Assembly (NCBI GenBank): GCA_017521605.1
Contig: JAFXCD010000042.1
Location: 117,087-181,086 of the forward strand
Reading direction: 5' to 3'
Length of the DNA: 64,000 nucleotides
Source of the DNA: Lachnospiraceae bacterium
GTDB lineage: Bacteria; Bacillota; Clostridia; Lachnospirales; Lachnospiraceae
Both the position numbers and the translations under genes were made by a program. This document shows, one piece after another, positions 1 through 64,000 of the stretch; position 1 is the stretch's first letter, and each line of letters opens with the position of its first letter. Below the pieces are notes generated by a model, which worked only from the letters and a program-made list of their open reading frames with translations, did no database searches and was not told where the DNA came from.

Positions 1-850
1 GCTCCGGATTACCTCCAAAGGCCATACTCATAAAACCACTGAATACACCGGCATATCCGAACAAATCAGGGTTACTCATAGTCACAATACTGGTCTGATA
101 GCTACCCATACTTAAGCCAGCCATAGCTCTGTGCCATTTATCTGTATAAACCGGATACTTACCTTCAATATAAGGAATCAGGTCTGCCAGAATCACTTCC
201 GTAAATAAGCCAAATCTTGCTTTGTTTTCCGGCGCCTGAGTCATGCCGTTAGCCATGACGATAATCATCTCTTCCATTTTCCCATCATACAAGAGTTTGT
301 CTGCAATACGTGCAGCATGCCCCTGATAAACCCAGCCGGTTTCGTTTTCGCCATAACCGTGCTGTAAATAAAGTACCGGATACTTCTTGGCAGGGTCATA
401 ATTTGCGGGAGTATATACCAGACAAATCTCCAGCTTACCGGTTACGGAAGAAGGGAAATAATGCCTTGTCACTGCACCATGAGGGATATCAAAAAGGGAA
501 TCCCATTCCTCGCCGGGTACAGGTATATCCACAAAATTCATAGGGCGGCAGCAGCCGTAACCGATGGGAAGATAAGGATTCAGCACCTCATTACCATCGA
601 TTTTCAGGAAAAAGTATTTAAATCCTCTTCCCAAATCTACTCTGCCTTCCCACATTTCTTCACTTACCTTTTCCAAAGGGAAGATGTTACCGAACATGTC
701 GAGCACTACTTCCTTTGCAAAAGGTGCTTTGATACGGATGGTAACAGTGCCATCCTCATGGATCTCATACCCCTGGTCTCCGTCTCGCCCCGGCTCTCCC
801 TGATAAGGGTCAAAAGATACTGCTGTATCAAGTGGCCATTGTTTTTTCAT
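1..850 (-). CDS. Esterase-family alpha/beta hydrolase (C-terminus outside window)
   Basis: The reading frame opens at an ATG at 850, preceded by an AGGAGG ribosome binding site, and runs off the left edge, giving about 283 residues. The first ~100 residues look like the beta-sandwich domain that precedes many esterases of the enterochelin/feruloyl esterase type. The catalytic domain follows, with an oxyanion-type segment (YLQHGYGENETGW) and the nucleophile elbow GLSMGS. The family cleaves carboxylic esters, often on plant-derived carbohydrate or siderophore substrates; the substrate cannot be read here. No signal peptide is visible, so it is probably cytoplasmic. The catalytic Asp/His would lie outside the window. 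Confidence 0.8.
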   Translation of the reverse strand, partial: MKKQWPLDTAVSFDPYQGEPGRDGDQGYEIHEDGTVTIRIKAPFAKEVVLDMFGNIFPLEKVSEEMWEGRVDLGRGFKYFFLKIDGNEVLNPYLPIGYGCCRPMNFVDIPVPGEEWDSLFDIPHGAVTRHYFPSSVTGKLEICLVYTPANYDPAKKYPVLYLQHGYGENETGWVYQGHAARIADKLLYDGKMEEMIIVMANGMTQAPENKARFGLFTEVILADLIPYIEGKYPVYTDKWHRAMAGLSMGSYQTSIVTMSNPDLFGYAGVFSGFMSMAFGGNPE

Positions 851-885
851 TGTTGTAATCCTCCTACATTATATAGTTAATACTT

Positions 886-1587
886 TTATTTTTCTCTCTT
901 CATACACTCCATGGCAAAAAGTACCCCCTCTTTATCACGTAGCATTTTTAACACTGCTTTTACATCCTCATGGCCTACTAAAGGCAGTATAATCTCTAAA
1001 CCCACATGACCTGCAAGTCCACTTCTGGGTGGTACCACCATTATATTTCTGGCCAGTAATTCTTCCATCAGCCAATCAGTATACTCATTTAGTTTATCTG
1101 TACCTGTCACTTCTGCATAAAGAGTCAGTCTTCGATTCTTTTTACGTCCTCTGGCCTCCAGCTTAAATAAAATAGCGGAAGTCAATGTTACCACCAACGT
1201 CCCCAGCACTGCCCCCAGATAAAAGCCGAAACCACAGGCAATGCCGATGGCAGCAGTGGTCCAAAGACCTGCTGCTGTAGTCAGTCCCGTAATATGGTCA
1301 TGCTCCTTGACCAGGATGGTACCCACACCTAAGAAACCTATGCCGGAAACCACCTGTGCGGAAATACGTAAGGGATCAGACATATTTCCCAGCTCATGCC
1401 AGGTAAATAAACCAATCAGAGCTGTCATACAGGAACCCACACACACTAAAATGTGAGTACGAAAGCCGGCCGGCCGCTTACTCTTTTCACGCTCCATACC
1501 GATACCGCCCCCCAGCAGCATAGCCAGAAGAATCCGTACTACCACAGACACCTCATTAAACTCTGTTAACGATATACTCCAACCCAT
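886..1587 (-). CDS. MgtC/SapB family membrane protein
   Basis: The protein has 233 residues. The N-terminal ~140 residues hold several hydrophobic helices with the MgtC-family signature (LLGGGIGMEREKSKRPAG, then RTHILVCVGS and GIGFLGVGTI). The C-terminal ~80 residues are a soluble ACT-like domain, as in longer MgtC proteins. MgtC proteins are inner-membrane proteins tied to Mg2+ limitation and modulation of ATP synthase in some pathogens; in commensals the role is not settled. The start has an AGAGGGA ribosome binding site six bases upstream. It lies 36 bp behind the esterase start on the same strand and may be separately transcribed. Confidence 0.88.
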   Translation of the reverse strand: MGWSISLTEFNEVSVVVRILLAMLLGGGIGMEREKSKRPAGFRTHILVCVGSCMTALIGLFTWHELGNMSDPLRISAQVVSGIGFLGVGTILVKEHDHITGLTTAAGLWTTAAIGIACGFGFYLGAVLGTLVVTLTSAILFKLEARGRKKNRRLTLYAEVTGTDKLNEYTDWLMEELLARNIMVVPPRSGLAGHVGLEIILPLVGHEDVKAVLKMLRDKEGVLFAMECMKREK

Positions 1588-1698
1588 AGAAATTCCCTCT
1601 TCCCATCTTATTTGTTATTATTTTACCATCAAACTCACTATCTGTCATTGCGGATTTACATTTTATTCTGCAAATAATCTTATTTCACACAAATTCTA

Positions 1699-1727
1699 TT
1701 TACAAAATCCATATATTTCTTTATATT
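1699..1727 (+). promoter_or_regulatory. Sigma-A-type promoter for the DUF2207 gene
   Basis: A -35 box TTTACA (1699-1704) and a -10 box TATATT (1722-1727) are separated by exactly 17 bases, about 30 bp upstream of the ATG at 1760, which has a GAGAGG ribosome binding site. Nothing else is coded in the 170-bp divergent gap between mgtC and this gene. Confidence 0.6.
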
Positions 1728-1759
1728 TAATAGTAATAACTAAAAAGAGAGAGGTAACC

Positions 1760-3883
1760 ATGGCAAATAAAATTATTAGTGTTATTTATACAGTTTTTCT
1801 TATTTTTATTTTTCTCAGTATTACAGGCGCTTCTGACTGGTTTAGTGATTTGCAGCTGAATCCTTTTGACTATGCCCGTATTACGGAGCTGGACTATCGT
1901 GCAGAAGTAGTGGATGAACCCTTTGACGAAACCTATGTGCATGTAACAGAACGGATAACTTTCGATATTCATGCCGCTTCCCGAGCTAATGGTTTTAGGG
2001 AATTATGGCGTGATTTACCGGAGGATGAGACAGATGGTCTCAGGGCACAGTATCAGGTACGTTCCGTAACACAAATCCTGCCGGACGGAGGACGGATTCC
2101 CTATCCAAAAAGCCCACAGCTTTACTGGGAGGATGAGGACTATGAACCCTACAATTCACGCCTGGGTCCGGGTAAATGGTTCCACAGTCCCGGACCTTAC
2201 GATGAGTCCCGACGTAGGTACGAATGTGTCTTTTTCTATGTAAATGATCTGTATCGTGAAAAAGTGGTTTATGAACTGGAATATGACTTATACAATACCG
2301 TCTTAAAGTACAACGACTGCTGTGACTTGTATTTATATCCTTACTACGGAAGTACCATTAAATATCTGGAGTCTTTTAACGGAGAAGTCCTGATTGCCGA
2401 CAAAGATATGCCCTCTGAAGGTAATTATGATGTTTTTACCTACGGAACCAAAGCAGAATCCTTCCCTGTGGAAGAATCTGACCGCCTGAATCCGGGATAT
2501 CATACCTTTTATTTTAATCTGGATAAGGATGATTTGAAATTCAGAACTTACAATAGCTATTTGGAATTTGAGCTGGTTGCCTATAACGAAGATTATTCCT
2601 GTTTTGCCGACAATGCTCCTGACAATCTTTATTCCGATGAGGATGTACTGGATGAGATTTATGAAGAGCAGCAGTATTATGCCAACATTTCCAACAAATA
2701 TAGGGTTTATAAACAGATTGTTCTGGCAGCTTGTGTAGGGCTCTCCGTATTAGTGGTTTTACTTGCCAAAAAAATCATCAATGGAATTACATCAAAGCAT
2801 ATTTTTTATACTCAAACCGAATATCCCGAATATTACCGGGATATTCCCAGTGATTTGGATCCTAACTTTGCAGCCTTTATGGTATTCAGTAAGGATAAAA
2901 AGCCCAAGGATGACTCCGGAGTATACTCTGCACTGCTTTTGAGTCTGGCTCGTAAGAAATATATAACCCTGTCTGAGACCCATGATGATGTACATATTAA
3001 AATATTGCAGAGACCATATTCCGGTAATAACAATAATTCCGCTTATCTGGATCAATTATTCAATGGTAATCCCAGTGCGGATCCGGCTGCTTTTACAGTG
3101 AATGGACAATATATCATGAATACTGACGAGGCTACGCAAATGGAACCTCTCACTCCCTGTGAAGAATTTTACTTTAATCTGTTGATTCGTCAGGCTTATG
3201 ATAATAACATTTTGATGAGTGAATTCCAGAATCGTATTATGAGTGACTATGAAAACAGCAAGAGCTTTGTGGACTCCATGAAGAATTCCATTGTAAACAT
3301 AGGTATTTCAGAAAAATATTTTCAAAAAATGGCTTATGATGAGCCCAAGAAACATATTAACTCCCGTGCTAACCTCTTTTTTGTTATTGGTCTTATATTA
3401 GCTATTCCGGTGAATTTGATTTCTTATCAGAACCGCTTGGATTTGGCCTTTGGCGGTTATACCATTTTAGCTATAGCCTGTATACTGTCCGCCTTGTACA
3501 TGAAAAAAGAAGCCCGCAAATATATCTTGTTTACCTATGAAGGCGAAATGGAATATGCTAAGTGGCGTGGCTTATACAACTTCCTGAACAGTGAAACCTT
3601 GATGAACGAACGTACCATCATTGAATTACCGGTATGGGAAAAGTATCTGGTATATGCAACAGCCTTTGGCTTATCTGAAAAGATTATCGAAGCCATTAAA
3701 ATCCGTTGTCCTGAATTTGACACACAGACAACCTATCGTAACTCCGGTTACCACAGCAGACATTTTTATCACCGCACAGGACATCGCGTACGTTCCTCCG
3801 TACGTAGCGGTTCCTCTTTCAGCAGTGCCAGCAGCTATTATGGCGGCGGCCGTGATGGTGGTGGCGGTGGTGGCGGTCACTAA
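1760..3883 (+). CDS. DUF2207 domain-containing membrane protein
   Basis: The protein has 707 residues. It has an N-terminal hydrophobic segment (residues ~5-24), an extracytoplasmic beta-rich domain of about 300 residues that matches the DUF2207 pattern (TERITFDIH near the start), a transmembrane segment near 325-345, a cytoplasmic domain, a paired hydrophobic segment near 540-580, and a tail that is Ser-rich and then almost only Gly (GGGRDGGGGGGGH). Gly-rich tails of this kind are usual in DUF2207 and TPM proteins. The molecular function is unknown. It converges with lemA, and DUF2207 and LemA genes commonly sit together, so a shared envelope role is likely. Confidence 0.85.
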   Translation: MANKIISVIYTVFLIFIFLSITGASDWFSDLQLNPFDYARITELDYRAEVVDEPFDETYVHVTERITFDIHAASRANGFRELWRDLPEDETDGLRAQYQVRSVTQILPDGGRIPYPKSPQLYWEDEDYEPYNSRLGPGKWFHSPGPYDESRRRYECVFFYVNDLYREKVVYELEYDLYNTVLKYNDCCDLYLYPYYGSTIKYLESFNGEVLIADKDMPSEGNYDVFTYGTKAESFPVEESDRLNPGYHTFYFNLDKDDLKFRTYNSYLEFELVAYNEDYSCFADNAPDNLYSDEDVLDEIYEEQQYYANISNKYRVYKQIVLAACVGLSVLVVLLAKKIINGITSKHIFYTQTEYPEYYRDIPSDLDPNFAAFMVFSKDKKPKDDSGVYSALLLSLARKKYITLSETHDDVHIKILQRPYSGNNNNSAYLDQLFNGNPSADPAAFTVNGQYIMNTDEATQMEPLTPCEEFYFNLLIRQAYDNNILMSEFQNRIMSDYENSKSFVDSMKNSIVNIGISEKYFQKMAYDEPKKHINSRANLFFVIGLILAIPVNLISYQNRLDLAFGGYTILAIACILSALYMKKEARKYILFTYEGEMEYAKWRGLYNFLNSETLMNERTIIELPVWEKYLVYATAFGLSEKIIEAIKIRCPEFDTQTTYRNSGYHSRHFYHRTGHRVRSSVRSGSSFSSASSYYGGGRDGGGGGGGH

Positions 3884-3900
3884 AATTACACAAATACAAC

Positions 3901-4070
3901 GGGAAGCCCCTTAGTAATACCGGGCCCCCTATATATCCTATTCGGACCCGCTCTCGCTTGTGAAAGGCGTAGCAGCACTAGGCTCGAAAGTACCTCGCCA
4001 AGGGCTGACGCACTTTCAGGGTTACCTCATTAGGATATATAGGGGGCCCGGTATTACTACGGAGCTTCCC
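3901..4070. repeat. 170-bp inverted-repeat element between convergent genes
   Basis: The outer 40 bases on each side (3901-3940 and 4031-4070) are reverse complements with only two mismatches; the inner 28 bases of each arm (3913-3940, 4031-4058) are a perfect match. The arms enclose a 90-base GC-richer core. The element fills the gap between the stop of the DUF2207 gene (3883) and the stop of lemA (4076). It could be a MITE-like element or other small mobile repeat, or a long bidirectional terminator; there is no U-tract next to the arms, which argues against a simple terminator. No target duplication is evident. Confidence 0.75.
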
Positions 4071-4075
4071 ATTTT

Positions 4076-4621
4076 TTACTCTTCTTCATATAGCAGTTCT
4101 TCTTCCTTGAAGCCAAAGATACCTGCCACCACATTGTTGGGGAACATCTGCAGCTTATTATTGTAGATGGTCACAGCATCGTTGTAGAACTGTCTGGAAA
4201 AAGCAATTTTGTCCTCTGCTTCTGCAAATTCCTCCTGTAATTGCAGGAAGTTTGCATTGCCACTGAGTCCTGTCTGAGTTCGACCCAGAGTCATCAATTG
4301 CTTCATATCCGAGGATACCCGTGTACTCACAGCCATTTTTTCCTGTGAAGTATCCGCCAGATAATATTGCTCCCTGCCGGATGCCACATTATCCAAAAGG
4401 GTCTGTTCATGAGCCGTATAAGCTTTTAATGTGCCCAGTAGATTGGGTATTAAGTCCATCTTACGTTGTTGCTGGGTTTCCATCTGAGCATATGCATTTT
4501 TCACTGCATTCTTACGTTTTACTAATTTATTATATGTTGCAATACCAAAAGCCGCGGTACCACCACAGGTAATCCCTAAGGCTCCCAGTAAAATGGCCAC
4601 ACCTGCAATAATTCCTCCCAT
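4076..4621 (-). CDS. lemA: LemA family protein
   Basis: The protein has 181 residues, the usual LemA length. A single N-terminal transmembrane helix (residues ~3-25) is followed by YNKLVKRKNAVKNAYAQMETQ, which leads the helical bundle, and by the family pattern RMDLIPNLLGTLKAY. The C-terminal end contains NNKLQMFPNNVVAGIFGF, again typical. LemA is a membrane-anchored helical-bundle protein with no agreed biochemical activity and is often encoded next to TPM or DUF2207 proteins, as here. The start is set by AAGGAG seven bases upstream of the ATG. Confidence 0.92.
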   Translation of the reverse strand: MGGIIAGVAILLGALGITCGGTAAFGIATYNKLVKRKNAVKNAYAQMETQQQRKMDLIPNLLGTLKAYTAHEQTLLDNVASGREQYYLADTSQEKMAVSTRVSSDMKQLMTLGRTQTGLSGNANFLQLQEEFAEAEDKIAFSRQFYNDAVTIYNNKLQMFPNNVVAGIFGFKEEELLYEEE

Positions 4622-4671
4622 AGAATTTCTCCTTCCGTTATGTTACAGGCATTATAGCATTTTTCAATAGA

Positions 4672-6144
4672 TTACACAATCCCAATATCCTTAACTTGCA
4701 GGTCAGCAAAATGCACACCCATTGCCTGTTCCAACTCCTGCTTTCTAAAAGTTTTATAAATGGTGGGAGAGATATATTTCTCTGCAGAATGAATAATCTC
4801 CTTATAATCCGGTATATCATCAGGGAAGTAAATACCACCCTTTTCCCGATTTTTCAGCATCCAGCATACGGCCGCCAAAGCGGACATTGCCACCGGAGTA
4901 ATGGTGGGCGTCTGCCAGAAAGAGTCCTTTTTATGCTTGTATAAAAAGGAGGCTTCTACACGATTGCCTACCCACACAGGCTCAAAGCCTTCTCCCATAA
5001 TCAACACCCCTACATACTCTGTACCGGAATCGATTTTCTCCTGATACAAAATCTCAAACTTATTGGGATAACGATACCCTCTGATAATGGTGGTGCCATT
5101 TTCCTCTTCACAGTCCTGCGGTTTCTCCGAATCGGGATGGGGATACTCGTTTACCTTAGCCTGTTCAAAATACCGTGTGGCATATTGGCAGGGGGAATAT
5201 AAAAAGAGTACTGTAGGGCGATATACTACTTTATCATTCTCTTTAACTTCCAGACTTTTGGCAATGGTAATGGTCTCCTCATGAGGTACCAGAAAGCCTT
5301 CAAAGGCTCCTCCCGGATAATAAGTCCGACCTTTCTTGTCAGCGGCCATCTTCTGAAACTCCAGGTAACCCTTCTCCCAATTCACAAAATTACACTGGTC
5401 TTCAAAATCAATTTTCTCATGCGTACCTATATTTACCGTAGCCTCACTGAGCATTTCAAACCAAAAGGAATCCGTACACCAGGTGCTGAAAAGCAGATCC
5501 TCCTGATACTCCCCTTTAACCTCCTGCAAATCGATATCGTTTACATGAATCATCTTGACATCCAGATCACGGGCCAATCCCGCAAAATTACCGGCCTTTA
5601 ACAATTCCTTTTTCTGTTTATCTTTTTTAAACTGGGTATGTACAATATACTCCAGGCCCGCCTTTACAAAATGGGACACCAAGCCCGGATTGTTACCATG
5701 CTGCAATACAATGGGGTATTGGTTAGCATCCTGCCGTCCGGCATACTTTTCCTTCAAGGCATTTTTGGCCTCATTCTCCTCAAATATACAATACCAATGG
5801 TCCGGCCAGTCTGCCTCTCCGGTGTTAATGTACATAATATTTCTTTCCGCACACCAGTCAAAAATATCCTTGGTACCCACTGTATCCGCAAAATCAATCA
5901 ACAAATCTCCACTGCCAAGCAGGGGTTCAAACACTTCTCGGAAATTCTCTCTGGTAACTTCCCGAACCAGGAAATTCTGTACCATACCACCCAGATTCAC
6001 ATAGGACTTAAATTCCCAGCTGTCCCGGGTGACCACATAATACTTGTTTTCATCGAATCTGATTTCCTTGGAAACCTTTTCAAAAAAGCTTTTGCCTACT
6101 GCGCCGAAACCAAATTGCACAATCCGGCCATGAAACTGTATCAA
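4672..6144 (-). CDS. hss: Homospermidine synthase-like protein (saccharopine dehydrogenase superfamily)
   Basis: The protein has 490 residues. It begins with a Rossmann NAD-binding motif (GFGAVGKSFFEK). The middle (HGNNPGLVSHFVKAGL) and the second half (GFLVPHEETITIA, then YRPTVLFLYSPC) follow the order and spacing of bacterial homospermidine synthase, which uses NAD+ to join putrescine units into homospermidine. The start is a TTG at 6144 with an AGAGGA site seven bases upstream. It is the last gene of an operon, 12 bp behind an ATP-grasp ligase. The match is to the family; polyamine specificity is inferred, and a related carboxyspermidine or saccharopine-type reaction remains possible. Confidence 0.75.
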   Translation of the reverse strand: MIQFHGRIVQFGFGAVGKSFFEKVSKEIRFDENKYYVVTRDSWEFKSYVNLGGMVQNFLVREVTRENFREVFEPLLGSGDLLIDFADTVGTKDIFDWCAERNIMYINTGEADWPDHWYCIFEENEAKNALKEKYAGRQDANQYPIVLQHGNNPGLVSHFVKAGLEYIVHTQFKKDKQKKELLKAGNFAGLARDLDVKMIHVNDIDLQEVKGEYQEDLLFSTWCTDSFWFEMLSEATVNIGTHEKIDFEDQCNFVNWEKGYLEFQKMAADKKGRTYYPGGAFEGFLVPHEETITIAKSLEVKENDKVVYRPTVLFLYSPCQYATRYFEQAKVNEYPHPDSEKPQDCEEENGTTIIRGYRYPNKFEILYQEKIDSGTEYVGVLIMGEGFEPVWVGNRVEASFLYKHKKDSFWQTPTITPVAMSALAAVCWMLKNREKGGIYFPDDIPDYKEIIHSAEKYISPTIYKTFRKQELEQAMGVHFADLQVKDIGIV

Positions 6145-6156
6145 CTCTTATTCCTC

Positions 6157-8043
6157 TCAATCCTTGTCCTTCGGCTTCATCAGACGTAAGTTTCTGGGTG
6201 CCTCATAGCCTCTGGTCCACAAAATCTCCATACCTTTTTTTCGGTAAGGATACAAAATCTTCTTCAAATCCCCTGCAGGTTTATTACAAATCAACACTAC
6301 CTTTCGGATGCCCTGCTGCCACATATACTCTGCAGAAGGTAAATCCTGGTGATACACATCCCAGCTGTTGTCAAACAGGGATTCCACCATAATATGACGC
6401 TGCAAACGATTGGTATCTGTCAAAAAGGCCGGTGGTGCATCCTTAGGTAATTCCATACCTGCCAGCTTTTCTGCTGCCCAAAGCAACGCCATGCCTGCAG
6501 ACTGGTTGTCCACGGTAGCTCTGGCTTTTTCCTGTTCCAGAGTACCATTAAAAACCGGAACGGGGCGAAAACCTTTCTTTGCCAGTCCCAATCCACGGAC
6601 CACGCTTTCTCCTCCCGGCAAATCCACAATTACTGCTGTGTCCCTTGTCTCCCCATCCACACAGGTAATCTCCGGTATTGCTCTGTCAGACATACTATAG
6701 CCCTTGGTATAATGCTCTATTTCCAGAAAGGGAACCGGTCGCACCCAGTCCACCCACTTCTTTCCCACAGGCGCCCATATATCATATAGTCTGGCACCTA
6801 ATGCATTGCTATTGTCCGGTAAAGATTTCCTACATCCTCCCATACCCTCTACAAGTACGGGAATATCCGCTGCATGAGAATCGATACGCGGAGAACTGCT
6901 GATGCGGGCATAGAAACCGGCATGCTTACCCTCCACAGCATAAGATCCCAGGCAAACATGGTATTCTTCCCCATCCACACCCTGCAAGGGTTTACTGATA
7001 AACCTTTTCTGAGCCAGATACTTCCGGGGATGCTTCTTCACATCCTTCATAATCTTCTTATATTCCTCACCGCGGCAGGCTTCTTTTATAGATATCTTCT
7101 CTCCCACTCTGCCATACACCGGTTTGTACAAAAAGCCTTCCCTGCCACGAGCCGCCTTTACCTCCAGTGTTTCCGGCAGTAACTTACGCCAGGTAGCCAT
7201 GGAGACTCCCTTCTGTTCCAATACATCCCATACAAAGGGAAAACGCTTAGTCTGGGCATACATAGCTACAGGATGATTGCAGGATAAGGTAATGGTATCA
7301 AAATATCCCTGCCATCGTCTGGGACGCATCTTTATCACCCACTCCAGGGGAGTAAATCGGAAAATAGCATCCACTTTGCCCTCATTACCATCCAAAACAC
7401 TATAAGCACGTTTATCTGCAAACTGCAAATGATCTGCCGCACCATAAATCACCTTCAAACCCTGCTCCTCCAACCTGTCTCCCAGATACTGCATCACCTG
7501 CCTGTCATCGCTGTAAGAGGTGCAGTGCACCATCATAATCCGGCCCTTAGAAGGAAGCTTTTTCACCAGAGCCTTAACCATACTCTCTCCAAAGCTTACA
7601 AAATCATACTCTCCCGACAAATATTTCATGGCTTCCATAGGCATTAAAGAGCTTTCCGCAAAACCTCCGGGCACATCACTGTTTACCTCACTGACCGCCC
7701 ATTCACCCTCTATAGTGGGGTGAAAATCATAACGCATCAGCCGGACATGTTGTTCCGGCTGATAGTTGGTCATCTTCTTCAATTCTCTCTTAAGCTTTTT
7801 GGAAAAAGCCAAGGGCCCTGCAAGTTCCTGATGCCTAATTAAATATTCTTCTGCTGCTCTGGTCTCTGCATCTAACTGCTCTGTAAGCGTAGCCAGCTCT
7901 TGCTGTTCATCCTTAGTCAGCACCAGTGCATACCTTGCTATGGTATTGTTGTCCACAAATTGTGGATCCCACTTGTAACAACCAAACATCAGGTTTCTTC
8001 TATATTCTTCATAATTTTCTTTTGGTATGGGTATCAGTTTCAT
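6157..8043 (-). CDS. ATP-grasp ligase with glutathionylspermidine-synthase-like N-terminal domain
   Basis: The protein has 628 residues. Residues ~95-135 (RYDFHPTIEGEWAVSEVNSD) match the pre-ATP-grasp acidic motif of the glutathionylspermidine synthase family, in which an Asn/Asp motif precedes a peptide-polyamine ligase fold. Further on, GFLYKPVYGRVGEKI is an ATP-grasp nucleotide-binding lysine region and EYHVCLGSYAV a later strand. Known relatives form amide bonds between a peptide carboxylate and a polyamine amine. The gene starts 8 bp after the lipoprotein stop, whose GGGGTGA also serves as its ribosome binding site, and is followed by the homospermidine synthase gene. This suggests the enzyme acts on that polyamine, but the acyl substrate is unknown. 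Confidence 0.7.
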   Translation of the reverse strand: MKLIPIPKENYEEYRRNLMFGCYKWDPQFVDNNTIARYALVLTKDEQQELATLTEQLDAETRAAEEYLIRHQELAGPLAFSKKLKRELKKMTNYQPEQHVRLMRYDFHPTIEGEWAVSEVNSDVPGGFAESSLMPMEAMKYLSGEYDFVSFGESMVKALVKKLPSKGRIMMVHCTSYSDDRQVMQYLGDRLEEQGLKVIYGAADHLQFADKRAYSVLDGNEGKVDAIFRFTPLEWVIKMRPRRWQGYFDTITLSCNHPVAMYAQTKRFPFVWDVLEQKGVSMATWRKLLPETLEVKAARGREGFLYKPVYGRVGEKISIKEACRGEEYKKIMKDVKKHPRKYLAQKRFISKPLQGVDGEEYHVCLGSYAVEGKHAGFYARISSSPRIDSHAADIPVLVEGMGGCRKSLPDNSNALGARLYDIWAPVGKKWVDWVRPVPFLEIEHYTKGYSMSDRAIPEITCVDGETRDTAVIVDLPGGESVVRGLGLAKKGFRPVPVFNGTLEQEKARATVDNQSAGMALLWAAEKLAGMELPKDAPPAFLTDTNRLQRHIMVESLFDNSWDVYHQDLPSAEYMWQQGIRKVVLICNKPAGDLKKILYPYRKKGMEILWTRGYEAPRNLRLMKPKDKD

Positions 8044-8051
8044 TGTTTATA

Positions 8052-9695
8052 TCACCCCGCATAATAAAGCATTTCAAAGAGCTCATCGACATCAATACCA
8101 TTCACTGTACCCGGCCAACCGGACCCCACATAGAATCTACCCCTCTGACCGTCGCTCATCTCTACATCCACTGTAGAAACACCATCCGTGGCAATAAACC
8201 GATATGTAGTACCAGCCGGGAAAGTATAGGAGCTGCCCAGCAGATTTCCCTGTTCATCAATCAAATCCACAGTAATATCTGCAATAGATGTTATCTCCAC
8301 ATCCCATTCTACTTCATAAACATTATTATACTCAACCGGCAAACCATCTTCTCCCACGTAACACTTGGCAGTAGCCTCGTATGTACTTAAAATGTCAAAA
8401 CGCTTCTTTACCCGAAAATCTTTAGACTGAATGAACATTTCCATTCCGCCATTGAATTCACTTATGTATTCCACAGATTTATCTGTAATCTTGAATACAC
8501 AGACAGTCTTGTAGTCATTTTCCACCATGCGCTGTACATATAGATAATACTCACCATCTGACTTCACCAGATAAGTATCCAAATCGGAACAATAAGTATC
8601 TTGGGTAAAGGTATTGCCATTCACTGTTACGTCATAAGAATCAATAAAATCTCCCTCTCCTGTATAGTTTCTATGCACAGAAATATAGTCCGTCTTTCCG
8701 TCACCATATAAATCCACATCAGAAACACGCCAGCTATCAAGAAGCTCCAGCACATAATTCTTTTCAGCTCCTCCTATAAACAGGTCCTTTCTAAAAATTG
8801 CGGGATATTCACTATAGGTAACCGTAACCTGCTGGGTACCATCCACATAACTGCTGATTTCATAGTCACTGAAATAGAAGGTTACACCTTCATAATCCAA
8901 AGTCCATGTAAACCTGGGTGCATAATCTTCCGTTGTAGGCTCCACATACTCCATTAACATACTATAAAGAGAATCCGTCCAGTACTCCACCTCCGGATAT
9001 TTCTCCTTCAGCTCTGTTTCCAAAATGCCCGGAAGGAGCTTAAGATCTACAATTATACCCTCCAAAGCCAAGTCTTCACCTGTAGCAACATCTATATTTA
9101 CAGCACCTAAATACTTATTTCCATGGGCTCCACCGGAATACTCATAATTATTTTCTACGGCAGACAGCACTTGGGAATCTGCCCGGCGCAAAAACGTATC
9201 ATTCTCCAATATATAGGGTCCCCGAAACTCTTCTGCTCCATATTCCCGATATTCTTCCAGACCCCATTCCTCCAGCTTATCCATACCGGCCTGCATCTCA
9301 CTGGATAAAAGACCATTATAGGTATTCACAGCCTTGGTCAGCTCCGGATACTCCGTATTTTCCAAATGCAGGGTAGTATAATATCCCTGCATAATATAGG
9401 TTCCTTCATAACAGACGTCATGGTTCCACTCTCTGGTAATCTGCAAATACTCCTCTTTTATTTCCGGTTCAGGTGTCTGCTCTATAGGGTCCAAAGGCAA
9501 CTCTTCTTCCTCAGTAGGAGTTTCCGGTTCAACAGGCTCCGGGGTAGCTGTAACCTCCGGAATGACCATCTGGGATTCCTGTTCCTTCTGTGTTCCTTCG
9601 GTAGCCGGAGTATCACCCTCCGAAGGGACGGAGCCACATGCACTAAGTCCTAAAATCATTCCGCTCATCAACATTGCCAATAGTTTTTTCTTCAT
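8052..9695 (-). CDS. Lipoprotein with DUF4163/DUF3298-type domain
   Basis: The frame can open at a GTG at 9704, but an ATG at 9695 is better placed, eight bases behind GGGGTG. The signal peptide ends at a lipobox (GLSACGS), followed by a Pro/Glu/Thr-rich linker of ~60 residues. The middle domain carries YSGGAHGNKYLGAVNIDV, the hallmark of DUF3298/RsiV-like domains, which are thought to bind peptidoglycan-related ligands outside the cell. A further beta-rich C-terminal part is unassigned. It is the first gene of the operon with the ATP-grasp ligase and homospermidine synthase, so it is a candidate surface component of that pathway. Confidence 0.75.
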   Translation of the reverse strand: MKKKLLAMLMSGMILGLSACGSVPSEGDTPATEGTQKEQESQMVIPEVTATPEPVEPETPTEEEELPLDPIEQTPEPEIKEEYLQITREWNHDVCYEGTYIMQGYYTTLHLENTEYPELTKAVNTYNGLLSSEMQAGMDKLEEWGLEEYREYGAEEFRGPYILENDTFLRRADSQVLSAVENNYEYSGGAHGNKYLGAVNIDVATGEDLALEGIIVDLKLLPGILETELKEKYPEVEYWTDSLYSMLMEYVEPTTEDYAPRFTWTLDYEGVTFYFSDYEISSYVDGTQQVTVTYSEYPAIFRKDLFIGGAEKNYVLELLDSWRVSDVDLYGDGKTDYISVHRNYTGEGDFIDSYDVTVNGNTFTQDTYCSDLDTYLVKSDGEYYLYVQRMVENDYKTVCVFKITDKSVEYISEFNGGMEMFIQSKDFRVKKRFDILSTYEATAKCYVGEDGLPVEYNNVYEVEWDVEITSIADITVDLIDEQGNLLGSSYTFPAGTTYRFIATDGVSTVDVEMSDGQRGRFYVGSGWPGTVNGIDVDELFEMLYYAG

Positions 9696-9764
9696 AAGTT
9701 TCACACCCCAATCAAACTTATTCCTTGTAAATAACAGTATATCACAAAATAATACAAATTTATA

Positions 9765-9792
9765 TTGTTACTTTCACTTTTTATGGTAGAAT
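9765..9792 (+). promoter_or_regulatory. Probable promoter of the AAA+/TelA operon
   Basis: TTGTTA (9765-9770) and TAGAAT (9787-9792) are spaced by 16 bases and lie 40 bp upstream of the start at 9832. The -35 match is only fair; the -10 is good. Confidence 0.45.
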
Positions 9793-9831
9793 ATAAATAG
9801 TGTCGAATAATACAAGTTTATGGGGGGGACC

Positions 9832-10998
9832 ATGTATCGGTTTATGAGTGAAGAAGAAATAGAAATTCAACAGATCAGCGACTTAAAAATGCTTCATCTG
9901 TATCAGCTGGCCGGCAATGATGCCCTGGCTGTCTGCTATGGCAATGACAAACAAATCAATCTCTGTGCCATGGATACCCATTATATCCTTTTGATGGAAC
10001 GGGCTCTAAGCCTTTACGCTCAATGCGAAAATAAAGATTCCATCATTATTGATGAAAATACCAAGACCTTATTTGATAAAGCAGTCTGCGAATCTACACA
10101 CTATACCTCTTTTTTTAATCGAATAGGGAAAAAATATTTGGATAAAGAGGGAGTTGGAACACCTAAATTTGCTTCTGAAGGAGTGTTGCGTGAAACAGTG
10201 CTTCCTCTGCTGAAGTACTATATGCAGCAAATGTATCATATGTGGGATGTGCCCATTACCTTTGAAAAGGAGCCCTGTGGCTGGCGCCGCAACTGTGTAC
10301 TAAAGGTTCGCAGGAATGAAGAAACCCTGATTTTACCCGTACGTATGGATTTCCCCAGAGACAATACCTGCACTGCCACGGTGGGGAATTTCCTAAAGGA
10401 TTTGTCATCCATTACCTTTGAAATCTCTTATCGGGACGACCGGTTATTGGTATTGTTTGAAAGCAAGAGTCTGAGCCTTTGGGGGGAAAGCCATTATGAA
10501 ATGAACGCTGACAGGCTACGAGCCTTTACTTCCATCAAGGTAAACGGTGAGGTCGTTTACCATCAGGAAGAACCGGTGGAAACACTTATCAATCCTGAGG
10601 AAGACCTTAAGGAAATACTGACCAGACAGCAGGCTCTCCGGGATAGCTTTTTTGATTTGGAGCAAGCCAAGGTATATAGACTACCTTGGGGTGGTATCGC
10701 TATATGCAGAGCATTAGATGGTTCTGATACTGACTATATACGTACAGATTATGATATGATTTATCTGGAAGAATATGGAACCAAGCTTGCTTTGCGACAA
10801 TTTTCCTACAGCCTTATTGAAAACAGAACGGATGGACTGAAGCTACGTACAGATGGTGCTATTATGCGAAAGCTTTATTATGGTGAAAAGTACAAAGAAG
10901 TAGAAACCTACTTTTTGCCGGCAGGTTATTACTCGGGCTGGGATTATAAAAAATATTTGGAGAAACGATATTTTTACCATGAATTGGAGGAAATATAA
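9832..10998 (+). CDS. Uncharacterised protein, first gene of the AAA+/TelA operon
   Basis: An ATG at 9820 is in frame, but the run of G at 9822-9828 is an ideal ribosome binding site for the ATG at 9832, giving 388 residues. I do not recognise the protein. It has no signal peptide or membrane segment and appears to be a mixed alpha/beta cytoplasmic protein, with acidic patches near the middle and several aromatic-rich segments at the C-terminus (YFLPAGYYSGWDYKKYLEK). It ends two bases before the AAA+ gene, so the two are translated together, and a role as partner or substrate adaptor for that ATPase is a reasonable guess. Confidence 0.8.
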   Translation: MYRFMSEEEIEIQQISDLKMLHLYQLAGNDALAVCYGNDKQINLCAMDTHYILLMERALSLYAQCENKDSIIIDENTKTLFDKAVCESTHYTSFFNRIGKKYLDKEGVGTPKFASEGVLRETVLPLLKYYMQQMYHMWDVPITFEKEPCGWRRNCVLKVRRNEETLILPVRMDFPRDNTCTATVGNFLKDLSSITFEISYRDDRLLVLFESKSLSLWGESHYEMNADRLRAFTSIKVNGEVVYHQEEPVETLINPEEDLKEILTRQQALRDSFFDLEQAKVYRLPWGGIAICRALDGSDTDYIRTDYDMIYLEEYGTKLALRQFSYSLIENRTDGLKLRTDGAIMRKLYYGEKYKEVETYFLPAGYYSGWDYKKYLEKRYFYHELEEI

Positions 10999-11000
10999 AT

Positions 11001-13277
11001 ATGGCTTTATTTGATAGAAAGAACGAACAGGATAAGGACAGATTACAAATACTGGACGTGATTATCGACCACTTAACCACTACCAACCAAAAGCTTTATG
11101 AAACTCCCAAAGACCAGGGCTTTATTAATTATTTAAAGGGAATCAAAAGAAATCCTGATTCCGTACCTTTCTTTCCCTTTGTGCTTTTTGTGGATGTAAT
11201 GAAAGCCATGGTAGAAAATAAGAGTGACTATCATCTGGGCAACTATATGACCGGTGTGCAAGAAGCTACCGATCTTTATCTGCAAATGTTTCCTTTTGGG
11301 GAGGATACCCCCAACTTTGCTATGGATTCCCAGATATTTATTTGCTTTTTTAAATCCGGTGGCGTAGCCAAATCCGGTCTCTTTAATGCCAACTTAATGT
11401 CCACCTTCCGGGACAGATATAATTATTTAGACTTTATGAATTCCTTCTGCCATCACCAAAAGGCACCGGAATGTCTTCACGACATACTCCAATATGGTTT
11501 GGCTGTGCGCGCATTTTTTGCAGATGATGATACATATAATGCCAATATGAAGCATGTAGCACAGAAAATGCTGCGTGCCGGCGACCGTACCCTGGTCGTA
11601 CAGGAAGAAATGAAACGGGTTGAACACATGGCCGGTATCTATGATATTGATGAAGCAGATGTGGCCAAAACCGAACAGCAGCTGGTAAAAGCCAATGCAT
11701 TACTACAAAGCTCCACCGGCATTCTGGAGGAAGCTGACCGTAAAACCAACCAATTGAATCGTCTTCTAAAGGATACTACCGAAACAATTCAGGAAATCTC
11801 CAAACGGGAAACCGGCCTCCTGACCATGAAGGCAACCACTGCCAAGGAAGAATTAAATGCTGCTTATAACAGCTTTCTGGAGGAGCAGCGCCAGGAGGTT
11901 ATCCTGCAAAAGGATGTACTGATTTCCCAGCTCTATCAGGAAGCAGAGAGTAAACTCAGCGAACTTCGTACTATGGCTCGTGCCATTACTACCTCTGCCA
12001 ATTCCGAACTTTTACGTATTAATAACGAAAGTTCACAGGCTCTGGACAAAATCCAGAACATGGTAGCTAACGATAAGGAGTTACAGAAAATCCTGACCAA
12101 GGCGGAAAAGAATAACGACTTATTTGATAAAATCAGCAAACTGGAGGTACTCAGTTCCCAGAATATTGAAGCACTTGCAAAGGGTCTGGAAGCACAAATT
12201 GCCGTTTCTGCCGCGTCGGATAAGGTTGTAGTGCAGCAAAATGCATCTGTGGCGTCAGTAGCCACTCCTACTTTGGAAGCAGGCACCGTTGTCGCAGCAG
12301 AAGCAGTATCTGTGGAAGCTATACCTGTAGAAGTGGTACCGGCTACCATTGGACCGGTAAATCCTCTTTTGGATACTAACATTCCTTTTAAGGAACGTTA
12401 TGAACTGGTTATGGCAGAAAAGGAAAGACGTATTGCTAACGGAGAGCACTTTCACACCATGTTTGATGATGTACTGACTGTACTTATGGAGGATGCCAAC
12501 CCTTATATGATTGGTCCCTCCGGTTGTGGTAAGACCTTTATGGTAAAACAGATTGCTTCTTTACTGAATATGGATTTTACAGACATTGGATACATCAATG
12601 AAGAATATGATATTTTAGGTTTCCAGACGGCAACCGGTGCTTATAGTGCCACTAATTTCTACCGATGCTATAAATACGGTAAAATTGCTTTCTGTGACGA
12701 ATTGGATAATGGTAACAGCCGTGCTACCGTAAAGCTGAATTCCTTCCTGTCAAACGGTAAGGATGCACGCTACAGCTTCCCTAATGGCGAAAGTGTAAAA
12801 CGTCACAAAAACTTCCGTATTATTGCTGCTGGTAACACTGCAGGAAATGGTGCAGATGCCAACTATAATACCCGTGAAAAAATCGAAGAATCCGTGCAGC
12901 AGAGATTTACTCCTATTTATGTAGGCTATGACAATGCTGTGGAAGAAAAGATTTTGAAGAATTATCCTGACTGGTACCAGTTCGTGATTGTTTTCCGTAT
13001 GGCTACTGATGCCTGGGGCAATATGAATGACTGCTCCGCGCCCGGAATTATTACCACCCGTGATGCTGCACGTATCAAGCGCTATCTGGATAACCAGAGT
13101 TTAACCATGGGCAAAATCATTGATTATGAATTTGTCCAGACTAAGGATATGGAGTATCTGGCATTCTTAAGCAAGCATATGGGCGATAATATTAAGAATT
13201 ACCCTAAAGCTAAAAGCATCTACGACACCTTTAATGCAAGGGTACAATACCTGCGCGGGCAGGGTGGTGTCAGATAA
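11001..13277 (+). CDS. MoxR/dynein-related AAA+ ATPase with long coiled-coil N-terminal region
   Basis: The protein has 758 residues. Residues 1-210 are an unassigned domain; residues ~215-400 are strongly coiled-coil (long Glu/Lys/Gln heptads); a Val/Ala/Pro-rich linker follows (~405-450). The AAA+ domain carries Walker A GPSGCGKT (~505-512), Walker B IAFCDELD (~562-569), sensor 1 IIAAGNT and an arginine-finger-like region (VQQRFTPIYV). This arrangement belongs to the AAA_5 (MoxR, dynein-related) group, which remodels protein complexes, often with VWA partners. No VWA gene is present; a TelA protein is encoded two genes downstream instead. Confidence 0.85.
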   Translation: MALFDRKNEQDKDRLQILDVIIDHLTTTNQKLYETPKDQGFINYLKGIKRNPDSVPFFPFVLFVDVMKAMVENKSDYHLGNYMTGVQEATDLYLQMFPFGEDTPNFAMDSQIFICFFKSGGVAKSGLFNANLMSTFRDRYNYLDFMNSFCHHQKAPECLHDILQYGLAVRAFFADDDTYNANMKHVAQKMLRAGDRTLVVQEEMKRVEHMAGIYDIDEADVAKTEQQLVKANALLQSSTGILEEADRKTNQLNRLLKDTTETIQEISKRETGLLTMKATTAKEELNAAYNSFLEEQRQEVILQKDVLISQLYQEAESKLSELRTMARAITTSANSELLRINNESSQALDKIQNMVANDKELQKILTKAEKNNDLFDKISKLEVLSSQNIEALAKGLEAQIAVSAASDKVVVQQNASVASVATPTLEAGTVVAAEAVSVEAIPVEVVPATIGPVNPLLDTNIPFKERYELVMAEKERRIANGEHFHTMFDDVLTVLMEDANPYMIGPSGCGKTFMVKQIASLLNMDFTDIGYINEEYDILGFQTATGAYSATNFYRCYKYGKIAFCDELDNGNSRATVKLNSFLSNGKDARYSFPNGESVKRHKNFRIIAAGNTAGNGADANYNTREKIEESVQQRFTPIYVGYDNAVEEKILKNYPDWYQFVIVFRMATDAWGNMNDCSAPGIITTRDAARIKRYLDNQSLTMGKIIDYEFVQTKDMEYLAFLSKHMGDNIKNYPKAKSIYDTFNARVQYLRGQGGVR

Positions 13278-13331
13278 CTGATATTCCCTACCGGTTAAGC
13301 TACACTATAGATTTACAGAATGGAGATTCCT

Positions 13332-14249
13332 ATGGAAACAGGCAAAGGAATAACTACCCAAAATTGTCCTTATCTAAAAGTCGCTAAATGGGAACATATG
13401 ACCATATATAAGATGAACTTTAAATCCTTAAGTCAATTGCATTTATTTCTAAAATCAGACCCGGCGGTGAACAGTACCATCTTTTATTCCCAAAAAAGCA
13501 AGGTTTCCCCTGCTAAATTTGCCGGAGAACCCCTAGATATGGCAATTGATTATTGTGTGGGAGGATATGAAAAGGACTTTCATTTATTTGTAAAACTAAA
13601 AAAAGATATAGACCGGGTTAATGTACGCCATGTGCAGTTACGAAAATCCCGCCCTTCTGTTGTGGGCTCCAGACCAAACGTACCGGCCTTTGTGGCAGGA
13701 GCTCCCAAATCCATGTATCGTATGGACCGTGTAAAAGAAAAGAAGTTTATTACTATTTATATGAACCTGGCCTATACAGGCAATACCACGGAGGGACAAA
13801 TCCGAAATCGGGGCATTCTGACCCTAAACCTGATAAAGCTTTTGGAAAACAATGATTACGGCGTGAACTTAAAGGTATTTGAAGCCTGTACGGTGGGCTC
13901 CGAGGTGTTTGCGGCCAGCATTGGCTTAAAGCAGCCGGGCGAGCTTTTAAATGCTAAAAAGTGTTATTACCCACTATGTAGTAAAGAATTTCTGCGAAGA
14001 GTATTGAGCCGGCTAAAGGAGTCTATGCCCTTTAGGGAGAAGTGGCATATGAGTTATGGTCAGTTACTGAATCACCAGCATGTACGAACCATTATGGAAA
14101 TTCCTAAAGACGCCATTATTATCAATGCACCCGATGAAATGGGTATTCGCGGTATTGATATTTATGAGGATGCAGATGCTTTCTGGAAAAAACTGCATCT
14201 TTCTGAAGAAATCGTGGTACCTAATTATGTAAAAGAGTCTAAGGAGTAA
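13332..14249 (+). CDS. Uncharacterised protein, possibly DUF7192-like (VWA-like)
   Basis: The frame opens at 13320, but the GGAG at 13322-13325 suits the ATG at 13332, giving 305 residues. The first half is basic. The second half contains ITIYMNLAYTGNTTEGQIRNRG and then LIKLLENNDYGVNLKVFEAC, which resembles the von Willebrand-like core of DUF7192 proteins: a beta strand, a region with an N-ending motif, then a helix with paired leucines. If correct, this would supply the VWA-like partner expected for a MoxR-type ATPase. The assignment is from pattern alone. It lies between the AAA+ and TelA genes in the same operon. Confidence 0.6.
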   Translation: METGKGITTQNCPYLKVAKWEHMTIYKMNFKSLSQLHLFLKSDPAVNSTIFYSQKSKVSPAKFAGEPLDMAIDYCVGGYEKDFHLFVKLKKDIDRVNVRHVQLRKSRPSVVGSRPNVPAFVAGAPKSMYRMDRVKEKKFITIYMNLAYTGNTTEGQIRNRGILTLNLIKLLENNDYGVNLKVFEACTVGSEVFAASIGLKQPGELLNAKKCYYPLCSKEFLRRVLSRLKESMPFREKWHMSYGQLLNHQHVRTIMEIPKDAIIINAPDEMGIRGIDIYEDADAFWKKLHLSEEIVVPNYVKESKE

Positions 14250-14254
14250 GAAAT

Positions 14255-15244
14255 TTGAGTAACCAACTGATAATCAATGAAAATCCTATAGAAACTACTT
14301 TTTCTGACAAAGAACAGCTTCAGATAGAGGAATATTGCACCACTATCAATATGGCAGATTCTACAGCTGTGATTGATTATGGCTCTGACATTCAGAAGAA
14401 GCTGTCTGAGCTGTCCGGGCGTATGCTTGCCAACCTGAATTCTCAAAGCATGGACAATATCAGTGATGTATTGGATACCACTTTGCGATACTTAACCTGT
14501 GTGGCTGAGGAACCGAAAGTCAAAAAAGGACTCTTTACCCGTAAGACCAAAGAATGTTCTGCAAGGGAAAAGTATAAAGATGCCGAAAAAAATGTAGATA
14601 AAATAGCTGTTGTATTGCAACAGCATCAAATACAGCTGATGAAAGACTGTGCCATGCTAACCCAGCTATATCAAATGAATACCGTATATTTTAAGGAACT
14701 GAATATGCGTATCGAAGCCGGGAAAAAAAAGCTGGAACTGTGCAGAAAAACTGATTTGCCGGAGTTAGAAAAGCATGCCAATGCCACTGGTTTGGCACAG
14801 GATGCCCAGGCGGTTGCCGACTTAAAGAACCAAATGGACCGTTTAGAGAAAAAGGTACATGAATTGGAGCTGACCGGCTCTGTATCCCTGCAGTCAGCCC
14901 CTCTGATTCGTATGATTCAGTCCAATCAGTCCAGTATGGCAGCCAAAATTCAGTCCACATTACTTAACACTATACCATTATGGAAAAATCAGATAATTAT
15001 GGCGCTGAATATGGAGCAGACCAAGGAAACCTTAAGTGCTGAGAAAAAGACCCAGGCTTCCGTTAACAAGCTCATAAAGCAGAATACCAGTGACATTAGA
15101 CTGGCTTCCGAAGAAACCATTCACGTAGCCAGCCGTAATTTCCAGGATGTTAACTCTCTGGAAGCCACCAATAAGGAATTAATTGAAAGTCTTAATGCTT
15201 TAACAGAGAAGGAGGCTTCTTTATCTTTTGGTGAAAAAGTTTAG
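14255..15244 (+). CDS. TelA-like toxic anion resistance family protein
   Basis: The protein has 329 residues and starts with TTG, with the ribosome binding site AAGGAG overlapping the previous stop. It is almost entirely helical with long coiled coils. It matches TelA/KlaA in the segment SQSMDNISDVLDTTLRYL and in the run from SAPLIRMIQSNQSSMAAKI to LWKNQIIMALNMEQ, which is the conserved core. TelA proteins were named for tellurite resistance, but most appear to take part in stress or envelope responses with Ter proteins. It is the last gene of a four-gene operon with an AAA+ ATPase. No TerD-type gene is nearby. Confidence 0.85.
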   Translation: MSNQLIINENPIETTFSDKEQLQIEEYCTTINMADSTAVIDYGSDIQKKLSELSGRMLANLNSQSMDNISDVLDTTLRYLTCVAEEPKVKKGLFTRKTKECSAREKYKDAEKNVDKIAVVLQQHQIQLMKDCAMLTQLYQMNTVYFKELNMRIEAGKKKLELCRKTDLPELEKHANATGLAQDAQAVADLKNQMDRLEKKVHELELTGSVSLQSAPLIRMIQSNQSSMAAKIQSTLLNTIPLWKNQIIMALNMEQTKETLSAEKKTQASVNKLIKQNTSDIRLASEETIHVASRNFQDVNSLEATNKELIESLNALTEKEASLSFGEKV

Positions 15245-15249
15245 ACCCT

Positions 15250-15480
15250 TTATCTTTTCTGATTCAGGCAAATTTCCGTATACATCTCAAATAAATCTTC
15301 TTCCGTAAGTGCAATTGGATGATTCTGCAATCGATCCACATTTACGGAAGAAACCAGTAATTCTATATCCTCTTTGGGAATCTCGATTCGTGGAAAATTC
15401 CAGAATTCATAGTGCCTCTCATACAAAGGGCAACAGCATGTCCGTGGCTGATTCCAATACTCGTATATGAGGCTTTTGTC
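15250..15480 (-). pseudogene. Iron-containing alcohol dehydrogenase C-terminal remnant
   Basis: Minus-strand translation gives the iron-binding region GISHGHAVALCM in one frame (about 15430-15480) and, after a frameshift, SSVNVDRLQNHPIALTEEDL and MYTEICLNQKR ending at a TAA at 15250-15252. Both pieces belong to the C-terminal end of a group III (Fe) alcohol dehydrogenase, in which the His-x3-His motif binds the metal and the NHP-LTEEDL segment is close to the end. The rest of the gene is missing. It fills the gap between the TelA gene and the lipid-type operon. Confidence 0.6.
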
Positions 15481-15520
15481 TTAATAATTTTTTAATGTTC
15501 CTCTACTAACTTCAGGCATG

Positions 15521-16162
15521 TTATTCATATAGTTCATTCCTCTTACACAATAATCGGTATATGAGCTTTCCATTCAGACTTAAGAAAGTTTTGACATTTT
15601 GTAGCGCTCCGATTTCTCTCATATACTCTTTATCTTCTCTTTTTTTCTTTAACTGAAACTCTCTGCCCCCAAAACCGGACAATAATTTATCCATGTCCTG
15701 TATACTGTACTTATAGAATGGCTTATTCATTCTCACCACTCCGCTTAACTTAATAATTTTGCTTACAAAGGACATGCAATTATGGGCTTTGTAGATAGGC
15801 AGGCCATGTAAAAATGACATGGTCAGCATGGAATAAAGATTAAAGACATAGTCCTTATCTTCCTCAATCCCTTGGATATATTCCTGTATTTTTGCGTATT
15901 TTACGGAAGATACAGGTAGTTTATAGACCTTCACCTTCACACTTTTATGATTTCCAAAGGCATAATGCTCCCGTTTCTCATGCATGAACCCCGCCATAAA
16001 AGGACCATTATGTGCTTTTCGGGAAAAAGTCACAAAGTCCTCCAGGCTTTCGTCAAGAGAAACTGCTATGTGGGTGTACTCATATTTATTCAGCATTCTG
16101 CTGAACTTGCCAAGTCCCGTTAAAGCTTTAATAAATACTACATAAATAAATTTATGTTCCAT
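15521..16162 (-). CDS. Permuted papain-like (NlpC/P60 superfamily) protein
   Basis: The protein has 213 residues and no signal peptide. It has the order His then Cys expected of circularly permuted NlpC/P60 (YiiX/LRAT-like) proteins: an N-terminal YTHIAVSLD with the candidate catalytic His and, ~100 residues later, YKAHNCMSFVSKI with the candidate Cys nucleophile at the start of a helix. Such proteins act on amide or ester bonds, including lipid acyl transfer in the LRAT group. It begins at a TAATG overlap with the CDP-alcohol phosphatidyltransferase gene and is the last gene of the operon, which fits a lipid-related amidase or acyltransferase. Confidence 0.65.
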   Translation of the reverse strand: MEHKFIYVVFIKALTGLGKFSRMLNKYEYTHIAVSLDESLEDFVTFSRKAHNGPFMAGFMHEKREHYAFGNHKSVKVKVYKLPVSSVKYAKIQEYIQGIEEDKDYVFNLYSMLTMSFLHGLPIYKAHNCMSFVSKIIKLSGVVRMNKPFYKYSIQDMDKLLSGFGGREFQLKKKREDKEYMREIGALQNVKTFLSLNGKLIYRLLCKRNELYE

Positions 16163-16842
16163 TATTCCTTTTCCTCTTCATCCAGAATATGTAAACGTTT
16201 ATACAACTGAATCTGTAACCGTATCATTTCAAAGTACATGGGAATTCCGCCAATAATCAATATAATATCAGCAACCTTCACTTCCCAGCTTCCTAAAACA
16301 TATACGGATTCTCTGCCAAATATCATACCTGCAATACAGATAACCACAAAAAACAGATGTGTCTCTATAGGTCCCAGTCTGGGAAACAGAAACTCTTTTA
16401 AATACAGGATATAATTCATAGCCGTAAAAATAATCAAGGCATATACCGGCACTAAAAATACTGCTACTTCAAAGCTTACATAGCCTGCAAAGGCAAGGGC
16501 AATAATCAGATAGGTAATGTGCAGAATATCCGTTAATAAATCAAAATACCCACCGGCCTTTGAAGTCATATTTCTGCTACGGGCTACAAATCCGTCCAAA
16601 TCATCACAAATCAGATGACAGCAAAGACCGCAAATAGTTCCTATCAGAAAAAAGGGACTGATTGCAGACAAAAAGGCACAAATGATACCTGCCAGTCCTC
16701 CTAAAGCACCGATTCCGGTAATCTGATTCGGCGTCATTTTCTCAGGAATCCTTTTTCCCAATGTTTTATATAAGAATTGCTGTAGCCCGGTCTCCAATTT
16801 ACTGGGAATGATTTTCTTTACCTTTTCTCCTTCCTTACTCAT
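16162..16842 (-). CDS. CDP-alcohol phosphatidyltransferase family protein
   Basis: The start at 16842 (ATGAGTAA overlap with the upstream gene, GGAG eight bases before it) is preferred to the frame opening at 16866. The protein has 226 residues with about six hydrophobic segments. The family signature is complete: CDDLDGFVARS followed by GGYFDLLTD, matching D-x2-D-G-x2-A-R-x8-G-x3-D-x3-D, whose Asp residues bind the metal and CDP-alcohol. Enzymes of this family move a phospho-alcohol from a CDP-linked donor to an acceptor alcohol, as in phospholipid head-group synthesis. The acceptor here is unknown, but its partners point to a special lipid. Confidence 0.88.
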   Translation of the reverse strand: MSKEGEKVKKIIPSKLETGLQQFLYKTLGKRIPEKMTPNQITGIGALGGLAGIICAFLSAISPFFLIGTICGLCCHLICDDLDGFVARSRNMTSKAGGYFDLLTDILHITYLIIALAFAGYVSFEVAVFLVPVYALIIFTAMNYILYLKEFLFPRLGPIETHLFFVVICIAGMIFGRESVYVLGSWEVKVADIILIIGGIPMYFEMIRLQIQLYKRLHILDEEEKE

Positions 16843-18214
16843 CGTCCCTACTCCTTTTTGATACAAAAATATTCCTTATAAAGGATCGGATATAATCTCC
16901 ATAATCGATAAAATCATACACCCCGTCCCTTTTTCCCTTTAGGAACAGCTTAATCAACAGAATATAGTAGTGGAAATAATATCGCTTTACACTCATGTTA
17001 TCCGGCTTTGCCACCACATGCAGATAGTCCCAGTGGGAGGGATTGTCTGTTATCAGCCTTTCCCTATAAGCCTCATAGGTTTCCAGTCCCATTTCCGGCG
17101 TAAAAATAGAAATCGCCACATGACGCAAACCTTGGGCTTTAATCCATTTATACAGATTGGAGAAATCCTTGGGTGTATAATCCAAATCAATAATAAACAT
17201 ACCCATCAAATGAATGCCCAAATCATGACAAATTTCAATGCTAGTAATATTATTCTGTAAATCCGACCTTTTGTTATATTCCTTCAACTGCTCATCCGTA
17301 ATGGTTTCCAGGCCAACCAGCACATAATAAAGACCAATACTCTTCAGTTCAGCCATTAATTCCCTGTTTTGAGCAATAAAATCGGCTCGTCCATAACAAA
17401 TATAATTCTTTCGAATATCCTTTTCCCTAATCAGGATTATGAATCTACGCAGTCGCTCTTCATTAAACAGGAAATCATCATCCATAATATAAATATTGGT
17501 AGCCTGAATAGATGCAATTTCTTCCACCACATCTTCTATATCTCTGCAAACATAATGCCCTAAATTCATTCGGTTACGATGACAGAACTTACAGTTATAG
17601 GGACAGCTAAGTGAAGTACGCACCCATGCTGCATGCTCCAGCTCCAGGTAACGATAGTTTTGAGGATGTTCATAAAAGTACGTTCTGTCCGGCCAGGGAA
17701 GTTCTTTTAAGTCAAAGGGTTCGCCGGCTACATAACCCCACTTTCCGTCCTGTTTATAGCAAATACCTTTTATTCTCTGCAACGGTGTATTTTTCCCTCT
17801 GAAGTGATTCTCCAGCACCTCCCAGATACTGAAAATATTATAAGTGGTAAAAATATAATCCACACCATCATCATACATTCTTTCATAGCAAAGCTGGGCA
17901 TGTAAACCGCCAATCATGGTGATAGTAGCTGGGTTTTGGCTCTTGGCCTCCCTACAGTACTCCAGCATAAAATTCTCCTGACGGGTTCTGCCACACACAT
18001 AAACCACATCCGGATTCTGTTCCTTCAAAACCGTTTTTACGGATATTTTCTCTACTTGTCCATCATACAAGAGTACCTGATATCCCTCCTGCTTCAACAA
18101 TGCAGATATATACTCCAGCTCAAGACACTCATTTTCTATGACGCCCACAAAATTATACTTTGTTCTTGAAATCTCCGGGTGAATCAAAAGTACTTTTATT
18201 TTAGTTTTCTCCAT
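16835..18214 (-). CDS. B12-binding-domain radical SAM protein
   Basis: The protein has 459 residues. An N-terminal cobalamin-binding-like domain (~1-150: VLLIHPEISRT at the start, then NPDVVYVCGRT and TITMIGGLHAQ) is followed by the radical SAM domain with the cluster motif CPYNCKFCHRN (Cys ~204, 208, 211) and the strand IYIMDDDFLFNEERL. The C-terminal ~120 residues are family-variable. Such enzymes methylate or rearrange unreactive carbons, and several act on lipids (hopanoid and tetraether pathways). The first stretch lacks the usual DxHxxG cobalamin motif, so cobalamin binding is uncertain. It overlaps both neighbours by 8-14 bp. Confidence 0.85.
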   Translation of the reverse strand: MEKTKIKVLLIHPEISRTKYNFVGVIENECLELEYISALLKQEGYQVLLYDGQVEKISVKTVLKEQNPDVVYVCGRTRQENFMLEYCREAKSQNPATITMIGGLHAQLCYERMYDDGVDYIFTTYNIFSIWEVLENHFRGKNTPLQRIKGICYKQDGKWGYVAGEPFDLKELPWPDRTYFYEHPQNYRYLELEHAAWVRTSLSCPYNCKFCHRNRMNLGHYVCRDIEDVVEEIASIQATNIYIMDDDFLFNEERLRRFIILIREKDIRKNYICYGRADFIAQNRELMAELKSIGLYYVLVGLETITDEQLKEYNKRSDLQNNITSIEICHDLGIHLMGMFIIDLDYTPKDFSNLYKWIKAQGLRHVAISIFTPEMGLETYEAYRERLITDNPSHWDYLHVVAKPDNMSVKRYYFHYYILLIKLFLKGKRDGVYDFIDYGDYIRSFIRNIFVSKRSRDDE

Positions 18215-19916
18215 TTTTCTTTCGCTCTTCCTCTTGCAACTTGGAATATGCCACTTTTCCTACCAGAGTTTTGGGCAATTCCTTTCTAAATTCATACTCA
18301 TATGGCCATGCAAATCGTGCCAGATTCTCTTCACAATATGCCTTAATCTCTTCCTGCACTTCTTTGTCAGGCTCATACCCATTACGCAGCACGATGAAAG
18401 CTTTGGCCACCTGCACCTTATAAGGGTGGGCAATTCCAATCACACAGGACATCAATACCTTGGGATGGGAATCAATTATGTTTTCCATATAGGAAGGATA
18501 TAAACAATATCCGGAACTGATAATCATCCTCTTAATCCTCTGCTTAAAATAGACAAAACCATCCTCATCCATCTTCCCCATATCCCCTGTATACATCCAG
18601 GTTAGTCCATCAACATGCTTTCGTAAGGTAGCTGCTGTTTCTTTCTCATCCTCCTGATATCCTTTCATAACAGAAGGTCCGCTAAGTACAATCTCCCCCT
18701 CTTCTCCATAAGGCAATTCCTCCTCTGTACCCGGCTTCACAATTTTATAATATGTGTCCGGATAGGGAATTCCAATACTTCCCTCCCGATAATCATTTAT
18801 AGGGGTTAAACAGCTACCGGTAACACATTCTGTCAAGCCATACCCTTCTCTGATCTGAATAGGTGCTCCATGGGCATGTAAAAATGCATCCACCTTATGC
18901 TTCAAGGATACCGATAGGGAATCTCCACCGGATATAACACATTTTAAAAATGATAAATCGCATCCGTCCAGTTTACGGTTTTTAAGTAGTGCCTCATATA
19001 GGGTAGGAACTCCGGCAATAATATTAGGACGATACTTCATCAATAATTTATGAAAGGTTTGAGCAGAAAACTGTGGCAGCAGGATACAGGTTCCTCCAAA
19101 ATACTGTACCGTGTGGATACAGATTCCCAACCCAAAACCATGAAATACAGGCATAATACTGAGTACCCGGTCCCCTTGTGATAAACATCCGCAGGCTGCC
19201 TCGCTCTGTAATGCCAGAGCGTTAAAATTTAAATTGGTTAACTCAATTCCCTTAGGGTATCCGCTGGTTCCGCCACTATAAAGAATTGCCGCCACATCAC
19301 TGCCCCGATAATCGCTGTTTATAGGTTGGTCGTATCCCTTGCCCCCCTGTAAAAACATCCTCCAAGGCATCAATATATCACTGCTTTCCACCTTAACCTT
19401 TCGCCCTTTGGTCAGCATATAACCAACCTTCATGGGAAGGGGCATGGAATCTTTAACAGAAACTACTATGCACTTCTTAATACCTGACCGCTTGCATACA
19501 TGGTTTATTTTGTTAACAGCAATATCAATTGCCACCACATAGGTACTGTGGGAAACATTTAGATAATATTCTATTTCCTTCTCAGCTGATAAAGGATGAA
19601 TCATATTGGCTATGGCGCCTATTTTATTTATGGCATAAAAAGCTATAATGGCTTCCGGAACATTGGGCATACAAATACTCACACATTCCCTGGGATTTAC
19701 CCCTAACGCCAAAAAAGCCTTGGCACATTCATCAATCTCTTCCATGAACTGCCAATAGCGTTTCTTCCTTCCAAAATATTCATAACTGATTTCCTTTGGA
19801 TGTCTGTCTGCTGCTTCTTTTAGAAAAGTATATACAGAAACATCCGGATACTTCAAAAAACGTTTCTTCTCATCATAGTATTTCAACCATGGTGCTTTCT
19901 TCTTATCGTACTCCAT
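18201..19916 (-). CDS. AMP-binding acyl-CoA synthetase (ANL superfamily)
   Basis: The protein has 571 residues, full length for the family. It shows the P-loop YSGGTSGYPKG (213-223), the motif REGYGLTECVTGSC, the ATP-binding TGDMGKMDEDGFVYF, the hinge RIKRMIISSG and a C-terminal Lys near KTLVGKVAYSKL. It would adenylate a carboxylic acid, probably a fatty acid, and load it on CoA or a carrier. The start has GAGG ten bases upstream. It lies between an acyltransferase and the B12-type radical SAM gene with overlapping ends, so it most likely supplies activated acyl groups to that pathway. Confidence 0.9.
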   Translation of the reverse strand: MEYDKKKAPWLKYYDEKKRFLKYPDVSVYTFLKEAADRHPKEISYEYFGRKKRYWQFMEEIDECAKAFLALGVNPRECVSICMPNVPEAIIAFYAINKIGAIANMIHPLSAEKEIEYYLNVSHSTYVVAIDIAVNKINHVCKRSGIKKCIVVSVKDSMPLPMKVGYMLTKGRKVKVESSDILMPWRMFLQGGKGYDQPINSDYRGSDVAAILYSGGTSGYPKGIELTNLNFNALALQSEAACGCLSQGDRVLSIMPVFHGFGLGICIHTVQYFGGTCILLPQFSAQTFHKLLMKYRPNIIAGVPTLYEALLKNRKLDGCDLSFLKCVISGGDSLSVSLKHKVDAFLHAHGAPIQIREGYGLTECVTGSCLTPINDYREGSIGIPYPDTYYKIVKPGTEEELPYGEEGEIVLSGPSVMKGYQEDEKETAATLRKHVDGLTWMYTGDMGKMDEDGFVYFKQRIKRMIISSGYCLYPSYMENIIDSHPKVLMSCVIGIAHPYKVQVAKAFIVLRNGYEPDKEVQEEIKAYCEENLARFAWPYEYEFRKELPKTLVGKVAYSKLQEEERKKNGEN

Positions 19917-19953
19917 CTATGGATTTCCTCACACCTTATATTCTAAATCTATT

Positions 19954-20550
19954 CTACCCTTGAGAAACACTCTCCCCCTGTAATAACTCCCGTACTTTTT
20001 GAAAAAGCAGACAATTGGCCTCTTCCACGCTCATACCGGAAACGTCCAGAGGCTCACCAAATACAATTTTTAAGTTTTTGCTTCGGAATTTATAATCCCC
20101 TGTAATAGCATAGGGTGTTATCTTACATCCTGTCCGTCCGGCCATCACCACTGCACCGGGCTTAAAGGGGAGTAACAGCTCATTAGTATAATTCCGCTTT
20201 GCTTCCGGCGAAACATTAATCAACTCACCCTCTTGTAAATTTGCAATAGCTGCCTGTAAAGCATCCCTGTTGCGCTCGGCCTTTAAATCAACCGGAATTG
20301 TCCCCATCCATCGAAAGAACCATCCGAAGGGCCCATCATGCAAATCTTTCTTGGCCAGGGTATGTATCACTCTTTTGGTACTGGCATCCACCAGAATAGG
20401 GTCAAGGGCATGCTTGTGGTTTCCCGCTATAACTCCGGCTCCCTGACTTGGAATATACTCTTTATGAACAATAACCGGATGAAAAAACAATTTGAAAGCT
20501 ATGGTAAGTCCGGGTCTTAAGATTTTATATAAAACTGCATTATTTTTCAT
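19954..20550 (-). CDS. 1-acyl-sn-glycerol-3-phosphate acyltransferase-like protein (PlsC family)
   Basis: A GTG at 20571 is in frame, but AAGGA seven bases before the ATG at 20550 sets the start, giving 198 residues. The motif NHKHALDPILVD is the catalytic H-x4-D block; MGTIPVD and NVSPEAKRNYTNELLLPFKPG are the later acceptor-binding blocks (the usual block III reads FPEGTRS and is altered here to SPEAKRN). The enzyme class moves an acyl chain to a lysophospholipid or similar alcohol. It is the first gene of the five-gene lipid-type operon and is close behind the GGDEF gene. Confidence 0.85.
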   Translation of the reverse strand: MKNNAVLYKILRPGLTIAFKLFFHPVIVHKEYIPSQGAGVIAGNHKHALDPILVDASTKRVIHTLAKKDLHDGPFGWFFRWMGTIPVDLKAERNRDALQAAIANLQEGELINVSPEAKRNYTNELLLPFKPGAVVMAGRTGCKITPYAITGDYKFRSKNLKIVFGEPLDVSGMSVEEANCLLFQKVRELLQGESVSQG

Positions 20551-20576
20551 GGCTTTTCCTTCACTACACACTTCTG

Positions 20577-21644
20577 TTATTCACTACACCGCACACAGTT
20601 TCTGCCTGCTTCTTTTCCCTTGTAAAGCAAAGCATCCGCCTCCTTCAGCAAATCATTCAAAGACATACCCTTTTGATAAAAGCTTAACCCTATGGTAATG
20701 GTCATCTTAATGAGTTCCTCTTCGTAAGGAATCTCCTGCTGTTGGATTTCCTGTCGAATCCTTTCAAATTCTTCCATGACAGTCGCTTTAGTATCTTTAT
20801 AGTGATATAATATGAAAAACTCTTCACCGCCCCAACGACATACATAGAAATCTTCTTTGTCTTTTGCATGCTCTTGCAGAGTATCTGCCAGCCTTTTTAA
20901 GACCTCATCCCCTGCCACATGACCATAGGTATCATTCACACGTTTAAATAAATCCACATCCAACATGGCAACCACCAGGTTTTTATTTTCTACTGAATCC
21001 ATCTCTGCACCCAGTAGCTCCATCATCTTACGACGGTTATAAAGACCGGTCAGAGCATCTCTCTCAGCCATCTGACGAAGCTCTTCCTCTAATTTGTTCA
21101 CAGTCTTAGAATAAATAGAAAAATACATAATAAGAAAAGAAAAACCTAATAATGTATTCATAACATACATACCATCTTTTACCAAGGTATTGTCTATTTG
21201 GTATACATAAGGATGGTACTGGGTCCAAAATCGCAGTGCAATATATATCGATGCATTGAAAACTCCTAACAGAAGCGAAACTCTGTTGGCTGTCCTGCTT
21301 CCATTCATATAAAAATCACTGAAACATAAAGACGCAATGAAAGCAATACAATAATGTTGAAACCCAAACTCCCAACCCAGGCATATTATGGACACAATCA
21401 TAAATGCATATATCTCCAGAAACACAAGATAGATATATGTACCTGCCTTTTTACGTCTCAGCAGTTCAAAGGACAGCAGATAAATTGCAACACTCCCACA
21501 ATTGAACCAAAATAAAATATCAGCGTTGTAAAATTTGAAAAGGATGACAAAATAAATGTGACATACCAGTAACACTATATTGATAATCCACGTTCCTTTC
21601 TTCACAAAAAGATTTGCCTTTTCTGTCATACCACGTTCCGGCAT
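20577..21644 (-). CDS. Membrane-bound GGDEF diguanylate cyclase
   Basis: The start at 21644 is chosen over 21650 because GGAGGAG lies the right distance away. About six transmembrane segments occupy residues 15-180, followed by a short coiled coil and a GGDEF domain with the active-site variant GGEEF (RWGGEEFFIL, residue ~272). Variant GGEEF is active in many cyclases that make c-di-GMP. The RxxD inhibitory site usually five residues before the motif is absent (the sequence there is EDFYVC). The gene follows a metallophosphoesterase closely; its stop is 26 bp before the acyltransferase start, so it might be in the same transcript. Confidence 0.88.
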   Translation of the reverse strand: MPERGMTEKANLFVKKGTWIINIVLLVCHIYFVILFKFYNADILFWFNCGSVAIYLLSFELLRRKKAGTYIYLVFLEIYAFMIVSIICLGWEFGFQHYCIAFIASLCFSDFYMNGSRTANRVSLLLGVFNASIYIALRFWTQYHPYVYQIDNTLVKDGMYVMNTLLGFSFLIMYFSIYSKTVNKLEEELRQMAERDALTGLYNRRKMMELLGAEMDSVENKNLVVAMLDVDLFKRVNDTYGHVAGDEVLKRLADTLQEHAKDKEDFYVCRWGGEEFFILYHYKDTKATVMEEFERIRQEIQQQEIPYEEELIKMTITIGLSFYQKGMSLNDLLKEADALLYKGKEAGRNCVRCSE

Positions 21645-21659
21645 CAGCATCTCCTCCTC

Positions 21660-22508
21660 TTATCTCACTTCTACAATCACCAACTCAGGTCGGTTAAAAA
21701 TCCTGGGAAGCTTAATTCCCCATCTGTCCAGGCCACGACTGACCACCATGGCGCCGCCTTCGTATTCATAAAGACCTCCCGCATACTGTGGAAACAGTCC
21801 CTGATCCGGTGCAAATACACCGTTTAGTATCCCGGGAATCCTCCATTGTCCGCCATGAGCATGTCCGCATAAGGTCAAATCATATTGGTATCTGCTGTAC
21901 TGGTCATAGTACTCAGGACGATGAGATAACAAAATACTGTAATATTTATTATCACGTTGCTCCTTCATCTGCTCCAACTGCTGCAAAATGCTGGGAGAAC
22001 CTATCACATACATATCATAAGCCGGATCATCCACACCACAGATATTTATCTTCTGTCCCTTGATATCAATGGTTTCCACCTCTCCGCTTAATACGGTTAC
22101 TCCATAGGAACGGATTATTTCCAGAATATTGTCAATATCATTACTCCAGAACTCATGATTACCTGTAACATAATAGCATGGATATTTCCCTGTAAGCAAG
22201 GCGATGGTCTCTTCGGATTTTTCATAGCTTACATTATCATCAAAAATATCACCGCCCAGAAGCACCACATCAGGTGCTTCTTTATCAATGGCTCTTATCA
22301 GCTCCCGTTGCTCCTTACCGTACCAGCTACCATGCAAGTCTGTTAAAAGAGCCACCTTTATGGGCTTTTCCACTTTGGGACTTTCTAAGGTATAGTGGAC
22401 TGTCTTCAGTCGGGGATCACAAATCACCAAAAGAATTGCCAGAACAACCAAATAATGCCACCATATTCTTTTTTTATTTTGGGGATTTTTGTTTTCCTTT
22501 TTTTTCAC
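21660..22508 (-). CDS. Membrane-anchored metallophosphoesterase (YaeI/LpxH-like)
   Basis: The protein has 282 residues with a GTG start and a GAGG site five bases away. One N-terminal transmembrane helix (~18-38) is followed by the calcineurin-type phosphoesterase domain with all metal ligand motifs in order: LLTDLHGSWYG (D-x-H), GGDIFDD (GGD), GNHEFW (GNHE), LLSHRPEY (H) and CGHAHGGQW (GHxH). Homologues cleave phosphodiesters in lipids or nucleotides at the membrane. It precedes the diguanylate cyclase gene by 15 bp, so the two are probably co-transcribed. Confidence 0.9.
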   Translation of the reverse strand: MKKKENKNPQNKKRIWWHYLVVLAILLVICDPRLKTVHYTLESPKVEKPIKVALLTDLHGSWYGKEQRELIRAIDKEAPDVVLLGGDIFDDNVSYEKSEETIALLTGKYPCYYVTGNHEFWSNDIDNILEIIRSYGVTVLSGEVETIDIKGQKINICGVDDPAYDMYVIGSPSILQQLEQMKEQRDNKYYSILLSHRPEYYDQYSRYQYDLTLCGHAHGGQWRIPGILNGVFAPDQGLFPQYAGGLYEYEGGAMVVSRGLDRWGIKLPRIFNRPELVIVEVR

Positions 22509-22529
22509 ACTATCCTCGTATCTATGGTA

Positions 22530-23651
22530 TTATTTACCATTTTCATTTAATAATGCTCCACAGAAGCTACACACCTGCTCTGTTCCATCATTTGATATTC
22601 CACAGAAATTACAGGTCTTTGAGTACATTCTATTCATCGAAGTTACATTACCTGAAGATGTACCGCTTACGGAATTACCGGTTGATGAGTATCCGGTTGA
22701 AGAATACTCACTTGTAGAATTTCCACTTGAAGGATATCCGTAGGAAGGTACCGGATTCGGTGAAACCACTTCAGAAGACCATGTATCTGAGGATAATTCC
22801 CCGGGATTATTCCTAAAATATCTATAGGCTTCATTTTGCTTTTTCACTCCACTAAATATGGCAATATAAAAAATACTATAGAATGCCAACAGAATAATTG
22901 TAGTGATTACAGCCTCCGAGCCAATCTTGACTTCTGCCAAATCAGCTATCACGGAATTCCATGCATAATCCAAAGCCTCTGTCAAATCCTGTCTTGACAT
23001 AGCCTTTTGGAAGTTTTCCAGAAGCTGATCAAAGGATTCATCAGAAAAACACTTAATAGTATCATCACCGCAATACATATCGTATTCCCAATCCACAAAT
23101 CCATCCAGGTCTTCTGTGGTAAATAAAATCAGCATGGCATCTTCATCAAAGCTGATTTTATAATAAAGCTCCTCTGAATATGCTTCCAAAGAATAGTAAT
23201 TACTTTTCCAACTAAAATCATCTGTATATAACGTAACCGGCATACCGGATTTATCATACACCTTTTCAAATAGCTCAATTATTTCCTTCTCCTGTGTAGA
23301 ATTCAATATGTTGGCTCTATCTTCAATAAAAATACGATTTACGTCTCCATCAACCTTTTTCCCCAGAAAAACACTTGTTGACAGCATTCCGGCAAGCATC
23401 ATACACATATGTACTGTAACGAAAATCAATGCAACAACAATACCTGCACTCCAACCGCCTCTTGTCCCAAAGCTTCTATTGGTTGTATAATAGGAATGAT
23501 ACCTTCCTCTCCTATCGTAATAAGAACGATTATATCCACCCCTAAATGGTGTACTACTTGATCTGGAACTTGAGCCACCTCTTCTGGAACCTCCTGAACT
23601 TCTTGAACCACTACTTCCTCCACTACGGCTCCCCCCGCCATGTCTACCCAT
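22530..23651 (-). CDS. TPM-domain membrane protein with Gly/Ser/Arg-rich N-terminus and zinc ribbon
   Basis: The protein has 373 residues and starts after AAGGAG eight bases upstream. Residues 1-65 are extremely rich in Gly, Ser and Arg (low complexity); a transmembrane helix spans ~68-92; residues ~100-245 form a TPM domain (FIEDRANILNSTQEKEI onward), a fold found in envelope stress proteins; a second helix spans ~250-272; and the Ser/Gly/Tyr-rich tail ends in a zinc ribbon (CNFCGIS ... VCSFCG). The two membrane helices put the TPM domain outside the cell. Relatives often stand near LemA and DUF2207 genes, which lie about 19 kb away here. Confidence 0.8.
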   Translation of the reverse strand: MGRHGGGSRSGGSSGSRSSGGSRRGGSSSRSSSTPFRGGYNRSYYDRRGRYHSYYTTNRSFGTRGGWSAGIVVALIFVTVHMCMMLAGMLSTSVFLGKKVDGDVNRIFIEDRANILNSTQEKEIIELFEKVYDKSGMPVTLYTDDFSWKSNYYSLEAYSEELYYKISFDEDAMLILFTTEDLDGFVDWEYDMYCGDDTIKCFSDESFDQLLENFQKAMSRQDLTEALDYAWNSVIADLAEVKIGSEAVITTIILLAFYSIFYIAIFSGVKKQNEAYRYFRNNPGELSSDTWSSEVVSPNPVPSYGYPSSGNSTSEYSSTGYSSTGNSVSGTSSGNVTSMNRMYSKTCNFCGISNDGTEQVCSFCGALLNENGK

Positions 23652-23731
23652 AATAAAATCTCCTTTTCTTTTAATAAATTTACTTTTATATGAACACCTA
23701 TTTATTATAGATGTTTTCTAACGATACATTA

Positions 23732-24532
23732 CTACAATACCCATTCATAGATGATGCCGTACAACTCCCTGATGTAGTAGGTAGGAAACAACCACCAGGG
23801 TGTTTTCGCCGGTACTGCACTGTGTTCCAATCCTAAGGCCTTTGCTATCATGGAGGCCCGATACTCATGATATTCATTGGTAACAATTGCAATCCGTGGA
23901 TTTAAACCCTCTTTCTCTATGATTGCCTTGGAAAACAACAGATTCTCTCTGGTAGAGGTTGACTCTGTCTCCCGGTATATCCGCTCAGGAGCAATCCCCT
24001 TCTTCACCAGATACTGATACATAAATTCCCCTTCTGATATAGGTTCATCCGGTCCTTGTCCACCCGACACCACGCAAACAGCCTGTGGATGCTCTGTCAG
24101 ATACCCATATGCCGCGTCCAGTCGGGAAGCCAGCATAATACTGGGACGATCCCCATAAGTGCGACAGCCCAGCACTACCAGTGTGGCAGCTTCTGTGGGT
24201 GCATTGGTAGCTGCATGTATCATACAGCCTGTTTCAATACTTGCAAGCAAAATTACCAGACCTACTAATCCACCTGCTGCCAGTAGTGTAAATTTACCTA
24301 CCTTCTTCTTCCATGCCTTTCGGACAAATCCATGAAGCTTTGGCATAAATAATCCATAAAGCATTAATAGCAGTAGTAGCAAAATACCTGTGGCATTCCC
24401 CAGGTTCAGGATTCTTCCAGCTATAAAGGGTAAGAGAAAATAGAGAATACCCAGAATACAGAATGCCACCAGTGACAACCTTACATATGGTAACTTAATA
24501 TTTTTCTTTGCCTTACTTCTTTGCTTTTTCAT
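23732..24532 (-). CDS. YdcF/SanA-type DUF218 protein
   Basis: An ATG at 24547 is in frame but the AGGAAG site favours the ATG at 24532, giving 266 residues. Three or so hydrophobic segments cover residues 15-105, followed by a DUF218 domain with VLGCRTYGDRPSIMLASRLD, VCVVSGGQGPDEPISEGEFM and RIYRETESTSTRENL, which are the family's conserved nucleotide-like binding motifs. DUF218 proteins (YdcF, SanA, ElyC) are linked to envelope or peptidoglycan precursor metabolism; the reaction is unknown. It stands alone between the TPM gene and the gpmI terminator. Confidence 0.9.
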   Translation of the reverse strand: MKKQRSKAKKNIKLPYVRLSLVAFCILGILYFLLPFIAGRILNLGNATGILLLLLLMLYGLFMPKLHGFVRKAWKKKVGKFTLLAAGGLVGLVILLASIETGCMIHAATNAPTEAATLVVLGCRTYGDRPSIMLASRLDAAYGYLTEHPQAVCVVSGGQGPDEPISEGEFMYQYLVKKGIAPERIYRETESTSTRENLLFSKAIIEKEGLNPRIAIVTNEYHEYRASMIAKALGLEHSAVPAKTPWWLFPTYYIRELYGIIYEWVL

Positions 24533-24658
24533 AAAACTTCCTATCATTACAAAGTACTATCTTGTTATTTACTCCTTTAAATAACATGAATATATTATAT
24601 CATAAATAATTCTTACTTTGTATCCTATTTTTCTGAACGTTACACAACTAAATCGTGC

Positions 24659-24699
24659 AAAAAAAGCCACTCAATCTACATTTCTGTAAACCGAGTGAC
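24659..24699 (-). terminator. Strong rho-independent terminator downstream of gpmI
   Basis: On the minus strand a 15-bp stem (24666-24699, including G-U pairs) closed by a GAAA tetraloop is followed directly by a run of T (24659-24665). It lies 150 bp after the gpmI stop. The 320-bp gap 24533-24852 contains this terminator and nothing else that I can recognise. Confidence 0.8.
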
Positions 24700-24852
24700 T
24701 ACGATACTCTATTTCTTTGCAGATACACCTTTTATAGAGGAAAGGCGAATCAACTTCTCCTTGTTGTGGTCAGTTTAGCAAATCAGAGAACTTCCCACAA
24801 GCAACTATCCTGCAATTTTGTCACACAGCGTGTTACATTTGTAGGAAAAAAC

Positions 24853-26421
24853 TTAAATCATACTCTCTTCCCAGGAAGCCGGTGGTATAAGACCAAAAAT
24901 AGCTGCCACTGTAGGTGCCACATTTGCCAGACCGTATTCCCCGGCTTTGATGGTGTAAGCAGTATCTTTATCATAAATAATAAATGGTACCTGATTTAAG
25001 GAATGAGCTGTACGGACCTGCAATTCTCCCTTTTTATTCTTTTCAAACATCTCATCTGCATTACCATGGTCTGCTGTGATAAGAACTGTGACATCATACT
25101 CATCAGCCACCTTCAGCAGTCGTGCCAGTGCCAAATCCACTGCCTCCACGGAGGTAATAACTGCGTCCATATTACCGGTGTGACCAACCATATCTCCATT
25201 GGGGAAATTACAACGTATAAAATCATACTTTTCAGACTTAATGGCCTCAATTAAGTCGTCAGTAATCTCTGCTGATTTCATCCATGGACGCTCATCAAAG
25301 GACACCTTATCAGAAGGAATCTCCTTAAATGTCTCTAATTCTTCACTAAATTTCTCGCTCTTATTGCCATTCCAGAAATAGGTCACATGACCGAATTTCT
25401 GAGTCTCGGAAACTGCATACTGCTTCAGCTTATTGGCAACCAGAAGCTCCGACAAAGTATCTTGAATATCCGGTGGATTCACCAGATAACGCTTGGGAAG
25501 ATTTAAATCTCCGTCGTACTGAAGCATACCTGCATAAACCACATCCGGTCTCCTACCACGGTCAAAGTGAGGAAATTCTTCATAGTCAAATGCCTGTGAA
25601 AGCTCTAATGCACGGTCTCCTCTGAAGTTAAAGAGAACAACGCTGTCCTTATCAACAATAGGGCCAACCGGCTCGCCATCCTTAGCAATAACAAAAGCGG
25701 GAAGGTCCTGATCGATTACTCCTAACTCATTGCGATATGTTTCAATAGCTTGCAGCGCAGTAGTAAATGTACGTCCCTTACCCAGCACATGAGTTTCCCA
25801 ACCAAGCTTCACCATGTTCCAATCTGCCTCGTAACGGTCCATGGTAATCTTCATACGTCCGCCACCACTTGCAATCTGTGCGTCAAAGTCTGCATTGTTT
25901 AATTCTGAAAGTATCTTCTCCAACTGTTCAATATAAACATGGGCACTGGTTGCAGGTACATCACGCCCATCCAGCAGAGCATGAATGCGAACCTTATTTA
26001 CACCACTTTCCTTTGCCTTCTGAATCATCTGAATTAAATGTGAAATATTGGAATGCACATTACCATCCGACAAAAGCCCGATAAAATGTAATGTGGAGTT
26101 GTTTCTCGTACAGTTATCCATCACCTCATTCCATGCCTGAGAAGCGTACATCTTGCCGCTTTCTATGGATTCATTCACCAGCTTAGCTCCCTGGGAATAT
26201 ATCTGCCCACAACCAAGTGCATTATGACCTACCTCACTGTTTCCCATATCATCATCCGAAGGAAGCCCTACCGCTGTACCATGAGCTTTTAAACGAGTGC
26301 CTGGACACTCCTTCAACAATTTATCAAGAACAGGGGTATTGGCAGCAGCTACTGCATCACCAATACCTGTTTTACTAAATCCAATACCATCCATAACTAC
26401 AAGTAAGACTTTTTTTTTCAT
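24853..26421 (-). CDS. gpmI: 2,3-bisphosphoglycerate-independent phosphoglycerate mutase
   Basis: The frame extends to 26445, but AGGAG seven bases upstream fits the ATG at 26421, giving 522 residues, close to the usual ~510. The N-terminus has VVMDGIG (first metal-binding Asp) and DMGNSEVGHNALG with the phosphorylated Ser; the middle has FIGLLSDGNVHSN and HALLDGRDVPATS; the end has DLIRC-type NFPNGDMVGHTG and ITADHGNADEM, all metal-binding motifs of the alkaline-phosphatase superfamily. It interconverts 3- and 2-phosphoglycerate in glycolysis using two Mn2+. It is monocistronic. Confidence 0.97.
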   Translation of the reverse strand: MKKKVLLVVMDGIGFSKTGIGDAVAAANTPVLDKLLKECPGTRLKAHGTAVGLPSDDDMGNSEVGHNALGCGQIYSQGAKLVNESIESGKMYASQAWNEVMDNCTRNNSTLHFIGLLSDGNVHSNISHLIQMIQKAKESGVNKVRIHALLDGRDVPATSAHVYIEQLEKILSELNNADFDAQIASGGGRMKITMDRYEADWNMVKLGWETHVLGKGRTFTTALQAIETYRNELGVIDQDLPAFVIAKDGEPVGPIVDKDSVVLFNFRGDRALELSQAFDYEEFPHFDRGRRPDVVYAGMLQYDGDLNLPKRYLVNPPDIQDTLSELLVANKLKQYAVSETQKFGHVTYFWNGNKSEKFSEELETFKEIPSDKVSFDERPWMKSAEITDDLIEAIKSEKYDFIRCNFPNGDMVGHTGNMDAVITSVEAVDLALARLLKVADEYDVTVLITADHGNADEMFEKNKKGELQVRTAHSLNQVPFIIYDKDTAYTIKAGEYGLANVAPTVAAIFGLIPPASWEESMI

Positions 26422-26523
26422 TAACATACTCCTCTCCAAATTCACTTATTGTTTAATATTATACCGCCTATGGTTTTCTACTTCAACAAAAGGATTTATT
26501 TTCTCTATTTTAAGGTATAAAAC

Positions 26524-26570
26524 AAACAAAAAGCTTTTGCAAGACAGCTCTTTTATGCCCTGCAAAAGCT
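26524..26570 (-). terminator. Terminator downstream of the MBL-fold lipoprotein gene
   Basis: A 10-bp perfect stem (AGCTTTTGCA at 26532-26541 with its complement at 26561-26570), read on the minus strand, is followed by TTTTTGTTTG. It lies ten bases after the stop of the lipoprotein gene. Confidence 0.7.
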
Positions 26571-26579
26571 CTACATTTA

Positions 26580-27320
26580 CTATTTTTCCAACGGAATGGT
26601 TTCCGTTTCCTTCAAAACAAGTCTGCCCTCCGGCGTGAAATTAACACTTTTATCCTCTCCCGGTGCGTTGTTCATATGCATGGGAATATTGTGAGTTGCG
26701 CCTATGATATTGGCAAGCTCTGAAGCCTCTACAGCATCCATGTTTGATACACCGTCAATAGGATAGAATGCATAATCAATCTCTTTCTCGGCAATGACAT
26801 GTAACTCCTCTGCATTTGAGGAATCTCCTGCATGATAAACACTAATACCGTCTATGGTAACCACATATCCTACACCGGCATCAATAGGATGAAACTCATT
26901 TCCACCGGCAGGAACTGCCTCTATCACGATTCCGTCAGATTCCCAACGCTGGTACTCGCCATTAATCAAAGCCTCCTTATGGGTGATTTTCATTCCATCT
27001 TCCTTCACCTTCACTTTATAATAAGGCTTATGGTCCTCATGTCCATGGGTTACCAGCACAAAATCCGCCTCCTTTGGATACCCTGAATAAGAGGATACGC
27101 TGGGGTCAATCAGAATTGTCCTTCCGTCACTTGCTGTCAATTGAATAGCTGCGTGACCTATATATGTTAGTTTCGGGCCCTTTTCTTCTACAGATACTTC
27201 CTCTGATACCTGCTCCTGCGCTTCTGTCTTCTGTGATGTTTCCTGCGTATTTGTTGATGAACTGCAACCGGTAAACAAAATTAATAATACACCTGTTATC
27301 AATGCAATTCTTTTCTTCAT
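26580..27320 (-). CDS. MBL-fold (UlaG-like) metallohydrolase lipoprotein
   Basis: The start at 27320 follows GGGAGG; an upstream in-frame ATG at 27344 has no site. The 246-residue protein has a signal peptide with lipobox (LFTGCSS), a Thr/Glu/Gln-rich linker (~25-50) and a metallo-beta-lactamase fold domain with THGHEDH (the HxHxDH metal site), HAGDSSN and a C-terminal MHMNN. It matches the UlaG-like branch that hydrolyses lactones or similar esters, but is exported and lipid-anchored, so its substrate would be outside the membrane. It is monocistronic, with a terminator just behind it. Confidence 0.88.
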   Translation of the reverse strand: MKKRIALITGVLLILFTGCSSSTNTQETSQKTEAQEQVSEEVSVEEKGPKLTYIGHAAIQLTASDGRTILIDPSVSSYSGYPKEADFVLVTHGHEDHKPYYKVKVKEDGMKITHKEALINGEYQRWESDGIVIEAVPAGGNEFHPIDAGVGYVVTIDGISVYHAGDSSNAEELHVIAEKEIDYAFYPIDGVSNMDAVEASELANIIGATHNIPMHMNNAPGEDKSVNFTPEGRLVLKETETIPLEK

Positions 27321-27458
27321 TTCATTATCCTCCCTATAATACATTTCTATTTTAAAGATTTAATCGCTCTATTACTTAACAAGCTATCTTTAACATATCG
27401 CATTATAAAAATGAGTTACAAGAAAGATTTGCACAAAAAATAGTAAAATCTGCACATT

Positions 27459-28436
27459 TTAAAAATCCCTTTCCTTAAGCTCCATGTACTGCTCCTGACT
27501 AGTGAGAAGCTCTGTACGTACCTGCTCAACAGATTCGTAAGCAGTAATATAGACCATACTATCTACTCTGGTAAAGATATCACCATAATACATCCCATAT
27601 TCCATACCCATGGAAATCTGCGCACCCTTTCGAATTACCACTCCCTCAAAGCCGCTGGATACATAATAGGTCTTATTTCCTTCCTCTGTAGCGAAGTTCA
27701 CTTCATGTATTACATACAACTCATTGCTCCGCTCTCCATCTGTGAGCAAAAACAATTTCACAGGCTTCATATCCACAAAAATTCCCAATCTCTTAGTATT
27801 CTCTAAATTCAACTCCTGAACAGCGGTAGCCTTTTTATCAATCAGATCCAAACACTCTGCCGAGATATCTGCCAAATCTGTCAAATACTCATCCAGACCT
27901 TCTACCACATATGTTTTGGACTTCTCAGTTAAACGATACTCCGAACTGGTAGCAAGGATGCTGATGGTATCTCCCTGACTTAAATGGCTATCCTTGGCAA
28001 CATCATATTCAATACGGTTAGGGTCTACTTCATCTTTACCCACCATCTTCATAACCAATTCACCTTCCCCGTCAGTTCCCCGGAAGGATACTTCTATGTA
28101 ATCAAATGGATTGACCTTGGGCTTAGCTAAATGTGACACCATAGCAGTTACTACACCAATGATTATTAAAACAATGACAATAATCAACAGCACGGACACG
28201 GCCTTTTTCTGCACTGTAGCTCCTTCACGGACAATTCCGGCCTCTGCTTCTGCCTGTAGCTTTCCTTTATGGTATCCATAGGATTTGGACTGAGCCTTCG
28301 CTGCAATCTCCTCTAAAGTATCCTCTTTCTCAATTAACATCTGATGACCGCAATACTTGCACTCACATCTACCCTTTTCCATATCCGGTTCTATTGGTGC
28401 CCCACACTTAGGACAGTTTAAATCAATCATTTTCAT
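27459..28436 (-). CDS. Zinc-ribbon membrane protein of unknown function
   Basis: The protein has 325 residues. An N-terminal zinc ribbon is made by CPKCGAPIEP and CECKYCGHQM; a short linker follows; a transmembrane helix spans ~82-105 (LLIIVIVLIIIGVVTAM). The C-terminal ~215 residues are a beta-rich domain that begins FDYIEVSFRGTDGEGELVMKM, placed outside the membrane. This layout is seen in many clostridial membrane proteins without assigned function. A ribosome binding site AAGGAG lies eleven bases before the start. No operon partner is visible. Confidence 0.75.
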   Translation of the reverse strand: MKMIDLNCPKCGAPIEPDMEKGRCECKYCGHQMLIEKEDTLEEIAAKAQSKSYGYHKGKLQAEAEAGIVREGATVQKKAVSVLLIIVIVLIIIGVVTAMVSHLAKPKVNPFDYIEVSFRGTDGEGELVMKMVGKDEVDPNRIEYDVAKDSHLSQGDTISILATSSEYRLTEKSKTYVVEGLDEYLTDLADISAECLDLIDKKATAVQELNLENTKRLGIFVDMKPVKLFLLTDGERSNELYVIHEVNFATEEGNKTYYVSSGFEGVVIRKGAQISMGMEYGMYYGDIFTRVDSMVYITAYESVEQVRTELLTSQEQYMELKERDF

Positions 28437-28573
28437 CTTTTGTTAGTCTCCTTATCGACGTCTTATGGTAATAAATCTTAATTACTACTAATATAGAAAT
28501 GTCTAAGTGAAAGTCCACTCTTTACATACCATTCTCTTAATTCATCATACGTCGGATTATCCACACCAATACA

Positions 28574-29917
28574 CTAATTCAGATACTTCGCCATCTTCTC
28601 CGCTATCATTCCGATTCTCTTATAAGTTATACGCTTACAAATCCAATCTGTAAGCCTTCCATATTTTCTATACAGTATATTAAATAACAAATACGGCGCC
28701 CTCTGATTTTTACTCTTCGGCAGACGTTTCCATATATTTTTCCAACTATATACCTGCTTATAAATCCAAAGATAACCCTCGTATAATTCTTCTTTTGTCA
28801 TATTCATTGGTTGAAAAACCACATGTGCTGTATTGTACAACGACAAATCCTCCGTGATAATGCGGCCAGCCTTTACCATCCTGTCATATAATGCCGTTCC
28901 GGGATAAGGCGTCAAAATGTGAGAGGTTACCGTTTCAATCTTATTTTTTACAATCCAGTCCAAAGTTGTCTGAAAAGTCTCTTTCGTATCTCCATCCAAT
29001 CCAAAAACAAAACTGGCATTAATCATAATTCCTCTGTCATGAATTGCCTTTATGGCCCTCTCATAATTTTCCGTAATGTTTTGCACCTTATGAACGCCAC
29101 TTATAGACTTGGAATTAATACTTTCAAATCCAATAAACAAGCTCTGGCATCCACTCTCCTTCATTAAATCCAATAATTCCTCATCAAAAGCTACATTTAT
29201 GGAAACTGCCGCATTCCACTTGATTTTTAAAGGTTGAATCTTCACCAGAAATTCCTTCGTCCATTCACGGTTTCCCACAAAGTTATCATCAATGAACATA
29301 ATATGTTTGGATTTTACCGCATGGATATCCTGTAAAACTGCATCGATTTCCCTGTTTACATACAGATGCTCCTTCCCGCTGTTATAACAAAAGTCACAAC
29401 GAAAAGGGCATCCTCTGCTGGTATGAATCACATTGCAGTACAAATATTTGTCCTTTTCCAAAATATCATAGGCCGGCGAAACAATATCTGCACCGGAAAA
29501 GGGATGATTACATTTATAAATCCTTTTTAAACAACCCTGCTCAAAGTCTTTTACAATATTGGGCCAGGTTCCTTCCGCCGCTCCTACGCATAATACATCA
29601 AAAGAATTTTGCGGTATGGTCTCCAGTGCTGTGGTAATATGAATGCCACCGGCAACCACCTTGATACCCTTTGCCCGAAATCTCTGCGCTATTTCCATGG
29701 CTTTCGGCAAGGTATCTACCGTTACAGAAATACCCACTAAATCAGGTGTATCTTCATAATTTATTTTCTGTATATTTTCATTCTCCAATACGACTTGATG
29801 GTCTTTTCGTAAAAGATTCACTATCGTTAGAAGTCCCAATGGTGGTGCCATATGCATCTTAATATCTGTGTCCATAGGACGTTTTAACATCTTTGGTTGT
29901 ATCAGTTTAATGTACAT
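28574..29917 (-). CDS. B12-binding-domain radical SAM protein with DUF4070-type C-terminus
   Basis: The protein has 447 residues. The N-terminal domain starts LIQPKM and has PPLGLLTIVNLL and VGISVTVDTLPKAM, typical of cobalamin-binding radical SAM enzymes. The cluster motif is CPFRCDFCYN (Cys near 170, 174, 177), followed by IMFIDDNFVGN and GFESIN. The C-terminal ~100 residues fit DUF4070 (TPYPGTALYDRM, then MTKEELYEGY). The start has AGGAA six bases upstream. It has no neighbour in operon. It shares class and layout with the radical SAM gene at 16.8-18.2 kb but only weak sequence similarity by eye. The substrate is unknown. Confidence 0.85.
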   Translation of the reverse strand: MYIKLIQPKMLKRPMDTDIKMHMAPPLGLLTIVNLLRKDHQVVLENENIQKINYEDTPDLVGISVTVDTLPKAMEIAQRFRAKGIKVVAGGIHITTALETIPQNSFDVLCVGAAEGTWPNIVKDFEQGCLKRIYKCNHPFSGADIVSPAYDILEKDKYLYCNVIHTSRGCPFRCDFCYNSGKEHLYVNREIDAVLQDIHAVKSKHIMFIDDNFVGNREWTKEFLVKIQPLKIKWNAAVSINVAFDEELLDLMKESGCQSLFIGFESINSKSISGVHKVQNITENYERAIKAIHDRGIMINASFVFGLDGDTKETFQTTLDWIVKNKIETVTSHILTPYPGTALYDRMVKAGRIITEDLSLYNTAHVVFQPMNMTKEELYEGYLWIYKQVYSWKNIWKRLPKSKNQRAPYLLFNILYRKYGRLTDWICKRITYKRIGMIAEKMAKYLN

Positions 29918-30083
29918 CTCAGTTCCTCTACTAACGGATTCTATAATATATTATCTAAGGAAAATAAAAAATAAGTTGTTTATCATTCTTTACTCCATAA
30001 ATACCTATAATACTTTGTTTGTACTTCATAAACAGAAGTTTTCTCACGTTGCATATTATAGTTCAACTTTACTTGTTCAATAA

Positions 30084-31373
30084 TCATCGGGCATAATTCA
30101 CTTCTCCCAACATAATCGGTCTGAGATTTGCAAGCACCCAATGCACATTTATTTCACATAAACGTAACACATCTTCACCGTCACTATCACGTCCAATCGA
30201 TTTAATCAGTGCAAGTGCTTCCTGATGTTCCTTTTCATCATGCACTTTTCCCATGGCGTAATATTTCTTCAACGCATTAAGCATTTTGCGGTATTCCCTA
30301 TCCCAATTACCGCCGGCATTTCTAAAAATCTCATCACTGATACGTCCGCCAATACGAATCACTTCTCCCTGTACTGTGGTACACTTACCCACTCCCGGCA
30401 CAAGCATATCCCACAACTCCTCATACTGGTTGCTCCATCCTTCAGACGTTACTGTTATCAACGCCGTTCCATCATGAATATTAGGAACCGGGCGCTCCAC
30501 ATCAAACAACTCACACATACGTGTCATAGCGGATTCACAAGTTTCTATGGTCTCCTTGCTCATTCCATCTTTTCTTTTCTCATAATCCTTACATATTGTT
30601 ATGACCTCGTCCTTCAGCCTATCTTCAACTACTGCACCGGCACCTATAAGAAGTTCCATGCACTCCATCGCACGAAGCGTCCTAGAGCTATCTCCTCTCC
30701 ACATCCGTAGAAGCAACTCTAAGGCTCCCATTTTATCCCAGCTCTTAGCATGCACATTCGCACCATATTTTAGTAAAACCTTTAAAGAACTTGGTTGTAT
30801 CGATTTAGCAGCCACAAGCAATGGTGTATAACCGGAGAGGCCACCTGTGCTTGCTTCTATATTACCACCGGCTAAAATAATCCCCTCAATATTATTCTCG
30901 CAACAAAGAGCATGCCAATGAATCGGTTGATTATTATAATCTTCATCAAAATGTATGTTAAACCCCTGTTCTACAAACCACTTGTATATTTCAGTACAAG
31001 GTGAATAAGTAAAGAATGGGCAACTCGAACTGTCTTTGCTTTCTATTAAACCATTTAAATATTCCTTATCAGCAAACACTGCCTTTATTTCTTCGAAATT
31101 ACCCCTCTTCATAATTCTGTGAAAACCTTCCAGCAATTTGTATTTCTTGCTCTTTTTACTGCTACTCTTCTTGGTCTTTTCAACCTTTTTATCACTTATC
31201 ATACTTTTCTTGACAGGCATCTCTTGAGCTTTTTCAATCTTTTGTACCGGTAAATTTTCGTCACAGCTCCCGTTCAGATTACTTGAGTTACTTAATACTG
31301 TTGCTCTAAAATAATATGCTTCTGCTTCTTTCTTTTTCCCTGCTTTCTCTGCCAGAAAAGCAAAATCCTTCAT
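30084..31373 (-). CDS. Ankyrin-repeat protein, 5-prime truncated
   Basis: From the ATG at 31373 the protein has 429 residues: a short TPR-like beginning, a Lys/Ser-rich linker, three or four ankyrin repeats (SGYTPLLVAAKSIQPSSLKVL is the clearest), and an unassigned C-terminal domain (LWDMLVPGVGKCTTVQGEV). The reading frame stays open upstream to a TGA at 31506-31508 and still encodes a TPR-like repeat, but it has no start codon, and it begins immediately after the stop of the upstream lipoprotein gene. The 31373 start has only a weak GGAG. I infer that the 5-prime end was lost by recombination; the gene may be silent. Confidence 0.7.
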   Translation of the reverse strand: MKDFAFLAEKAGKKKEAEAYYFRATVLSNSSNLNGSCDENLPVQKIEKAQEMPVKKSMISDKKVEKTKKSSSKKSKKYKLLEGFHRIMKRGNFEEIKAVFADKEYLNGLIESKDSSSCPFFTYSPCTEIYKWFVEQGFNIHFDEDYNNQPIHWHALCCENNIEGIILAGGNIEASTGGLSGYTPLLVAAKSIQPSSLKVLLKYGANVHAKSWDKMGALELLLRMWRGDSSRTLRAMECMELLIGAGAVVEDRLKDEVITICKDYEKRKDGMSKETIETCESAMTRMCELFDVERPVPNIHDGTALITVTSEGWSNQYEELWDMLVPGVGKCTTVQGEVIRIGGRISDEIFRNAGGNWDREYRKMLNALKKYYAMGKVHDEKEHQEALALIKSIGRDSDGEDVLRLCEINVHWVLANLRPIMLGEVNYAR

Positions 31374-31513
31374 AAGCTCCGGACTAAATCTTCCCTCTTC
31401 ACATTGGTATGCCTTTGTAAAGCATTCTTCTGCTTTTTGTAACTCATTTAAATTTGAATAAATCTCTCCTTCTTTGTTCCATACATCATCAAAATTTTTC
31501 TGTCCTCAATTGA

Positions 31514-33199
31514 TTATTGTATCTCTTTGGCATTTAACGTAAAATATTCATAAGCAGTAACCACATTTACACTCACTAAATTAATATCCTTCATTCTTTT
31601 ATCTATGTATTCTGCTTTTTCGCTACCCAACCAACGTAAATCAAAATTATCAACAACATTCCCTGATGAATCATATGCTTTTGTGGTGTAATCAGAATAT
31701 AAATCCATAATATCCTGTAATGACATATTGTTTGCGGTAGCCAACAATTCAAAGAAAACTGATTGCATGTCCACATAGTTTTTCATTAATACATCATTAT
31801 ATTGATATTGAGCTGATGAATGATATAAAATATGATTATTTAAATCTGTTTCATATGCACTGATTAGATAAAATACATCCCCAAGTGGTATGGGGTCATT
31901 TACCAATTTATTAGCCAAATTGCGGTAAAACAATTTGTTAAATGTTTGACAAATTGACTTTTTAACATTATAGCGTATACTATCTTCACTTTCATCAGCA
32001 GTAACACCATATTCTTTTTCATATAACATAATAAAATCACTGGGAAGATTTTGCATCACTTCAATAGAATACAACATATTCAAAATTTCCCGCTTATCTT
32101 CTTCTGTCGTCACATCAAAAAAATCATATAATTTTTCAATATCTCTTTCAAATAATAAATGTTCCGTATCATGAACTCTGAAATCATCATTTATGATATT
32201 TACCATACTTAAACTTTCTAAATAGCCAATCATGTTTTTATATGTAATTGGACCTATGCCCCGATAATTACTCATACATTTTTCGGCTGCGGCATCATAT
32301 AACCAAACATTATCTAATGAATTCACTTTTAAACCATCATAACGAAAACTCATACCATAATTTATTACTAAATCCTCATTTAAGCTAATATCACAGTTAC
32401 ATCCTTTTTGTAACAAATGTATTATTTCATGCGTTAAAACACAATAAACATCACTTTCTTCATTAGTAAGACCTATCATAGTAATCTGGGTTGGTGAAAT
32501 GACTAAATGATTCTCCGGAGTAACATAAGCTAAACTCATTGAGCCTACTTTCTCAAACATTTTCAAATCACTAAGAATACATTTGATTCGCTCCTGTGAA
32601 ATACTGGGACATTCTTTTAAATAGCTATTTACAACCTCTGCAATTAAGTCGCAATAACTTTTTAATTCTTCCTTATCTATCTCTTCATAAAGAATATTAT
32701 CTTCATTTTTTAAGTAAGCCTTGTTATTAGCAATAACTATTCTATAGAGTTCGTCGCCATCTATAGAATTCAAATTACTATTATGTGTACTACTAAATCT
32801 TATACTACTATGTTTTTCTAAGGCTTCCTCTAAGAAATATAAATGGCTAAATTCATAATCCACTTCATAATTTTCAATATAGTCCAAAAACGAATTATAA
32901 TTACTATTACTTAAAATCACATCCGGGAAAACTGCCTTCTCATTAGAAATATCAGCAAATGCTCTTAACCCTTCTACAATAATAGGTTGTGCAATTTCTT
33001 CATCCGTATCTGATACATTAGAATCCATATCGGAAATAACTATCGTTTCCTTATTTTTATCTTCCTTCTTTTCTACATCAGCATATAGTGCGCGATTCCC
33101 GTCCGCACATCCACTTAATAGCAATGTTACCGAAAACACTGCCACAATAAACCGAATTCTCTTTTTAGCTTTATTACGAAACTTAAGATTTCTAATCAT
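31514..33199 (-). CDS. Lipoprotein with HExxH zincin-like motif
   Basis: The protein has 561 residues. A basic N-terminus, a hydrophobic helix and the lipobox LLLSGCAD mark a lipoprotein; a Lys/Glu/Asp-rich linker follows. Near residue 254 is CVLTHEIIHLLQKG, a clean HExxH zinc motif in a helix with hydrophobic neighbours, as in zincin metallopeptidases. The third ligand is not certain; a Glu or His further on (VHDTEHLLFERDIEK) is possible. The rest is helical and unassigned. GAGAGG is seven bases before the start. It ends the run of accessory genes downstream of the DUF6765 gene and stands 63 bp behind the small immunity-like gene. Confidence 0.7.
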   Translation of the reverse strand: MIRNLKFRNKAKKRIRFIVAVFSVTLLLSGCADGNRALYADVEKKEDKNKETIVISDMDSNVSDTDEEIAQPIIVEGLRAFADISNEKAVFPDVILSNSNYNSFLDYIENYEVDYEFSHLYFLEEALEKHSSIRFSSTHNSNLNSIDGDELYRIVIANNKAYLKNEDNILYEEIDKEELKSYCDLIAEVVNSYLKECPSISQERIKCILSDLKMFEKVGSMSLAYVTPENHLVISPTQITMIGLTNEESDVYCVLTHEIIHLLQKGCNCDISLNEDLVINYGMSFRYDGLKVNSLDNVWLYDAAAEKCMSNYRGIGPITYKNMIGYLESLSMVNIINDDFRVHDTEHLLFERDIEKLYDFFDVTTEEDKREILNMLYSIEVMQNLPSDFIMLYEKEYGVTADESEDSIRYNVKKSICQTFNKLFYRNLANKLVNDPIPLGDVFYLISAYETDLNNHILYHSSAQYQYNDVLMKNYVDMQSVFFELLATANNMSLQDIMDLYSDYTTKAYDSSGNVVDNFDLRWLGSEKAEYIDKRMKDINLVSVNVVTAYEYFTLNAKEIQ

Positions 33200-33262
33200 T
33201 TTTCAGCCTCTCATTTTACAAAGTTCTCATATTTTACGGATTACAATATTCTACATCACCAC

Positions 33263-33754
33263 TTACTCACACAACTGCGGTACGCCTTCCCACGCAAGAA
33301 GCGGCATTTCCTCCAACTCCTGAAGATATACATAGATTTCCTGGTCATCTCCATAGATTCCGCTCTGTGGCACTTGGGTGCACAGGGTAATATGATAAAT
33401 ACCATTCTCCAACTCCAGAATATTTTCGCAATACCTGCTCCAATCCATTAACTCAAACAAATCTTTTATGTAAAGCTTTCCATCATCAATAACAATTGCC
33501 AATCTGGCCCCTATAGGATATCTTTCTACGATGTCTGCGTCCGGATAACCCTTGCGAAACTTTAATATATAATCTCCGCCTGAGCCTGTGCAAAAGCCTA
33601 CAATATCGCCCTTTTTAATATGGGCTGCCACCTGCTCCGGTTCATCGAAATCCGTTGCAAAAAAATCCTGGCCTTCTTCGATTTCCTTTAAAATGCCTCC
33701 CGAATGAAACACAATACCCATACCGGAGATGTAAATGTTTATATCCTTTTCCAT
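33263..33754 (-). CDS. Small acidic protein, possibly immunity-type
   Basis: The frame begins with a TTG at 33769, but GGAGG eight bases before the ATG at 33754 gives the likely start and 163 residues. It is acidic and cytoplasmic with a mix of beta strands (INIYISGMGIVFHSGG; GDYILKFRKGYPDADIVERYP; ARLAIVIDDGKLYIKDLF). I do not recognise the family. Size, acidity and setting among ankyrin and SMI1/KNR4 genes resemble immunity proteins of polymorphic toxin systems. The assignment rests on context only. Confidence 0.65.
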   Translation of the reverse strand: MEKDINIYISGMGIVFHSGGILKEIEEGQDFFATDFDEPEQVAAHIKKGDIVGFCTGSGGDYILKFRKGYPDADIVERYPIGARLAIVIDDGKLYIKDLFELMDWSRYCENILELENGIYHITLCTQVPQSGIYGDDQEIYVYLQELEEMPLLAWEGVPQLCE

Positions 33755-33769
33755 ACTTATTGCCTCCAA

Positions 33770-33874
33770 TTAATTATATGTTCCCAAGCCTTTGGCAAAA
33801 TACTTCATTACGGGCTTCAATGCACCTTTTTCATATGCCAGCTCCTCTTGTGGGATAATTTTTAGTTTTTCCAT
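33770..33874 (-). CDS. Short 34-residue ORF, likely gene remnant
   Basis: An ATG at 33874 opens 34 codons that read MEKLKIIPQEELAYEKGALK in the first part and end YFAKGLGTYN. The frame remains open upstream for a few codons. There is no strong ribosome binding site. It ends just before the GGAGG of the 33754 gene. Its composition is protein-like, and it may be the last part of a lost gene; a small peptide is less likely. Confidence 0.3.
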   Translation of the reverse strand: MEKLKIIPQEELAYEKGALKPVMKYFAKGLGTYN

Positions 33875-33911
33875 AAACAATTCCAACACATTTCTATCTA
33901 TAATTATTTGT

Positions 33912-35267
33912 TTAAAAAAACTCTTTCATTGGTGGTATCTCACCTATTTTTTGTAAAAGACTGTACCTAAAACTTATAGCCTCCTCCTTAATGAGGTTAT
34001 CTACCTTATCCAAGCTAATCGAAATACCAGCATGATGATATAAATAATCAAAAACAACCTTCCTATGCACTCTTGCCATATCCACAAAGCTTACGATATC
34101 ATACCGATTAAAATCATACTTTTCTAATGAAATCTTTTGATTATGTAAGAATTCTTTCCATAATTCAACTCTTACCAATTCATCACTATGCCTGTTATCC
34201 AACAAATAGTTATCCAACACACATAACGCCATATACAGTACCTGCTCTTCCACATTACATCTGTCCGCTGTTATTGACCCAAAAGAACATTGCGATTTAA
34301 TCTCTTCCCATGTTCTGAATCTATATATAGGTTCACTATTAATTGGTTCATTACTTATTAACGGATCATTCTCCTTCGTCTTAATGTATTTCATGGCATC
34401 ATACATCTGTAACATACCACTCAAAAAACGCGGTCTGTTTTCATAGGTTCTATTTATAATACCCAATTCACTAGTCATTATCCACGTAACTCCGGGTATA
34501 TCCGGTGCTTTTCCTGCAAAACCGTGTCCAATAAATGTGGGACTATTTACATTCGGTATTGCTCTTGCCGAATAGGGTGTTTGAAAGAAATAATTGGCGT
34601 TTATTGCGTCATGGTCTATTAGCTTGCAACCATTTACCCACTGACTGGGTGTACCTGCAAAATTTTGATGAGACCATGTATCAGCCAACACGTGCATACA
34701 TATCCCAATAGCACACAATGCTTTAATTCGTTCACTTTTATAATATAATGCATATTGACATGCAGCATTTTCGACAATTTCCCGGACAGTTCCTGTGGAG
34801 GGACGACAGACCATTTTCAAATCTTCCGGTCCCGTAGAACTGGTATAAAGAACATTACCAACTTCCAGCCCCACCTCTATAGAATCGCTATATGGGGTTT
34901 GATGGCCAAAAGAAATTTGTTTTCTCCCTGTATGTTCTATAACTTTATTTCCATCTTCCATAGCAGCAGCAAAATTTCCCGGTAAAAAATGAAATGGAGC
35001 CCATATGCCTCTGAGCATAGTTATATAGTCACCAACTTTTTTAGTAAATCCTGTGGAACTTATTGCATCATCTACAGATTGAAACGTTGTTTCTGTTGTA
35101 ATAAAATAAGGAATGTTCACTTTACTATCTTTTAATATACGTAACCTATTAAAATCCAGTTCATCTACTGTCTGAGCCGCCCAAGCTATAACTGCTGCAT
35201 CTTCAGCACTAAATCCAGCCTGATAAGCCATAAAGTATGTTCCATAATAATGACAATCTATTTGCAT
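33912..35267 (-). CDS. DUF6765 family protein (phospholipase C/S1-P1 nuclease-like)
   Basis: The protein has 451 residues and starts with MQIDCHYYGTYFMAYQAGFS, which matches the start of DUF6765 proteins. A His-rich stretch near residue 195 (HVLADTWSHQNFAG) has the spacing of the zinc-binding helices in zinc-dependent phospholipase C and S1/P1 nucleases, along with the early His residues and the late DHDAINAN. No signal peptide is seen, so the protein is likely cytoplasmic or released by another route. GAAGGAG lies seven bases before the start. It follows the TPR gene by 23 bp and probably belongs to the same operon. Confidence 0.7.
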   Translation of the reverse strand: MQIDCHYYGTYFMAYQAGFSAEDAAVIAWAAQTVDELDFNRLRILKDSKVNIPYFITTETTFQSVDDAISSTGFTKKVGDYITMLRGIWAPFHFLPGNFAAAMEDGNKVIEHTGRKQISFGHQTPYSDSIEVGLEVGNVLYTSSTGPEDLKMVCRPSTGTVREIVENAACQYALYYKSERIKALCAIGICMHVLADTWSHQNFAGTPSQWVNGCKLIDHDAINANYFFQTPYSARAIPNVNSPTFIGHGFAGKAPDIPGVTWIMTSELGIINRTYENRPRFLSGMLQMYDAMKYIKTKENDPLISNEPINSEPIYRFRTWEEIKSQCSFGSITADRCNVEEQVLYMALCVLDNYLLDNRHSDELVRVELWKEFLHNQKISLEKYDFNRYDIVSFVDMARVHRKVVFDYLYHHAGISISLDKVDNLIKEEAISFRYSLLQKIGEIPPMKEFF

Positions 35268-35290
35268 AGTTGGTCTCCTTCTCCAAATGT

Positions 35291-35890
35291 TTATAACGTT
35301 GACAATTCCGTCTCATCATATTTTGCATACTGTGCCTGCCCCAGTAACTTAAAATATTCAATACGACAAGAAAGCGCATGACGCAATTCCTCACGGTTAT
35401 TACTCAATCTAAAGAGATTAATTGCCTTATCTACATATTTACGAGCCTTTGGGTATTCCTTTATTCGCACATAATATGAAAATAAAGTAAGTGCCATTCG
35501 TCCACAGGTAACATCATCATGATTTCTTTTGCTTGCTTGTATCAGTAGCTCTTCCGCTTCCTTAGGGCGTTGAAGCATAAACAAGATATTAGCACGAAGA
35601 ATTTGAATATTCCCACTGTCACAAGGATCATTTTGCAGGGCTTTTAGTTCAGAAGCTTTATCAACATACTCCAATGCCCTTTCATATTCTCCTTTCACAG
35701 TGCAGATATTTGCTATATTTAACATCGTATGTCCACTAAACTTTTCCAGTTTTATTTCTTCTTGTGCCCGAAGTATTTCACTATATATTATCAATGCCTC
35801 ATCATATTTCTGATCTTTGAGTGCAAATGCTGCACGTTGGTCAAGTTCATGTAAAATATCCGATATTTCCTGTATTTTCTCTTTATTCAC
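35291..35890 (-). CDS. TPR-repeat protein
   Basis: The protein has 199 residues and a GTG start that overlaps the upstream stop by 8 bp. It consists almost entirely of helix pairs with TPR-like spacing: AAFALKDQKYDEALIIYSEIL, ANICTVKGEYERALEYVDK, LRANILFMLQRPKEAEELL and YVRIKEYPKARKYVDKA, giving four to five repeats. TPR proteins are scaffolds; partners are likely the neighbouring gene products. It sits between the 218-residue helical protein and DUF6765. Confidence 0.85.
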   Translation of the reverse strand: MNKEKIQEISDILHELDQRAAFALKDQKYDEALIIYSEILRAQEEIKLEKFSGHTMLNIANICTVKGEYERALEYVDKASELKALQNDPCDSGNIQILRANILFMLQRPKEAEELLIQASKRNHDDVTCGRMALTLFSYYVRIKEYPKARKYVDKAINLFRLSNNREELRHALSCRIEYFKLLGQAQYAKYDETELSTL

Positions 35891-36539
35891 CGCTAATCCC
35901 CTCCAATTTTTCGATTTCAGAACCTATAACCTCTGCCCGTTTAGGATTTAAAAAAGGGTGTACTGTCTTTAGTAATAAAAGGGCTTTATCGGTCTCCCCT
36001 TGTTTTTTCTTCCGTAATCCCTGTCTCATTACCTCAAGAGTTACTTTTTTAAGTACTTGAGCCAAAAATTGTTGTTCTTCAGGTGTCTGAACCTGTTTTG
36101 AAATACTATATATATTTCTTAATGCCTCACAATAATCCTCCGGTATCAAAACCTCCTGCAAATCATCAAAAGTCACACCACACATGGTTTCTGATGTTTC
36201 TACCAAAACCATTTCAAAAAGTTTGTATGCCATAGCATGCAAGTTAACCGCCGCCTCTACACAACCATTTTCACTCATATTTATAGCTTCAATTGCATAA
36301 AAAAGGGCTCTATCGTATCGTCTTCTAAAAAAAGCTACCTTGGAAAAATTCACCAGTTGCTCTATGGCACTATCCACACAATTGTAATATTCCAACACGG
36401 CAACTGCTTCTCTAAAAATATTCTCACCTTGTTCAAAGTCTTTACTTTCGTCAACTGCAGTGGAAATAGCCAAATTAAACTGTTCTGTCAATTGTTCTAC
36501 TATGGCCTCTATCTGTCTATCAAACTCAATTCCTGCCAC
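35883..36539 (-). CDS. Helical protein of unknown function
   Basis: The protein has 218 residues and a GTG start that follows the TAG stop of the upstream gene directly; the Shine-Dalgarno sequence GAAGGAG lies within the end of that gene. The sequence is all-helical with a TPR-like flavour (SKVAFFRRRYDRALFYAIEA; MRQGLRKKKQGETDKALLLL) but is more diverged than the next gene. No membrane segment. I do not recognise a family. Tight packing with both neighbours shows that it is translated as part of this operon. Confidence 0.7.
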   Translation of the reverse strand: MAGIEFDRQIEAIVEQLTEQFNLAISTAVDESKDFEQGENIFREAVAVLEYYNCVDSAIEQLVNFSKVAFFRRRYDRALFYAIEAINMSENGCVEAAVNLHAMAYKLFEMVLVETSETMCGVTFDDLQEVLIPEDYCEALRNIYSISKQVQTPEEQQFLAQVLKKVTLEVMRQGLRKKKQGETDKALLLLKTVHPFLNPKRAEVIGSEIEKLEGISGE

Positions 36540-37268
36540 CTATAACATCTCCTTCTTTTGATTATTTTTTCTCTCCATAGTCATTATTACCCTTTCTTTT
36601 CGATTGGGTATAGTAGTTAATGAACCTAGACTTAAATTGGTTCCCTTATTCTCCTGTGCCTCTTTAGTATCTTTTGTTCTTTCGTTCTCTTTAATTCCCT
36701 TCATCTCATTCCAATTACTTTCTGAATACGGTATTCGAGATAAAGAACCTACTTCTTTATCTCGTTTAATTTCCTTAACAGAGAAGGTATCCGTCTTTCG
36801 TGATGATACAACGAAGGTATTCTTAATTGCTTTACGATTTTGAGTTTTTTCACTCTTATGAATGGAATGAGATATAGTCATTGATTCCTGAGTGTTTCTC
36901 TTTTTCTCTTCATTATTATAGAAAGAATTACATAGAGATGACTTCTTAAAACTATTTTGAATAGTATTTTGCTTATTATTTAGTGCAGAAGTTTTCACAT
37001 CATAATCAACTTCAAAAAGAGCTTCCTCCGTATTTTCAACTATAAAAAAATTATCCTCATTCTCATTATCGGTTGTTTCTAGTGACTCTTCCTTGGTCTG
37101 TTTATCTTCTTTTTTATCATCCAATACATTTGTGGGCAAAAGAATATCTTCCGAAATTATGATTGATGAAAACCAGTCAGAGCCATCTTTTTCTTCACTA
37201 TATTCATCTGACAATAGCAACGCTTCTAACTCATCTGATGAAATATAATCCTTTTCTTGATTACTCAT
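36540..37268 (-). CDS. Low-complexity, probably disordered protein
   Basis: The protein has 242 residues and is rich in Asn, Lys, Glu, Ser and Thr with few hydrophobic residues, so most of it is likely disordered. The first ~60 residues (SSDELEALLLSDEYSEEKD) are acidic and could form short helices; the rest has many Lys-Asn-Thr stretches and no recognisable domain. The ribosome binding site is weak (GAG, about ten bases upstream). A hairpin lies just before it. It may be a linker or carrier protein in the operon. It also ends with LKK-type basic residues. Confidence 0.6.
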   Translation of the reverse strand: MSNQEKDYISSDELEALLLSDEYSEEKDGSDWFSSIIISEDILLPTNVLDDKKEDKQTKEESLETTDNENEDNFFIVENTEEALFEVDYDVKTSALNNKQNTIQNSFKKSSLCNSFYNNEEKKRNTQESMTISHSIHKSEKTQNRKAIKNTFVVSSRKTDTFSVKEIKRDKEVGSLSRIPYSESNWNEMKGIKENERTKDTKEAQENKGTNLSLGSLTTIPNRKERVIMTMERKNNQKKEML

Positions 37269-37292
37269 AATATTTCACTCTCGTTAACAACG

Positions 37293-37336
37293 AAAGAGCA
37301 TCATTAACGGACTATATTTATCCTAAGATGCTCTTT
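37293..37336 (-). promoter_or_regulatory. Hairpin within the accessory operon
   Basis: A 10-bp perfect stem (AAAGAGCATC at 37293-37302 with its complement at 37327-37336) and a 24-base loop lie in the 96-bp gap between two genes of the minus-strand run. The following bases on the minus strand are only three T, so it is at most a weak terminator; an attenuator or processing hairpin is possible. On the plus strand it is followed by TTTTATTT. Confidence 0.5.
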
Positions 37337-37364
37337 TATTTCTATGTTATTCTAATATGCCTTC

Positions 37365-37997
37365 TTAAATCGATTTCGCTTTTGCAGCTTCTGCGGCCTC
37401 AAGTTTTTTAGACGCCTCTTCAATTTCTGTCTCACATTTTTTCATCTCAATCTCAAAAAACTTTTCCATAGCTTGATTTCGCATTTCAATAACCTGAGAA
37501 ATCATAGGGTTAGGTGGAACCGGAACCAGGCGAGTTCTAAGAAGACTGGAGCCCTCGGCACTATAATTATATTTATTAGCATAGGTTGCGTCTACAGTAG
37601 TTGTAGTGGTTACCGGTCTTTTCTTAGCTCTTGTATCCTTTATCTCCTGCTCCTTACCATAAGTTCTTTCATAAGAGCTTTCATAGGACATAGAAATAGC
37701 AACTTTAACCTCAATAATTGTTTCCGCAAACTGATAAAAGGTGGGCTGAAAACCGGCTCCTATCATAGATGTTGCTATCTCATTATCCGAAATGGTAAGA
37801 GCATTGCCTGATGTGTCTGCCTTATCATCATATGATACAGAGACAAAAGGTAAACTAACAGTGTTATCCTCTCCCATAATTCGTAATATCTCAATAGAAT
37901 TTTGATCTAATTGGTATTGTGCTTGTGCAATTGCTGTACCAAGACTGCTAATCATTTCATCAAATGGTACATTTAATAACTGATGTCCGATACTCAT
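37365..37997 (-). CDS. Uncharacterised paralogue A of the accessory operon
   Basis: The protein has 210 residues. It starts MSIGHQLLNVPFDEMISSLG, then AIAQAQYQLDQNSIEILR, then GAGFQPTFYQFAETIIEVKV and AISMSYE, and later GSSLLRTRLVPVPPNP, and ends in a Glu/Ala/Lys coiled coil. All these blocks recur in the next upstream gene, and a looser version in the 337-residue gene, so they make one unnamed domain. The central part is predicted beta-rich with alternating residues, compatible with a membrane- or surface-bound sheet. AAGGAG is eight bases before the ATG. Function unknown. Confidence 0.7.
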   Translation of the reverse strand: MSIGHQLLNVPFDEMISSLGTAIAQAQYQLDQNSIEILRIMGEDNTVSLPFVSVSYDDKADTSGNALTISDNEIATSMIGAGFQPTFYQFAETIIEVKVAISMSYESSYERTYGKEQEIKDTRAKKRPVTTTTTVDATYANKYNYSAEGSSLLRTRLVPVPPNPMISQVIEMRNQAMEKFFEIEMKKCETEIEEASKKLEAAEAAKAKSI

Positions 37998-38034
37998 TAT
38001 TTATTCTCCTTATTAACTAAATTACGATATATAT

Positions 38035-38601
38035 TTATTCTGCATTCTCCGGAGTTTCTGAATTATTTTCATCCTCACTATCCTCTCCGGCTTTTTGTAC
38101 CGCTTCCTCTATTTTTCGGAAAGTACTTTCAAACTTCTTCTGCTCCATCTGTGCCTTTAGATCTAACAGAGTTTGCATAAATGAACTTGGAGGTACCGGT
38201 GTAATCTTTGTACGAATCAGGCTGGAACCTTCACAACTATAAGAATATTTTGCAGAAAACGATGCACTTACCGAAGCACATAAACAATTATAGCTTGCCG
38301 AGGCAGATACTTCTGCTGATTTACTCATTGAGATAGAAATTTTCACTTCAATAATAGTATCAGTAAACTGATAAAAAGTGGGTTGAAATCCTGCACCTAT
38401 TAATGAAACAACTTCTGTACCGGTAGTACCATTTTCAAAATTGGGAATTTCAACTGGGCATTTCTTTTTATCTCCCATCATTTTTGCAATCTTGCAACTG
38501 GTCATGTCCATCTTATATTGTCCTTCTGCAATTGCATTTGCAAGTTGCATAACCATATCCCCAAATGGTACATTAAGCAACTCTTGTCCAATTGATGCCA
38601 T
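38035..38601 (-). CDS. Uncharacterised paralogue B of the accessory operon
   Basis: The protein has 188 residues. It shares with paralogue A the start MASIGQELLNVPFGDMV, the AIAEGQYKMDMTSCKIA helix, GAGFQPTFYQFTDTIIEVKI with SISMS, and SSLIRTKITPVPPSS. The central strand region is Ser/Ala/Cys-rich (SASASYNCLCASVSASFSAK), and the end is a Glu/Asp-rich tail (EDSEDENNSETPENAE). GAAAGGAG sits upstream of the ATG. It most likely forms a complex with paralogue A or the HHH protein. Function unknown. Confidence 0.7.
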   Translation of the reverse strand: MASIGQELLNVPFGDMVMQLANAIAEGQYKMDMTSCKIAKMMGDKKKCPVEIPNFENGTTGTEVVSLIGAGFQPTFYQFTDTIIEVKISISMSKSAEVSASASYNCLCASVSASFSAKYSYSCEGSSLIRTKITPVPPSSFMQTLLDLKAQMEQKKFESTFRKIEEAVQKAGEDSEDENNSETPENAE

Positions 38602-38627
38602 ATAAACTCTCCTTTCACCTCATAAAA

Positions 38628-39167
38628 TCACTTGGGTACTGCCTGAACAGTAATCTTAATACTACTTAGGCTATCCTCTGACGTTTCCGTAATGTTTGGA
38701 GCCGTAAAACGCAAAGAATTTTCCTCGTCACCATATATACGAACCTTCAAATCAACATCCATATTGTTTATGACATAGGACGCTATTTCACTATCTGATT
38801 CTGTATTTTGATTAAAATCCTTAATAATCTGATTCAAATATGTAGCAATATCCTGCGTGGAATATGAAGTTGTTATTTTTTTATTTAATGCATTGAGTTT
38901 TTCTTCCAATTCACAATAGTATTCATACTGTTCTCTAAATACAGCTATTTTTTTCTCTGTCTCTATACGTTCTGCTTCCAGTAAAGCCTGTGTTTTTGCA
39001 AGTTCTGCTGCTTTCTCATTTAGAGCAGCTTTTACAGCTTCTAATTCACAAATCTTACTGTCATACTCCGCTTCCTTCTGTTCAAGTCTGGCGATAGCCT
39101 CACTTTCTTTTGCTGTCAATCTTTTTCTCATCGCCGAGCGAACAATCCTGGAATATTCATTATTCAT
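38628..39167 (-). CDS. Coiled-coil protein with small C-terminal domain
   Basis: The frame can open at a GTG at 39176, but GGGGGAG fits the ATG at 39167, giving 179 residues. Residues ~15-95 form a continuous coiled coil rich in Glu, Ala and Lys (RLEQKEAEYDSKICELEAVK). The last ~75 residues (YSTQDIATYLNQIIKDFNQN, then VINNMDVDLKVRIYGDEEN, then SSIKITVQAVPK) form a small domain with an order of helix then strands like that of the paralogues. Function unknown; the coiled coil suggests oligomerisation. Confidence 0.7.
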   Translation of the reverse strand: MNNEYSRIVRSAMRKRLTAKESEAIARLEQKEAEYDSKICELEAVKAALNEKAAELAKTQALLEAERIETEKKIAVFREQYEYYCELEEKLNALNKKITTSYSTQDIATYLNQIIKDFNQNTESDSEIASYVINNMDVDLKVRIYGDEENSLRFTAPNITETSEDSLSSIKITVQAVPK

Positions 39168-39181
39168 TGTCACCACTCCCC

Positions 39182-40195
39182 CTATTTACCACTTAATCTC
39201 TTAATATGAATTGTAGGTGTTATCCCAATCTGTATCAATGTATTGGCAATAGGATTCTGAGATATGACCTCAATTGCTACATCCCCCCACGTCGCCGCCT
39301 CATTGGGTAATATTGTATAATTTGTAATTTCTGCGTCTTCCAACGCAGTCAGCAATTTATCATACGAATCTATTTTACTTAAATCCGGCATATATCGTCT
39401 TACTGTCATGCGGTCTGATATAGGAATAGGAACAAATTTTAACTTCAATGTGCTCTCTTCCTTTTTTGAAGACTTAAAAAGATTTGTAAAAGTGGCATTA
39501 CTGGGAGCTGCAAATAATTTTCTGGACACTACCTTTCCGGAAACAGTTCTTTCCTCTGCAACAGAATAATCCATTTTTAATGTGAATTCCACCTCCGGCA
39601 TCACATACCATGTTGCTTGCAACCCCATGTTGTAAAGCTTGTCATCTTGAAGAATTTTATTCTGTATATCTATAGCACTTTGATCAAGAGAAAGTTGTGC
39701 CTGCGAAATACCCTTTCCTAATTCCGAAATAATACTTGAAAGATCAGAATATACATTTGGAACATTATTCTTAACTTCAACTAATTCCTTTTGAATATTA
39801 TCATACTCAAAAGGCTTAGCTACATGTACAAAACTTTTTTTAAGCCGACGAATTGTATTTTCTGTAATGGTAGAATAAACATTTGCCCTTTTTACCTTTT
39901 CAAAAATCTCTTTTACATCTGCAGACATAAACTGATTGACTGAAAAAATACCGGCATCAATAAAATCATAGGCCAGATCGATATCCATTTCATCAACTCG
40001 TAAAAGCTCCGCTTGAGCTGCCCAATGCGTAATATTTGCTACTGAAAATTTAGTTTTCTCTGCTAATTTTTCACGGTCCGTAAAGGTTCTTGTTGCATCA
40101 TATAGTTGTTTAACTGTACTTATACCCGCCTTATCTCGAAGAAGTTGTCCTACTTTATTATCAATTCCAACAATACTAATTAATTTTTTAGCCAT
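39182..40195 (-). CDS. Helix-hairpin-helix (DUF4332-like) protein with paralogous C-terminal domain
   Basis: The protein has 337 residues. The first ~130 residues carry tandem helix-hairpin-helix motifs (ISIVGIDNKVGQLLRDKAGI; DEMDIDLAYDFIDAGIFSVN), as in DUF4332 proteins, which may bind DNA or protein. The second part (~150-280) repeats the paralogue pattern: SSIISELGKGISQAQLSLDQ, then GLQATWYVMPEVEFTLKMD and STLKLKFVPIPIS. A last domain follows. It is the first gene of the operon and the only one with a plausible nucleic-acid-binding part. The ribosome binding site is weak (AAAGG). Confidence 0.7.
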   Translation of the reverse strand: MAKKLISIVGIDNKVGQLLRDKAGISTVKQLYDATRTFTDREKLAEKTKFSVANITHWAAQAELLRVDEMDIDLAYDFIDAGIFSVNQFMSADVKEIFEKVKRANVYSTITENTIRRLKKSFVHVAKPFEYDNIQKELVEVKNNVPNVYSDLSSIISELGKGISQAQLSLDQSAIDIQNKILQDDKLYNMGLQATWYVMPEVEFTLKMDYSVAEERTVSGKVVSRKLFAAPSNATFTNLFKSSKKEESTLKLKFVPIPISDRMTVRRYMPDLSKIDSYDKLLTALEDAEITNYTILPNEAATWGDVAIEVISQNPIANTLIQIGITPTIHIKRLSGK

Positions 40196-40439
40196 TTACT
40201 TTTGCCTTTCTATCGAATTTAACAATATCAACTATAACTCACATTTTAAACATTTGTATTGTCAAAACCTTGCTTTTTCCCTCAACTCGCATATTTATTC
40301 ATCTGTTTTCTGCCTACTTTTTATGTTATCATAACTTTAAAAAATATTCAATAATTACTTTTTTTGCTTTTCCATCCTCTTAGAAGTCTTGAATTTAGAG
40401 CAAACTAAGTCCTATGTATAACCTTAACTTCCGCAACTC

Positions 40440-41474
40440 TTAGTAAAAATCATCCATATTATCTATAAACTCATCAACTGCTTTACCCTGATTCATTTTT
40501 TTGAATAATTTAATAAACTCTTCTTGAGAATATGTATCATGTTCATAAATGGTAATCAAAATTTCCCCGAGACCAACCGTCTCAAAGAATTTTTCTTTTC
40601 GCAGTTTGTTTATCGCTTCCACTATTAATTTGTACCAGACACTATCGTCACTATTTTGGATTCCTTCATCCTTGATATATTTTCCTACACCTGCAAAATA
40701 CTCCGGACTTTCATCAAAAACATTCCACTCATCTTCACAATATTTATAATAGCAAATCTCATCCTTCATATCATCATCTGCATTTTCAAGGCTCTCCTGC
40801 AGATTTTCAACTGTATTTACATACAAATACACCTTGGACAGACTCTCCTCACATTCCAAAGAAACAATATAAATCTTTTCTCCCTCATAATAGCTTGGAA
40901 GAGCCTCAAAGCATGCTTTTGCACCATCTATAAATAATTGGATAATCCTGTCTTTTTGCTCTTTCTGTGCTTTCTTTATCTTTTCTTTTTTGTCTGCCTT
41001 TAAAAACTTTAATATATTCTTGGCCGCAAATATTCCTGCTTCACTTAACACCATTTCCATCAGTGCGGTATACTCTGCTTCTGTCAGCATTTCCTTTTCA
41101 AGCACCAGCAAATATTGAAAGGTCTCTAAATTATCTCCACAGACAGCTACAAATAAGGGATTTCGCTTATCCAAAGTGGTCATTAGTTCTATATCATTCC
41201 GCATCAAATATTGTATCATATCTACATTTCCGATTCCTGTAGCAGTCACAAGCACATTGCCATCTCTGTTCTCTACATTTCTATCAATTCCGGCATCCAA
41301 TAAATACTTGACAATCTCCATTTGCTCATAAGTCACAGCAAGATGAAGCCAATTACCTCTGGGGATGGGCATTTGTAGTTTCTCCGTATCGTCACCTATA
41401 AGTTTCTTAATCTCATCGAGATTTCCTTCCTCAATTGCTTTATCCATTGCTTTTTCAAATTGAAAATCATACAT
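40440..41474 (-). CDS. Ankyrin-repeat protein (immunity-type)
   Basis: The protein has 344 residues. Three ankyrin repeats cover ~15-135 (GNWLHLAVTYEQMEIVKYLL; NVLVTATGIGNVDMIQYLM; NPLFVAVCGDNLETFQYLL). The remaining ~200 residues include IYIVSLECEESLSKVYLYVN and form an acidic domain that resembles DUF4303-type immunity domains; that match is tentative. GGGGGG lies eight bases before the ATG. It follows the next ankyrin gene by 20 bp, so the two are co-transcribed. Upstream of the 40195 start there is a 244-bp gap with no recognisable feature. Confidence 0.75.
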   Translation of the reverse strand: MYDFQFEKAMDKAIEEGNLDEIKKLIGDDTEKLQMPIPRGNWLHLAVTYEQMEIVKYLLDAGIDRNVENRDGNVLVTATGIGNVDMIQYLMRNDIELMTTLDKRNPLFVAVCGDNLETFQYLLVLEKEMLTEAEYTALMEMVLSEAGIFAAKNILKFLKADKKEKIKKAQKEQKDRIIQLFIDGAKACFEALPSYYEGEKIYIVSLECEESLSKVYLYVNTVENLQESLENADDDMKDEICYYKYCEDEWNVFDESPEYFAGVGKYIKDEGIQNSDDSVWYKLIVEAINKLRKEKFFETVGLGEILITIYEHDTYSQEEFIKLFKKMNQGKAVDEFIDNMDDFY

Positions 41475-41494
41475 AATTTAGTCCCCCCTGACTC

Positions 41495-42538
41495 CTAACC
41501 TAAATCTGTTAGGAACACTTCCTGCACATTTTTATCTCTATAATATTGTTTCTGCTCCTCATTCAGAGGAATCTGATACTGTTGCGTTCCTACCTTATAC
41601 ACACCTTGTACAATTCTGTCATGCAACATTCTGAGGAAATACTTAAACTCCACCTCATCAATAAAGTCCATTTCTTCAAAATCATCTTCAAAAATATAAT
41701 CTCCCTCTGCCAGCCAGAACATCATAAGTGCAGTGGCAAGTTCGCAATTGGGGTGCTGCATAATAAAATAAGGCACTTCCAAGCCGTCACCCCAATTATA
41801 CTCCTCCATATACCGGTGCAGCTTCCCACCATCGGTTTCTTCCTCCAGTAGACCGGGACAATCCTGCAGAAGGAATTCTGCTCTCTCTTTTGCTGCTTCT
41901 GTAAGAAGTGTATTAATCTCCTCCTTCGGAGGTTTCGGGGGCTCATATAAACACCCCCTGCTGTAATACTTTATAACATCCTCAAAATCAGACTTTTTAT
42001 GTAGGTTCCTCTCCAAGTATTCAACAATCGTTGTATCCTCTATACCATCCTCTGTCTGTATATTACTTCTTGCAGCTTCCAATGCATTCTGTCCTTGATA
42101 ACAATACTCTACATCCACGCCCTGTTCCAGGAACCACTTAATCAAATACAAATTATTGTTTTTACAGGTCAGCACAAAAGCAATTCCCCACAATTCTTCC
42201 TGCCGTTCCTGAGGCATATTTTCAATGATGTAGGCGATAGTTTCTTTCATATCTTCCATAGATTTAATCAATGGCGTATTCCCTTCGCATACCTGAACAA
42301 GCAATCCTTCCCCCTCTGCAACAATATCATAATGCTCCTCAATAATCCATTTCGCCAGCGGAAACGGATTGTTGCAAATCCTAAACATCTCTCTCCACTG
42401 TTCCTGTGTAAGAGAATCAAACTTATCCTGACTTGTGATATAGTCAATTGCTTTTCTCGCTGCTTCCTCGTCATTATCGGAAGAGCATTTCTTATCTAAC
42501 ACATTATCCCAAAATTGTTTGTATTTTGAAGTTCTCAT
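41495..42538 (-). CDS. Ankyrin-like immunity-type protein
   Basis: The protein has 347 residues. The N-terminal half is helical with ankyrin-like repeats (LLVQVCEGNTPLIKSMEDM; FVLTCKNNNLYLIKWFLEQG; NALEAARSNIQ). The C-terminal half is acidic and contains VPYFIMQHPNCELATALMMF and EEMDFIDEVEFKYFLRML, which resembles the DUF4274-type helical immunity domain; this is from pattern and setting. AGAAAGGA precedes the ATG. It lies in a run of at least five immunity-like genes without a toxin gene. Confidence 0.7.
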   Translation of the reverse strand: MRTSKYKQFWDNVLDKKCSSDNDEEAARKAIDYITSQDKFDSLTQEQWREMFRICNNPFPLAKWIIEEHYDIVAEGEGLLVQVCEGNTPLIKSMEDMKETIAYIIENMPQERQEELWGIAFVLTCKNNNLYLIKWFLEQGVDVEYCYQGQNALEAARSNIQTEDGIEDTTIVEYLERNLHKKSDFEDVIKYYSRGCLYEPPKPPKEEINTLLTEAAKERAEFLLQDCPGLLEEETDGGKLHRYMEEYNWGDGLEVPYFIMQHPNCELATALMMFWLAEGDYIFEDDFEEMDFIDEVEFKYFLRMLHDRIVQGVYKVGTQQYQIPLNEEQKQYYRDKNVQEVFLTDLG

Positions 42539-42620
42539 AAAAGCTTGTCCTTTCTCTTATCTCTTTAAAGATTACATAAAGTCTATTTCTTACTATATTG
42601 CCTAGCCGAATCCTTTTTTC

Positions 42621-43076
42621 TTACAGGCAATCCTCCAATTTAGCTATGAAATATGCTTCAAAGGTATCTGCTATTTTACATATTTTACCGTCATCAATCC
42701 AGGACCATGTAACTACTTCACCATTCTTCTTTGATACATCAATGCAGGTAACATAATCACCATCATGCTCAATCACTACCAATTGATTTGGCATGCCCTT
42801 CGCCCTGCAATCCTTCATAAGTACAGTTATTGAACAATTCTCAATATCCTTCCCTGACTCAATCCCGAAGAAATCAAAATATCCCAATCCTCCTGAACCA
42901 TATTTAGACAAAAAATACTTAAAATCCTCCGGTAAATTTACCGCAAATTTATCTTCAAATTGTGCAATTAATCCTGAATTGTCTTCCTGAGGCAAGCAAT
43001 AAATATCGTCTAATTCCACACCTTCCTCTTCACATACCTGTTCAATTAGTTCACTTAATTTTTCATATGTATTCAT
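42621..43076 (-). CDS. SMI1/KNR4 family immunity-type protein
   Basis: The frame opens with a GTG at 43088, but AAGGTGG eight bases from the ATG at 43076 sets the start, giving 151 residues. The fold is that of SMI1/KNR4: FAVNLPEDFKYFLSKYGSGG, then GYFDFFGIESGKD, and a later LVVIEHDGDYVTCIDVS with GEVVTWSW. In bacteria most such proteins neutralise nuclease or other toxins of polymorphic toxin systems. No toxin is adjacent, which agrees with a collection of orphan immunity genes. Confidence 0.9.
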   Translation of the reverse strand: MNTYEKLSELIEQVCEEEGVELDDIYCLPQEDNSGLIAQFEDKFAVNLPEDFKYFLSKYGSGGLGYFDFFGIESGKDIENCSITVLMKDCRAKGMPNQLVVIEHDGDYVTCIDVSKKNGEVVTWSWIDDGKICKIADTFEAYFIAKLEDCL

Positions 43077-43151
43077 ACCCATGTCCACCTTTCAAATTCA
43101 GTTTATGTATCTATAACCAATCTAAATAATATTTAATAATTCCTCATATGA

Positions 43152-43661
43152 CTATATATTCTTCAATGCCTCATAAAAGCTGATTACTTCATCTTCTCTA
43201 CCATTCGTCAGTCTTCTTGCAATTCTGTTATATACAAATGCATTGGTACCTTTAATTTGAATTCCCATTCCAATATTGGACTGCACCCAGTTTCCACCAA
43301 TGTTCTTCATAATCATCACGCCAAAAAATCCGGTAGCACGTTTTACCATATCCGTAAAATCCTCATTGGAAGGCCTTTGGCGACCAAACATATTACAAAT
43401 TGCATCCAACAATACTTCAAAATCTTCCAGGCTTTCTTCACCAAAATCCAGTTCCACCTTTGCTGCGTCCCTTGCAAAATCTATGAAATCCATAGCATGA
43501 CCAAGCATTGCAAACTCCATGGTTACTCCCTGCTTCTTACCTTCCTGAAACAACAAATACTGTTCATCAAACCACGCTGTCAGTTCCTCTTTGGACAACT
43601 GATAATCCGCCTCATTGGGAATTGGTTCACTTACCTGTAATTCAAACTTATTTTCTGCCAT
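43152..43661 (-). CDS. Uncharacterised protein, immunity-type context
   Basis: The protein has 169 residues with no membrane segment. Its first part has YQLSKEELTAWFDEQYLLFQ; its second half has GFFGVMIMKNIGGNWVQSNI and FVYNRIARRLTNGREDEVIS. That ending resembles DUF3806-like immunity domains, in which Trp and basic residues follow a glycine, but I would not insist on it. AAAGGAG is present upstream. It is 20 bp behind the pentapeptide-like gene in the same direction. Confidence 0.65.
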   Translation of the reverse strand: MAENKFELQVSEPIPNEADYQLSKEELTAWFDEQYLLFQEGKKQGVTMEFAMLGHAMDFIDFARDAAKVELDFGEESLEDFEVLLDAICNMFGRQRPSNEDFTDMVKRATGFFGVMIMKNIGGNWVQSNIGMGIQIKGTNAFVYNRIARRLTNGREDEVISFYEALKNI

Positions 43662-43681
43662 ATCTATGCTCTCCTTTATAA

Positions 43682-44455
43682 TTACTTAATTTCTCTTTCT
43701 CTTCTAATCATTTCCTGCTGTACTTCAAACAAAGATATCTCTTTCTCCTCACCATTAATCATACAGTTTCTGAAAATATTTAAACTCCAGTCCCATTCTC
43801 GTCCGATATCCATCTTTTCAAGCCCCTGTATTTCTAAATCATTAAAGTCATTTCTTATTACATCAGCTCCAATTTTCACATTCCGGAATTTAGCTCCACA
43901 AAATCTACTGCGAAACATCTGTTTAATAACTAATTCTAAATTCTTACCCTTACAGTTCCAAAACACTCCTTGGGTAATAGTGATATCGGCCCATAACTTA
44001 ACATCTTCAAACGTACATCGATTAAAGGAACAACCCCATTCCGCCTCCTTCTGTTCTCCTCTTATTTCCAAACCATGTATCCGACAACAACTAAATTCAG
44101 CTCTATCCAATATAATATTTGTAGCCTCTGACCTTCCGCAAATCTCCACCTTAACAAATCTGCAATTCTTGCATTCAAACTGATTCATCTGATTATGCAT
44201 CAGCTTCATATCATAAAATTTACAATCAATAAAGGTTAATGTCTCACATTCTATATTCTCTATAGCAAAATGCTTAAATGTATAGCCTTCAAATAGGCAG
44301 GTACCGTTACTCAATTTTTCATAAAACTCTTCTTTACTTATAACAATTTCCTTATCAGTTGGTACATCACACTTCAGCCTACACATAAACTCTTCTATTC
44401 TGTCTGAAAGTCTATCATAAGAAGGTACTTCATCCAAAATTTCTCCAAGGAACAC
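43682..44455 (-). CDS. Pentapeptide-repeat-like protein with damaged 5-prime end
   Basis: The frame as written has 257 residues from a GTG at 44455 without a ribosome binding site; the first internal ATG is at 44386. From residue ~60 the sequence has a right-handed beta-helix pattern with Cys, Phe and Asn positions at about five-residue steps (ECETLTFIDCKFYDMKLMHN; QFECKNCRFVKVEICGRSE; GCSFNRCTFEDVKLW; CGAKFRNVKIG), like degenerate pentapeptide repeats. It follows a short SMI1/KNR4-like frame in another phase, which suggests that a frameshift has split one gene. Function unknown. Confidence 0.65.
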   Translation of the reverse strand: MFLGEILDEVPSYDRLSDRIEEFMCRLKCDVPTDKEIVISKEEFYEKLSNGTCLFEGYTFKHFAIENIECETLTFIDCKFYDMKLMHNQMNQFECKNCRFVKVEICGRSEATNIILDRAEFSCCRIHGLEIRGEQKEAEWGCSFNRCTFEDVKLWADITITQGVFWNCKGKNLELVIKQMFRSRFCGAKFRNVKIGADVIRNDFNDLEIQGLEKMDIGREWDWSLNIFRNCMINGEEKEISLFEVQQEMIRREREIK

Positions 44456-44535
44456 AAACCATAATAAGGACCTGCACCGCCATTGCTTATCTGAGTCAGA
44501 AAATACACATAATCCTCCGGCAACTTTATCTGCAT
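44395..44535 (-). CDS. Truncated SMI1/KNR4-like ORF overlapping the pentapeptide gene
   Basis: An ATG at 44535 has AGGAGG eight bases upstream and opens 46 codons. The start reads KLPEDYVYFLTQISNGGAGP, a very clear SMI1/KNR4 core motif, then YYGLCSLEK. After this the frame soon ends, whereas the other frame carries on with EILDEVPSYDRLSDRIEEFM, as expected for the continuation SLEEILDEVP. A single missing base near 44440 would join the two. The remaining N-terminal part of an SMI1 domain is also missing. Confidence 0.55.
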   Translation of the reverse strand: MQIKLPEDYVYFLTQISNGGAGPYYGLCSLEKFWMKYLLMIDFQTE

Positions 44536-44604
44536 GAAACAGTCCTCCTATATCCCTTGCAAAAAAGATACTTTTGAGTACATTTCCCCAACTTCCATCT
44601 CGAC

Positions 44605-44742
44605 TATACTTTCATTGTCCCAATCCAATTCGTATATCTCTTTCCCATTGAAAAACACAGGGAATCGGATATCTTTTTCCGCCTAATATTATACAGTCTG
44701 GATTCTACTCCTTCAATCAAAATTTCAATTTCTTCCATCTCT
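44605..44742 (-). pseudogene. Decayed serine-recombinase fragment with an internal deletion
   Basis: The bases 44605-44667 are a close match to 56657-56717 and the bases 44670-44742 to 56874-56948 in the intact large serine recombinase gene, in the same order and orientation. About 155 bp between them are missing. Frames are broken. The remnant lies between the pentapeptide-like gene and the histidine kinase gene. It proves that a related recombinase element once stood here. The rest of 44536-44782 contains nothing else that I recognise. Confidence 0.85.
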
Positions 44743-44782
44743 TCTTGTATGCATGCTTACTTGTAGTCTGCAAGAATATCTC

Positions 44783-46114
44783 CTACGGAATGTATAAAAC
44801 AAACTCCATCCCTTCCGCATCTTTCATATATCGCCCAAACACATCTCCCGACAAACGCAACGCAATTTGTTTGGCTTCATACAAACCGATACCGCTTCCT
44901 TCTTTCATTTCTGCATTAGAGCCTCTCCAAAAACTGTTAAAAAGATAAGGAAGTTCACTCTCAGACACAATGCCTCCTTTATTTCTTACCGTAAAATAAT
45001 GTCCTTCTTCCTGCTTCTCAATCACAACAGAAATTCCGGTGCCGTCACCGTACTTAATCGCATTTTCAAGAAACTGCGATAAAATCCGCAGAATACCTAT
45101 TTTATCCGAATCCACCAAAGTATTATTGACGCATTCCACTTCGCAGGGAATTTTTAGCACTTTTAATCGATTGGTGTACTCTTCTTCTATGTACTCCTCA
45201 ATCTCCTTGGAATAAAAAGATTGCGGGTTGGGTTCAAAATCCACCAAACCTTCCATAGAGGTTTGAATCATCTCCTGCACAAGGATGGTGATATCATCTG
45301 CATTTTTATTAATCTTGACTGCAATTTCCGCATCCTTTTCATTGGGCATGCCATCCGGCTGGTACAATCCGGTCTCCACTGCATTTGCGTACAGTTTAAT
45401 ATTCGACACCGGTGTTTTGATTCCGTGAGCTATGGTTGCAAGAAGAGTCTGACGTTCTTCAATCAGACGATTGATATGCTTTTTATCATAGGTCATTTTA
45501 TCACCCAGCATATTAACGCCCCATACGAACTTACCAAAATACCGGTTCTTCGTTTCCGGTAACTTATCCGTAAAAGAACCTTTGGACAAACGCTCCGGAT
45601 ACTGGGAAAGTGTTTGGAAAGGTTTTAAAATTTTAAAATGGATATATGCAATTATCCCTATCGTCAGTACAAAAGATGCAATGATACACGCATTCATAAT
45701 CACTGCTTTTTGCCCATAAGATTCATCCCCAAAAGAAAAGACAAGAAAGCCCGCAAGCCGTTCCTCTTCATAGAGGACCCAGACACTTTGCGAACTTGTC
45801 AAATCCGTTACATTATTCACACCGCTTTGCTCCGTATCTGCCGGAAGATAAACAATGTCCAAGGGCAACATACATTCATTATACGCCTGCTGCCATTCAT
45901 CTTTTTTATCATAAAAGCACAACTGCACAATCTCCTCCGGATTCGCACCTGAGGCTTTCATCTCTGTTTCCACCAGGCCGGCAATACGGTTCATTACCAC
46001 ATTACGCCCCTGATTGGACTTCTCCTCCCGATTCTTCTGCAGTATATTAGCAATTACAAGCAGTAAAGCAAAAAGCAGAAACGTTCCCGCATACAAATAC
46101 TTTAAGCGTTTCAT
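44783..46114 (-). CDS. Sensor histidine kinase
   Basis: The protein has 443 residues. It has two transmembrane helices (~5-25 and ~140-162) enclosing a ~110-residue extracytoplasmic domain, a HAMP-like segment, the H-box LLATIAHGIKTPVSNIKLY with the phospho-acceptor His, the N-box LSQFLENAIKYGDG, and the G-boxes VRNKGGIVSE and GSGIGLYEAKQIA. It would autophosphorylate and pass the phosphate to the response regulator encoded by the gene that overlaps its start by 4 bp. It is the last gene of an operon with an ABC exporter and an exported hydrolase-like lipoprotein. Confidence 0.95.
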   Translation of the reverse strand: MKRLKYLYAGTFLLFALLLVIANILQKNREEKSNQGRNVVMNRIAGLVETEMKASGANPEEIVQLCFYDKKDEWQQAYNECMLPLDIVYLPADTEQSGVNNVTDLTSSQSVWVLYEEERLAGFLVFSFGDESYGQKAVIMNACIIASFVLTIGIIAYIHFKILKPFQTLSQYPERLSKGSFTDKLPETKNRYFGKFVWGVNMLGDKMTYDKKHINRLIEERQTLLATIAHGIKTPVSNIKLYANAVETGLYQPDGMPNEKDAEIAVKINKNADDITILVQEMIQTSMEGLVDFEPNPQSFYSKEIEEYIEEEYTNRLKVLKIPCEVECVNNTLVDSDKIGILRILSQFLENAIKYGDGTGISVVIEKQEEGHYFTVRNKGGIVSESELPYLFNSFWRGSNAEMKEGSGIGLYEAKQIALRLSGDVFGRYMKDAEGMEFVLYIP

Positions 46115-46800
46115 TTATCGCTCCCTCCTCCGAATCGGTACCCCACCTTCCATACTGTCTGGATCAGCATGGGATTCTTAGGGTCTTCCTCCAATTTCTC
46201 ACGAAGCCATCGTACATACACATTCAAGGTATTGATTTCACTAAAACAATCGCTCCCCCAAACCGCATTAAAAAGTGTTTCTTTATGAATCACCTGTTCA
46301 GGATGTTTCATAAAATAACATAAAATATCATATTCCTTGCCGGTTATGGAAATCTCTTTACCGGCTTTCGTTACTGTTCTTGATGCAACATCCACGGTAA
46401 TATCCTTATATACAAGCAACTGCTTATCTTCCGCCATCCCATAGGTTCTGCGGAGAATTGCCTTTACCTTGGAAGATAAAACAGGGAAAGAAAAGGGCTT
46501 ATCCAAATAATCATCCGCCCCTACATCAAGGCCCAGTATTTTACTTTGATCATCGGTTCTGGCACTCATCATAAGCACCGGAATACTATGTTTCTGCCGG
46601 ATAATCAGGAGCGTTTCATAACCATCCATTCCCGGAAGCATAACATCAAGAAGCAGCATTTTATATGCTGCCTTCTCAATGCACTCCAACCCCTCTTCCG
46701 CACTTTCTTTCCATTCCACGCTAAAACCGTCTTGCTTCAGAAAGTCACAAATTAAAGTTCCCAGTTCCTTATTATCTTCAATTACCAAAATGTCAATCAT
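46111..46800 (-). CDS. OmpR-family response regulator
   Basis: The start at 46800 overlaps the stop of the lipoprotein gene (ATGATTGA) and has GGGG seven bases upstream. The 229-residue protein has a receiver domain with the acidic pair near IEDNKELG, the phospho-acceptor Asp in LLLDVMLPGMDG, Thr/Ser in MMSARTDD and Lys in LDKPFSFP, followed by a winged-helix DNA-binding domain (ISITGKEYDILCYFMKHPEQ to TVWKVGYRF). It probably controls the ABC exporter operon in which it lies. Confidence 0.96.
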   Translation of the reverse strand: MIDILVIEDNKELGTLICDFLKQDGFSVEWKESAEEGLECIEKAAYKMLLLDVMLPGMDGYETLLIIRQKHSIPVLMMSARTDDQSKILGLDVGADDYLDKPFSFPVLSSKVKAILRRTYGMAEDKQLLVYKDITVDVASRTVTKAGKEISITGKEYDILCYFMKHPEQVIHKETLFNAVWGSDCFSEINTLNVYVRWLREKLEEDPKNPMLIQTVWKVGYRFGGGSDK

Positions 46801-48211
46801 AATAATTCCCCACATCCAGAAACTCCGGCTTATCCGTCACACCTTCGTCCCCCGTAAATGCCACCTGAATATTGCCCGTAGCATAGTCAATCAACACAAG
46901 ATGTACCACACCCTGCCTGTGAACATTTTCTACCTCATACTGGTCGGTCCGCTCCTGCGTTATCATCTCTTTCACTTCAGCTACCGTAAAATTCTCCTCG
47001 GCAGCCACCCAATCATTGTACTTGGAAAAACGCACCAGGTTCGCCACGGAACCCGTAAAATCATCTTTATTACCTGCTGTCATATAAGAATTCAGCACGC
47101 AGAGACTATCCTCACTCTCCCACTTAAGACCTTCCATAATGGGAGTATCTGCATCTCGCAGAACAGAAAATCCATCTCCCGCTTCCGTAACTTCCCGAAC
47201 ACAATTTTCTGCACAATAGGAATGCTCGGCATCTGTAATAATCAGATTATGGCACCATGTATAATCACCGCTGTTTGCTACCATATAATTACCTAAATCC
47301 GTTGCATTGTCACATTCCTCCAATGCATACCGGATATCATAAGTATAACACTTTTTCCCTTCAGATACAAAGGGATAATCCGATGCTCCCACATCCAGAA
47401 TTGCCACGAAAACACCATCATCATTTATTGCGGAAATCGTAGTGTAAATTCCCAGCATTCCAATGGTTGTAACGCTTCTTTCTCCCTTTACCATATGAGT
47501 CACTGCATTTACCTTCCCCATTTGGTTTTCACTGCCCAGATTCCATTCCAGACTTCTCAACGTAATACCTGCGCCGTTTTCTGTTTTACTTCCCCAAAGG
47601 GACAGTGCACTACAAGAAGTAGGACGCAGGGCATCCGGTATCATCTGTACAATCACTGCTTCTTCATAACTGATTTTACCATTCTCCGTAAAGCCTTTTT
47701 CTCCGCCGGAAATAATTGATGCAAAAGCCATAATCTCCGCCCTGTAATCCTCCGGTATAGATGACAGTAACACATTCATTCGCTCTTCCAAAACTGCATA
47801 ATCGATGTTCTGTCCTGAAAACGCCAACCTGATATTCTCATAAATATACGGCTCCATACTCTCTTCATACGCAGGGAAAGCTTTAAGCACCGTATCAGCA
47901 TATGCCTCGCCTACTTCTTCCGGAGTTCCCCTCTCATAATCCAACGTCACGTCATAGTAATCCGGATAAACCAGAATAGTGCACAAACCATCCTCTGACA
48001 CAAAAGTCTCTTCAACGTCCTTCTTCACACCTTCATTGGTATACGTACACTCTTCTTCCGTGCGATAATTTCCTACAGGTTGTAACCCATAATTTTCATT
48101 GTCGTTATCTTGATTTACGATTACCTCGCCCTGTGTGTTACAGGCAGTCAAAGTTATAAGCATTATGAAAAGCACACTAAGACTACGAGCTTTTTTTATC
48201 CATTTATTCAT
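46793..48211 (-). CDS. Ntn-hydrolase-like lipoprotein (C45/choloylglycine hydrolase superfamily)
   Basis: The start at 48211 overlaps the permease stop by 8 bp. The 472-residue protein has a lipobox signal peptide (LITLTACNTQ) and an acidic linker. Around residue 200 the motif PTSCSALSLWG has a candidate N-terminal nucleophile Cys, and further on LRSLEWNLGSE, TIGMLGIYTTISAINDDGVF and CHNLIITDAEHSYCAENCV follow the order of peptidase family C45/acyl-transferase proteins. These cleave amide bonds of small molecules after self-processing. It is exported and encoded between a permease and its regulator, so it may act on the exported or sensed compound. Confidence 0.7.
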   Translation of the reverse strand: MNKWIKKARSLSVLFIMLITLTACNTQGEVIVNQDNDNENYGLQPVGNYRTEEECTYTNEGVKKDVEETFVSEDGLCTILVYPDYYDVTLDYERGTPEEVGEAYADTVLKAFPAYEESMEPYIYENIRLAFSGQNIDYAVLEERMNVLLSSIPEDYRAEIMAFASIISGGEKGFTENGKISYEEAVIVQMIPDALRPTSCSALSLWGSKTENGAGITLRSLEWNLGSENQMGKVNAVTHMVKGERSVTTIGMLGIYTTISAINDDGVFVAILDVGASDYPFVSEGKKCYTYDIRYALEECDNATDLGNYMVANSGDYTWCHNLIITDAEHSYCAENCVREVTEAGDGFSVLRDADTPIMEGLKWESEDSLCVLNSYMTAGNKDDFTGSVANLVRFSKYNDWVAAEENFTVAEVKEMITQERTDQYEVENVHRQGVVHLVLIDYATGNIQVAFTGDEGVTDKPEFLDVGNYYD

Positions 48212-50645
48212 CACGAATCCTCCAGATTTGTATTCTGTTCACTGCCTGTAATACGGTCAGCATACAAAGTGCAATCAGCAGAATGACACTAACCGGCACA
48301 ATCACATAATTAGCCCAAAACAGGGTAATCATCTCAAATTCGCATACGTGGATAATATGATTTACAATATTACCTATCACATAATTTCCGATTGTTTTAC
48401 TAAAAATAATTGCCACAACATAAGATGCCGCCACCAACAAAAGCATTCTGAACAGATGCCAACATTTTATTACTCCATTTTGAAAGCCAATGCTTTTCAG
48501 TACTGCCACATCTCCTGTTTCTTCTTCCATAAAAATATTCTCATACAATATGGTAATGAGACTGAGCACCACAGCCACTACTACGGATACTACCAGAATC
48601 AACAGATTAAACATGGAACTAAAACCTGCAAAGAATTCATCATAAGCGTCTTTAGAGCCCTTAAACTTTATTTCGTCATCCGTAAACAATGCATCCATTC
48701 TGTCATAGTATTCCTGATATTCTGATTCCAGACAATCTAGTTTATATTGATACAGCGCATTCCCTGTAGATACAGCACCCTCAAATGCTTCGCTCATAAT
48801 AATGGGAGCAACACCCCAGCTCTGTCCGTCAAAAAATGCGGTTACCACAAACTCTTCCTGCACCTTTTCATAGGATATATGGTCGTCAGTATACTTCTCG
48901 TATTCGATGGTAATAATATCTCCTAATTCAATTCCCGCCTGCTTGGCAGTATAATACGCTATTGCCACCTCATTCTGTAGCATAGGTGCCGTTCCGCCTT
49001 CCACATAGATAATGTCCATGGCATAATTGAAATCACCAAACTGCATGGTAGATAACAATTCCTGCTCCTCAAAGAAAAGTGTGACAGACTGAGTAGAAAA
49101 GAAATCGATTCTCGCAGGAATATCATTTGCTGCCAACTTTTTATTTAGTGACTCATATACTGCTTCAACACTTCCTCCTTTGTTATAGAGTCTTGTATAA
49201 TAAGACTCATTGATTTCCATATAAAAATCCAGTGCATTGACCTGTAAATATTTCTGATAATACTCCATACTGCAAATCGAATCTTTTATTTGGATAATAA
49301 GAAGCACTATAAAAATACCGCAGACATAGGCAAGAATCAGATAGCTGTATCTTTTTACTCTTCCCAAAATATCACTTAACGCAAGGAACAAAGGTATATT
49401 GCACTCTCTCTTTTTATGCAAAAACAAGCCCGGCATTTTTCGGAACCGTTCTCCTCTATTATCTCCGTGAATGGCATCCATTACACTGATTTTATTCATG
49501 GAGCGAAGGGAGAGAAACGTAAAAAGCACCATAACAAGAATCATGCAAACAACGGCGATAATTGCCATGACGATTCTCATAGTCTGTGTCGGTAAGATAA
49601 TATGTATCATAAACTGATTCATCAAAAGTTTCCCCAAAGGCATTGCAATGGGAATTCCAATGATACCTCCCACAATGGCAAAAGCAATATATTTGACAGC
49701 AAACAAAGTCCGATAAGAAAAGGAATATACTCCAATGGCTTTCATAATACCAATTTCTTTTTCTTCTCTTTTAATAGCAGACTTCAGGCTAAAATGAATG
49801 GTCATAAAAATCATGCAAACCATAAAAATACCAACTACTGTTAATGCCAAAGCAACTACCAAACCAATCACACCATCATTGGTTGCAAATCGACTTTTAT
49901 TATCCCAAAATTCTCCCCGGACATCATCCAGCTCAATAAGCATATCGTTTCCTATTAACGTTAGTGTACTTATATAATCACCTTCCACATCCGACAGAAA
50001 AATTTCATACACATCCCTTTTTACCGGAGATTCCTCAAATAAAACCGCATAATCTGCCTCCGAAAAAAGCATACGGTCGTATATGTACGCAGAAGGATCT
50101 TTGTAGAAATCTGAAATGATAAACTCATACACATTTCCCATCTGGGTCGTTATACGAACAATATCGCCTTCTCTTGCTTCGGTATTGTTTAGGAGATTTT
50201 GGGGAAGCGCTACATAACCATTTTGCACTTCCAGTTTCTCATTCTCTGAATTATAGGGAATGTTTTGTTCTGTTTGTACCGTTGCAAACATCAGCGAAGT
50301 TGGTGACAATGGTTCCTCTTTGCCCTCCGCGCTCACATACTCTACCATTGTTCCGGAATAAATCACTCTTTCATTTAAATACATTTTGTCATATTCAGGA
50401 ACCTTCTCCCAAAAGGCTTCTATTTCTTCACGCTGTCCTTTGCTGTCAGAAATACTGTTTTGAACAATCATGGTAATGTCAGAGGTATTACATATCTCAT
50501 AAGTATTCTCGCTACCCACAAAACTGCTGTACAGAAGATGGGTACTTATGACAATAAATGCAGAGGCCAATATCATAAAAACAAACAGCGTAATGTTTAA
50601 TCCGACTTTATCCGTCAAATCTCTTTTTAACATTCTAAAATACAT
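48204..50645 (-). CDS. FtsX-like ABC transporter permease
   Basis: The protein has 813 residues. An N-terminal helix (~18-40) precedes a large extracytoplasmic domain; three helices (~265-380) include an FtsX-type core (SAIKREEKEIGIMKAIGVYS); a second extracytoplasmic domain follows; and a last group of three helices (~670-800) has the second FtsX core (EEETGDVAVLKSIGFQN). It is of the size of BceB/MacB-like permeases that act as mechanotransducers or detoxify membrane-active peptides. The ATP-binding subunit gene is 23 bp upstream. Confidence 0.93.
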   Translation of the reverse strand: MYFRMLKRDLTDKVGLNITLFVFMILASAFIVISTHLLYSSFVGSENTYEICNTSDITMIVQNSISDSKGQREEIEAFWEKVPEYDKMYLNERVIYSGTMVEYVSAEGKEEPLSPTSLMFATVQTEQNIPYNSENEKLEVQNGYVALPQNLLNNTEAREGDIVRITTQMGNVYEFIISDFYKDPSAYIYDRMLFSEADYAVLFEESPVKRDVYEIFLSDVEGDYISTLTLIGNDMLIELDDVRGEFWDNKSRFATNDGVIGLVVALALTVVGIFMVCMIFMTIHFSLKSAIKREEKEIGIMKAIGVYSFSYRTLFAVKYIAFAIVGGIIGIPIAMPLGKLLMNQFMIHIILPTQTMRIVMAIIAVVCMILVMVLFTFLSLRSMNKISVMDAIHGDNRGERFRKMPGLFLHKKRECNIPLFLALSDILGRVKRYSYLILAYVCGIFIVLLIIQIKDSICSMEYYQKYLQVNALDFYMEINESYYTRLYNKGGSVEAVYESLNKKLAANDIPARIDFFSTQSVTLFFEEQELLSTMQFGDFNYAMDIIYVEGGTAPMLQNEVAIAYYTAKQAGIELGDIITIEYEKYTDDHISYEKVQEEFVVTAFFDGQSWGVAPIIMSEAFEGAVSTGNALYQYKLDCLESEYQEYYDRMDALFTDDEIKFKGSKDAYDEFFAGFSSMFNLLILVVSVVVAVVLSLITILYENIFMEEETGDVAVLKSIGFQNGVIKCWHLFRMLLLVAASYVVAIIFSKTIGNYVIGNIVNHIIHVCEFEMITLFWANYVIVPVSVILLIALCMLTVLQAVNRIQIWRIRDE

Positions 50646-50668
50646 TGCTCTTTCTCCACTTCTTCAAA

Positions 50669-51433
50669 CTACCAGTTCATGTCTGTCAGCCAGTTTTTTA
50701 ACTTTCTTTCACGTACGGATAAATCCTGCATATCGTTCAGTTTCCCCAATACCAATTCCCCCTGTATGTTTCCGTCCACCAGATAAATAATACGCTCCGA
50801 AACTGCTGCCACACGTTCACTGTGAGTAACCATCAGAATGGTTGTTCCGTTTTTATTTGCTTCTGCAAGTTCTTTCATAACTTCTTTGGATGCCTTGGAG
50901 TTCAATGCTCCGGTGGGTTCATCTGCAAACAAAACCTTAGGATTGTTAATCAGAGCTCTGCACAAACAAGCTCTCTGTAACTGTCCACCGGACACTTCCG
51001 TAATCTGACGTTCTGCAGTATCTATGATCTCTAATCGGCGCATCAGCTTCTCTGCCTCTTCATTCACTTTTTCACGACTTTTCAGTTTCGCCTGATAACC
51101 CGGAAGTACAATATTGTCCATGATACAAAGCTTTTTCATCATATACATCTGCTGAAAAATAAATCCCATCTTGGTCAGTCTGATGTGGGACATTTCTTTT
51201 TCGTTTTTACCTGAAATATTCTCTCCATCAAAAATCACCTCCCCAGCGGTTGCGCGATCCATGCCGCTTACTGTATAAAGCAAGGTGGATTTACCGGAAC
51301 CACTGGGACCCATAATGGATACAAATTCGCCTTCTTCTACGTTTAAATTCACATTCTGTAAAACATTATTGCTCTGTTTTTCTACAATGTAGGTTTTACA
51401 CAAATCTTTTGTTTGAATAACTGTTTTATTCAT
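50669..51433 (-). CDS. ABC transporter ATP-binding protein (MacB/LolD-like)
   Basis: The start at 51433 (MNKTVIQTKD) is preferred to upstream in-frame codons up to 51457 because GGAGAG lies ten bases before it. The 254-residue protein contains Walker A GPSGSGKST, the Q-loop FQQMYMM, the signature EVSGGQLQRA, Walker B VLFADEPTGAL and the H-loop MVTHSERVA. It powers the FtsX-like permease encoded next and opens the five-gene operon ending with the sensor kinase. Confidence 0.96.
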   Translation of the reverse strand: MNKTVIQTKDLCKTYIVEKQSNNVLQNVNLNVEEGEFVSIMGPSGSGKSTLLYTVSGMDRATAGEVIFDGENISGKNEKEMSHIRLTKMGFIFQQMYMMKKLCIMDNIVLPGYQAKLKSREKVNEEAEKLMRRLEIIDTAERQITEVSGGQLQRACLCRALINNPKVLFADEPTGALNSKASKEVMKELAEANKNGTTILMVTHSERVAAVSERIIYLVDGNIQGELVLGKLNDMQDLSVRERKLKNWLTDMNW

Positions 51434-51540
51434 AGTAATCGTTCTCTCCATTTCCACTTACCTTATTGCGAAATGCTCTTCCCTATAATCAAGAAATAGG
51501 TGTTTTCTACATCACTTACAGGTCAATAGTAACATTTCAA

Positions 51541-51570
51541 TTCTTAAAAAATCTTTAAAAATTTTAAGAA
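51541..51570. promoter_or_regulatory. Inverted repeat upstream of the ABC/two-component operon
   Basis: TTCTTAAAA (51541-51549) and its perfect complement TTTTAAGAA (51562-51570) are separated by 12 bases, about 110 bp upstream of the ATP-binding gene. OmpR-type regulators of Bce-like systems bind inverted repeats in such positions, so this could be the operator; an A/T-rich chance repeat is also possible. Confidence 0.35.
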
Positions 51571-51582
51571 ACATAAAAATTT

Positions 51583-52422
51583 TCAATAAAAAAGCAGCTC
51601 CAAATTAATTTCTCCTGCACTACGAGTAGTCTGATTGATGGATTTAATATAACGGTTCCACTCTCCTTTTTCTGTTCGTATCCCTCTTTTCTCCATGGCA
51701 CGAACCGCCGGTCCTTCATGAATGGTGGGTAATGCATCAAGACCTCTCTCTGCATTGGAACGGTGGTCTATCCGTTCCGTATTTCCTTTTTTCTCCAAGG
51801 CTTCGTTCACTATATTCGCCCAGTTTGCTCTCCACTGCTCCAAAGTCTCCGGTGCACCCCATTCCGTGGTCTTCACAGCATTAAATAAATATTTTCCATC
51901 CTCTCCCTTAATGCGTTCTCCATTTTCATCCAAAATATATTCTCTCCTTTGTTTGGTGCCCCACGTTCCGTCTTCGCTTAATGCTCTCATGGGAACCAAT
52001 ACATGTACATGTGGATTCGGAATATCTCCCAGACTTTTTCCCGGTTTATGAATAGCCATATCCGATATCATTCCTCTTGATGTGAAATTCTCTGAAGTAA
52101 ATTTTCTTGCCAGTTCAAGATTCTCCTCATCGGACAATTCATTAGGAAGTGCAAAATCAAAAGAATAGGCAAGCTGGGCTCTTCCATTTGCCTCTGCAAA
52201 TTCAACTGCATTCCATAGTGTCTCCCTGTCTGCATAATCTTTTGGTGCATGCTCCGGCAGAATAATCTCTGTATAAAGCACACCACCCTTCTTGGTATAA
52301 TCCGGCTCCTCACCATAATAATTGTCGTGCAGTTTTTCACCTGCCCGATAAGCAGCTGCTGAAACTGCTGTCTGTCCTTTCCCTCTGGAAATCTGCGTTA
52401 CATGAAAATGATAAATTGCCAT
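51583..52422 (-). pseudogene. MobA/MobL (MobQ) relaxase, C-terminally truncated
   Basis: The frame has 279 residues, about half the usual length. It starts MAIYHFHVTQISRGKGQTAV, has AAAYRAGEKLHDNYYGEEPD, FDFALPNELSDEENLELAR and NPHVHVLVPMRALSEDG, the three-His region that holds the metal for nicking oriT. It then reads into INQTTRSAGEINLELLFY and stops, without the helical rest of the protein. The N-terminal relaxase domain is otherwise intact, so in-trans nicking is conceivable but doubtful. The truncation point is next to the ABC/two-component block, which suggests that block replaced the rest. Confidence 0.85.
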
Positions 52423-52487
52423 TATCCCTCCACCTCCTTTGCTGATAATTCATTTCTCAAATCTTCTAATGATTTTTGTTTTGCCAT
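52422..52487 (-). pseudogene. DUF3847-like remnant upstream of the relaxase
   Basis: A start at 52487 opens 21 codons (MAKQKSLEDLRNELSAKEV then EG) ending in TAATG, which overlaps the relaxase start. The beginning matches DUF3847-type proteins that normally precede MobA/MobL relaxases in clostridial mobile elements, but the rest of that protein (usually ~80 residues or more) is gone. Its end supplies the AAGGAGGTGGAGGG ribosome binding site of the relaxase. Confidence 0.45.
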
Positions 52488-52669
52488 TTTTTCTTTCCTC
52501 CTTCTTAAAAACAGGCATAGAAAAAGCACCTTAGAATTTCTTCCAAAGTGCTGGTTCTATATTTTGTGAAATTGTAACAATAAAGTTTGTGAAATATTTT
52601 CCCCGCTTTTCCACCCTTTTTGACTGATTTTGTCTCAGCAAAAAGGCAATCCTCAAAGTGCTTCCATTG

Positions 52670-52699
52670 AAAAAAGCCCAAACCATCGTGGTTTAGGCT
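52670..52699 (-). terminator. Terminator between oriT region and relaxase
   Basis: On the minus strand AGCCTAAACCA, a three-base loop and TGGTTTGGGCT form an 11-bp stem (52675-52699) followed by six T (52670-52675). It would stop transcription from the decarboxylase side. The 533-bp gap 52488-53020 also contains the oriT and a 36-bp repeat. Confidence 0.7.
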
Positions 52700-52889
52700 C
52701 TCAACACTTTTGTGATTTTTGAATTTTGGGTATACTATCTCCACTGCTATTATGCAATACTTGAGCCAATACGTCAACGGCAAAATTTTACCCTTTTGCG
52801 ATATCCCAATTATTACTGTGAAACTTTCCGAAGCGTAGCGTAGGCAAAACCGGCGCAGCCAATTCAGATACATCGCTTAGACGGACCTC

Positions 52890-52935
52890 GCACGGATACA
52901 TCCAAGGGATGTATAGAAGTGCGCCCTTAGCATCC
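52890..52935 (+). other. Origin of transfer (oriT) of MobQ type
   Basis: A perfect 8-bp inverted repeat (ATACATCC at 52896-52903, GGATGTAT at 52907-52914) is followed directly by AGAAGTGCGCCCTTA (52915-52929). The core GTGCGCCCT after a hairpin is the nic region shared by MobQ relaxase systems (RSF1010-type and Gram-positive relatives), in which nicking takes place inside the GCGCCC. It lies about 470 bp upstream of the truncated MobA/MobL relaxase, as expected for such elements. Confidence 0.75.
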
Positions 52936-52942
52936 CTACTTA

Positions 52943-52978
52943 GTTGAACGATGCACCATTTTTAGAGGGTCATTTAAC
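52943..52978. repeat. 36-bp direct repeat, left copy
   Basis: This copy begins with GTTGAACGATGCACCATTTT and shares its first 26 bases exactly with the copy at 54509-54544; the last 10 differ at only a few positions. The ends are near-complementary (GTTGAA and TTTAAC). It sits between the oriT and the decarboxylase gene. Confidence 0.8.
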
Positions 52979-53020
52979 TAATATAGATGTTACTTCATTC
53001 GTTGTTAGTGTTTCAACCAT

Positions 53021-54424
53021 TTATTTTTCATTCTTTTTTGTATATTCAATTCCCCTTTTAAAACTATCGATACATAATTCAAGATCTTCCTTTGTGGTCG
53101 CCCAAGAGCATACACTTAATCGAATTGCCATATTTCCTTTCCATTGTGTCGGTCCACACCAACACACACGATCCTCTTGGACATATTCAAGAACACATTT
53201 TGTCATCTCATCATCTACGTACTGTATCAGTACTTGGTTATACACAACATCATTCAGTATCGTAAATCCAAGTTGTGATAGTCGCTCAGCAAAGGTTTTT
53301 GCATTCTTACAAAGAGCTTCCACAAGAGTTCCAATTCCTTCTTTGCCTAAGTACTTAATTGCAGCCCACAATTCGAAAGATCTTGCTCTTCTTGACATAG
53401 CCGTTGTATATAACATGCCATCTCGTTTTCCACTGTAAATGATATAGTCTCCATTGGCTTGTAATGCTTTGCAGAATGCATCTCGATATTTGCAAAGAAC
53501 AATTCCACAATCGTATGGAACATTTAATGTTTTATGTGCATCGACAGACCACGACGTAGCTTTTTCCATTCCCTTTGCTAGATAAGCATATTCCTTGCTT
53601 GTTTTTGCCCATAGTCCAAACGCTCCATCAATATGGATCCATGCATTCTTTTCATTGGCCAAATCACAAAGTGTATCGAATTGATCGAATGCTCCTGTAT
53701 TCACATTACCAGCTTGAAGAATCAAAATCGTTTTTTCATCTAATTCAGGCAACTTGTCCAAACGTAATGTCCCATCTGGATTTGACTCTACCTTAATTAT
53801 ATTCTTGGAACCGATTCCCAAAACAGATAAGGCTTTGAAGATGGTTGCATGAGCATTTTCACTTAATACAACACGGATCTCAGGGGCACCCATTAATCCA
53901 TTTTCATAAATATTGTAACCATTACGTTCTAATATGGTATTTCTCGCAACGGTCAGTGCACATAGAGATGCATCCGAAGAACCTCCCACCAATCCCATCG
54001 CTGTTTCTGTAGGAAGCCCAAACAAATCAACAATCCATTTCTCACATACTTCTTCAATTACACCTGCAATAGGTGATGCAACATAGAGTACAGAATTCTG
54101 ATCCCACACATCAGTTAACCACTTGACTGCAAGTGTGACCGGTAACGCACCACCATTCACAAATCCATAATATCTTCCACCAGTCTGTGCTAATGTATTG
54201 GGCGAACCATTTTGATGAAGTGTTAACAAAATTTCCTCTTCATCTGTACCAACTTGAGGTAGTGGTTCATAAAAATTCTTAAGCTTTAATAAATCCTCCT
54301 CCTTTGGATACACATGCCGCTCTGAAATTCCATCCATGTAATCAAATGCATAGTCTTTTGCCATCTCAAATATCAATTTATTCCTCAATGGCTTTGATAC
54401 TGATTCATAAAAATTCTCTTGCAC
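53021..54424 (-). CDS. PLP-dependent group II amino acid decarboxylase-like protein
   Basis: The protein has 467 residues and a GTG start (GAGAGG nine bases upstream). It belongs to the glutamate/tyrosine/aromatic amino acid decarboxylase family: VGGSSDASLCALTVARN is the PLP phosphate region, NAWIHIDGAFGLWAKTS has the Asp that contacts the pyridine ring, and SVDAHKTLNVPYDCGI has the PLP Lys near residue 296. The substrate cannot be told; tyrosine, glutamate or aspartate are all possible. It stands alone, flanked by two 36-bp direct repeats, and splits a nucleoside-phosphorylase-like remnant from the oriT region, so it looks like inserted cargo. Confidence 0.88.
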   Translation of the reverse strand: MQENFYESVSKPLRNKLIFEMAKDYAFDYMDGISERHVYPKEEDLLKLKNFYEPLPQVGTDEEEILLTLHQNGSPNTLAQTGGRYYGFVNGGALPVTLAVKWLTDVWDQNSVLYVASPIAGVIEEVCEKWIVDLFGLPTETAMGLVGGSSDASLCALTVARNTILERNGYNIYENGLMGAPEIRVVLSENAHATIFKALSVLGIGSKNIIKVESNPDGTLRLDKLPELDEKTILILQAGNVNTGAFDQFDTLCDLANEKNAWIHIDGAFGLWAKTSKEYAYLAKGMEKATSWSVDAHKTLNVPYDCGIVLCKYRDAFCKALQANGDYIIYSGKRDGMLYTTAMSRRARSFELWAAIKYLGKEGIGTLVEALCKNAKTFAERLSQLGFTILNDVVYNQVLIQYVDDEMTKCVLEYVQEDRVCWCGPTQWKGNMAIRLSVCSWATTKEDLELCIDSFKRGIEYTKKNEK

Positions 54425-54486
54425 AATAAAAAACCTCTCTTTCTTCTATCTAGATTGACTTTACTACTACATATATCTGTCATATT

Positions 54487-54699
54487 CTATTTACATTTTG
54501 GCATTTCGGTTGAACGATGCACCATTTTTAGAGGATTATTCAACTCAACCTTTTCAAATGGAACAAAATCTTTGATGGAATCCTTCAAATAAGTATGAGC
54601 AAATCCACCTGCAATAGAAAATGACGGTGTGCACAAATCTCTAAGTTCGAATTCCGGTTTTAGTGCTCCTACTGCTCCTATAAAAATCATTTTAGTCAT
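54487..54699 (-). pseudogene. Nucleoside phosphorylase-like fragment
   Basis: Starting from an ATG at 54699 that overlaps the methyltransferase stop (ATGACTAA), 70 codons read KMIFIGAVGALKPEFELRDL, then CTPSFSIAGGFAHTYL, which match the middle of purine/uridine phosphorylases (the FIG-x-GAL and LGDL-x-IP region). The usual first ~80 residues are absent, and after residue ~52 the frame runs through the 36-bp repeat and stops. It is an internal piece, cut on the right by the methyltransferase and on the left by the repeat. Confidence 0.5.
54509..54544. repeat. 36-bp direct repeat, right copy
   Basis: The copy begins with GTTGAACGATGCACCATTTT and ends ATTCAAC, so its ends are a perfect inverted pair (GTTGAA/TTCAAC). 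It is 1,566 bp from the left copy, with the decarboxylase gene between them. It lies inside the end of the nucleoside phosphorylase fragment. Confidence 0.8.
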
Positions 54700-55483
54700 C
54701 TTTCTTACATATATACAACAAATGACTTGAACTGCCAAGCAATTCTCTCTTTTCACATGTTGCCAGATGATACTTAACAAACAACGCAAACTCTTCCTCT
54801 GACATCTTAAAATCTGCACGTCCCTCTGCTAATTCTAATATATTATCTACTGCTACTGTTGTAATATATTTTGTCTTATGTAATTCAAAAAGTTGCTCAA
54901 ATTCTACAATATCATATCCCGTGAATAGCTGCTCCTCGAAGTGTTTTACCTTAAACTCACCATCGAAGTTTTCCTCTACGCCTGCGGCAAATGTTCCGTT
55001 CAGGTAATTGTCATTCATAATGGCATATACAGAAAGAAATGCTACTAAAATCACACCGTCATTTTTTGTAACTCGAATTGCTTCCTCTATTGCTTTATGT
55101 ACATCTTCTTTTGCGTACAAATGATACATAGGGCCAAACAATAATGTAACATCAAACTGATTATCTTCAAATCGGCTAAGATTTAAAGCATCTCCCTGAT
55201 AAGAAACAATATCTTCAATATCACTACTATTTTTTCTCAAAACATCAAGGTTACTTTCCACCAATTCAACAGCCGTTACATTATATCCCTCTTTTGCCAA
55301 CGCTATGGAATATCTACCGGTTCCTGCACCAATCTCTAACACCTTTGCTCCCGGCTTCGCATACCGATGAATATATTCCATTGTAGTCGCATACTCCAAC
55401 TGTCCATGACGACTTTTGTCTAATCTGCTATCCTCGTCAATATCATCATAAAATGAACTTACAATTTGTATTCTTTTGCTCAT
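54692..55483 (-). CDS. SAM-dependent methyltransferase
   Basis: The protein has 263 residues. Class I motifs are clear: VLEIGAGTGRYSIALAKEGY (motif I), the acidic residue in VTAVELVESNLDVL, YQGDALNLSRFEDNQFDV and LLFGPMYHLYAKED (motif II and following), then AIRVTKNDGVILVAFL. This is the general small-molecule methyltransferase fold (Methyltransf_11/25); the substrate is unknown. GGAGG lies eight bases upstream of the ATG. The GNAT gene starts 19 bp upstream; both are probably cargo of the mobile region. Confidence 0.92.
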   Translation of the reverse strand: MSKRIQIVSSFYDDIDEDSRLDKSRHGQLEYATTMEYIHRYAKPGAKVLEIGAGTGRYSIALAKEGYNVTAVELVESNLDVLRKNSSDIEDIVSYQGDALNLSRFEDNQFDVTLLFGPMYHLYAKEDVHKAIEEAIRVTKNDGVILVAFLSVYAIMNDNYLNGTFAAGVEENFDGEFKVKHFEEQLFTGYDIVEFEQLFELHKTKYITTVAVDNILELAEGRADFKMSEEEFALFVKYHLATCEKRELLGSSSHLLYICKKDD

Positions 55484-55501
55484 GTCCTATTCCTCCGATT
55501 T

Positions 55502-56017
55502 CTACTTCGTATTGGTAATCCAATATCTTTGTTCTATAATGCCATCAACCTCTACTTCATTTTCAAGAACACCACCATTATTGATAATACTTTTTGCAGA
55601 ACCAATATTGTCCTTGTCGCATACCATCAAAACTTTTTCAATTCCTAATTTTCTACATTCATCTAATGCGAGAGCTATCATTTTTGTAGCAATTCCCTTT
55701 CTTCTCTCAGATGGTCTTACACCATCACCAATATGTCCACCGCTAAGTAATAGCGATTCATTCAAATAATGTCTGATATTTACAGCTCCAACCATAATAT
55801 TTCTATCTTCATCCAAACAGAAAAATGTTGAATCCGGAACTAATCCACTATTATCATCCCTTATTTCTAAATTATTACAGTAGTTTTCAAAATCCCTATA
55901 ATCCAACCGACGAATTGCATATGGAATAATTTTTTCACCAAAACTATTCCACTCCTCCATCATGTTACTTATCTGGCTACGATATTCTTCCGAAGCCTTT
56001 ACTAATCTCAAATTCAC
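55502..56017 (-). CDS. GNAT family N-acetyltransferase
   Basis: The frame can start with a TTG at 56023, but AAGGAG nine bases from the GTG at 56017 is better, giving 171 residues. Motif A is GGHIGDGVRPSERRKGIATK, with the acetyl-CoA pyrophosphate loop, followed by MIALALDECRKLGIEKVLMV and NGGVLENEVEVDG. It transfers an acetyl group from acetyl-CoA to an unknown amine. It precedes the methyltransferase gene, and the terminator behind the recombinase stands between them. Confidence 0.9.
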   Translation of the reverse strand: MNLRLVKASEEYRSQISNMMEEWNSFGEKIIPYAIRRLDYRDFENYCNNLEIRDDNSGLVPDSTFFCLDEDRNIMVGAVNIRHYLNESLLLSGGHIGDGVRPSERRKGIATKMIALALDECRKLGIEKVLMVCDKDNIGSAKSIINNGGVLENEVEVDGIIEQRYWITNTK

Positions 56018-56065
56018 ATCCAATTACTCCTTTCGATAAATTTATTAATTCACCGGGCCCTGATG

Positions 56066-56103
56066 AATAAAAAAAGACCACCTACCCGAAAAGATAAGTG
56101 GTC
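56066..56103 (-). terminator. Terminator downstream of the serine recombinase
   Basis: On the minus strand GACCACTTATC, a short loop and GGTAGGTGGTC form an 11-bp stem with two G-U pairs (56076-56103), then seven T (56069-56075). It separates the recombinase and a short ORF from the GNAT gene. Confidence 0.75.
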
Positions 56104-56154
56104 AAAAACAACTATAACTATATTCTGTCTCTGAAAGCTTATTTTTCTTCGTAA

Positions 56155-56247
56155 CTAAAAATATTCATATACAACAATAAGACCATGCCCATTATTCTGC
56201 ACCGCCCACTTAGAATTGTATGAATTTTTAGCTACAAATAAATACAT
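56155..56247 (-). CDS. Possible 30-residue peptide gene
   Basis: An ATG at 56247 with AAAGGAAG about eight bases upstream opens 30 codons, MYLFVAKNSYNSKWAVQNNG and then HGLIVVYEYF, ending in TAG just before the terminator. The peptide is aromatic and mildly basic and has no obvious signal. Ribosome binding site, start and terminator are in the order of a real small gene. No homologue comes to mind. It lies 70 bp behind the recombinase stop. Confidence 0.4.
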   Translation of the reverse strand: MYLFVAKNSYNSKWAVQNNGHGLIVVYEYF

Positions 56248-56318
56248 ATCTATGCTTCCTTTCAAAATTATTAGGTCTAATATAAGCCTTGTTAATTCAT
56301 TTGTCAATAATTTTTTCT

Positions 56319-58298
56319 CTACACCATCCCAAAATGCTTAAGCGCATCCATAATAGCCTTTTCCTTATCTTCCGGACACTGTGGTTGTTTCGCATCTTCT
56401 GACTTAGGCTTAGTAAAGTTCTCCCTCTCAATGATACCGCACTTTCGAACGCAATCATTTTTGATTGCGTTTTTTACCTGCGCAATATAGAGATTCGTCA
56501 CCTGCAAACCATGTTTATCCAATACATAATCCTTTATCTCTTCATAAGTTGCCTTGCTCTCCGCCGAAGTAATATCTAACTCGCCCATGTCAAGAGTTAC
56601 ACTCACGTGATGTTTAGCTTCATGAAGTTTGGACAATAAGCATACCGTCTCAACGGTACTTTCGTTGTCCCAATCCAATTCATATACCTCTTTCCCATCG
56701 AAAAACACAGGGAATCGAAACTTAAGACTACGAAGGATTCTTCCATCCGCCTGCTCTTCCTCGTAAATGTTTACATCCGCAAGGAAGCTCTTCATAAAGG
56801 TTTTCTTCTCAATATCCGTAAATCTATCGTACAGCTTATCAAAGAATAATAAGAACTGATACACATTATCGCCGGATATTTTCTCCTGCCTAATATTATA
56901 CAGTCTGGTCTCCACTTCTTCAATCAGAGTTTCGATTTCTTCTATCTCATCATAGAGCTTGTCCAGGCGCACCTGCATATCCTCATACTTCTTGTCATAA
57001 TGCTTGTCCGATACAGATAAATTATCCATCTGATTCGCCAACTTATTCTTGGCTCCGTTTACCTGCTTTAACCGCTCCTGTAAGCCTGTATGCTCTCTGT
57101 CCAGCTCCTGCGTATCAATGCTTTGACCGATGTGCTTCTGAATCTCCGTTTTGAATTTTGGATTATTCACAAGCTTGCGGATCACTTCTTCCACCGCTGC
57201 ATTGATTTTATCCTCACTCCACTGCTTACGATAAGTACATTTATGACCATTCACAAAGGTTCTGTGCTTGCAGGCATAGTAAAAATAATCTTTGTAATGT
57301 CCGCCGTCGGGATGTTTTTTACGATTTACATTGCCATACATACCACTTCCGCAAATAGGACATTTGATAATTCCGGATAAAATGTGCTCGTGATCTAAAC
57401 TGTGAGTTTTGATGTTGGCAACTCCGGTTTCCTGCCTCTTTTTATACACCTGATTCCACAATTCTTCTGACACAATTGCCTCATGAATACCGTCATTCAG
57501 CATATACTTGTCCTGCTTCACAATGTGATACTCATTTCTTGTACCCGGAATCTTCTCATTTTTTCTTCTGCCAAAAGCAAGCTTGCCACAGTACACCGGA
57601 TTATCCAAAACACCTTTTACAAAGGATGTAGAAAATCCTTCTATGGTATTGTTCTGACGAAGCTTTTTCTTATATCCGCTATTGTTTAAGAATGTAGCAA
57701 TGGCCGCAATTCCCATGGTGGTATTGGCAAATTTATCATAGATAATGCGAATAACCTCCGCTTCATCCTCGGCAATGTGCAATTCGCCATTAATAAGCTG
57801 ATAACCGTATGGTGCAAAACCACCGTTCCATTTACCTTCTCTTGCTTTCTGTCTGCGTCCTTCCATAGTTTGAACTAATATATTCTCACGCTCAATCTCA
57901 GCCACCGCAGATAATACAGAAATCATCAATTTTCCTGCATCCTTGGAACTGTCAATACCATCTTCCACACAGATAAGATTAACACCAAAATCCTGCATTC
58001 TCTGAAGAGAAGATAATACATCTGCCGCGTTTCGTCTGAATCGGGATAACTTAAATACGAGGACAAAATCGATATTGTCTTTACCGGATTCAATGTCTTG
58101 AAGCATCTGCTGAAACTGTGGGCGACCTTCCACACTTTTACCGGATTTACCCTCATCCGAATATTCCCCGGCGATAATCATGTCCTGGTAATCAGCGTAC
58201 TTATGCAATTTATCTTTTTGCGCATCTAAGCTGTAGCCATCCACCTGCATGGAGGTGGATACACGGGTGTAGATGTAGCATTTGTGTTGTTTTTTCAT
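56319..58298 (-). CDS. Large serine recombinase (TnpX-like)
   Basis: From an ATG at 58298 the protein has 659 residues. The catalytic domain (CYIYTRVSTSMQVDGYSLDA with the catalytic Ser, then YSDEGKSGKSVEGRPQFQQM and FKLSRFRRNAADVLSS) is followed by the recombinase domain (NGGFAPYGYQLINGELHI; YCGKLAFGRRKNEKIPGTR), a zinc ribbon (IKCPICGSGMYGN ... YACKHR ... CTYRK) and a long coiled coil and C-terminal DNA-binding part. Such enzymes integrate and excise transposons or phages between attP and attB. The ribosome binding site AAGGAG is twelve bases away and overlaps the end of the TOTE gene, so both are co-expressed. Confidence 0.93.
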   Translation of the reverse strand: MKKQHKCYIYTRVSTSMQVDGYSLDAQKDKLHKYADYQDMIIAGEYSDEGKSGKSVEGRPQFQQMLQDIESGKDNIDFVLVFKLSRFRRNAADVLSSLQRMQDFGVNLICVEDGIDSSKDAGKLMISVLSAVAEIERENILVQTMEGRRQKAREGKWNGGFAPYGYQLINGELHIAEDEAEVIRIIYDKFANTTMGIAAIATFLNNSGYKKKLRQNNTIEGFSTSFVKGVLDNPVYCGKLAFGRRKNEKIPGTRNEYHIVKQDKYMLNDGIHEAIVSEELWNQVYKKRQETGVANIKTHSLDHEHILSGIIKCPICGSGMYGNVNRKKHPDGGHYKDYFYYACKHRTFVNGHKCTYRKQWSEDKINAAVEEVIRKLVNNPKFKTEIQKHIGQSIDTQELDREHTGLQERLKQVNGAKNKLANQMDNLSVSDKHYDKKYEDMQVRLDKLYDEIEEIETLIEEVETRLYNIRQEKISGDNVYQFLLFFDKLYDRFTDIEKKTFMKSFLADVNIYEEEQADGRILRSLKFRFPVFFDGKEVYELDWDNESTVETVCLLSKLHEAKHHVSVTLDMGELDITSAESKATYEEIKDYVLDKHGLQVTNLYIAQVKNAIKNDCVRKCGIIERENFTKPKSEDAKQPQCPEDKEKAIMDALKHFGMV

Positions 58299-58305
58299 AT
58301 AGTTA

Positions 58306-61275
58306 TCAGTCTCCTTCAGATTCTGTTGTAGTACCAAGTGCTATCTCTAACAGTTCCGCTGCCACCTGATGATTTTTGATACGCATTAAATTATCCCATA
58401 TATCTACCTTACCAAGCAGATTCATACCTCCATGCCATACCAATTCATCATCTATAGCAGCAAATCGTTCTTCAACTTCTGCCTTCGTCACTACATTTAT
58501 TCCCACTTGTTTCATCTCGTTAATCAAGCCATAACATACATCTGCACTACCATAAACCACTTCTTCCGGGTCTGTCGTGATGACAGTTACATGTATACCT
58601 TTTTCCTGACGTTCTTTTACTAATAATAACAATCTGTCAATTTTGTCCTGTCGTATATCCGGGCTGGAAATCACAATTGATTTCTCCGCTTCTACAATAT
58701 CCTGCTCGAATTTTTCCGTATAATTACCAGAATCATATATAGCATTAATTATCTGCTTAGTATGTTCATCACCCGTCCATATGGAAAATCCGGTTCGCTT
58801 GTATGTTTTCAACCTTTTGCCGTACATTTTATTAAAGAATCTCACATGAGCATCAATGTAATCATATACATAAACAGCCTCTTTCCCTTCGTAGTCACGA
58901 TTTAATCCTCCTACATACTGTTCCAGACGTCCCTCAAAAGATATCGGAGCCGCAAGCATTAATACATCAAGTCTTGGGAAATCAAATCCCTCTCCTATCT
59001 TCTGTCCGGTTGCAACCAAAATAAGACTTTCATTTTTAGGAACCTGCTTTAACTTTACTCGTATCTCTGCATTTTCCTTGTCGGAATTGTCACCATACAA
59101 AAGAAATACATGGTCAGCTTCATTTTTCAACGCATCATACAGAAGTTTTGCATGCTCCTTAAATCTGGTTAATATAACCGGAGTCTGATTCAGCTCAATA
59201 CTTTTCTTTACATCACTTATAATCATCTCATTACGCACCTTACTGGTACTAATTAGGCTGTAAGCTTTGTTAATGTCATCCTTGCTGTCAGCAGTGTCTA
59301 CAACTCTTGTATACCTTGGTACAAAATAATGACCTATTCCCTGCTCCTGTGCTCTCTCCAATGCAGTAAATCTATGACGAAGTGGTCCTAGCAACATATA
59401 AATAACTTTATCTAAGCTATCTCCACGCTTCGGCGTCGCCGAAACTCCATATACATATTTGGCATTGATTTTCTGCAATAATTCCACAGACGTATTGGAT
59501 GCCGCATGATGACATTCGTCCATAATTACCATTCCATAAGAATTAATCAAGTCATTAAACTTACCTTTGCTATACATAGAACCAACCATGGCAACATCTA
59601 CAATACCTGTCAATGTATTTTTACTACCATGCAAAATACCTATAACACTGTCTCTCTTTTTCTTTCTGCCTGTTTTGGTTTCATACTCCGGTGGTTCTTC
59701 CTTAATGTCCAAGAATTTGTTCAGCTCATCCAGCCACTGATTCAGCAAATCCTTACTTTGCAGCAAAATAAGCGTGTTTACTTTGCGTTCCGCAATCAAA
59801 TAACTACAAACAACCGTTTTACCAAATGCAGTTGCCGCACTTAATACACCGTCTGAATAAGTTAATAATTTCTCTGCCGCCAACTCTTGTTGCGTTCTCA
59901 AATCTCCTTTAAAAGAAACTCTGATTGGACGTCCTTTTTCCTTTTGATCAGATATATCAACAGTAATTCCGGCTTTATTGCATTCTTCTATAATACGTTC
60001 CTTCAGTCCTCTAGGCACTTGTATATATCCATCAACGTCTTTACCCAGATATACAGCACTAAAATTATAATAATTTGAATATCCCAGCCTTTTATTTTTG
60101 TAAAATTCAGGATTATCAAAAGCAGCCAAACTGCGAATCTGATTTTGTATTCTCGGCATAAGGTTTAATGTATCAATATAAACACCCTTGCTAAGCACCA
60201 TATGTAGCTTACCAACCACATCCGCCTTAATAAACTCACACTTCTTTTTCCATGGCTTTGGTCTGTTATTCATATCGGTACCGGCAAGCATTCCCCGGCT
60301 TTCTGCCAACTCTGCCTGCCATTTTGCCATATATTTTTCAATATCCTCTATACCAAGTTTTTCTGTTTTATTCAACAAAACATCCCACTGATTCGGATAG
60401 GCATTCCAATTTTCATCCACAAATGCGCTGTTACCATTTTTAAGTGCATGTCCCTGCAATGGCAATGCGATCAGATTACCGATACTGCTTGCTACATCCT
60501 GAGACGGATACATTCTGTCATAGTAATGAAAGGATTTTAAGTTAATCGATGCAGAACCTTTATCTAATAACAAAAAACCAAAATTTCTGGCTACAGAAGC
60601 CGGTATTGCTTTTTTAAAGATAATCCATACATGAGCACCTTTACCGGAACGAGAACGCTCTACCAATGGCTTAATACCATTTATCTCGCACATTTTCCTA
60701 AGAGCATCTACTTCCTTATGCCATTCATTATCCGTATTGGCAAAATCTGTTGCCTCTGCGCCCTTTTCATGATTATCAAAATCAAATACAATAAATCTGC
60801 ACATTCCATTAGGTAACAGCGGATATACACCTATTACATCTGAGCCATCCTCTTTATACCCTAATAGATGTGCAATAATCTTCTTAACATCCAGTCGTGT
60901 CCACTTGGTATTTTCACATTCGTCACAGAATGCCTTTTCGCCCCGTTGTTTTGGACAAAGTCTGGCATCCTATCTGTTATCACATTGTGGAAAATAACCA
61001 CCATTCTTACCACGCTTTGCATAAACATCCTCCCGCCCCCAAAACACGGAAAAAAAGTGAGTTGCCATTTCCTCTGTTATATATGTTGGATTAATAATAC
61101 GCTCTCCCTGATCAGGGTCGTACTCTTCCACATTGTCTATCGTATCTTCGAAAGGATTAACCTCATTATACGGAATATTTTCTTTCTTTAGTTTGTCTTT
61201 CAATAACCTGTTCTCATATTCAAGGAGTCTGACGAGTTTCCTTAAAGATTCTGCATCATACGCTTCTATATTCAC
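58306..61275 (-). pseudogene. TOTE-type primase-helicase with one in-frame amber codon
   Basis: A single reading frame runs from a GTG at 61275 to 58306 with only one stop, TAG at 60970-60972. The first part (to 60973) is a coiled coil followed by FSVFWGREDVYAKRGKNGGY and FPQCDNR; after the TAG it continues DARLCPKQRGEKAFCDECEN, GVYPLLPNGMCRFIVFDFDN and RSRSGKGAHVWIIFKK, the archaeo-eukaryotic primase domain of TOTE conflict systems. A superfamily 2 helicase (SAATAFGKTVVCSYL; VIMDECHHAAS) and a PLD-like segment (DELVWHGGMNLLG) follow. The family usually has Trp at the TAG position, so TGG to TAG is the simple explanation. An internal start at 60804 could give a primase-damaged 832-residue form. 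Confidence 0.85.
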
Positions 61276-61314
61276 GAATATCACCTGCAATTCCTATGTA
61301 CGTAATATCTTCTT

Positions 61315-61629
61315 CTACCTGTGTAAAAGAAAATTTACACTTTCTTTTAATTCATCACTAAAACCTTCCAAATCAGCAGTGGTAATTACACCACCATTAA
61401 TCAATGCCACAATATCAAAGACCATATTCCCTTTGCTTAATTCAAGGATTACTCCCGGATGTTTCTTATCCTTTTTTATTCGTTCTTCCAACTTCCAGAA
61501 CTTGTCTGAAGCATTCTCTTCTCCATCTAATAAATCCATATATTCCTTAACCAAGCGTTCCATATATGTTTCCTGCCAATCACCAATGCGCTCTCTGAAT
61601 AATTTCCAATCGCTTTTTGAAACTTCCAT
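61315..61629 (-). CDS. Small helical protein upstream of the TOTE gene
   Basis: GGAGG eight bases from the ATG at 61629 fixes the start, giving 104 residues. It is helical, with DWKLFRERIGDWQETYMERL, a Lys-rich linker, and a conserved-looking end (VILELSKGNMVFDIVALING, then GVITTADLEGFSDELKESVN). Proteins like this are common in clostridial mobile elements next to TOTE-type primases and are frequently mis-named as transporters; there is no membrane segment. The TOTE gene starts 39 bp downstream. Role unknown. Confidence 0.75.
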   Translation of the reverse strand: MEVSKSDWKLFRERIGDWQETYMERLVKEYMDLLDGEENASDKFWKLEERIKKDKKHPGVILELSKGNMVFDIVALINGGVITTADLEGFSDELKESVNFLLHR

Positions 61630-61716
61630 GTAAACAACCTCCAATCTATATCGTAATTTTTATATATTTTCTATGTCCCAACCAAATTATGCATCTATTC
61701 CAACTATAATTCAACA

Positions 61717-61747
61717 TAAAAATAGACAGCCATCACTCTGACTGCCT
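61717..61747 (-). terminator. Terminator downstream of abiEii
   Basis: On the minus strand AGGCAGTC, an eight-base loop and GGCTGTCT form an 8-bp stem with two G-U pairs (61724-61747), then ATTTTTAT. It is 74 bp behind the abiEii stop. The stretch between has further short repeats (see findings). Confidence 0.6.
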
Positions 61748-61820
61748 ACCCGCTAATGAGATATTTAGATTCGGGCATTACCCATGCCTCTCTACGGCCA
61801 TAAATAACATATTATGTATT

Positions 61821-62621
61821 TTATAAATCCTTAAGAAAATCTACAATTCCTTTTGCGATAACTTCAATTTCATCGTCGAACCATCTTTGTCTGGATGTAG
61901 AAATAAGTTTCAAATAGTGCTTGTCCTTAAACGAATTCTCCACCCTTCTCACAATATCTACCATAGTATTTTCACGCATCATAGCATCGTCAAAAATCAA
62001 CAATTTAATATATTGCAAGAATTTTTCCTTATTCAGATAATCCTTCAAATAATATACATCATATATGTCTTTATATCTCTTGTCATTGACACCAAAGATG
62101 AGCAAAGCTCTTAATTTTTCTACAACGGTTTGTTCTCTGGAATTTTTCAGCAAACTGGCACCTTCATCATCCATACAAACATCAAAACAATATTCTTCCT
62201 GCTCTAATTCCAAATGCTTATGTACCCCTATATCAATTTTACTTTCAACAGAAGTACCTTCATTATCTGTAATCCGAACCTTAATTGACTTACCATGATA
62301 ATCCTGATGCTTAAGTTCCTCAATGCTTCCTACAATTTCTAACTTGATCTCCGGAATGCAGTTCAATTTCTCTATAAATGCTCTAATAGATTCGTCCTCT
62401 ATGGAATAATGAATAAAATCCAAATCAATATCTCTAGTAGCACGCCTATTATTATTGGTCAGACTTCTCATAACCACACCGCCCTTGACCGTCACATTTC
62501 TGTTCAAAGGACCTATTGCAATGGCTTTTAACACAATATCCTGACACACTCTGGCCGCTGCCAATTCTCTTGTCAGTCCATCTTCATAGTACATATCCAT
62601 CATTTCCTGTAAATTCATCAA
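61821..62621 (-). CDS. abiEii: AbiEii/AbiGii family nucleotidyltransferase toxin
   Basis: The protein has 266 residues. It has the nucleotidyltransferase core GPLNRNVTVKGGVVMRSLTN followed by RRATRDIDLDFIHY, in which the Gly pair and the Asp residues of DIDLD make up the active site, and the later KSIKVRITDNEGTSVESKID and VVEKLRALLIFG, as in AbiEii. Family members transfer a nucleotide to tRNA or another target and stop growth; with AbiEi they form type IV toxin-antitoxin systems that give abortive phage infection. The gene begins directly at the end of abiEi. It is likely active, with no missing motif. Confidence 0.92.
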   Translation of the reverse strand: MMNLQEMMDMYYEDGLTRELAAARVCQDIVLKAIAIGPLNRNVTVKGGVVMRSLTNNNRRATRDIDLDFIHYSIEDESIRAFIEKLNCIPEIKLEIVGSIEELKHQDYHGKSIKVRITDNEGTSVESKIDIGVHKHLELEQEEYCFDVCMDDEGASLLKNSREQTVVEKLRALLIFGVNDKRYKDIYDVYYLKDYLNKEKFLQYIKLLIFDDAMMRENTMVDIVRRVENSFKDKHYLKLISTSRQRWFDDEIEVIAKGIVDFLKDL

Positions 62622-63164
62622 CTAAAAAACCTCCTCCCGTAGTGCTTTCCAAATCATTTTACTCTTCGGAAAAATATCAGCATATTCCTGTATTCTCCAA
62701 ATCTGTAAATCCTCAATTATCTTTCTATAATTACCAAGAATCTCTTTATATAAATCATATGACATAGTATTCTTGTTTCTTAAAAGCTCAATTAACATTC
62801 TCTCTTTGTCGTATATCTTAACCATTACACCATTTATATTCGTTTCCGTTACTCCCAACATCAACAAGTCATCTCTTACATAAATCTGAACAATCCTCTG
62901 ATCCAACAATTTAGCTGCCTTTGCCTTCGTTGCGATATAGTACTTTTCCGGAATTACATCCGTTAAGTCATGACAATAAAATGCATACTCCCCTGTTAGG
63001 ATTGCATTTGGATATTTTTTGAAAATAATTTCCAATTCATTGGAATAGCGTTTAGTCGAATACAAACCGGACTCTACACGATAAATACTCTCTTCCGCTA
63101 CAGCCTTTTCTAATTGGTAATCATTACCATATTTATTTATGCACTCTGTATATGTTAAAATCAT
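62622..63164 (-). CDS. abiEi: AbiEi-type antitoxin (type IV toxin-antitoxin)
   Basis: The protein has 180 residues. The N-terminal ~60 residues are a winged-helix-like segment (QLEKAVAEESIYRVESGLYS) for DNA binding; the rest fits the AbiEi C-terminal domain (AILTGEYAFYCHDLTDVIPE, KYYIATKAKAAKLLDQRIVQ, DKERMLIELLRNK). It counters AbiEii and represses the operon. AGGTGA precedes the start. A consensus promoter and palindromic operators lie immediately upstream, so negative autoregulation is well supported. Confidence 0.92.
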   Translation of the reverse strand: MILTYTECINKYGNDYQLEKAVAEESIYRVESGLYSTKRYSNELEIIFKKYPNAILTGEYAFYCHDLTDVIPEKYYIATKAKAAKLLDQRIVQIYVRDDLLMLGVTETNINGVMVKIYDKERMLIELLRNKNTMSYDLYKEILGNYRKIIEDLQIWRIQEYADIFPKSKMIWKALREEVF

Positions 63165-63210
63165 TTCAGTTCACCTCGGTAAAATTTTGGTTTTTTCCGA
63201 CCTCTACTTA

Positions 63211-63239
63211 AATATACACTGTTTTTGTCTTTTTGTCAA
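63211..63239 (-). promoter_or_regulatory. Promoter of the abiE operon
   Basis: On the minus strand TTGACA (63234-63239) and TATATT (63211-63216) are separated by 17 bases, a near-perfect sigma-A promoter 47 bp upstream of the abiEi start. Confidence 0.85.
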
Positions 63240-63240
63240 A

Positions 63241-63279
63241 GTAAACCTCGGTAAAAAATATATTTTTACCGAGGTTTAC
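63241..63279. promoter_or_regulatory. Palindromic operator of the abiE operon
   Basis: Two perfect 17-bp arms (63241-63257 and 63263-63279) surround a 5-base centre; each contains ACCTCGGTAAAA. A third copy of that 12-mer lies at 63173-63184, over the abiEi ribosome binding site. AbiEi antitoxins bind inverted repeats at their promoters, so these are the likely binding sites. Confidence 0.75.
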
Positions 63280-63413
63280 CAAACTTTTTGCATTCTCTTT
63301 ATATTCATATACTATTTTATAACATAAAATATATTTTTATTATGGCAATTTTTTCTATTTTTGAACGCTCTATCATATGTATACATCCCACTCTCGCAGG
63401 ATGCCGGTAATCC

Positions 63414-63608
63414 TTATGCCGCCTTCTCAAATCGCTCTAGAAATCTTCTCGCATAAGCCTCATACCGAAATCTTTTTCCCTCTGCATCATCACACCAAGT
63501 TTCCGGTTCGTACTGAATCTCTACTGCGATATCTCGCAAAACCAATGCTCCGTATTTTTCCATCATCTCGGCCAGGAATGTGCAGCAGCGTTCAAATTCC
63601 TTGTTCAA
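63414..63608 (-). CDS. Small conserved-type ORF of mobile elements
   Basis: The frame opens at 63659, but AAGGAGGG just upstream of a TTG at 63608 gives the best start and 64 residues: NKEFERCCTFLAEMMEKYGA, then LVLRDIAVEIQYEPETW and a basic end (RYEAYARRFLERFEKAA). A second short frame (ATG at 63663, MNDLSDEKMQKRLWKEG) overlaps the start and ends inside it, giving a translational coupling arrangement. Small acidic-basic proteins like this are frequent beside conjugative or mobilisable elements. Function unknown. Confidence 0.45.
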   Translation of the reverse strand: MNKEFERCCTFLAEMMEKYGALVLRDIAVEIQYEPETWCDDAEGKRFRYEAYARRFLERFEKAA

Positions 63609-63740
63609 AGCTTCCCTCCTTCCATAATCGCTTCTGCATCTTTTCGTCCGATAAGTCATTCATGACTTCTTGTCTTAATGATACAACTATGGTTTAGAAA
63701 AAGCAATGATTCCGGTGAGAAAAAATTTCTTCTGCTACTA

Positions 63741-63822
63741 TGTTGGAAATCTATGTTGGAATTGCATTTTTATGTCGGAAACACCGACATACTTTTCTAT
63801 TTCTATGTTGGAAATACCAACA
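63741..63822. repeat. Cluster of TGTTGGAAA motifs (iteron- or operator-like)
   Basis: The motif TGTYGGAA occurs four times, at 63741, 63754, 63773 and 63806. The last two are complete inverted repeats with 5-base centres: TGTCGG/CCGACA (63773-63789) and TGTTGG/CCAACA (63806-63822). This is what a dimeric regulator's operator or replication iterons look like. There is no gene in this stretch. Confidence 0.6.
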
Positions 63823-63900
63823 CACTTACATTTTTAGCAAAAAGTCATTGAAAATAACACCTTTTCTGAAGCCCGAAAAAGTTCTCCAGGTGTCCTTCGC

Positions 63901-63960
63901 TAGATACGCATTTTGTATATCCATTGCAAAATGCATCTAGTTAGGGACAAACTCCCCTAA
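63901..63960 (+). other. Possible second origin of transfer at the window edge
   Basis: GCATTTTG (63908-63915) and CAAAATGC (63927-63934), extended by TAGAT/ATCTA, make a hairpin with an 11-base loop. The right side continues into GTTAGGGACAAACTCCCCTA. A hairpin followed by such a G/C-run block is common for oriT of clostridial conjugative elements, but no relaxase gene lies inside the window to support it. Confidence 0.4.
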
Positions 63961-64000
63961 AACCCCTGATATCTTCATAGGTGCGCCACTTTTTGACGCA

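Follow-up and report, generated by a model that had tools for sequence, protein, structure and literature searches.

Eight consecutive genes on the minus strand of a Lachnospiraceae contig (positions 33912–40195 of the window, the 64,000-nucleotide stretch of DNA analyzed here) belong to a gene set whose conserved order recurs in other phyla and in archaea, and which is built on paralogous proteins (PAR) that appear distantly related to the DUF2589 family. No description of this gene set was found in the literature searched. Its conserved co-occurrence, together with a shared domain only distantly related to DUF2589, supports the proposal of an earlier note on this DNA that the genes form a new multi-gene system. 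Neither outcome that the note named as a refutation was seen, that is, a known family with an unrelated role or genes that fail to co-occur elsewhere. Based on the set of paralogues and the long-hairpin fold predicted for them, a self-assembling complex is plausible, in which the long-hairpin proteins probably assemble together.

Gene organization

All eight open reading frames were present at the expected coordinates and with the contents described previously. The operon opens with H (39182–40195), which combines an N-terminal HHH/DUF4332 domain with a PAR (DUF2589-like) domain, followed by the coiled-coil protein CC (38628–39176), in which a long coiled coil precedes a small C-terminal α/β domain. 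Next are PAR-A (38035–38601) and its paralogue PAR-B (37365–37997), a gene for a disordered linker protein (36540–37268), TPRa (35883–36539), TPRb (35291–35890) and, as an interchangeable 3′ gene, DUF6765 (33912–35267), which encodes a putative metal-dependent hydrolase. The idea that several starts overlap stops was overstated: the GTG start of TPRb overlaps the stop of TPRa by 8 bases (35883/35890), a single further pair abuts (36539/36540), and the remaining intergenic gaps are 5, 26, 37, 96, and 23 bases. A possible partner gene of uncertain membership (33263–33769) lies 142 bases downstream of DUF6765 on the same strand; searches of Pfam, NCBIfam, PHROGs and PADLOC assigned it to no family.

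Sequence and predicted structure of the proteins

PAR-A and PAR-B are 39–41% identical and have the motifs QPTFYQF, IEVK, and TPVPP/VPVPP in common. With PAR-A as the query, PAR-B was retrieved from the same genome with an E-value of 2.3e-33; their paralogy is far above chance. The H protein matches the PAR profile and carries its own versions of the motifs (QATWY, EVEFTLKM, and VPIP), in agreement with the earlier reading of two short paralogues and an HHH-fused relative with a common domain. The N-terminus of H matched DUF4332 (4.5e-13) and HHH_5 (7.1e-07) in Pfam, and its C-terminal region aligns with a PASTA-like region of its relatives. PASTA reaches the Pfam cut-off in PAR-type proteins of two other loci (L050 and L028) and not in the H protein of the window.

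AlphaFold predicts for PAR-A a helix, two 30-residue strands (76–105 and 108–136) that form one long hairpin, and a second helix (mean pLDDT 83, pTM 0.60). In PAR-A hairpins apolar and small polar residues alternate, as they do in pore stems (alternation z 3.3 for PAR-A of the window). PAR-B hairpins are more charged and show little alternation, and the tip in the window protein is longer than that of PAR-A, with 39% charged residues and a z of 0.1. The pore stems of binary-toxin translocases, lysenin and aerolysin likewise consist of a long two-stranded hairpin with an alternating pattern, and pore stems formed the top PDB rows of a Foldseek search with PAR (E 0.077 or more). This is a structural analogy, as no sequence relation of PAR to pore-stem proteins was found; moreover, PAR comprises several paralogues instead of one subunit, and its barrel is a proposed one.

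The AlphaFold model of CC (mean pLDDT 83, pTM 0.43) contains helices at residues 22–102 and 107–124 and strands between 132 and 181, of which the first helix bears out its description as a coiled-coil protein. The disordered protein was also recognized correctly, with 71% polar or disorder-promoting residues. It has a short N-terminal leucine/acidic motif, ELEALLLSDEYSEE, and its position is conserved, as the 19 relatives listed (L033 left out) encode at the equivalent position a protein with 61–82% of such residues. Of the two helical or TPR scaffolds that were proposed, TPRb is clearly a TPR protein (Pfam TPR_12, 8.2e-16), whereas TPRa is helical and weakly TPR-like (0.15 with TPR_12); the latter is 48% identical to a protein of locus L023, on a contig of Pseudobutyrivibrio YE44.

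The nearest family, DUF2589 (PF11655), is distant and itself has no assigned role; the present work would offer a predicted structure and a genomic context for it. PAR was rejected as a member: PAR-B scored 12.1 bits against a curated cut-off of 23, and PAR-A and H gave no match up to an E-value of 1. DUF2589 was not found over the cut-off in any of eight host genomes, with a best score of 21.5 bits for a Pseudanabaena PAR. In an hhalign comparison, 61 PAR rows (Neff only 3.8) aligned colinearly with 6 DUF2589 rows across 158 columns, at a probability of 87.6% and an E-value of 3.5e-6. A search with the PAR profile retrieved a single one of the six DUF2589 proteins at E ≤ 1e-3, that of L112 (E 2.6e-7 when run on the ORFs of its locus). 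Judged from these alignments, PAR is a distant relative of DUF2589 outside the Pfam membership. DUF2589 genes also occur in tandem, but the profiles for H, CC and TPR gave no match in three DUF2589 loci, unlike in PAR loci; Sel1/TPR-like ORFs are readable beside two of the three. Among the DUF2589 plasmid regions opened, two of three have a gene named peptidoglycan-binding approximately 2 kb away, and the third is unannotated.

Distribution of the gene set

Among the 84,980 species genomes scanned, 122 related loci were detected (80 kept), spread over many bacterial phyla and archaea. Records named haloarchaea, methanogens, Aquificales, Chloroflexi, proteobacteria, and gut Bacillota contain at least two hairpin paralogues, in most cases accompanied by a coiled-coil protein. 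The carriers include non-pathogenic isolates and cultured strains of Amphritea, Neptuniibacter, Pelotalea, Xenophilus, and Methanimicrococcus. At least two PAR genes are present in 77 of the 82 loci examined, the H gene opens an H-CC-PAR-PAR string in 21, and the order HHH-CC-PAR-PAR-TPR-TPR is found in 14. The TPRa and TPRb profiles match in 19 and 20 of these loci, respectively. Two CC profiles combined match in 66 (E ≤ 1e-3; 60 at E < 1e-6), and the one from alignment A7 alone in 39, counts in which coiled coils can match one another by make-up. The genes are found together elsewhere, as a multi-gene system would be.

No loci of the set were found in the viral contigs scanned. A domesticated phage-tail or virion remnant is brought to mind by a BFVD protein with the PAR fold (A0A516MP19, E 8.4e-5, TM 0.47–0.50) and by a DUF2589 relative (6e-8) in a single record of 4 kb, which is named Bacteriophage sp. 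We regard such an origin as very improbable, given that 50,697 phage records searched with two queries contained no match to PAR and a third query gave one at E 0.2, that none of 11 pattern matches in IMG/VR was confirmed, and that only TPRb reaches a PHROG below 1e-4; tail families in Pfam and PHROGs gave no match of any weight to the eight proteins.

Closer to the window the distribution is sporadic: the set occurs in 2 of 398 genomes of the phylum, this one included, and strong PAR matches in 3 of 299 genomes of the family. Such a pattern, and the presence of a TOTE primase-helicase gene and an AbiEii gene 18–22 kb from the operon, would suit anti-phage abortive infection, with phage entry causing the hairpin assembly to open a pore or to release the hydrolase. 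This appears quite unlikely, as ten proteins of the window gave only weak matches to PADLOC-DB defence models, all of them coiled-coil or TPR-like (best E 0.0013, for the coiled-coil protein), no sensor domain was recognized, and the one annotated relative lies among metabolic genes on a Sphaerotilus plasmid.

The gene downstream of the core

The product of the 3′ gene belongs to DUF6765 (PF20551; 5.6e-53, 181.1 bits against a cut-off of 26.6), with an HxxxDxxxH motif (H192, D196, and H200) that is kept in the seven DUF6765 proteins aligned. Its supposed likeness to phospholipase C stays below the Pfam cut-off: Zn-dependent phospholipase C (PF00882) scored 14.5 bits (E 0.035) against 26.8. A relative in L025 also stays below it (2.5e-4, 21.5 bits), and hhalign of DUF6765 against a PLC set containing three wrong-frame rows gave 1.8%.

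The position after the core is taken by interchangeable genes. An enzyme-like gene (DUF6765, metallopeptidase/PLC-like, amidase, or phosphoesterase) stands there in 10 of the 20 loci that can be compared, and the other ten, as well as L144, have no enzyme gene next door. DUF6765 is also found without the system: it exceeds the cut-off in 7 of 150 genomes of the family, and apart from the window genome these are absent from the 15 genomes with a PAR match. The suggestion that the complex works with a lipid- or nucleic-acid-attacking enzyme is therefore only partly right.

The loci that lack a neighboring enzyme, and those in which the gene after the core encodes Hsp90 (L039), a LuxR-type regulator (L041) or, past a small gene, a P-type ATPase (L043), are consistent with an internal scaffold, in which the hairpin proteins and the coiled coil form a filament, ring or platform in the cytosol and thereby concentrate any enzyme that is available, with neither membrane attack nor delivery. 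In line with this, the eight proteins contain no strongly hydrophobic stretch, no secretion part was recognized among the window proteins in Pfam and NCBIfam scans, and TPR and disordered adaptors are present. We nevertheless hold such a scaffold to be rather doubtful, since PAR-A hairpins have an apolar face and several 3′ enzymes come from envelope-type families (amidase, PLC with PLAT, PG_binding_1) instead of one metabolic pathway.

The amidase and PLC-like genes that occupy the 3′ position in some loci would also fit an antagonistic weapon, a released and injection-like particle for delivery of polymorphic toxins that does not derive from phage tails. The operon is flanked by SUKH, Ank+DUF4303 and DUF4274 genes, which would then confer self-immunity; DUF4303 and DUF4274 we take to be of the polymorphic-toxin immunity kind. 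PASTA exceeds the cut-off in an HHH protein of L028, a methanogen whose own wall is not known to contain murein. Immunity proteins of the SUKH and ankyrin types are listed for polymorphic toxins in PMC3482391. Like the PAR system, extracellular contractile injection systems (eCIS) occur in bacteria and archaea with variable cargo-like genes, and an eCIS_core-like stretch is found under the cut-off in the 3′ protein of some PAR relatives (L031, 7.8e-4, 20.0 against 22 bits; L024, 0.094). However, eCIS_core/DUF4157 is absent among the ten window proteins, and contractile injection was rejected, as the sheath (PF04984) was found in none of eight host genomes including G000, with a positive control in 3 of 14. 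As the immunity-type genes were looked for beside the window operon only, and six of the seven DUF6765 genomes have no PAR genes, we consider a weapon unlikely.

Proposed mechanism

Our best guess, a tentative one, is that the proteins form a hetero-oligomeric ring or barrel, which engages membranes and is able to work with a hydrolase. The computed basis of this mechanism is the gene set, its order, the paralogy, the predicted hairpin fold and the interchangeable 3′ genes, along with the lack of a phage sheath in the eight genomes and of strongly hydrophobic stretches in the eight proteins. The eight genes would encode a protein machine that is made in the cytosol and assembles itself, with a body formed by a hetero-oligomer of the DUF2589-like subunits PAR-A, PAR-B, and HHH-fused PAR, held by the coiled-coil subunit. 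With the subunits side by side, their hairpins of approximately 30 residues may close into a ring or β-barrel. The amphipathic PAR-A hairpins could then enter or line a membrane, whereas the tips of PAR-B, with their higher charge, could bind other surfaces, as could the HHH and PASTA-like ends. The TPR proteins may serve as adaptors or loading chaperones, and so may the disordered protein, which carries the leucine/acidic motif. A payload or partner would come from the variable 3′ gene: the putative DUF6765 hydrolase in the window, and in other loci a phosphoesterase, a peptidoglycan amidase or a metallopeptidase-plus-PLC-like protein.

A bolder form of this proposal, possible but doubtful, is an apparently undescribed nanomachine of bacteria and archaea that is not derived from phages, in which a ring of paralogous DUF2589-like proteins, as a hetero-oligomeric β-barrel, breaches membranes and cooperates with interchangeable envelope-attacking hydrolases. 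Such a barrel, if real, would represent a further type of machine for breaching membranes or carrying enzymes, one of an origin independent of phage tails. Scans of the ten proteins against Pfam and NCBIfam gave no gas vesicle (Gvp) family up to an E-value of 1. The closest known systems include the flagellar MS ring protein FliF and ring-building domains.

Organization and setting of the operon

The window lies on contig C38; the assembly comprises 3.8 Mb in 125 contigs. Reading of the ORFs at 33912–40195 identified eight co-directional genes, all on the minus strand. In transcription order these encode the HHH-fused protein H (39182–40195, 337 aa), the coiled-coil protein CC (38628–39176, 182 aa), the short paralogues PAR-A (38035–38601, 188 aa) and PAR-B (37365–37997, 210 aa), a disordered protein, here called linker (36540–37268, 242 aa), the TPR-type proteins TPRa (35883–36539, 218 aa) and TPRb (35291–35890, 199 aa), and a DUF6765 protein (33912–35267, 451 aa). 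As the intergenic distances from H to DUF6765 are 5, 26, 37, 96, 0, -8 and 23 bases, the eight genes are likely co-transcribed; stop and start overlap in one pair only. The G+C content is 33–37% at 30–44 kb, versus 39–47% at 1–28 kb and 35–43% past 44 kb, which is compatible with acquisition.

On the 5' side lies a gene run (40440–44455) with ankyrin plus DUF4303, DUF4274 (weak ankyrin) and SUKH genes, one gene without assignment and one that is pentapeptide-like (under cut-off). A published account (PMC3482391) names SUKH and ankyrin proteins among the immunity proteins of polymorphic toxins. Such immunity-type neighbors, looked for beside the window operon, may be a local feature. The genes on the 3' side are one without assignment, one lipoprotein-like and one ankyrin-like (under cut-off); the 561-aa lipoprotein-like protein (31514–33199) carries a metallopeptidase-like motif, VLTHEIIHL (SprT-like match just 0.061). 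A B12-binding radical SAM protein of DUF4070 type (28574–29917) is encoded just ahead of the low-G+C stretch. A mobile/defence stretch (51583–63164) contains a MobA/MobL relaxase, a serine recombinase, a TOTE primase-helicase-PLD protein and an AbiEii-type gene with a neighbor of no family.

Distribution and gene order

The pattern PTFYQF[ATS][EDQ], run against one genome from each of 84,980 species, yielded 157 stretches, of which 122 were confirmed by tblastn and 80 kept. According to record titles, bacterial hosts include Lachnospiraceae, other Bacillota, Fibrobacter, Bacteroidales, Dokdonia, Gemmatimonadota, several proteobacterial classes, SAR324, Aquificales, Chloroflexi, Chlorobiaceae and Pseudanabaena, and archaeal hosts include Methanimicrococcus, Methanomassiliicoccaceae, Methanocalculus and Halorubrum. 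Many of these genomes are MAGs, and misbinning of individual records is possible. Strong matches occur in 3 of 299 genomes of the window's family (12 weak matches set aside), and the count for its phylum is 2 of 398, window genome included. One plasmid match was found (Sphaerotilus). None of 11 pattern matches in IMG/VR was confirmed and two queries of 50,697 phage records gave no match; that the genes are a phage remnant is highly improbable.

The kept loci, the window and the Sphaerotilus plasmid form a set of 82 loci, in which PAR, the domain shared by the paralogues, is present by construction. At least two PAR genes are present in 77 and at least three in 51. The CC profile matches 66/82 loci at E 1e-3 and 60/82 at 1e-6 (39/82 with the Lachnospiraceae-type profile alone), TPRa 19/82 and TPRb 20/82. 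The string H-CC-PAR-PAR-TPR-TPR occurs in 14/82 loci, and 21/82 start with H-CC-PAR-PAR. We conclude that this is a real, ordered and widely spread gene set centered on DUF2589-like paralogues. Amphritea-type loci have approximately seven PAR genes and different companions; this elaborated version, found in Amphritea and Neptuniibacter (L049–L063), has conserved unassigned genes at both ends, and in L050 two PAR genes end in PASTA. Genome G723 (L144, 5548–10899) has the core of the gene set, with TPRa and TPRb fused into a single gene, between ORFs suggestive of secretin/pilus and ATP synthase genes. In a 21-protein H tree, many branches of which are weak, the five archaeal rows require at least two label changes, making it likely that there was transfer between the two domains or that the genes were acquired more than once.

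The PAR domain and its hairpin

PAR-A and PAR-B are approximately 40% identical, and H carries an N-terminal HHH/DUF4332 region followed by PAR. PASTA scores above the Pfam cut-off at the end of a second Methanimicrococcus HHH protein (L028:11746-13476, 5.1e-6) and of two Amphritea paralogues. The end region of window H aligns with that of its relatives, and the Pfam scan gave it no PASTA score.

We regard PAR as a DUF2589-like sister family and not as a member of DUF2589 (PF11655), because the PAR profile (alignment A4, 61 sequences) is colinear with six DUF2589 sequences over 158 columns (probability 87.6%, E 3.5e-6), one Pseudanabaena PAR scores 21.5 bits against PF11655 (cut-off 23), and the PAR profile picked up one DUF2589 protein. 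DUF2589 proper occurs as tandem pairs in the three genomes examined, where the H, CC and TPR profiles match nothing. True DUF2589 genes stand in tandem in L112–L114, L136 and L138, and two plasmid regions have a gene with a peptidoglycan-binding annotation approximately 2 kb from DUF2589.

In the 61 aligned rows, the hairpin contains 28% Ser+Thr, versus 18% in whole proteins, and its alternation z exceeds 1.64 in 39. Rows were sorted by closeness to window PAR-A or PAR-B. The PAR-A types (n = 16) have a mean z of 3.0 and tips in which 14% of residues are charged and 51% are apolar or Gly (typically SASVSAKGGFACFSASVNAS, L035), whereas the PAR-B types (n = 18) have a mean z of 0.9 and tips with 29% of each; the remaining rows (n = 27) show 2.8, 22% and 41%. 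As the grouped rows differ in z, charge and apolar content, the difference between the two hairpins is conserved. Tips contain W or F in 15/16 PAR-A types, 15/18 PAR-B types and 22/27 others; window PAR-B has neither. A long-hairpin fold with two conserved hairpin types is moderately supported.

The apolar alternating face of PAR-A resembles membrane-inserting hairpins, but the lumen of a soluble barrel would produce this pattern as well. In a simple hydropathy test none of the eight proteins looks secreted or membrane-spanning, as the highest 19-residue Kyte-Doolittle mean is 1.27.

The linker protein

The gene between PAR-B and the TPR genes varies in sequence and is alike in composition in 20 of 21 loci listed, with 61–82% polar or disorder-promoting residues; in L033 a PLC-like gene takes its place. 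By eye, 18/20 linkers have a short leucine/acidic motif within their first 75 residues (LPEELLLNSMLLFEEED in L036, MEELLRNSVLLDPDFLTDDDE in L038, ELEALLLSDEYSEE in the window), which is unclear in L031 and L044. It may be a docking motif.

The interchangeable 3' gene

Of 24 H-type or near loci, 20 are comparable (in L035, L037, L040 and L045 the sequence ends after the core). An enzyme-like gene comes directly next on the same strand in 10/20. This 3' gene is DUF6765 in the window, L025 and L026; L025 also encodes a protein of 1091 aa matching Zn_dep_PLPC and PLAT. In L027, L029 and L031 it belongs to a family of approximately 1500 aa (38–40% identical) with HEVCH and MHMIEDSFTPSHT motifs and no Pfam family above cut-off; the L031 protein scores 20.0 bits for eCIS_core (extracellular contractile injection system), under the 22-bit cut-off. 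An Amidase_2 gene comes next in L031 and in L024, which shares its contig with L027. Amidase_2 itself is the 3' gene in L038, a metallophosphoesterase in L032 (above cut-off) and a 38% identical relative with PG_binding_1 in L036 (just under cut-off). The L033 protein has a PLC-like N-terminus; along 157 aa it is 30% identical to the 1091-aa protein of L025, and it matches no Pfam family at 0.01.

The other 10/20 have no enzyme-like gene directly after the core: a small PAR follows in L028, MatE or radical SAM genes on the opposite strand in L030 and L034, Hsp90 in L039, a LuxR-type regulator in L041, an unassigned 125-aa ORF in L042, and a small gene and then a P-type ATPase in L043 (where part of a ~1500-aa family member lies upstream instead). 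In L046 and L047 the first 350 bases after the core contain nothing. A YgjP-like metallopeptidase 320 bases away in L044 was left out of the enzyme count. L144 has no enzyme after the core either.

For seven of the 58 loci of other types, a downstream protein was scanned: a GH5 domain was found in L061, PG_binding_1 in two related proteins of L072 (one above and one under cut-off), and nothing above a cut-off in L050, L058, L066, L068 and L082. The downstream proteins of L061 (12514–15225) and L080 (1859–4153) are 35% identical over 148 aa at their N-termini; in L061 this shared stretch is joined to the GH5 domain.

We tentatively propose that PAR-type proteins would assemble as a ring or barrel, with PAR-A bringing membrane contact, linker and TPR proteins serving as adaptors and the 3' enzymes as payload; as a whole chain this is possible. 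Among other readings, a cytosolic scaffold seems doubtful, a released weapon, which overlaps in part with this chain, is rather unlikely, and a defence system is quite unlikely.

The literature searched, composite queries included, offered no description of the gene set; it gave one transcriptome paper for DUF2589, no paper for DUF6765 or PF11655, and one unrelated listing for DUF4332. The composition of the set is unlike that of any kind of system tested or known to us, which does not show a new mechanism.

The DUF6765 protein

The protein is a putative metal-dependent hydrolase, a reading that fits because H6, H93, MH[VI][LI]ADTW[SA]H (191–200) and GHG (247–249) are kept in 7/7 aligned members. 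Its closest Pfam family is Zn_dep_PLPC (0.035 in the window, 2.5e-4 in L025; both under cut-off). Among 150 genomes of the window's family, DUF6765 is above cut-off in six others, in which the search found no PAR match. In ORF lists of three genomes without PAR genes, a small, hydrophobic-looking protein of 164–225 aa adjoins the DUF6765 gene (L132, 7424–7918; L133, 7663–8229; L134, 5647–6324).
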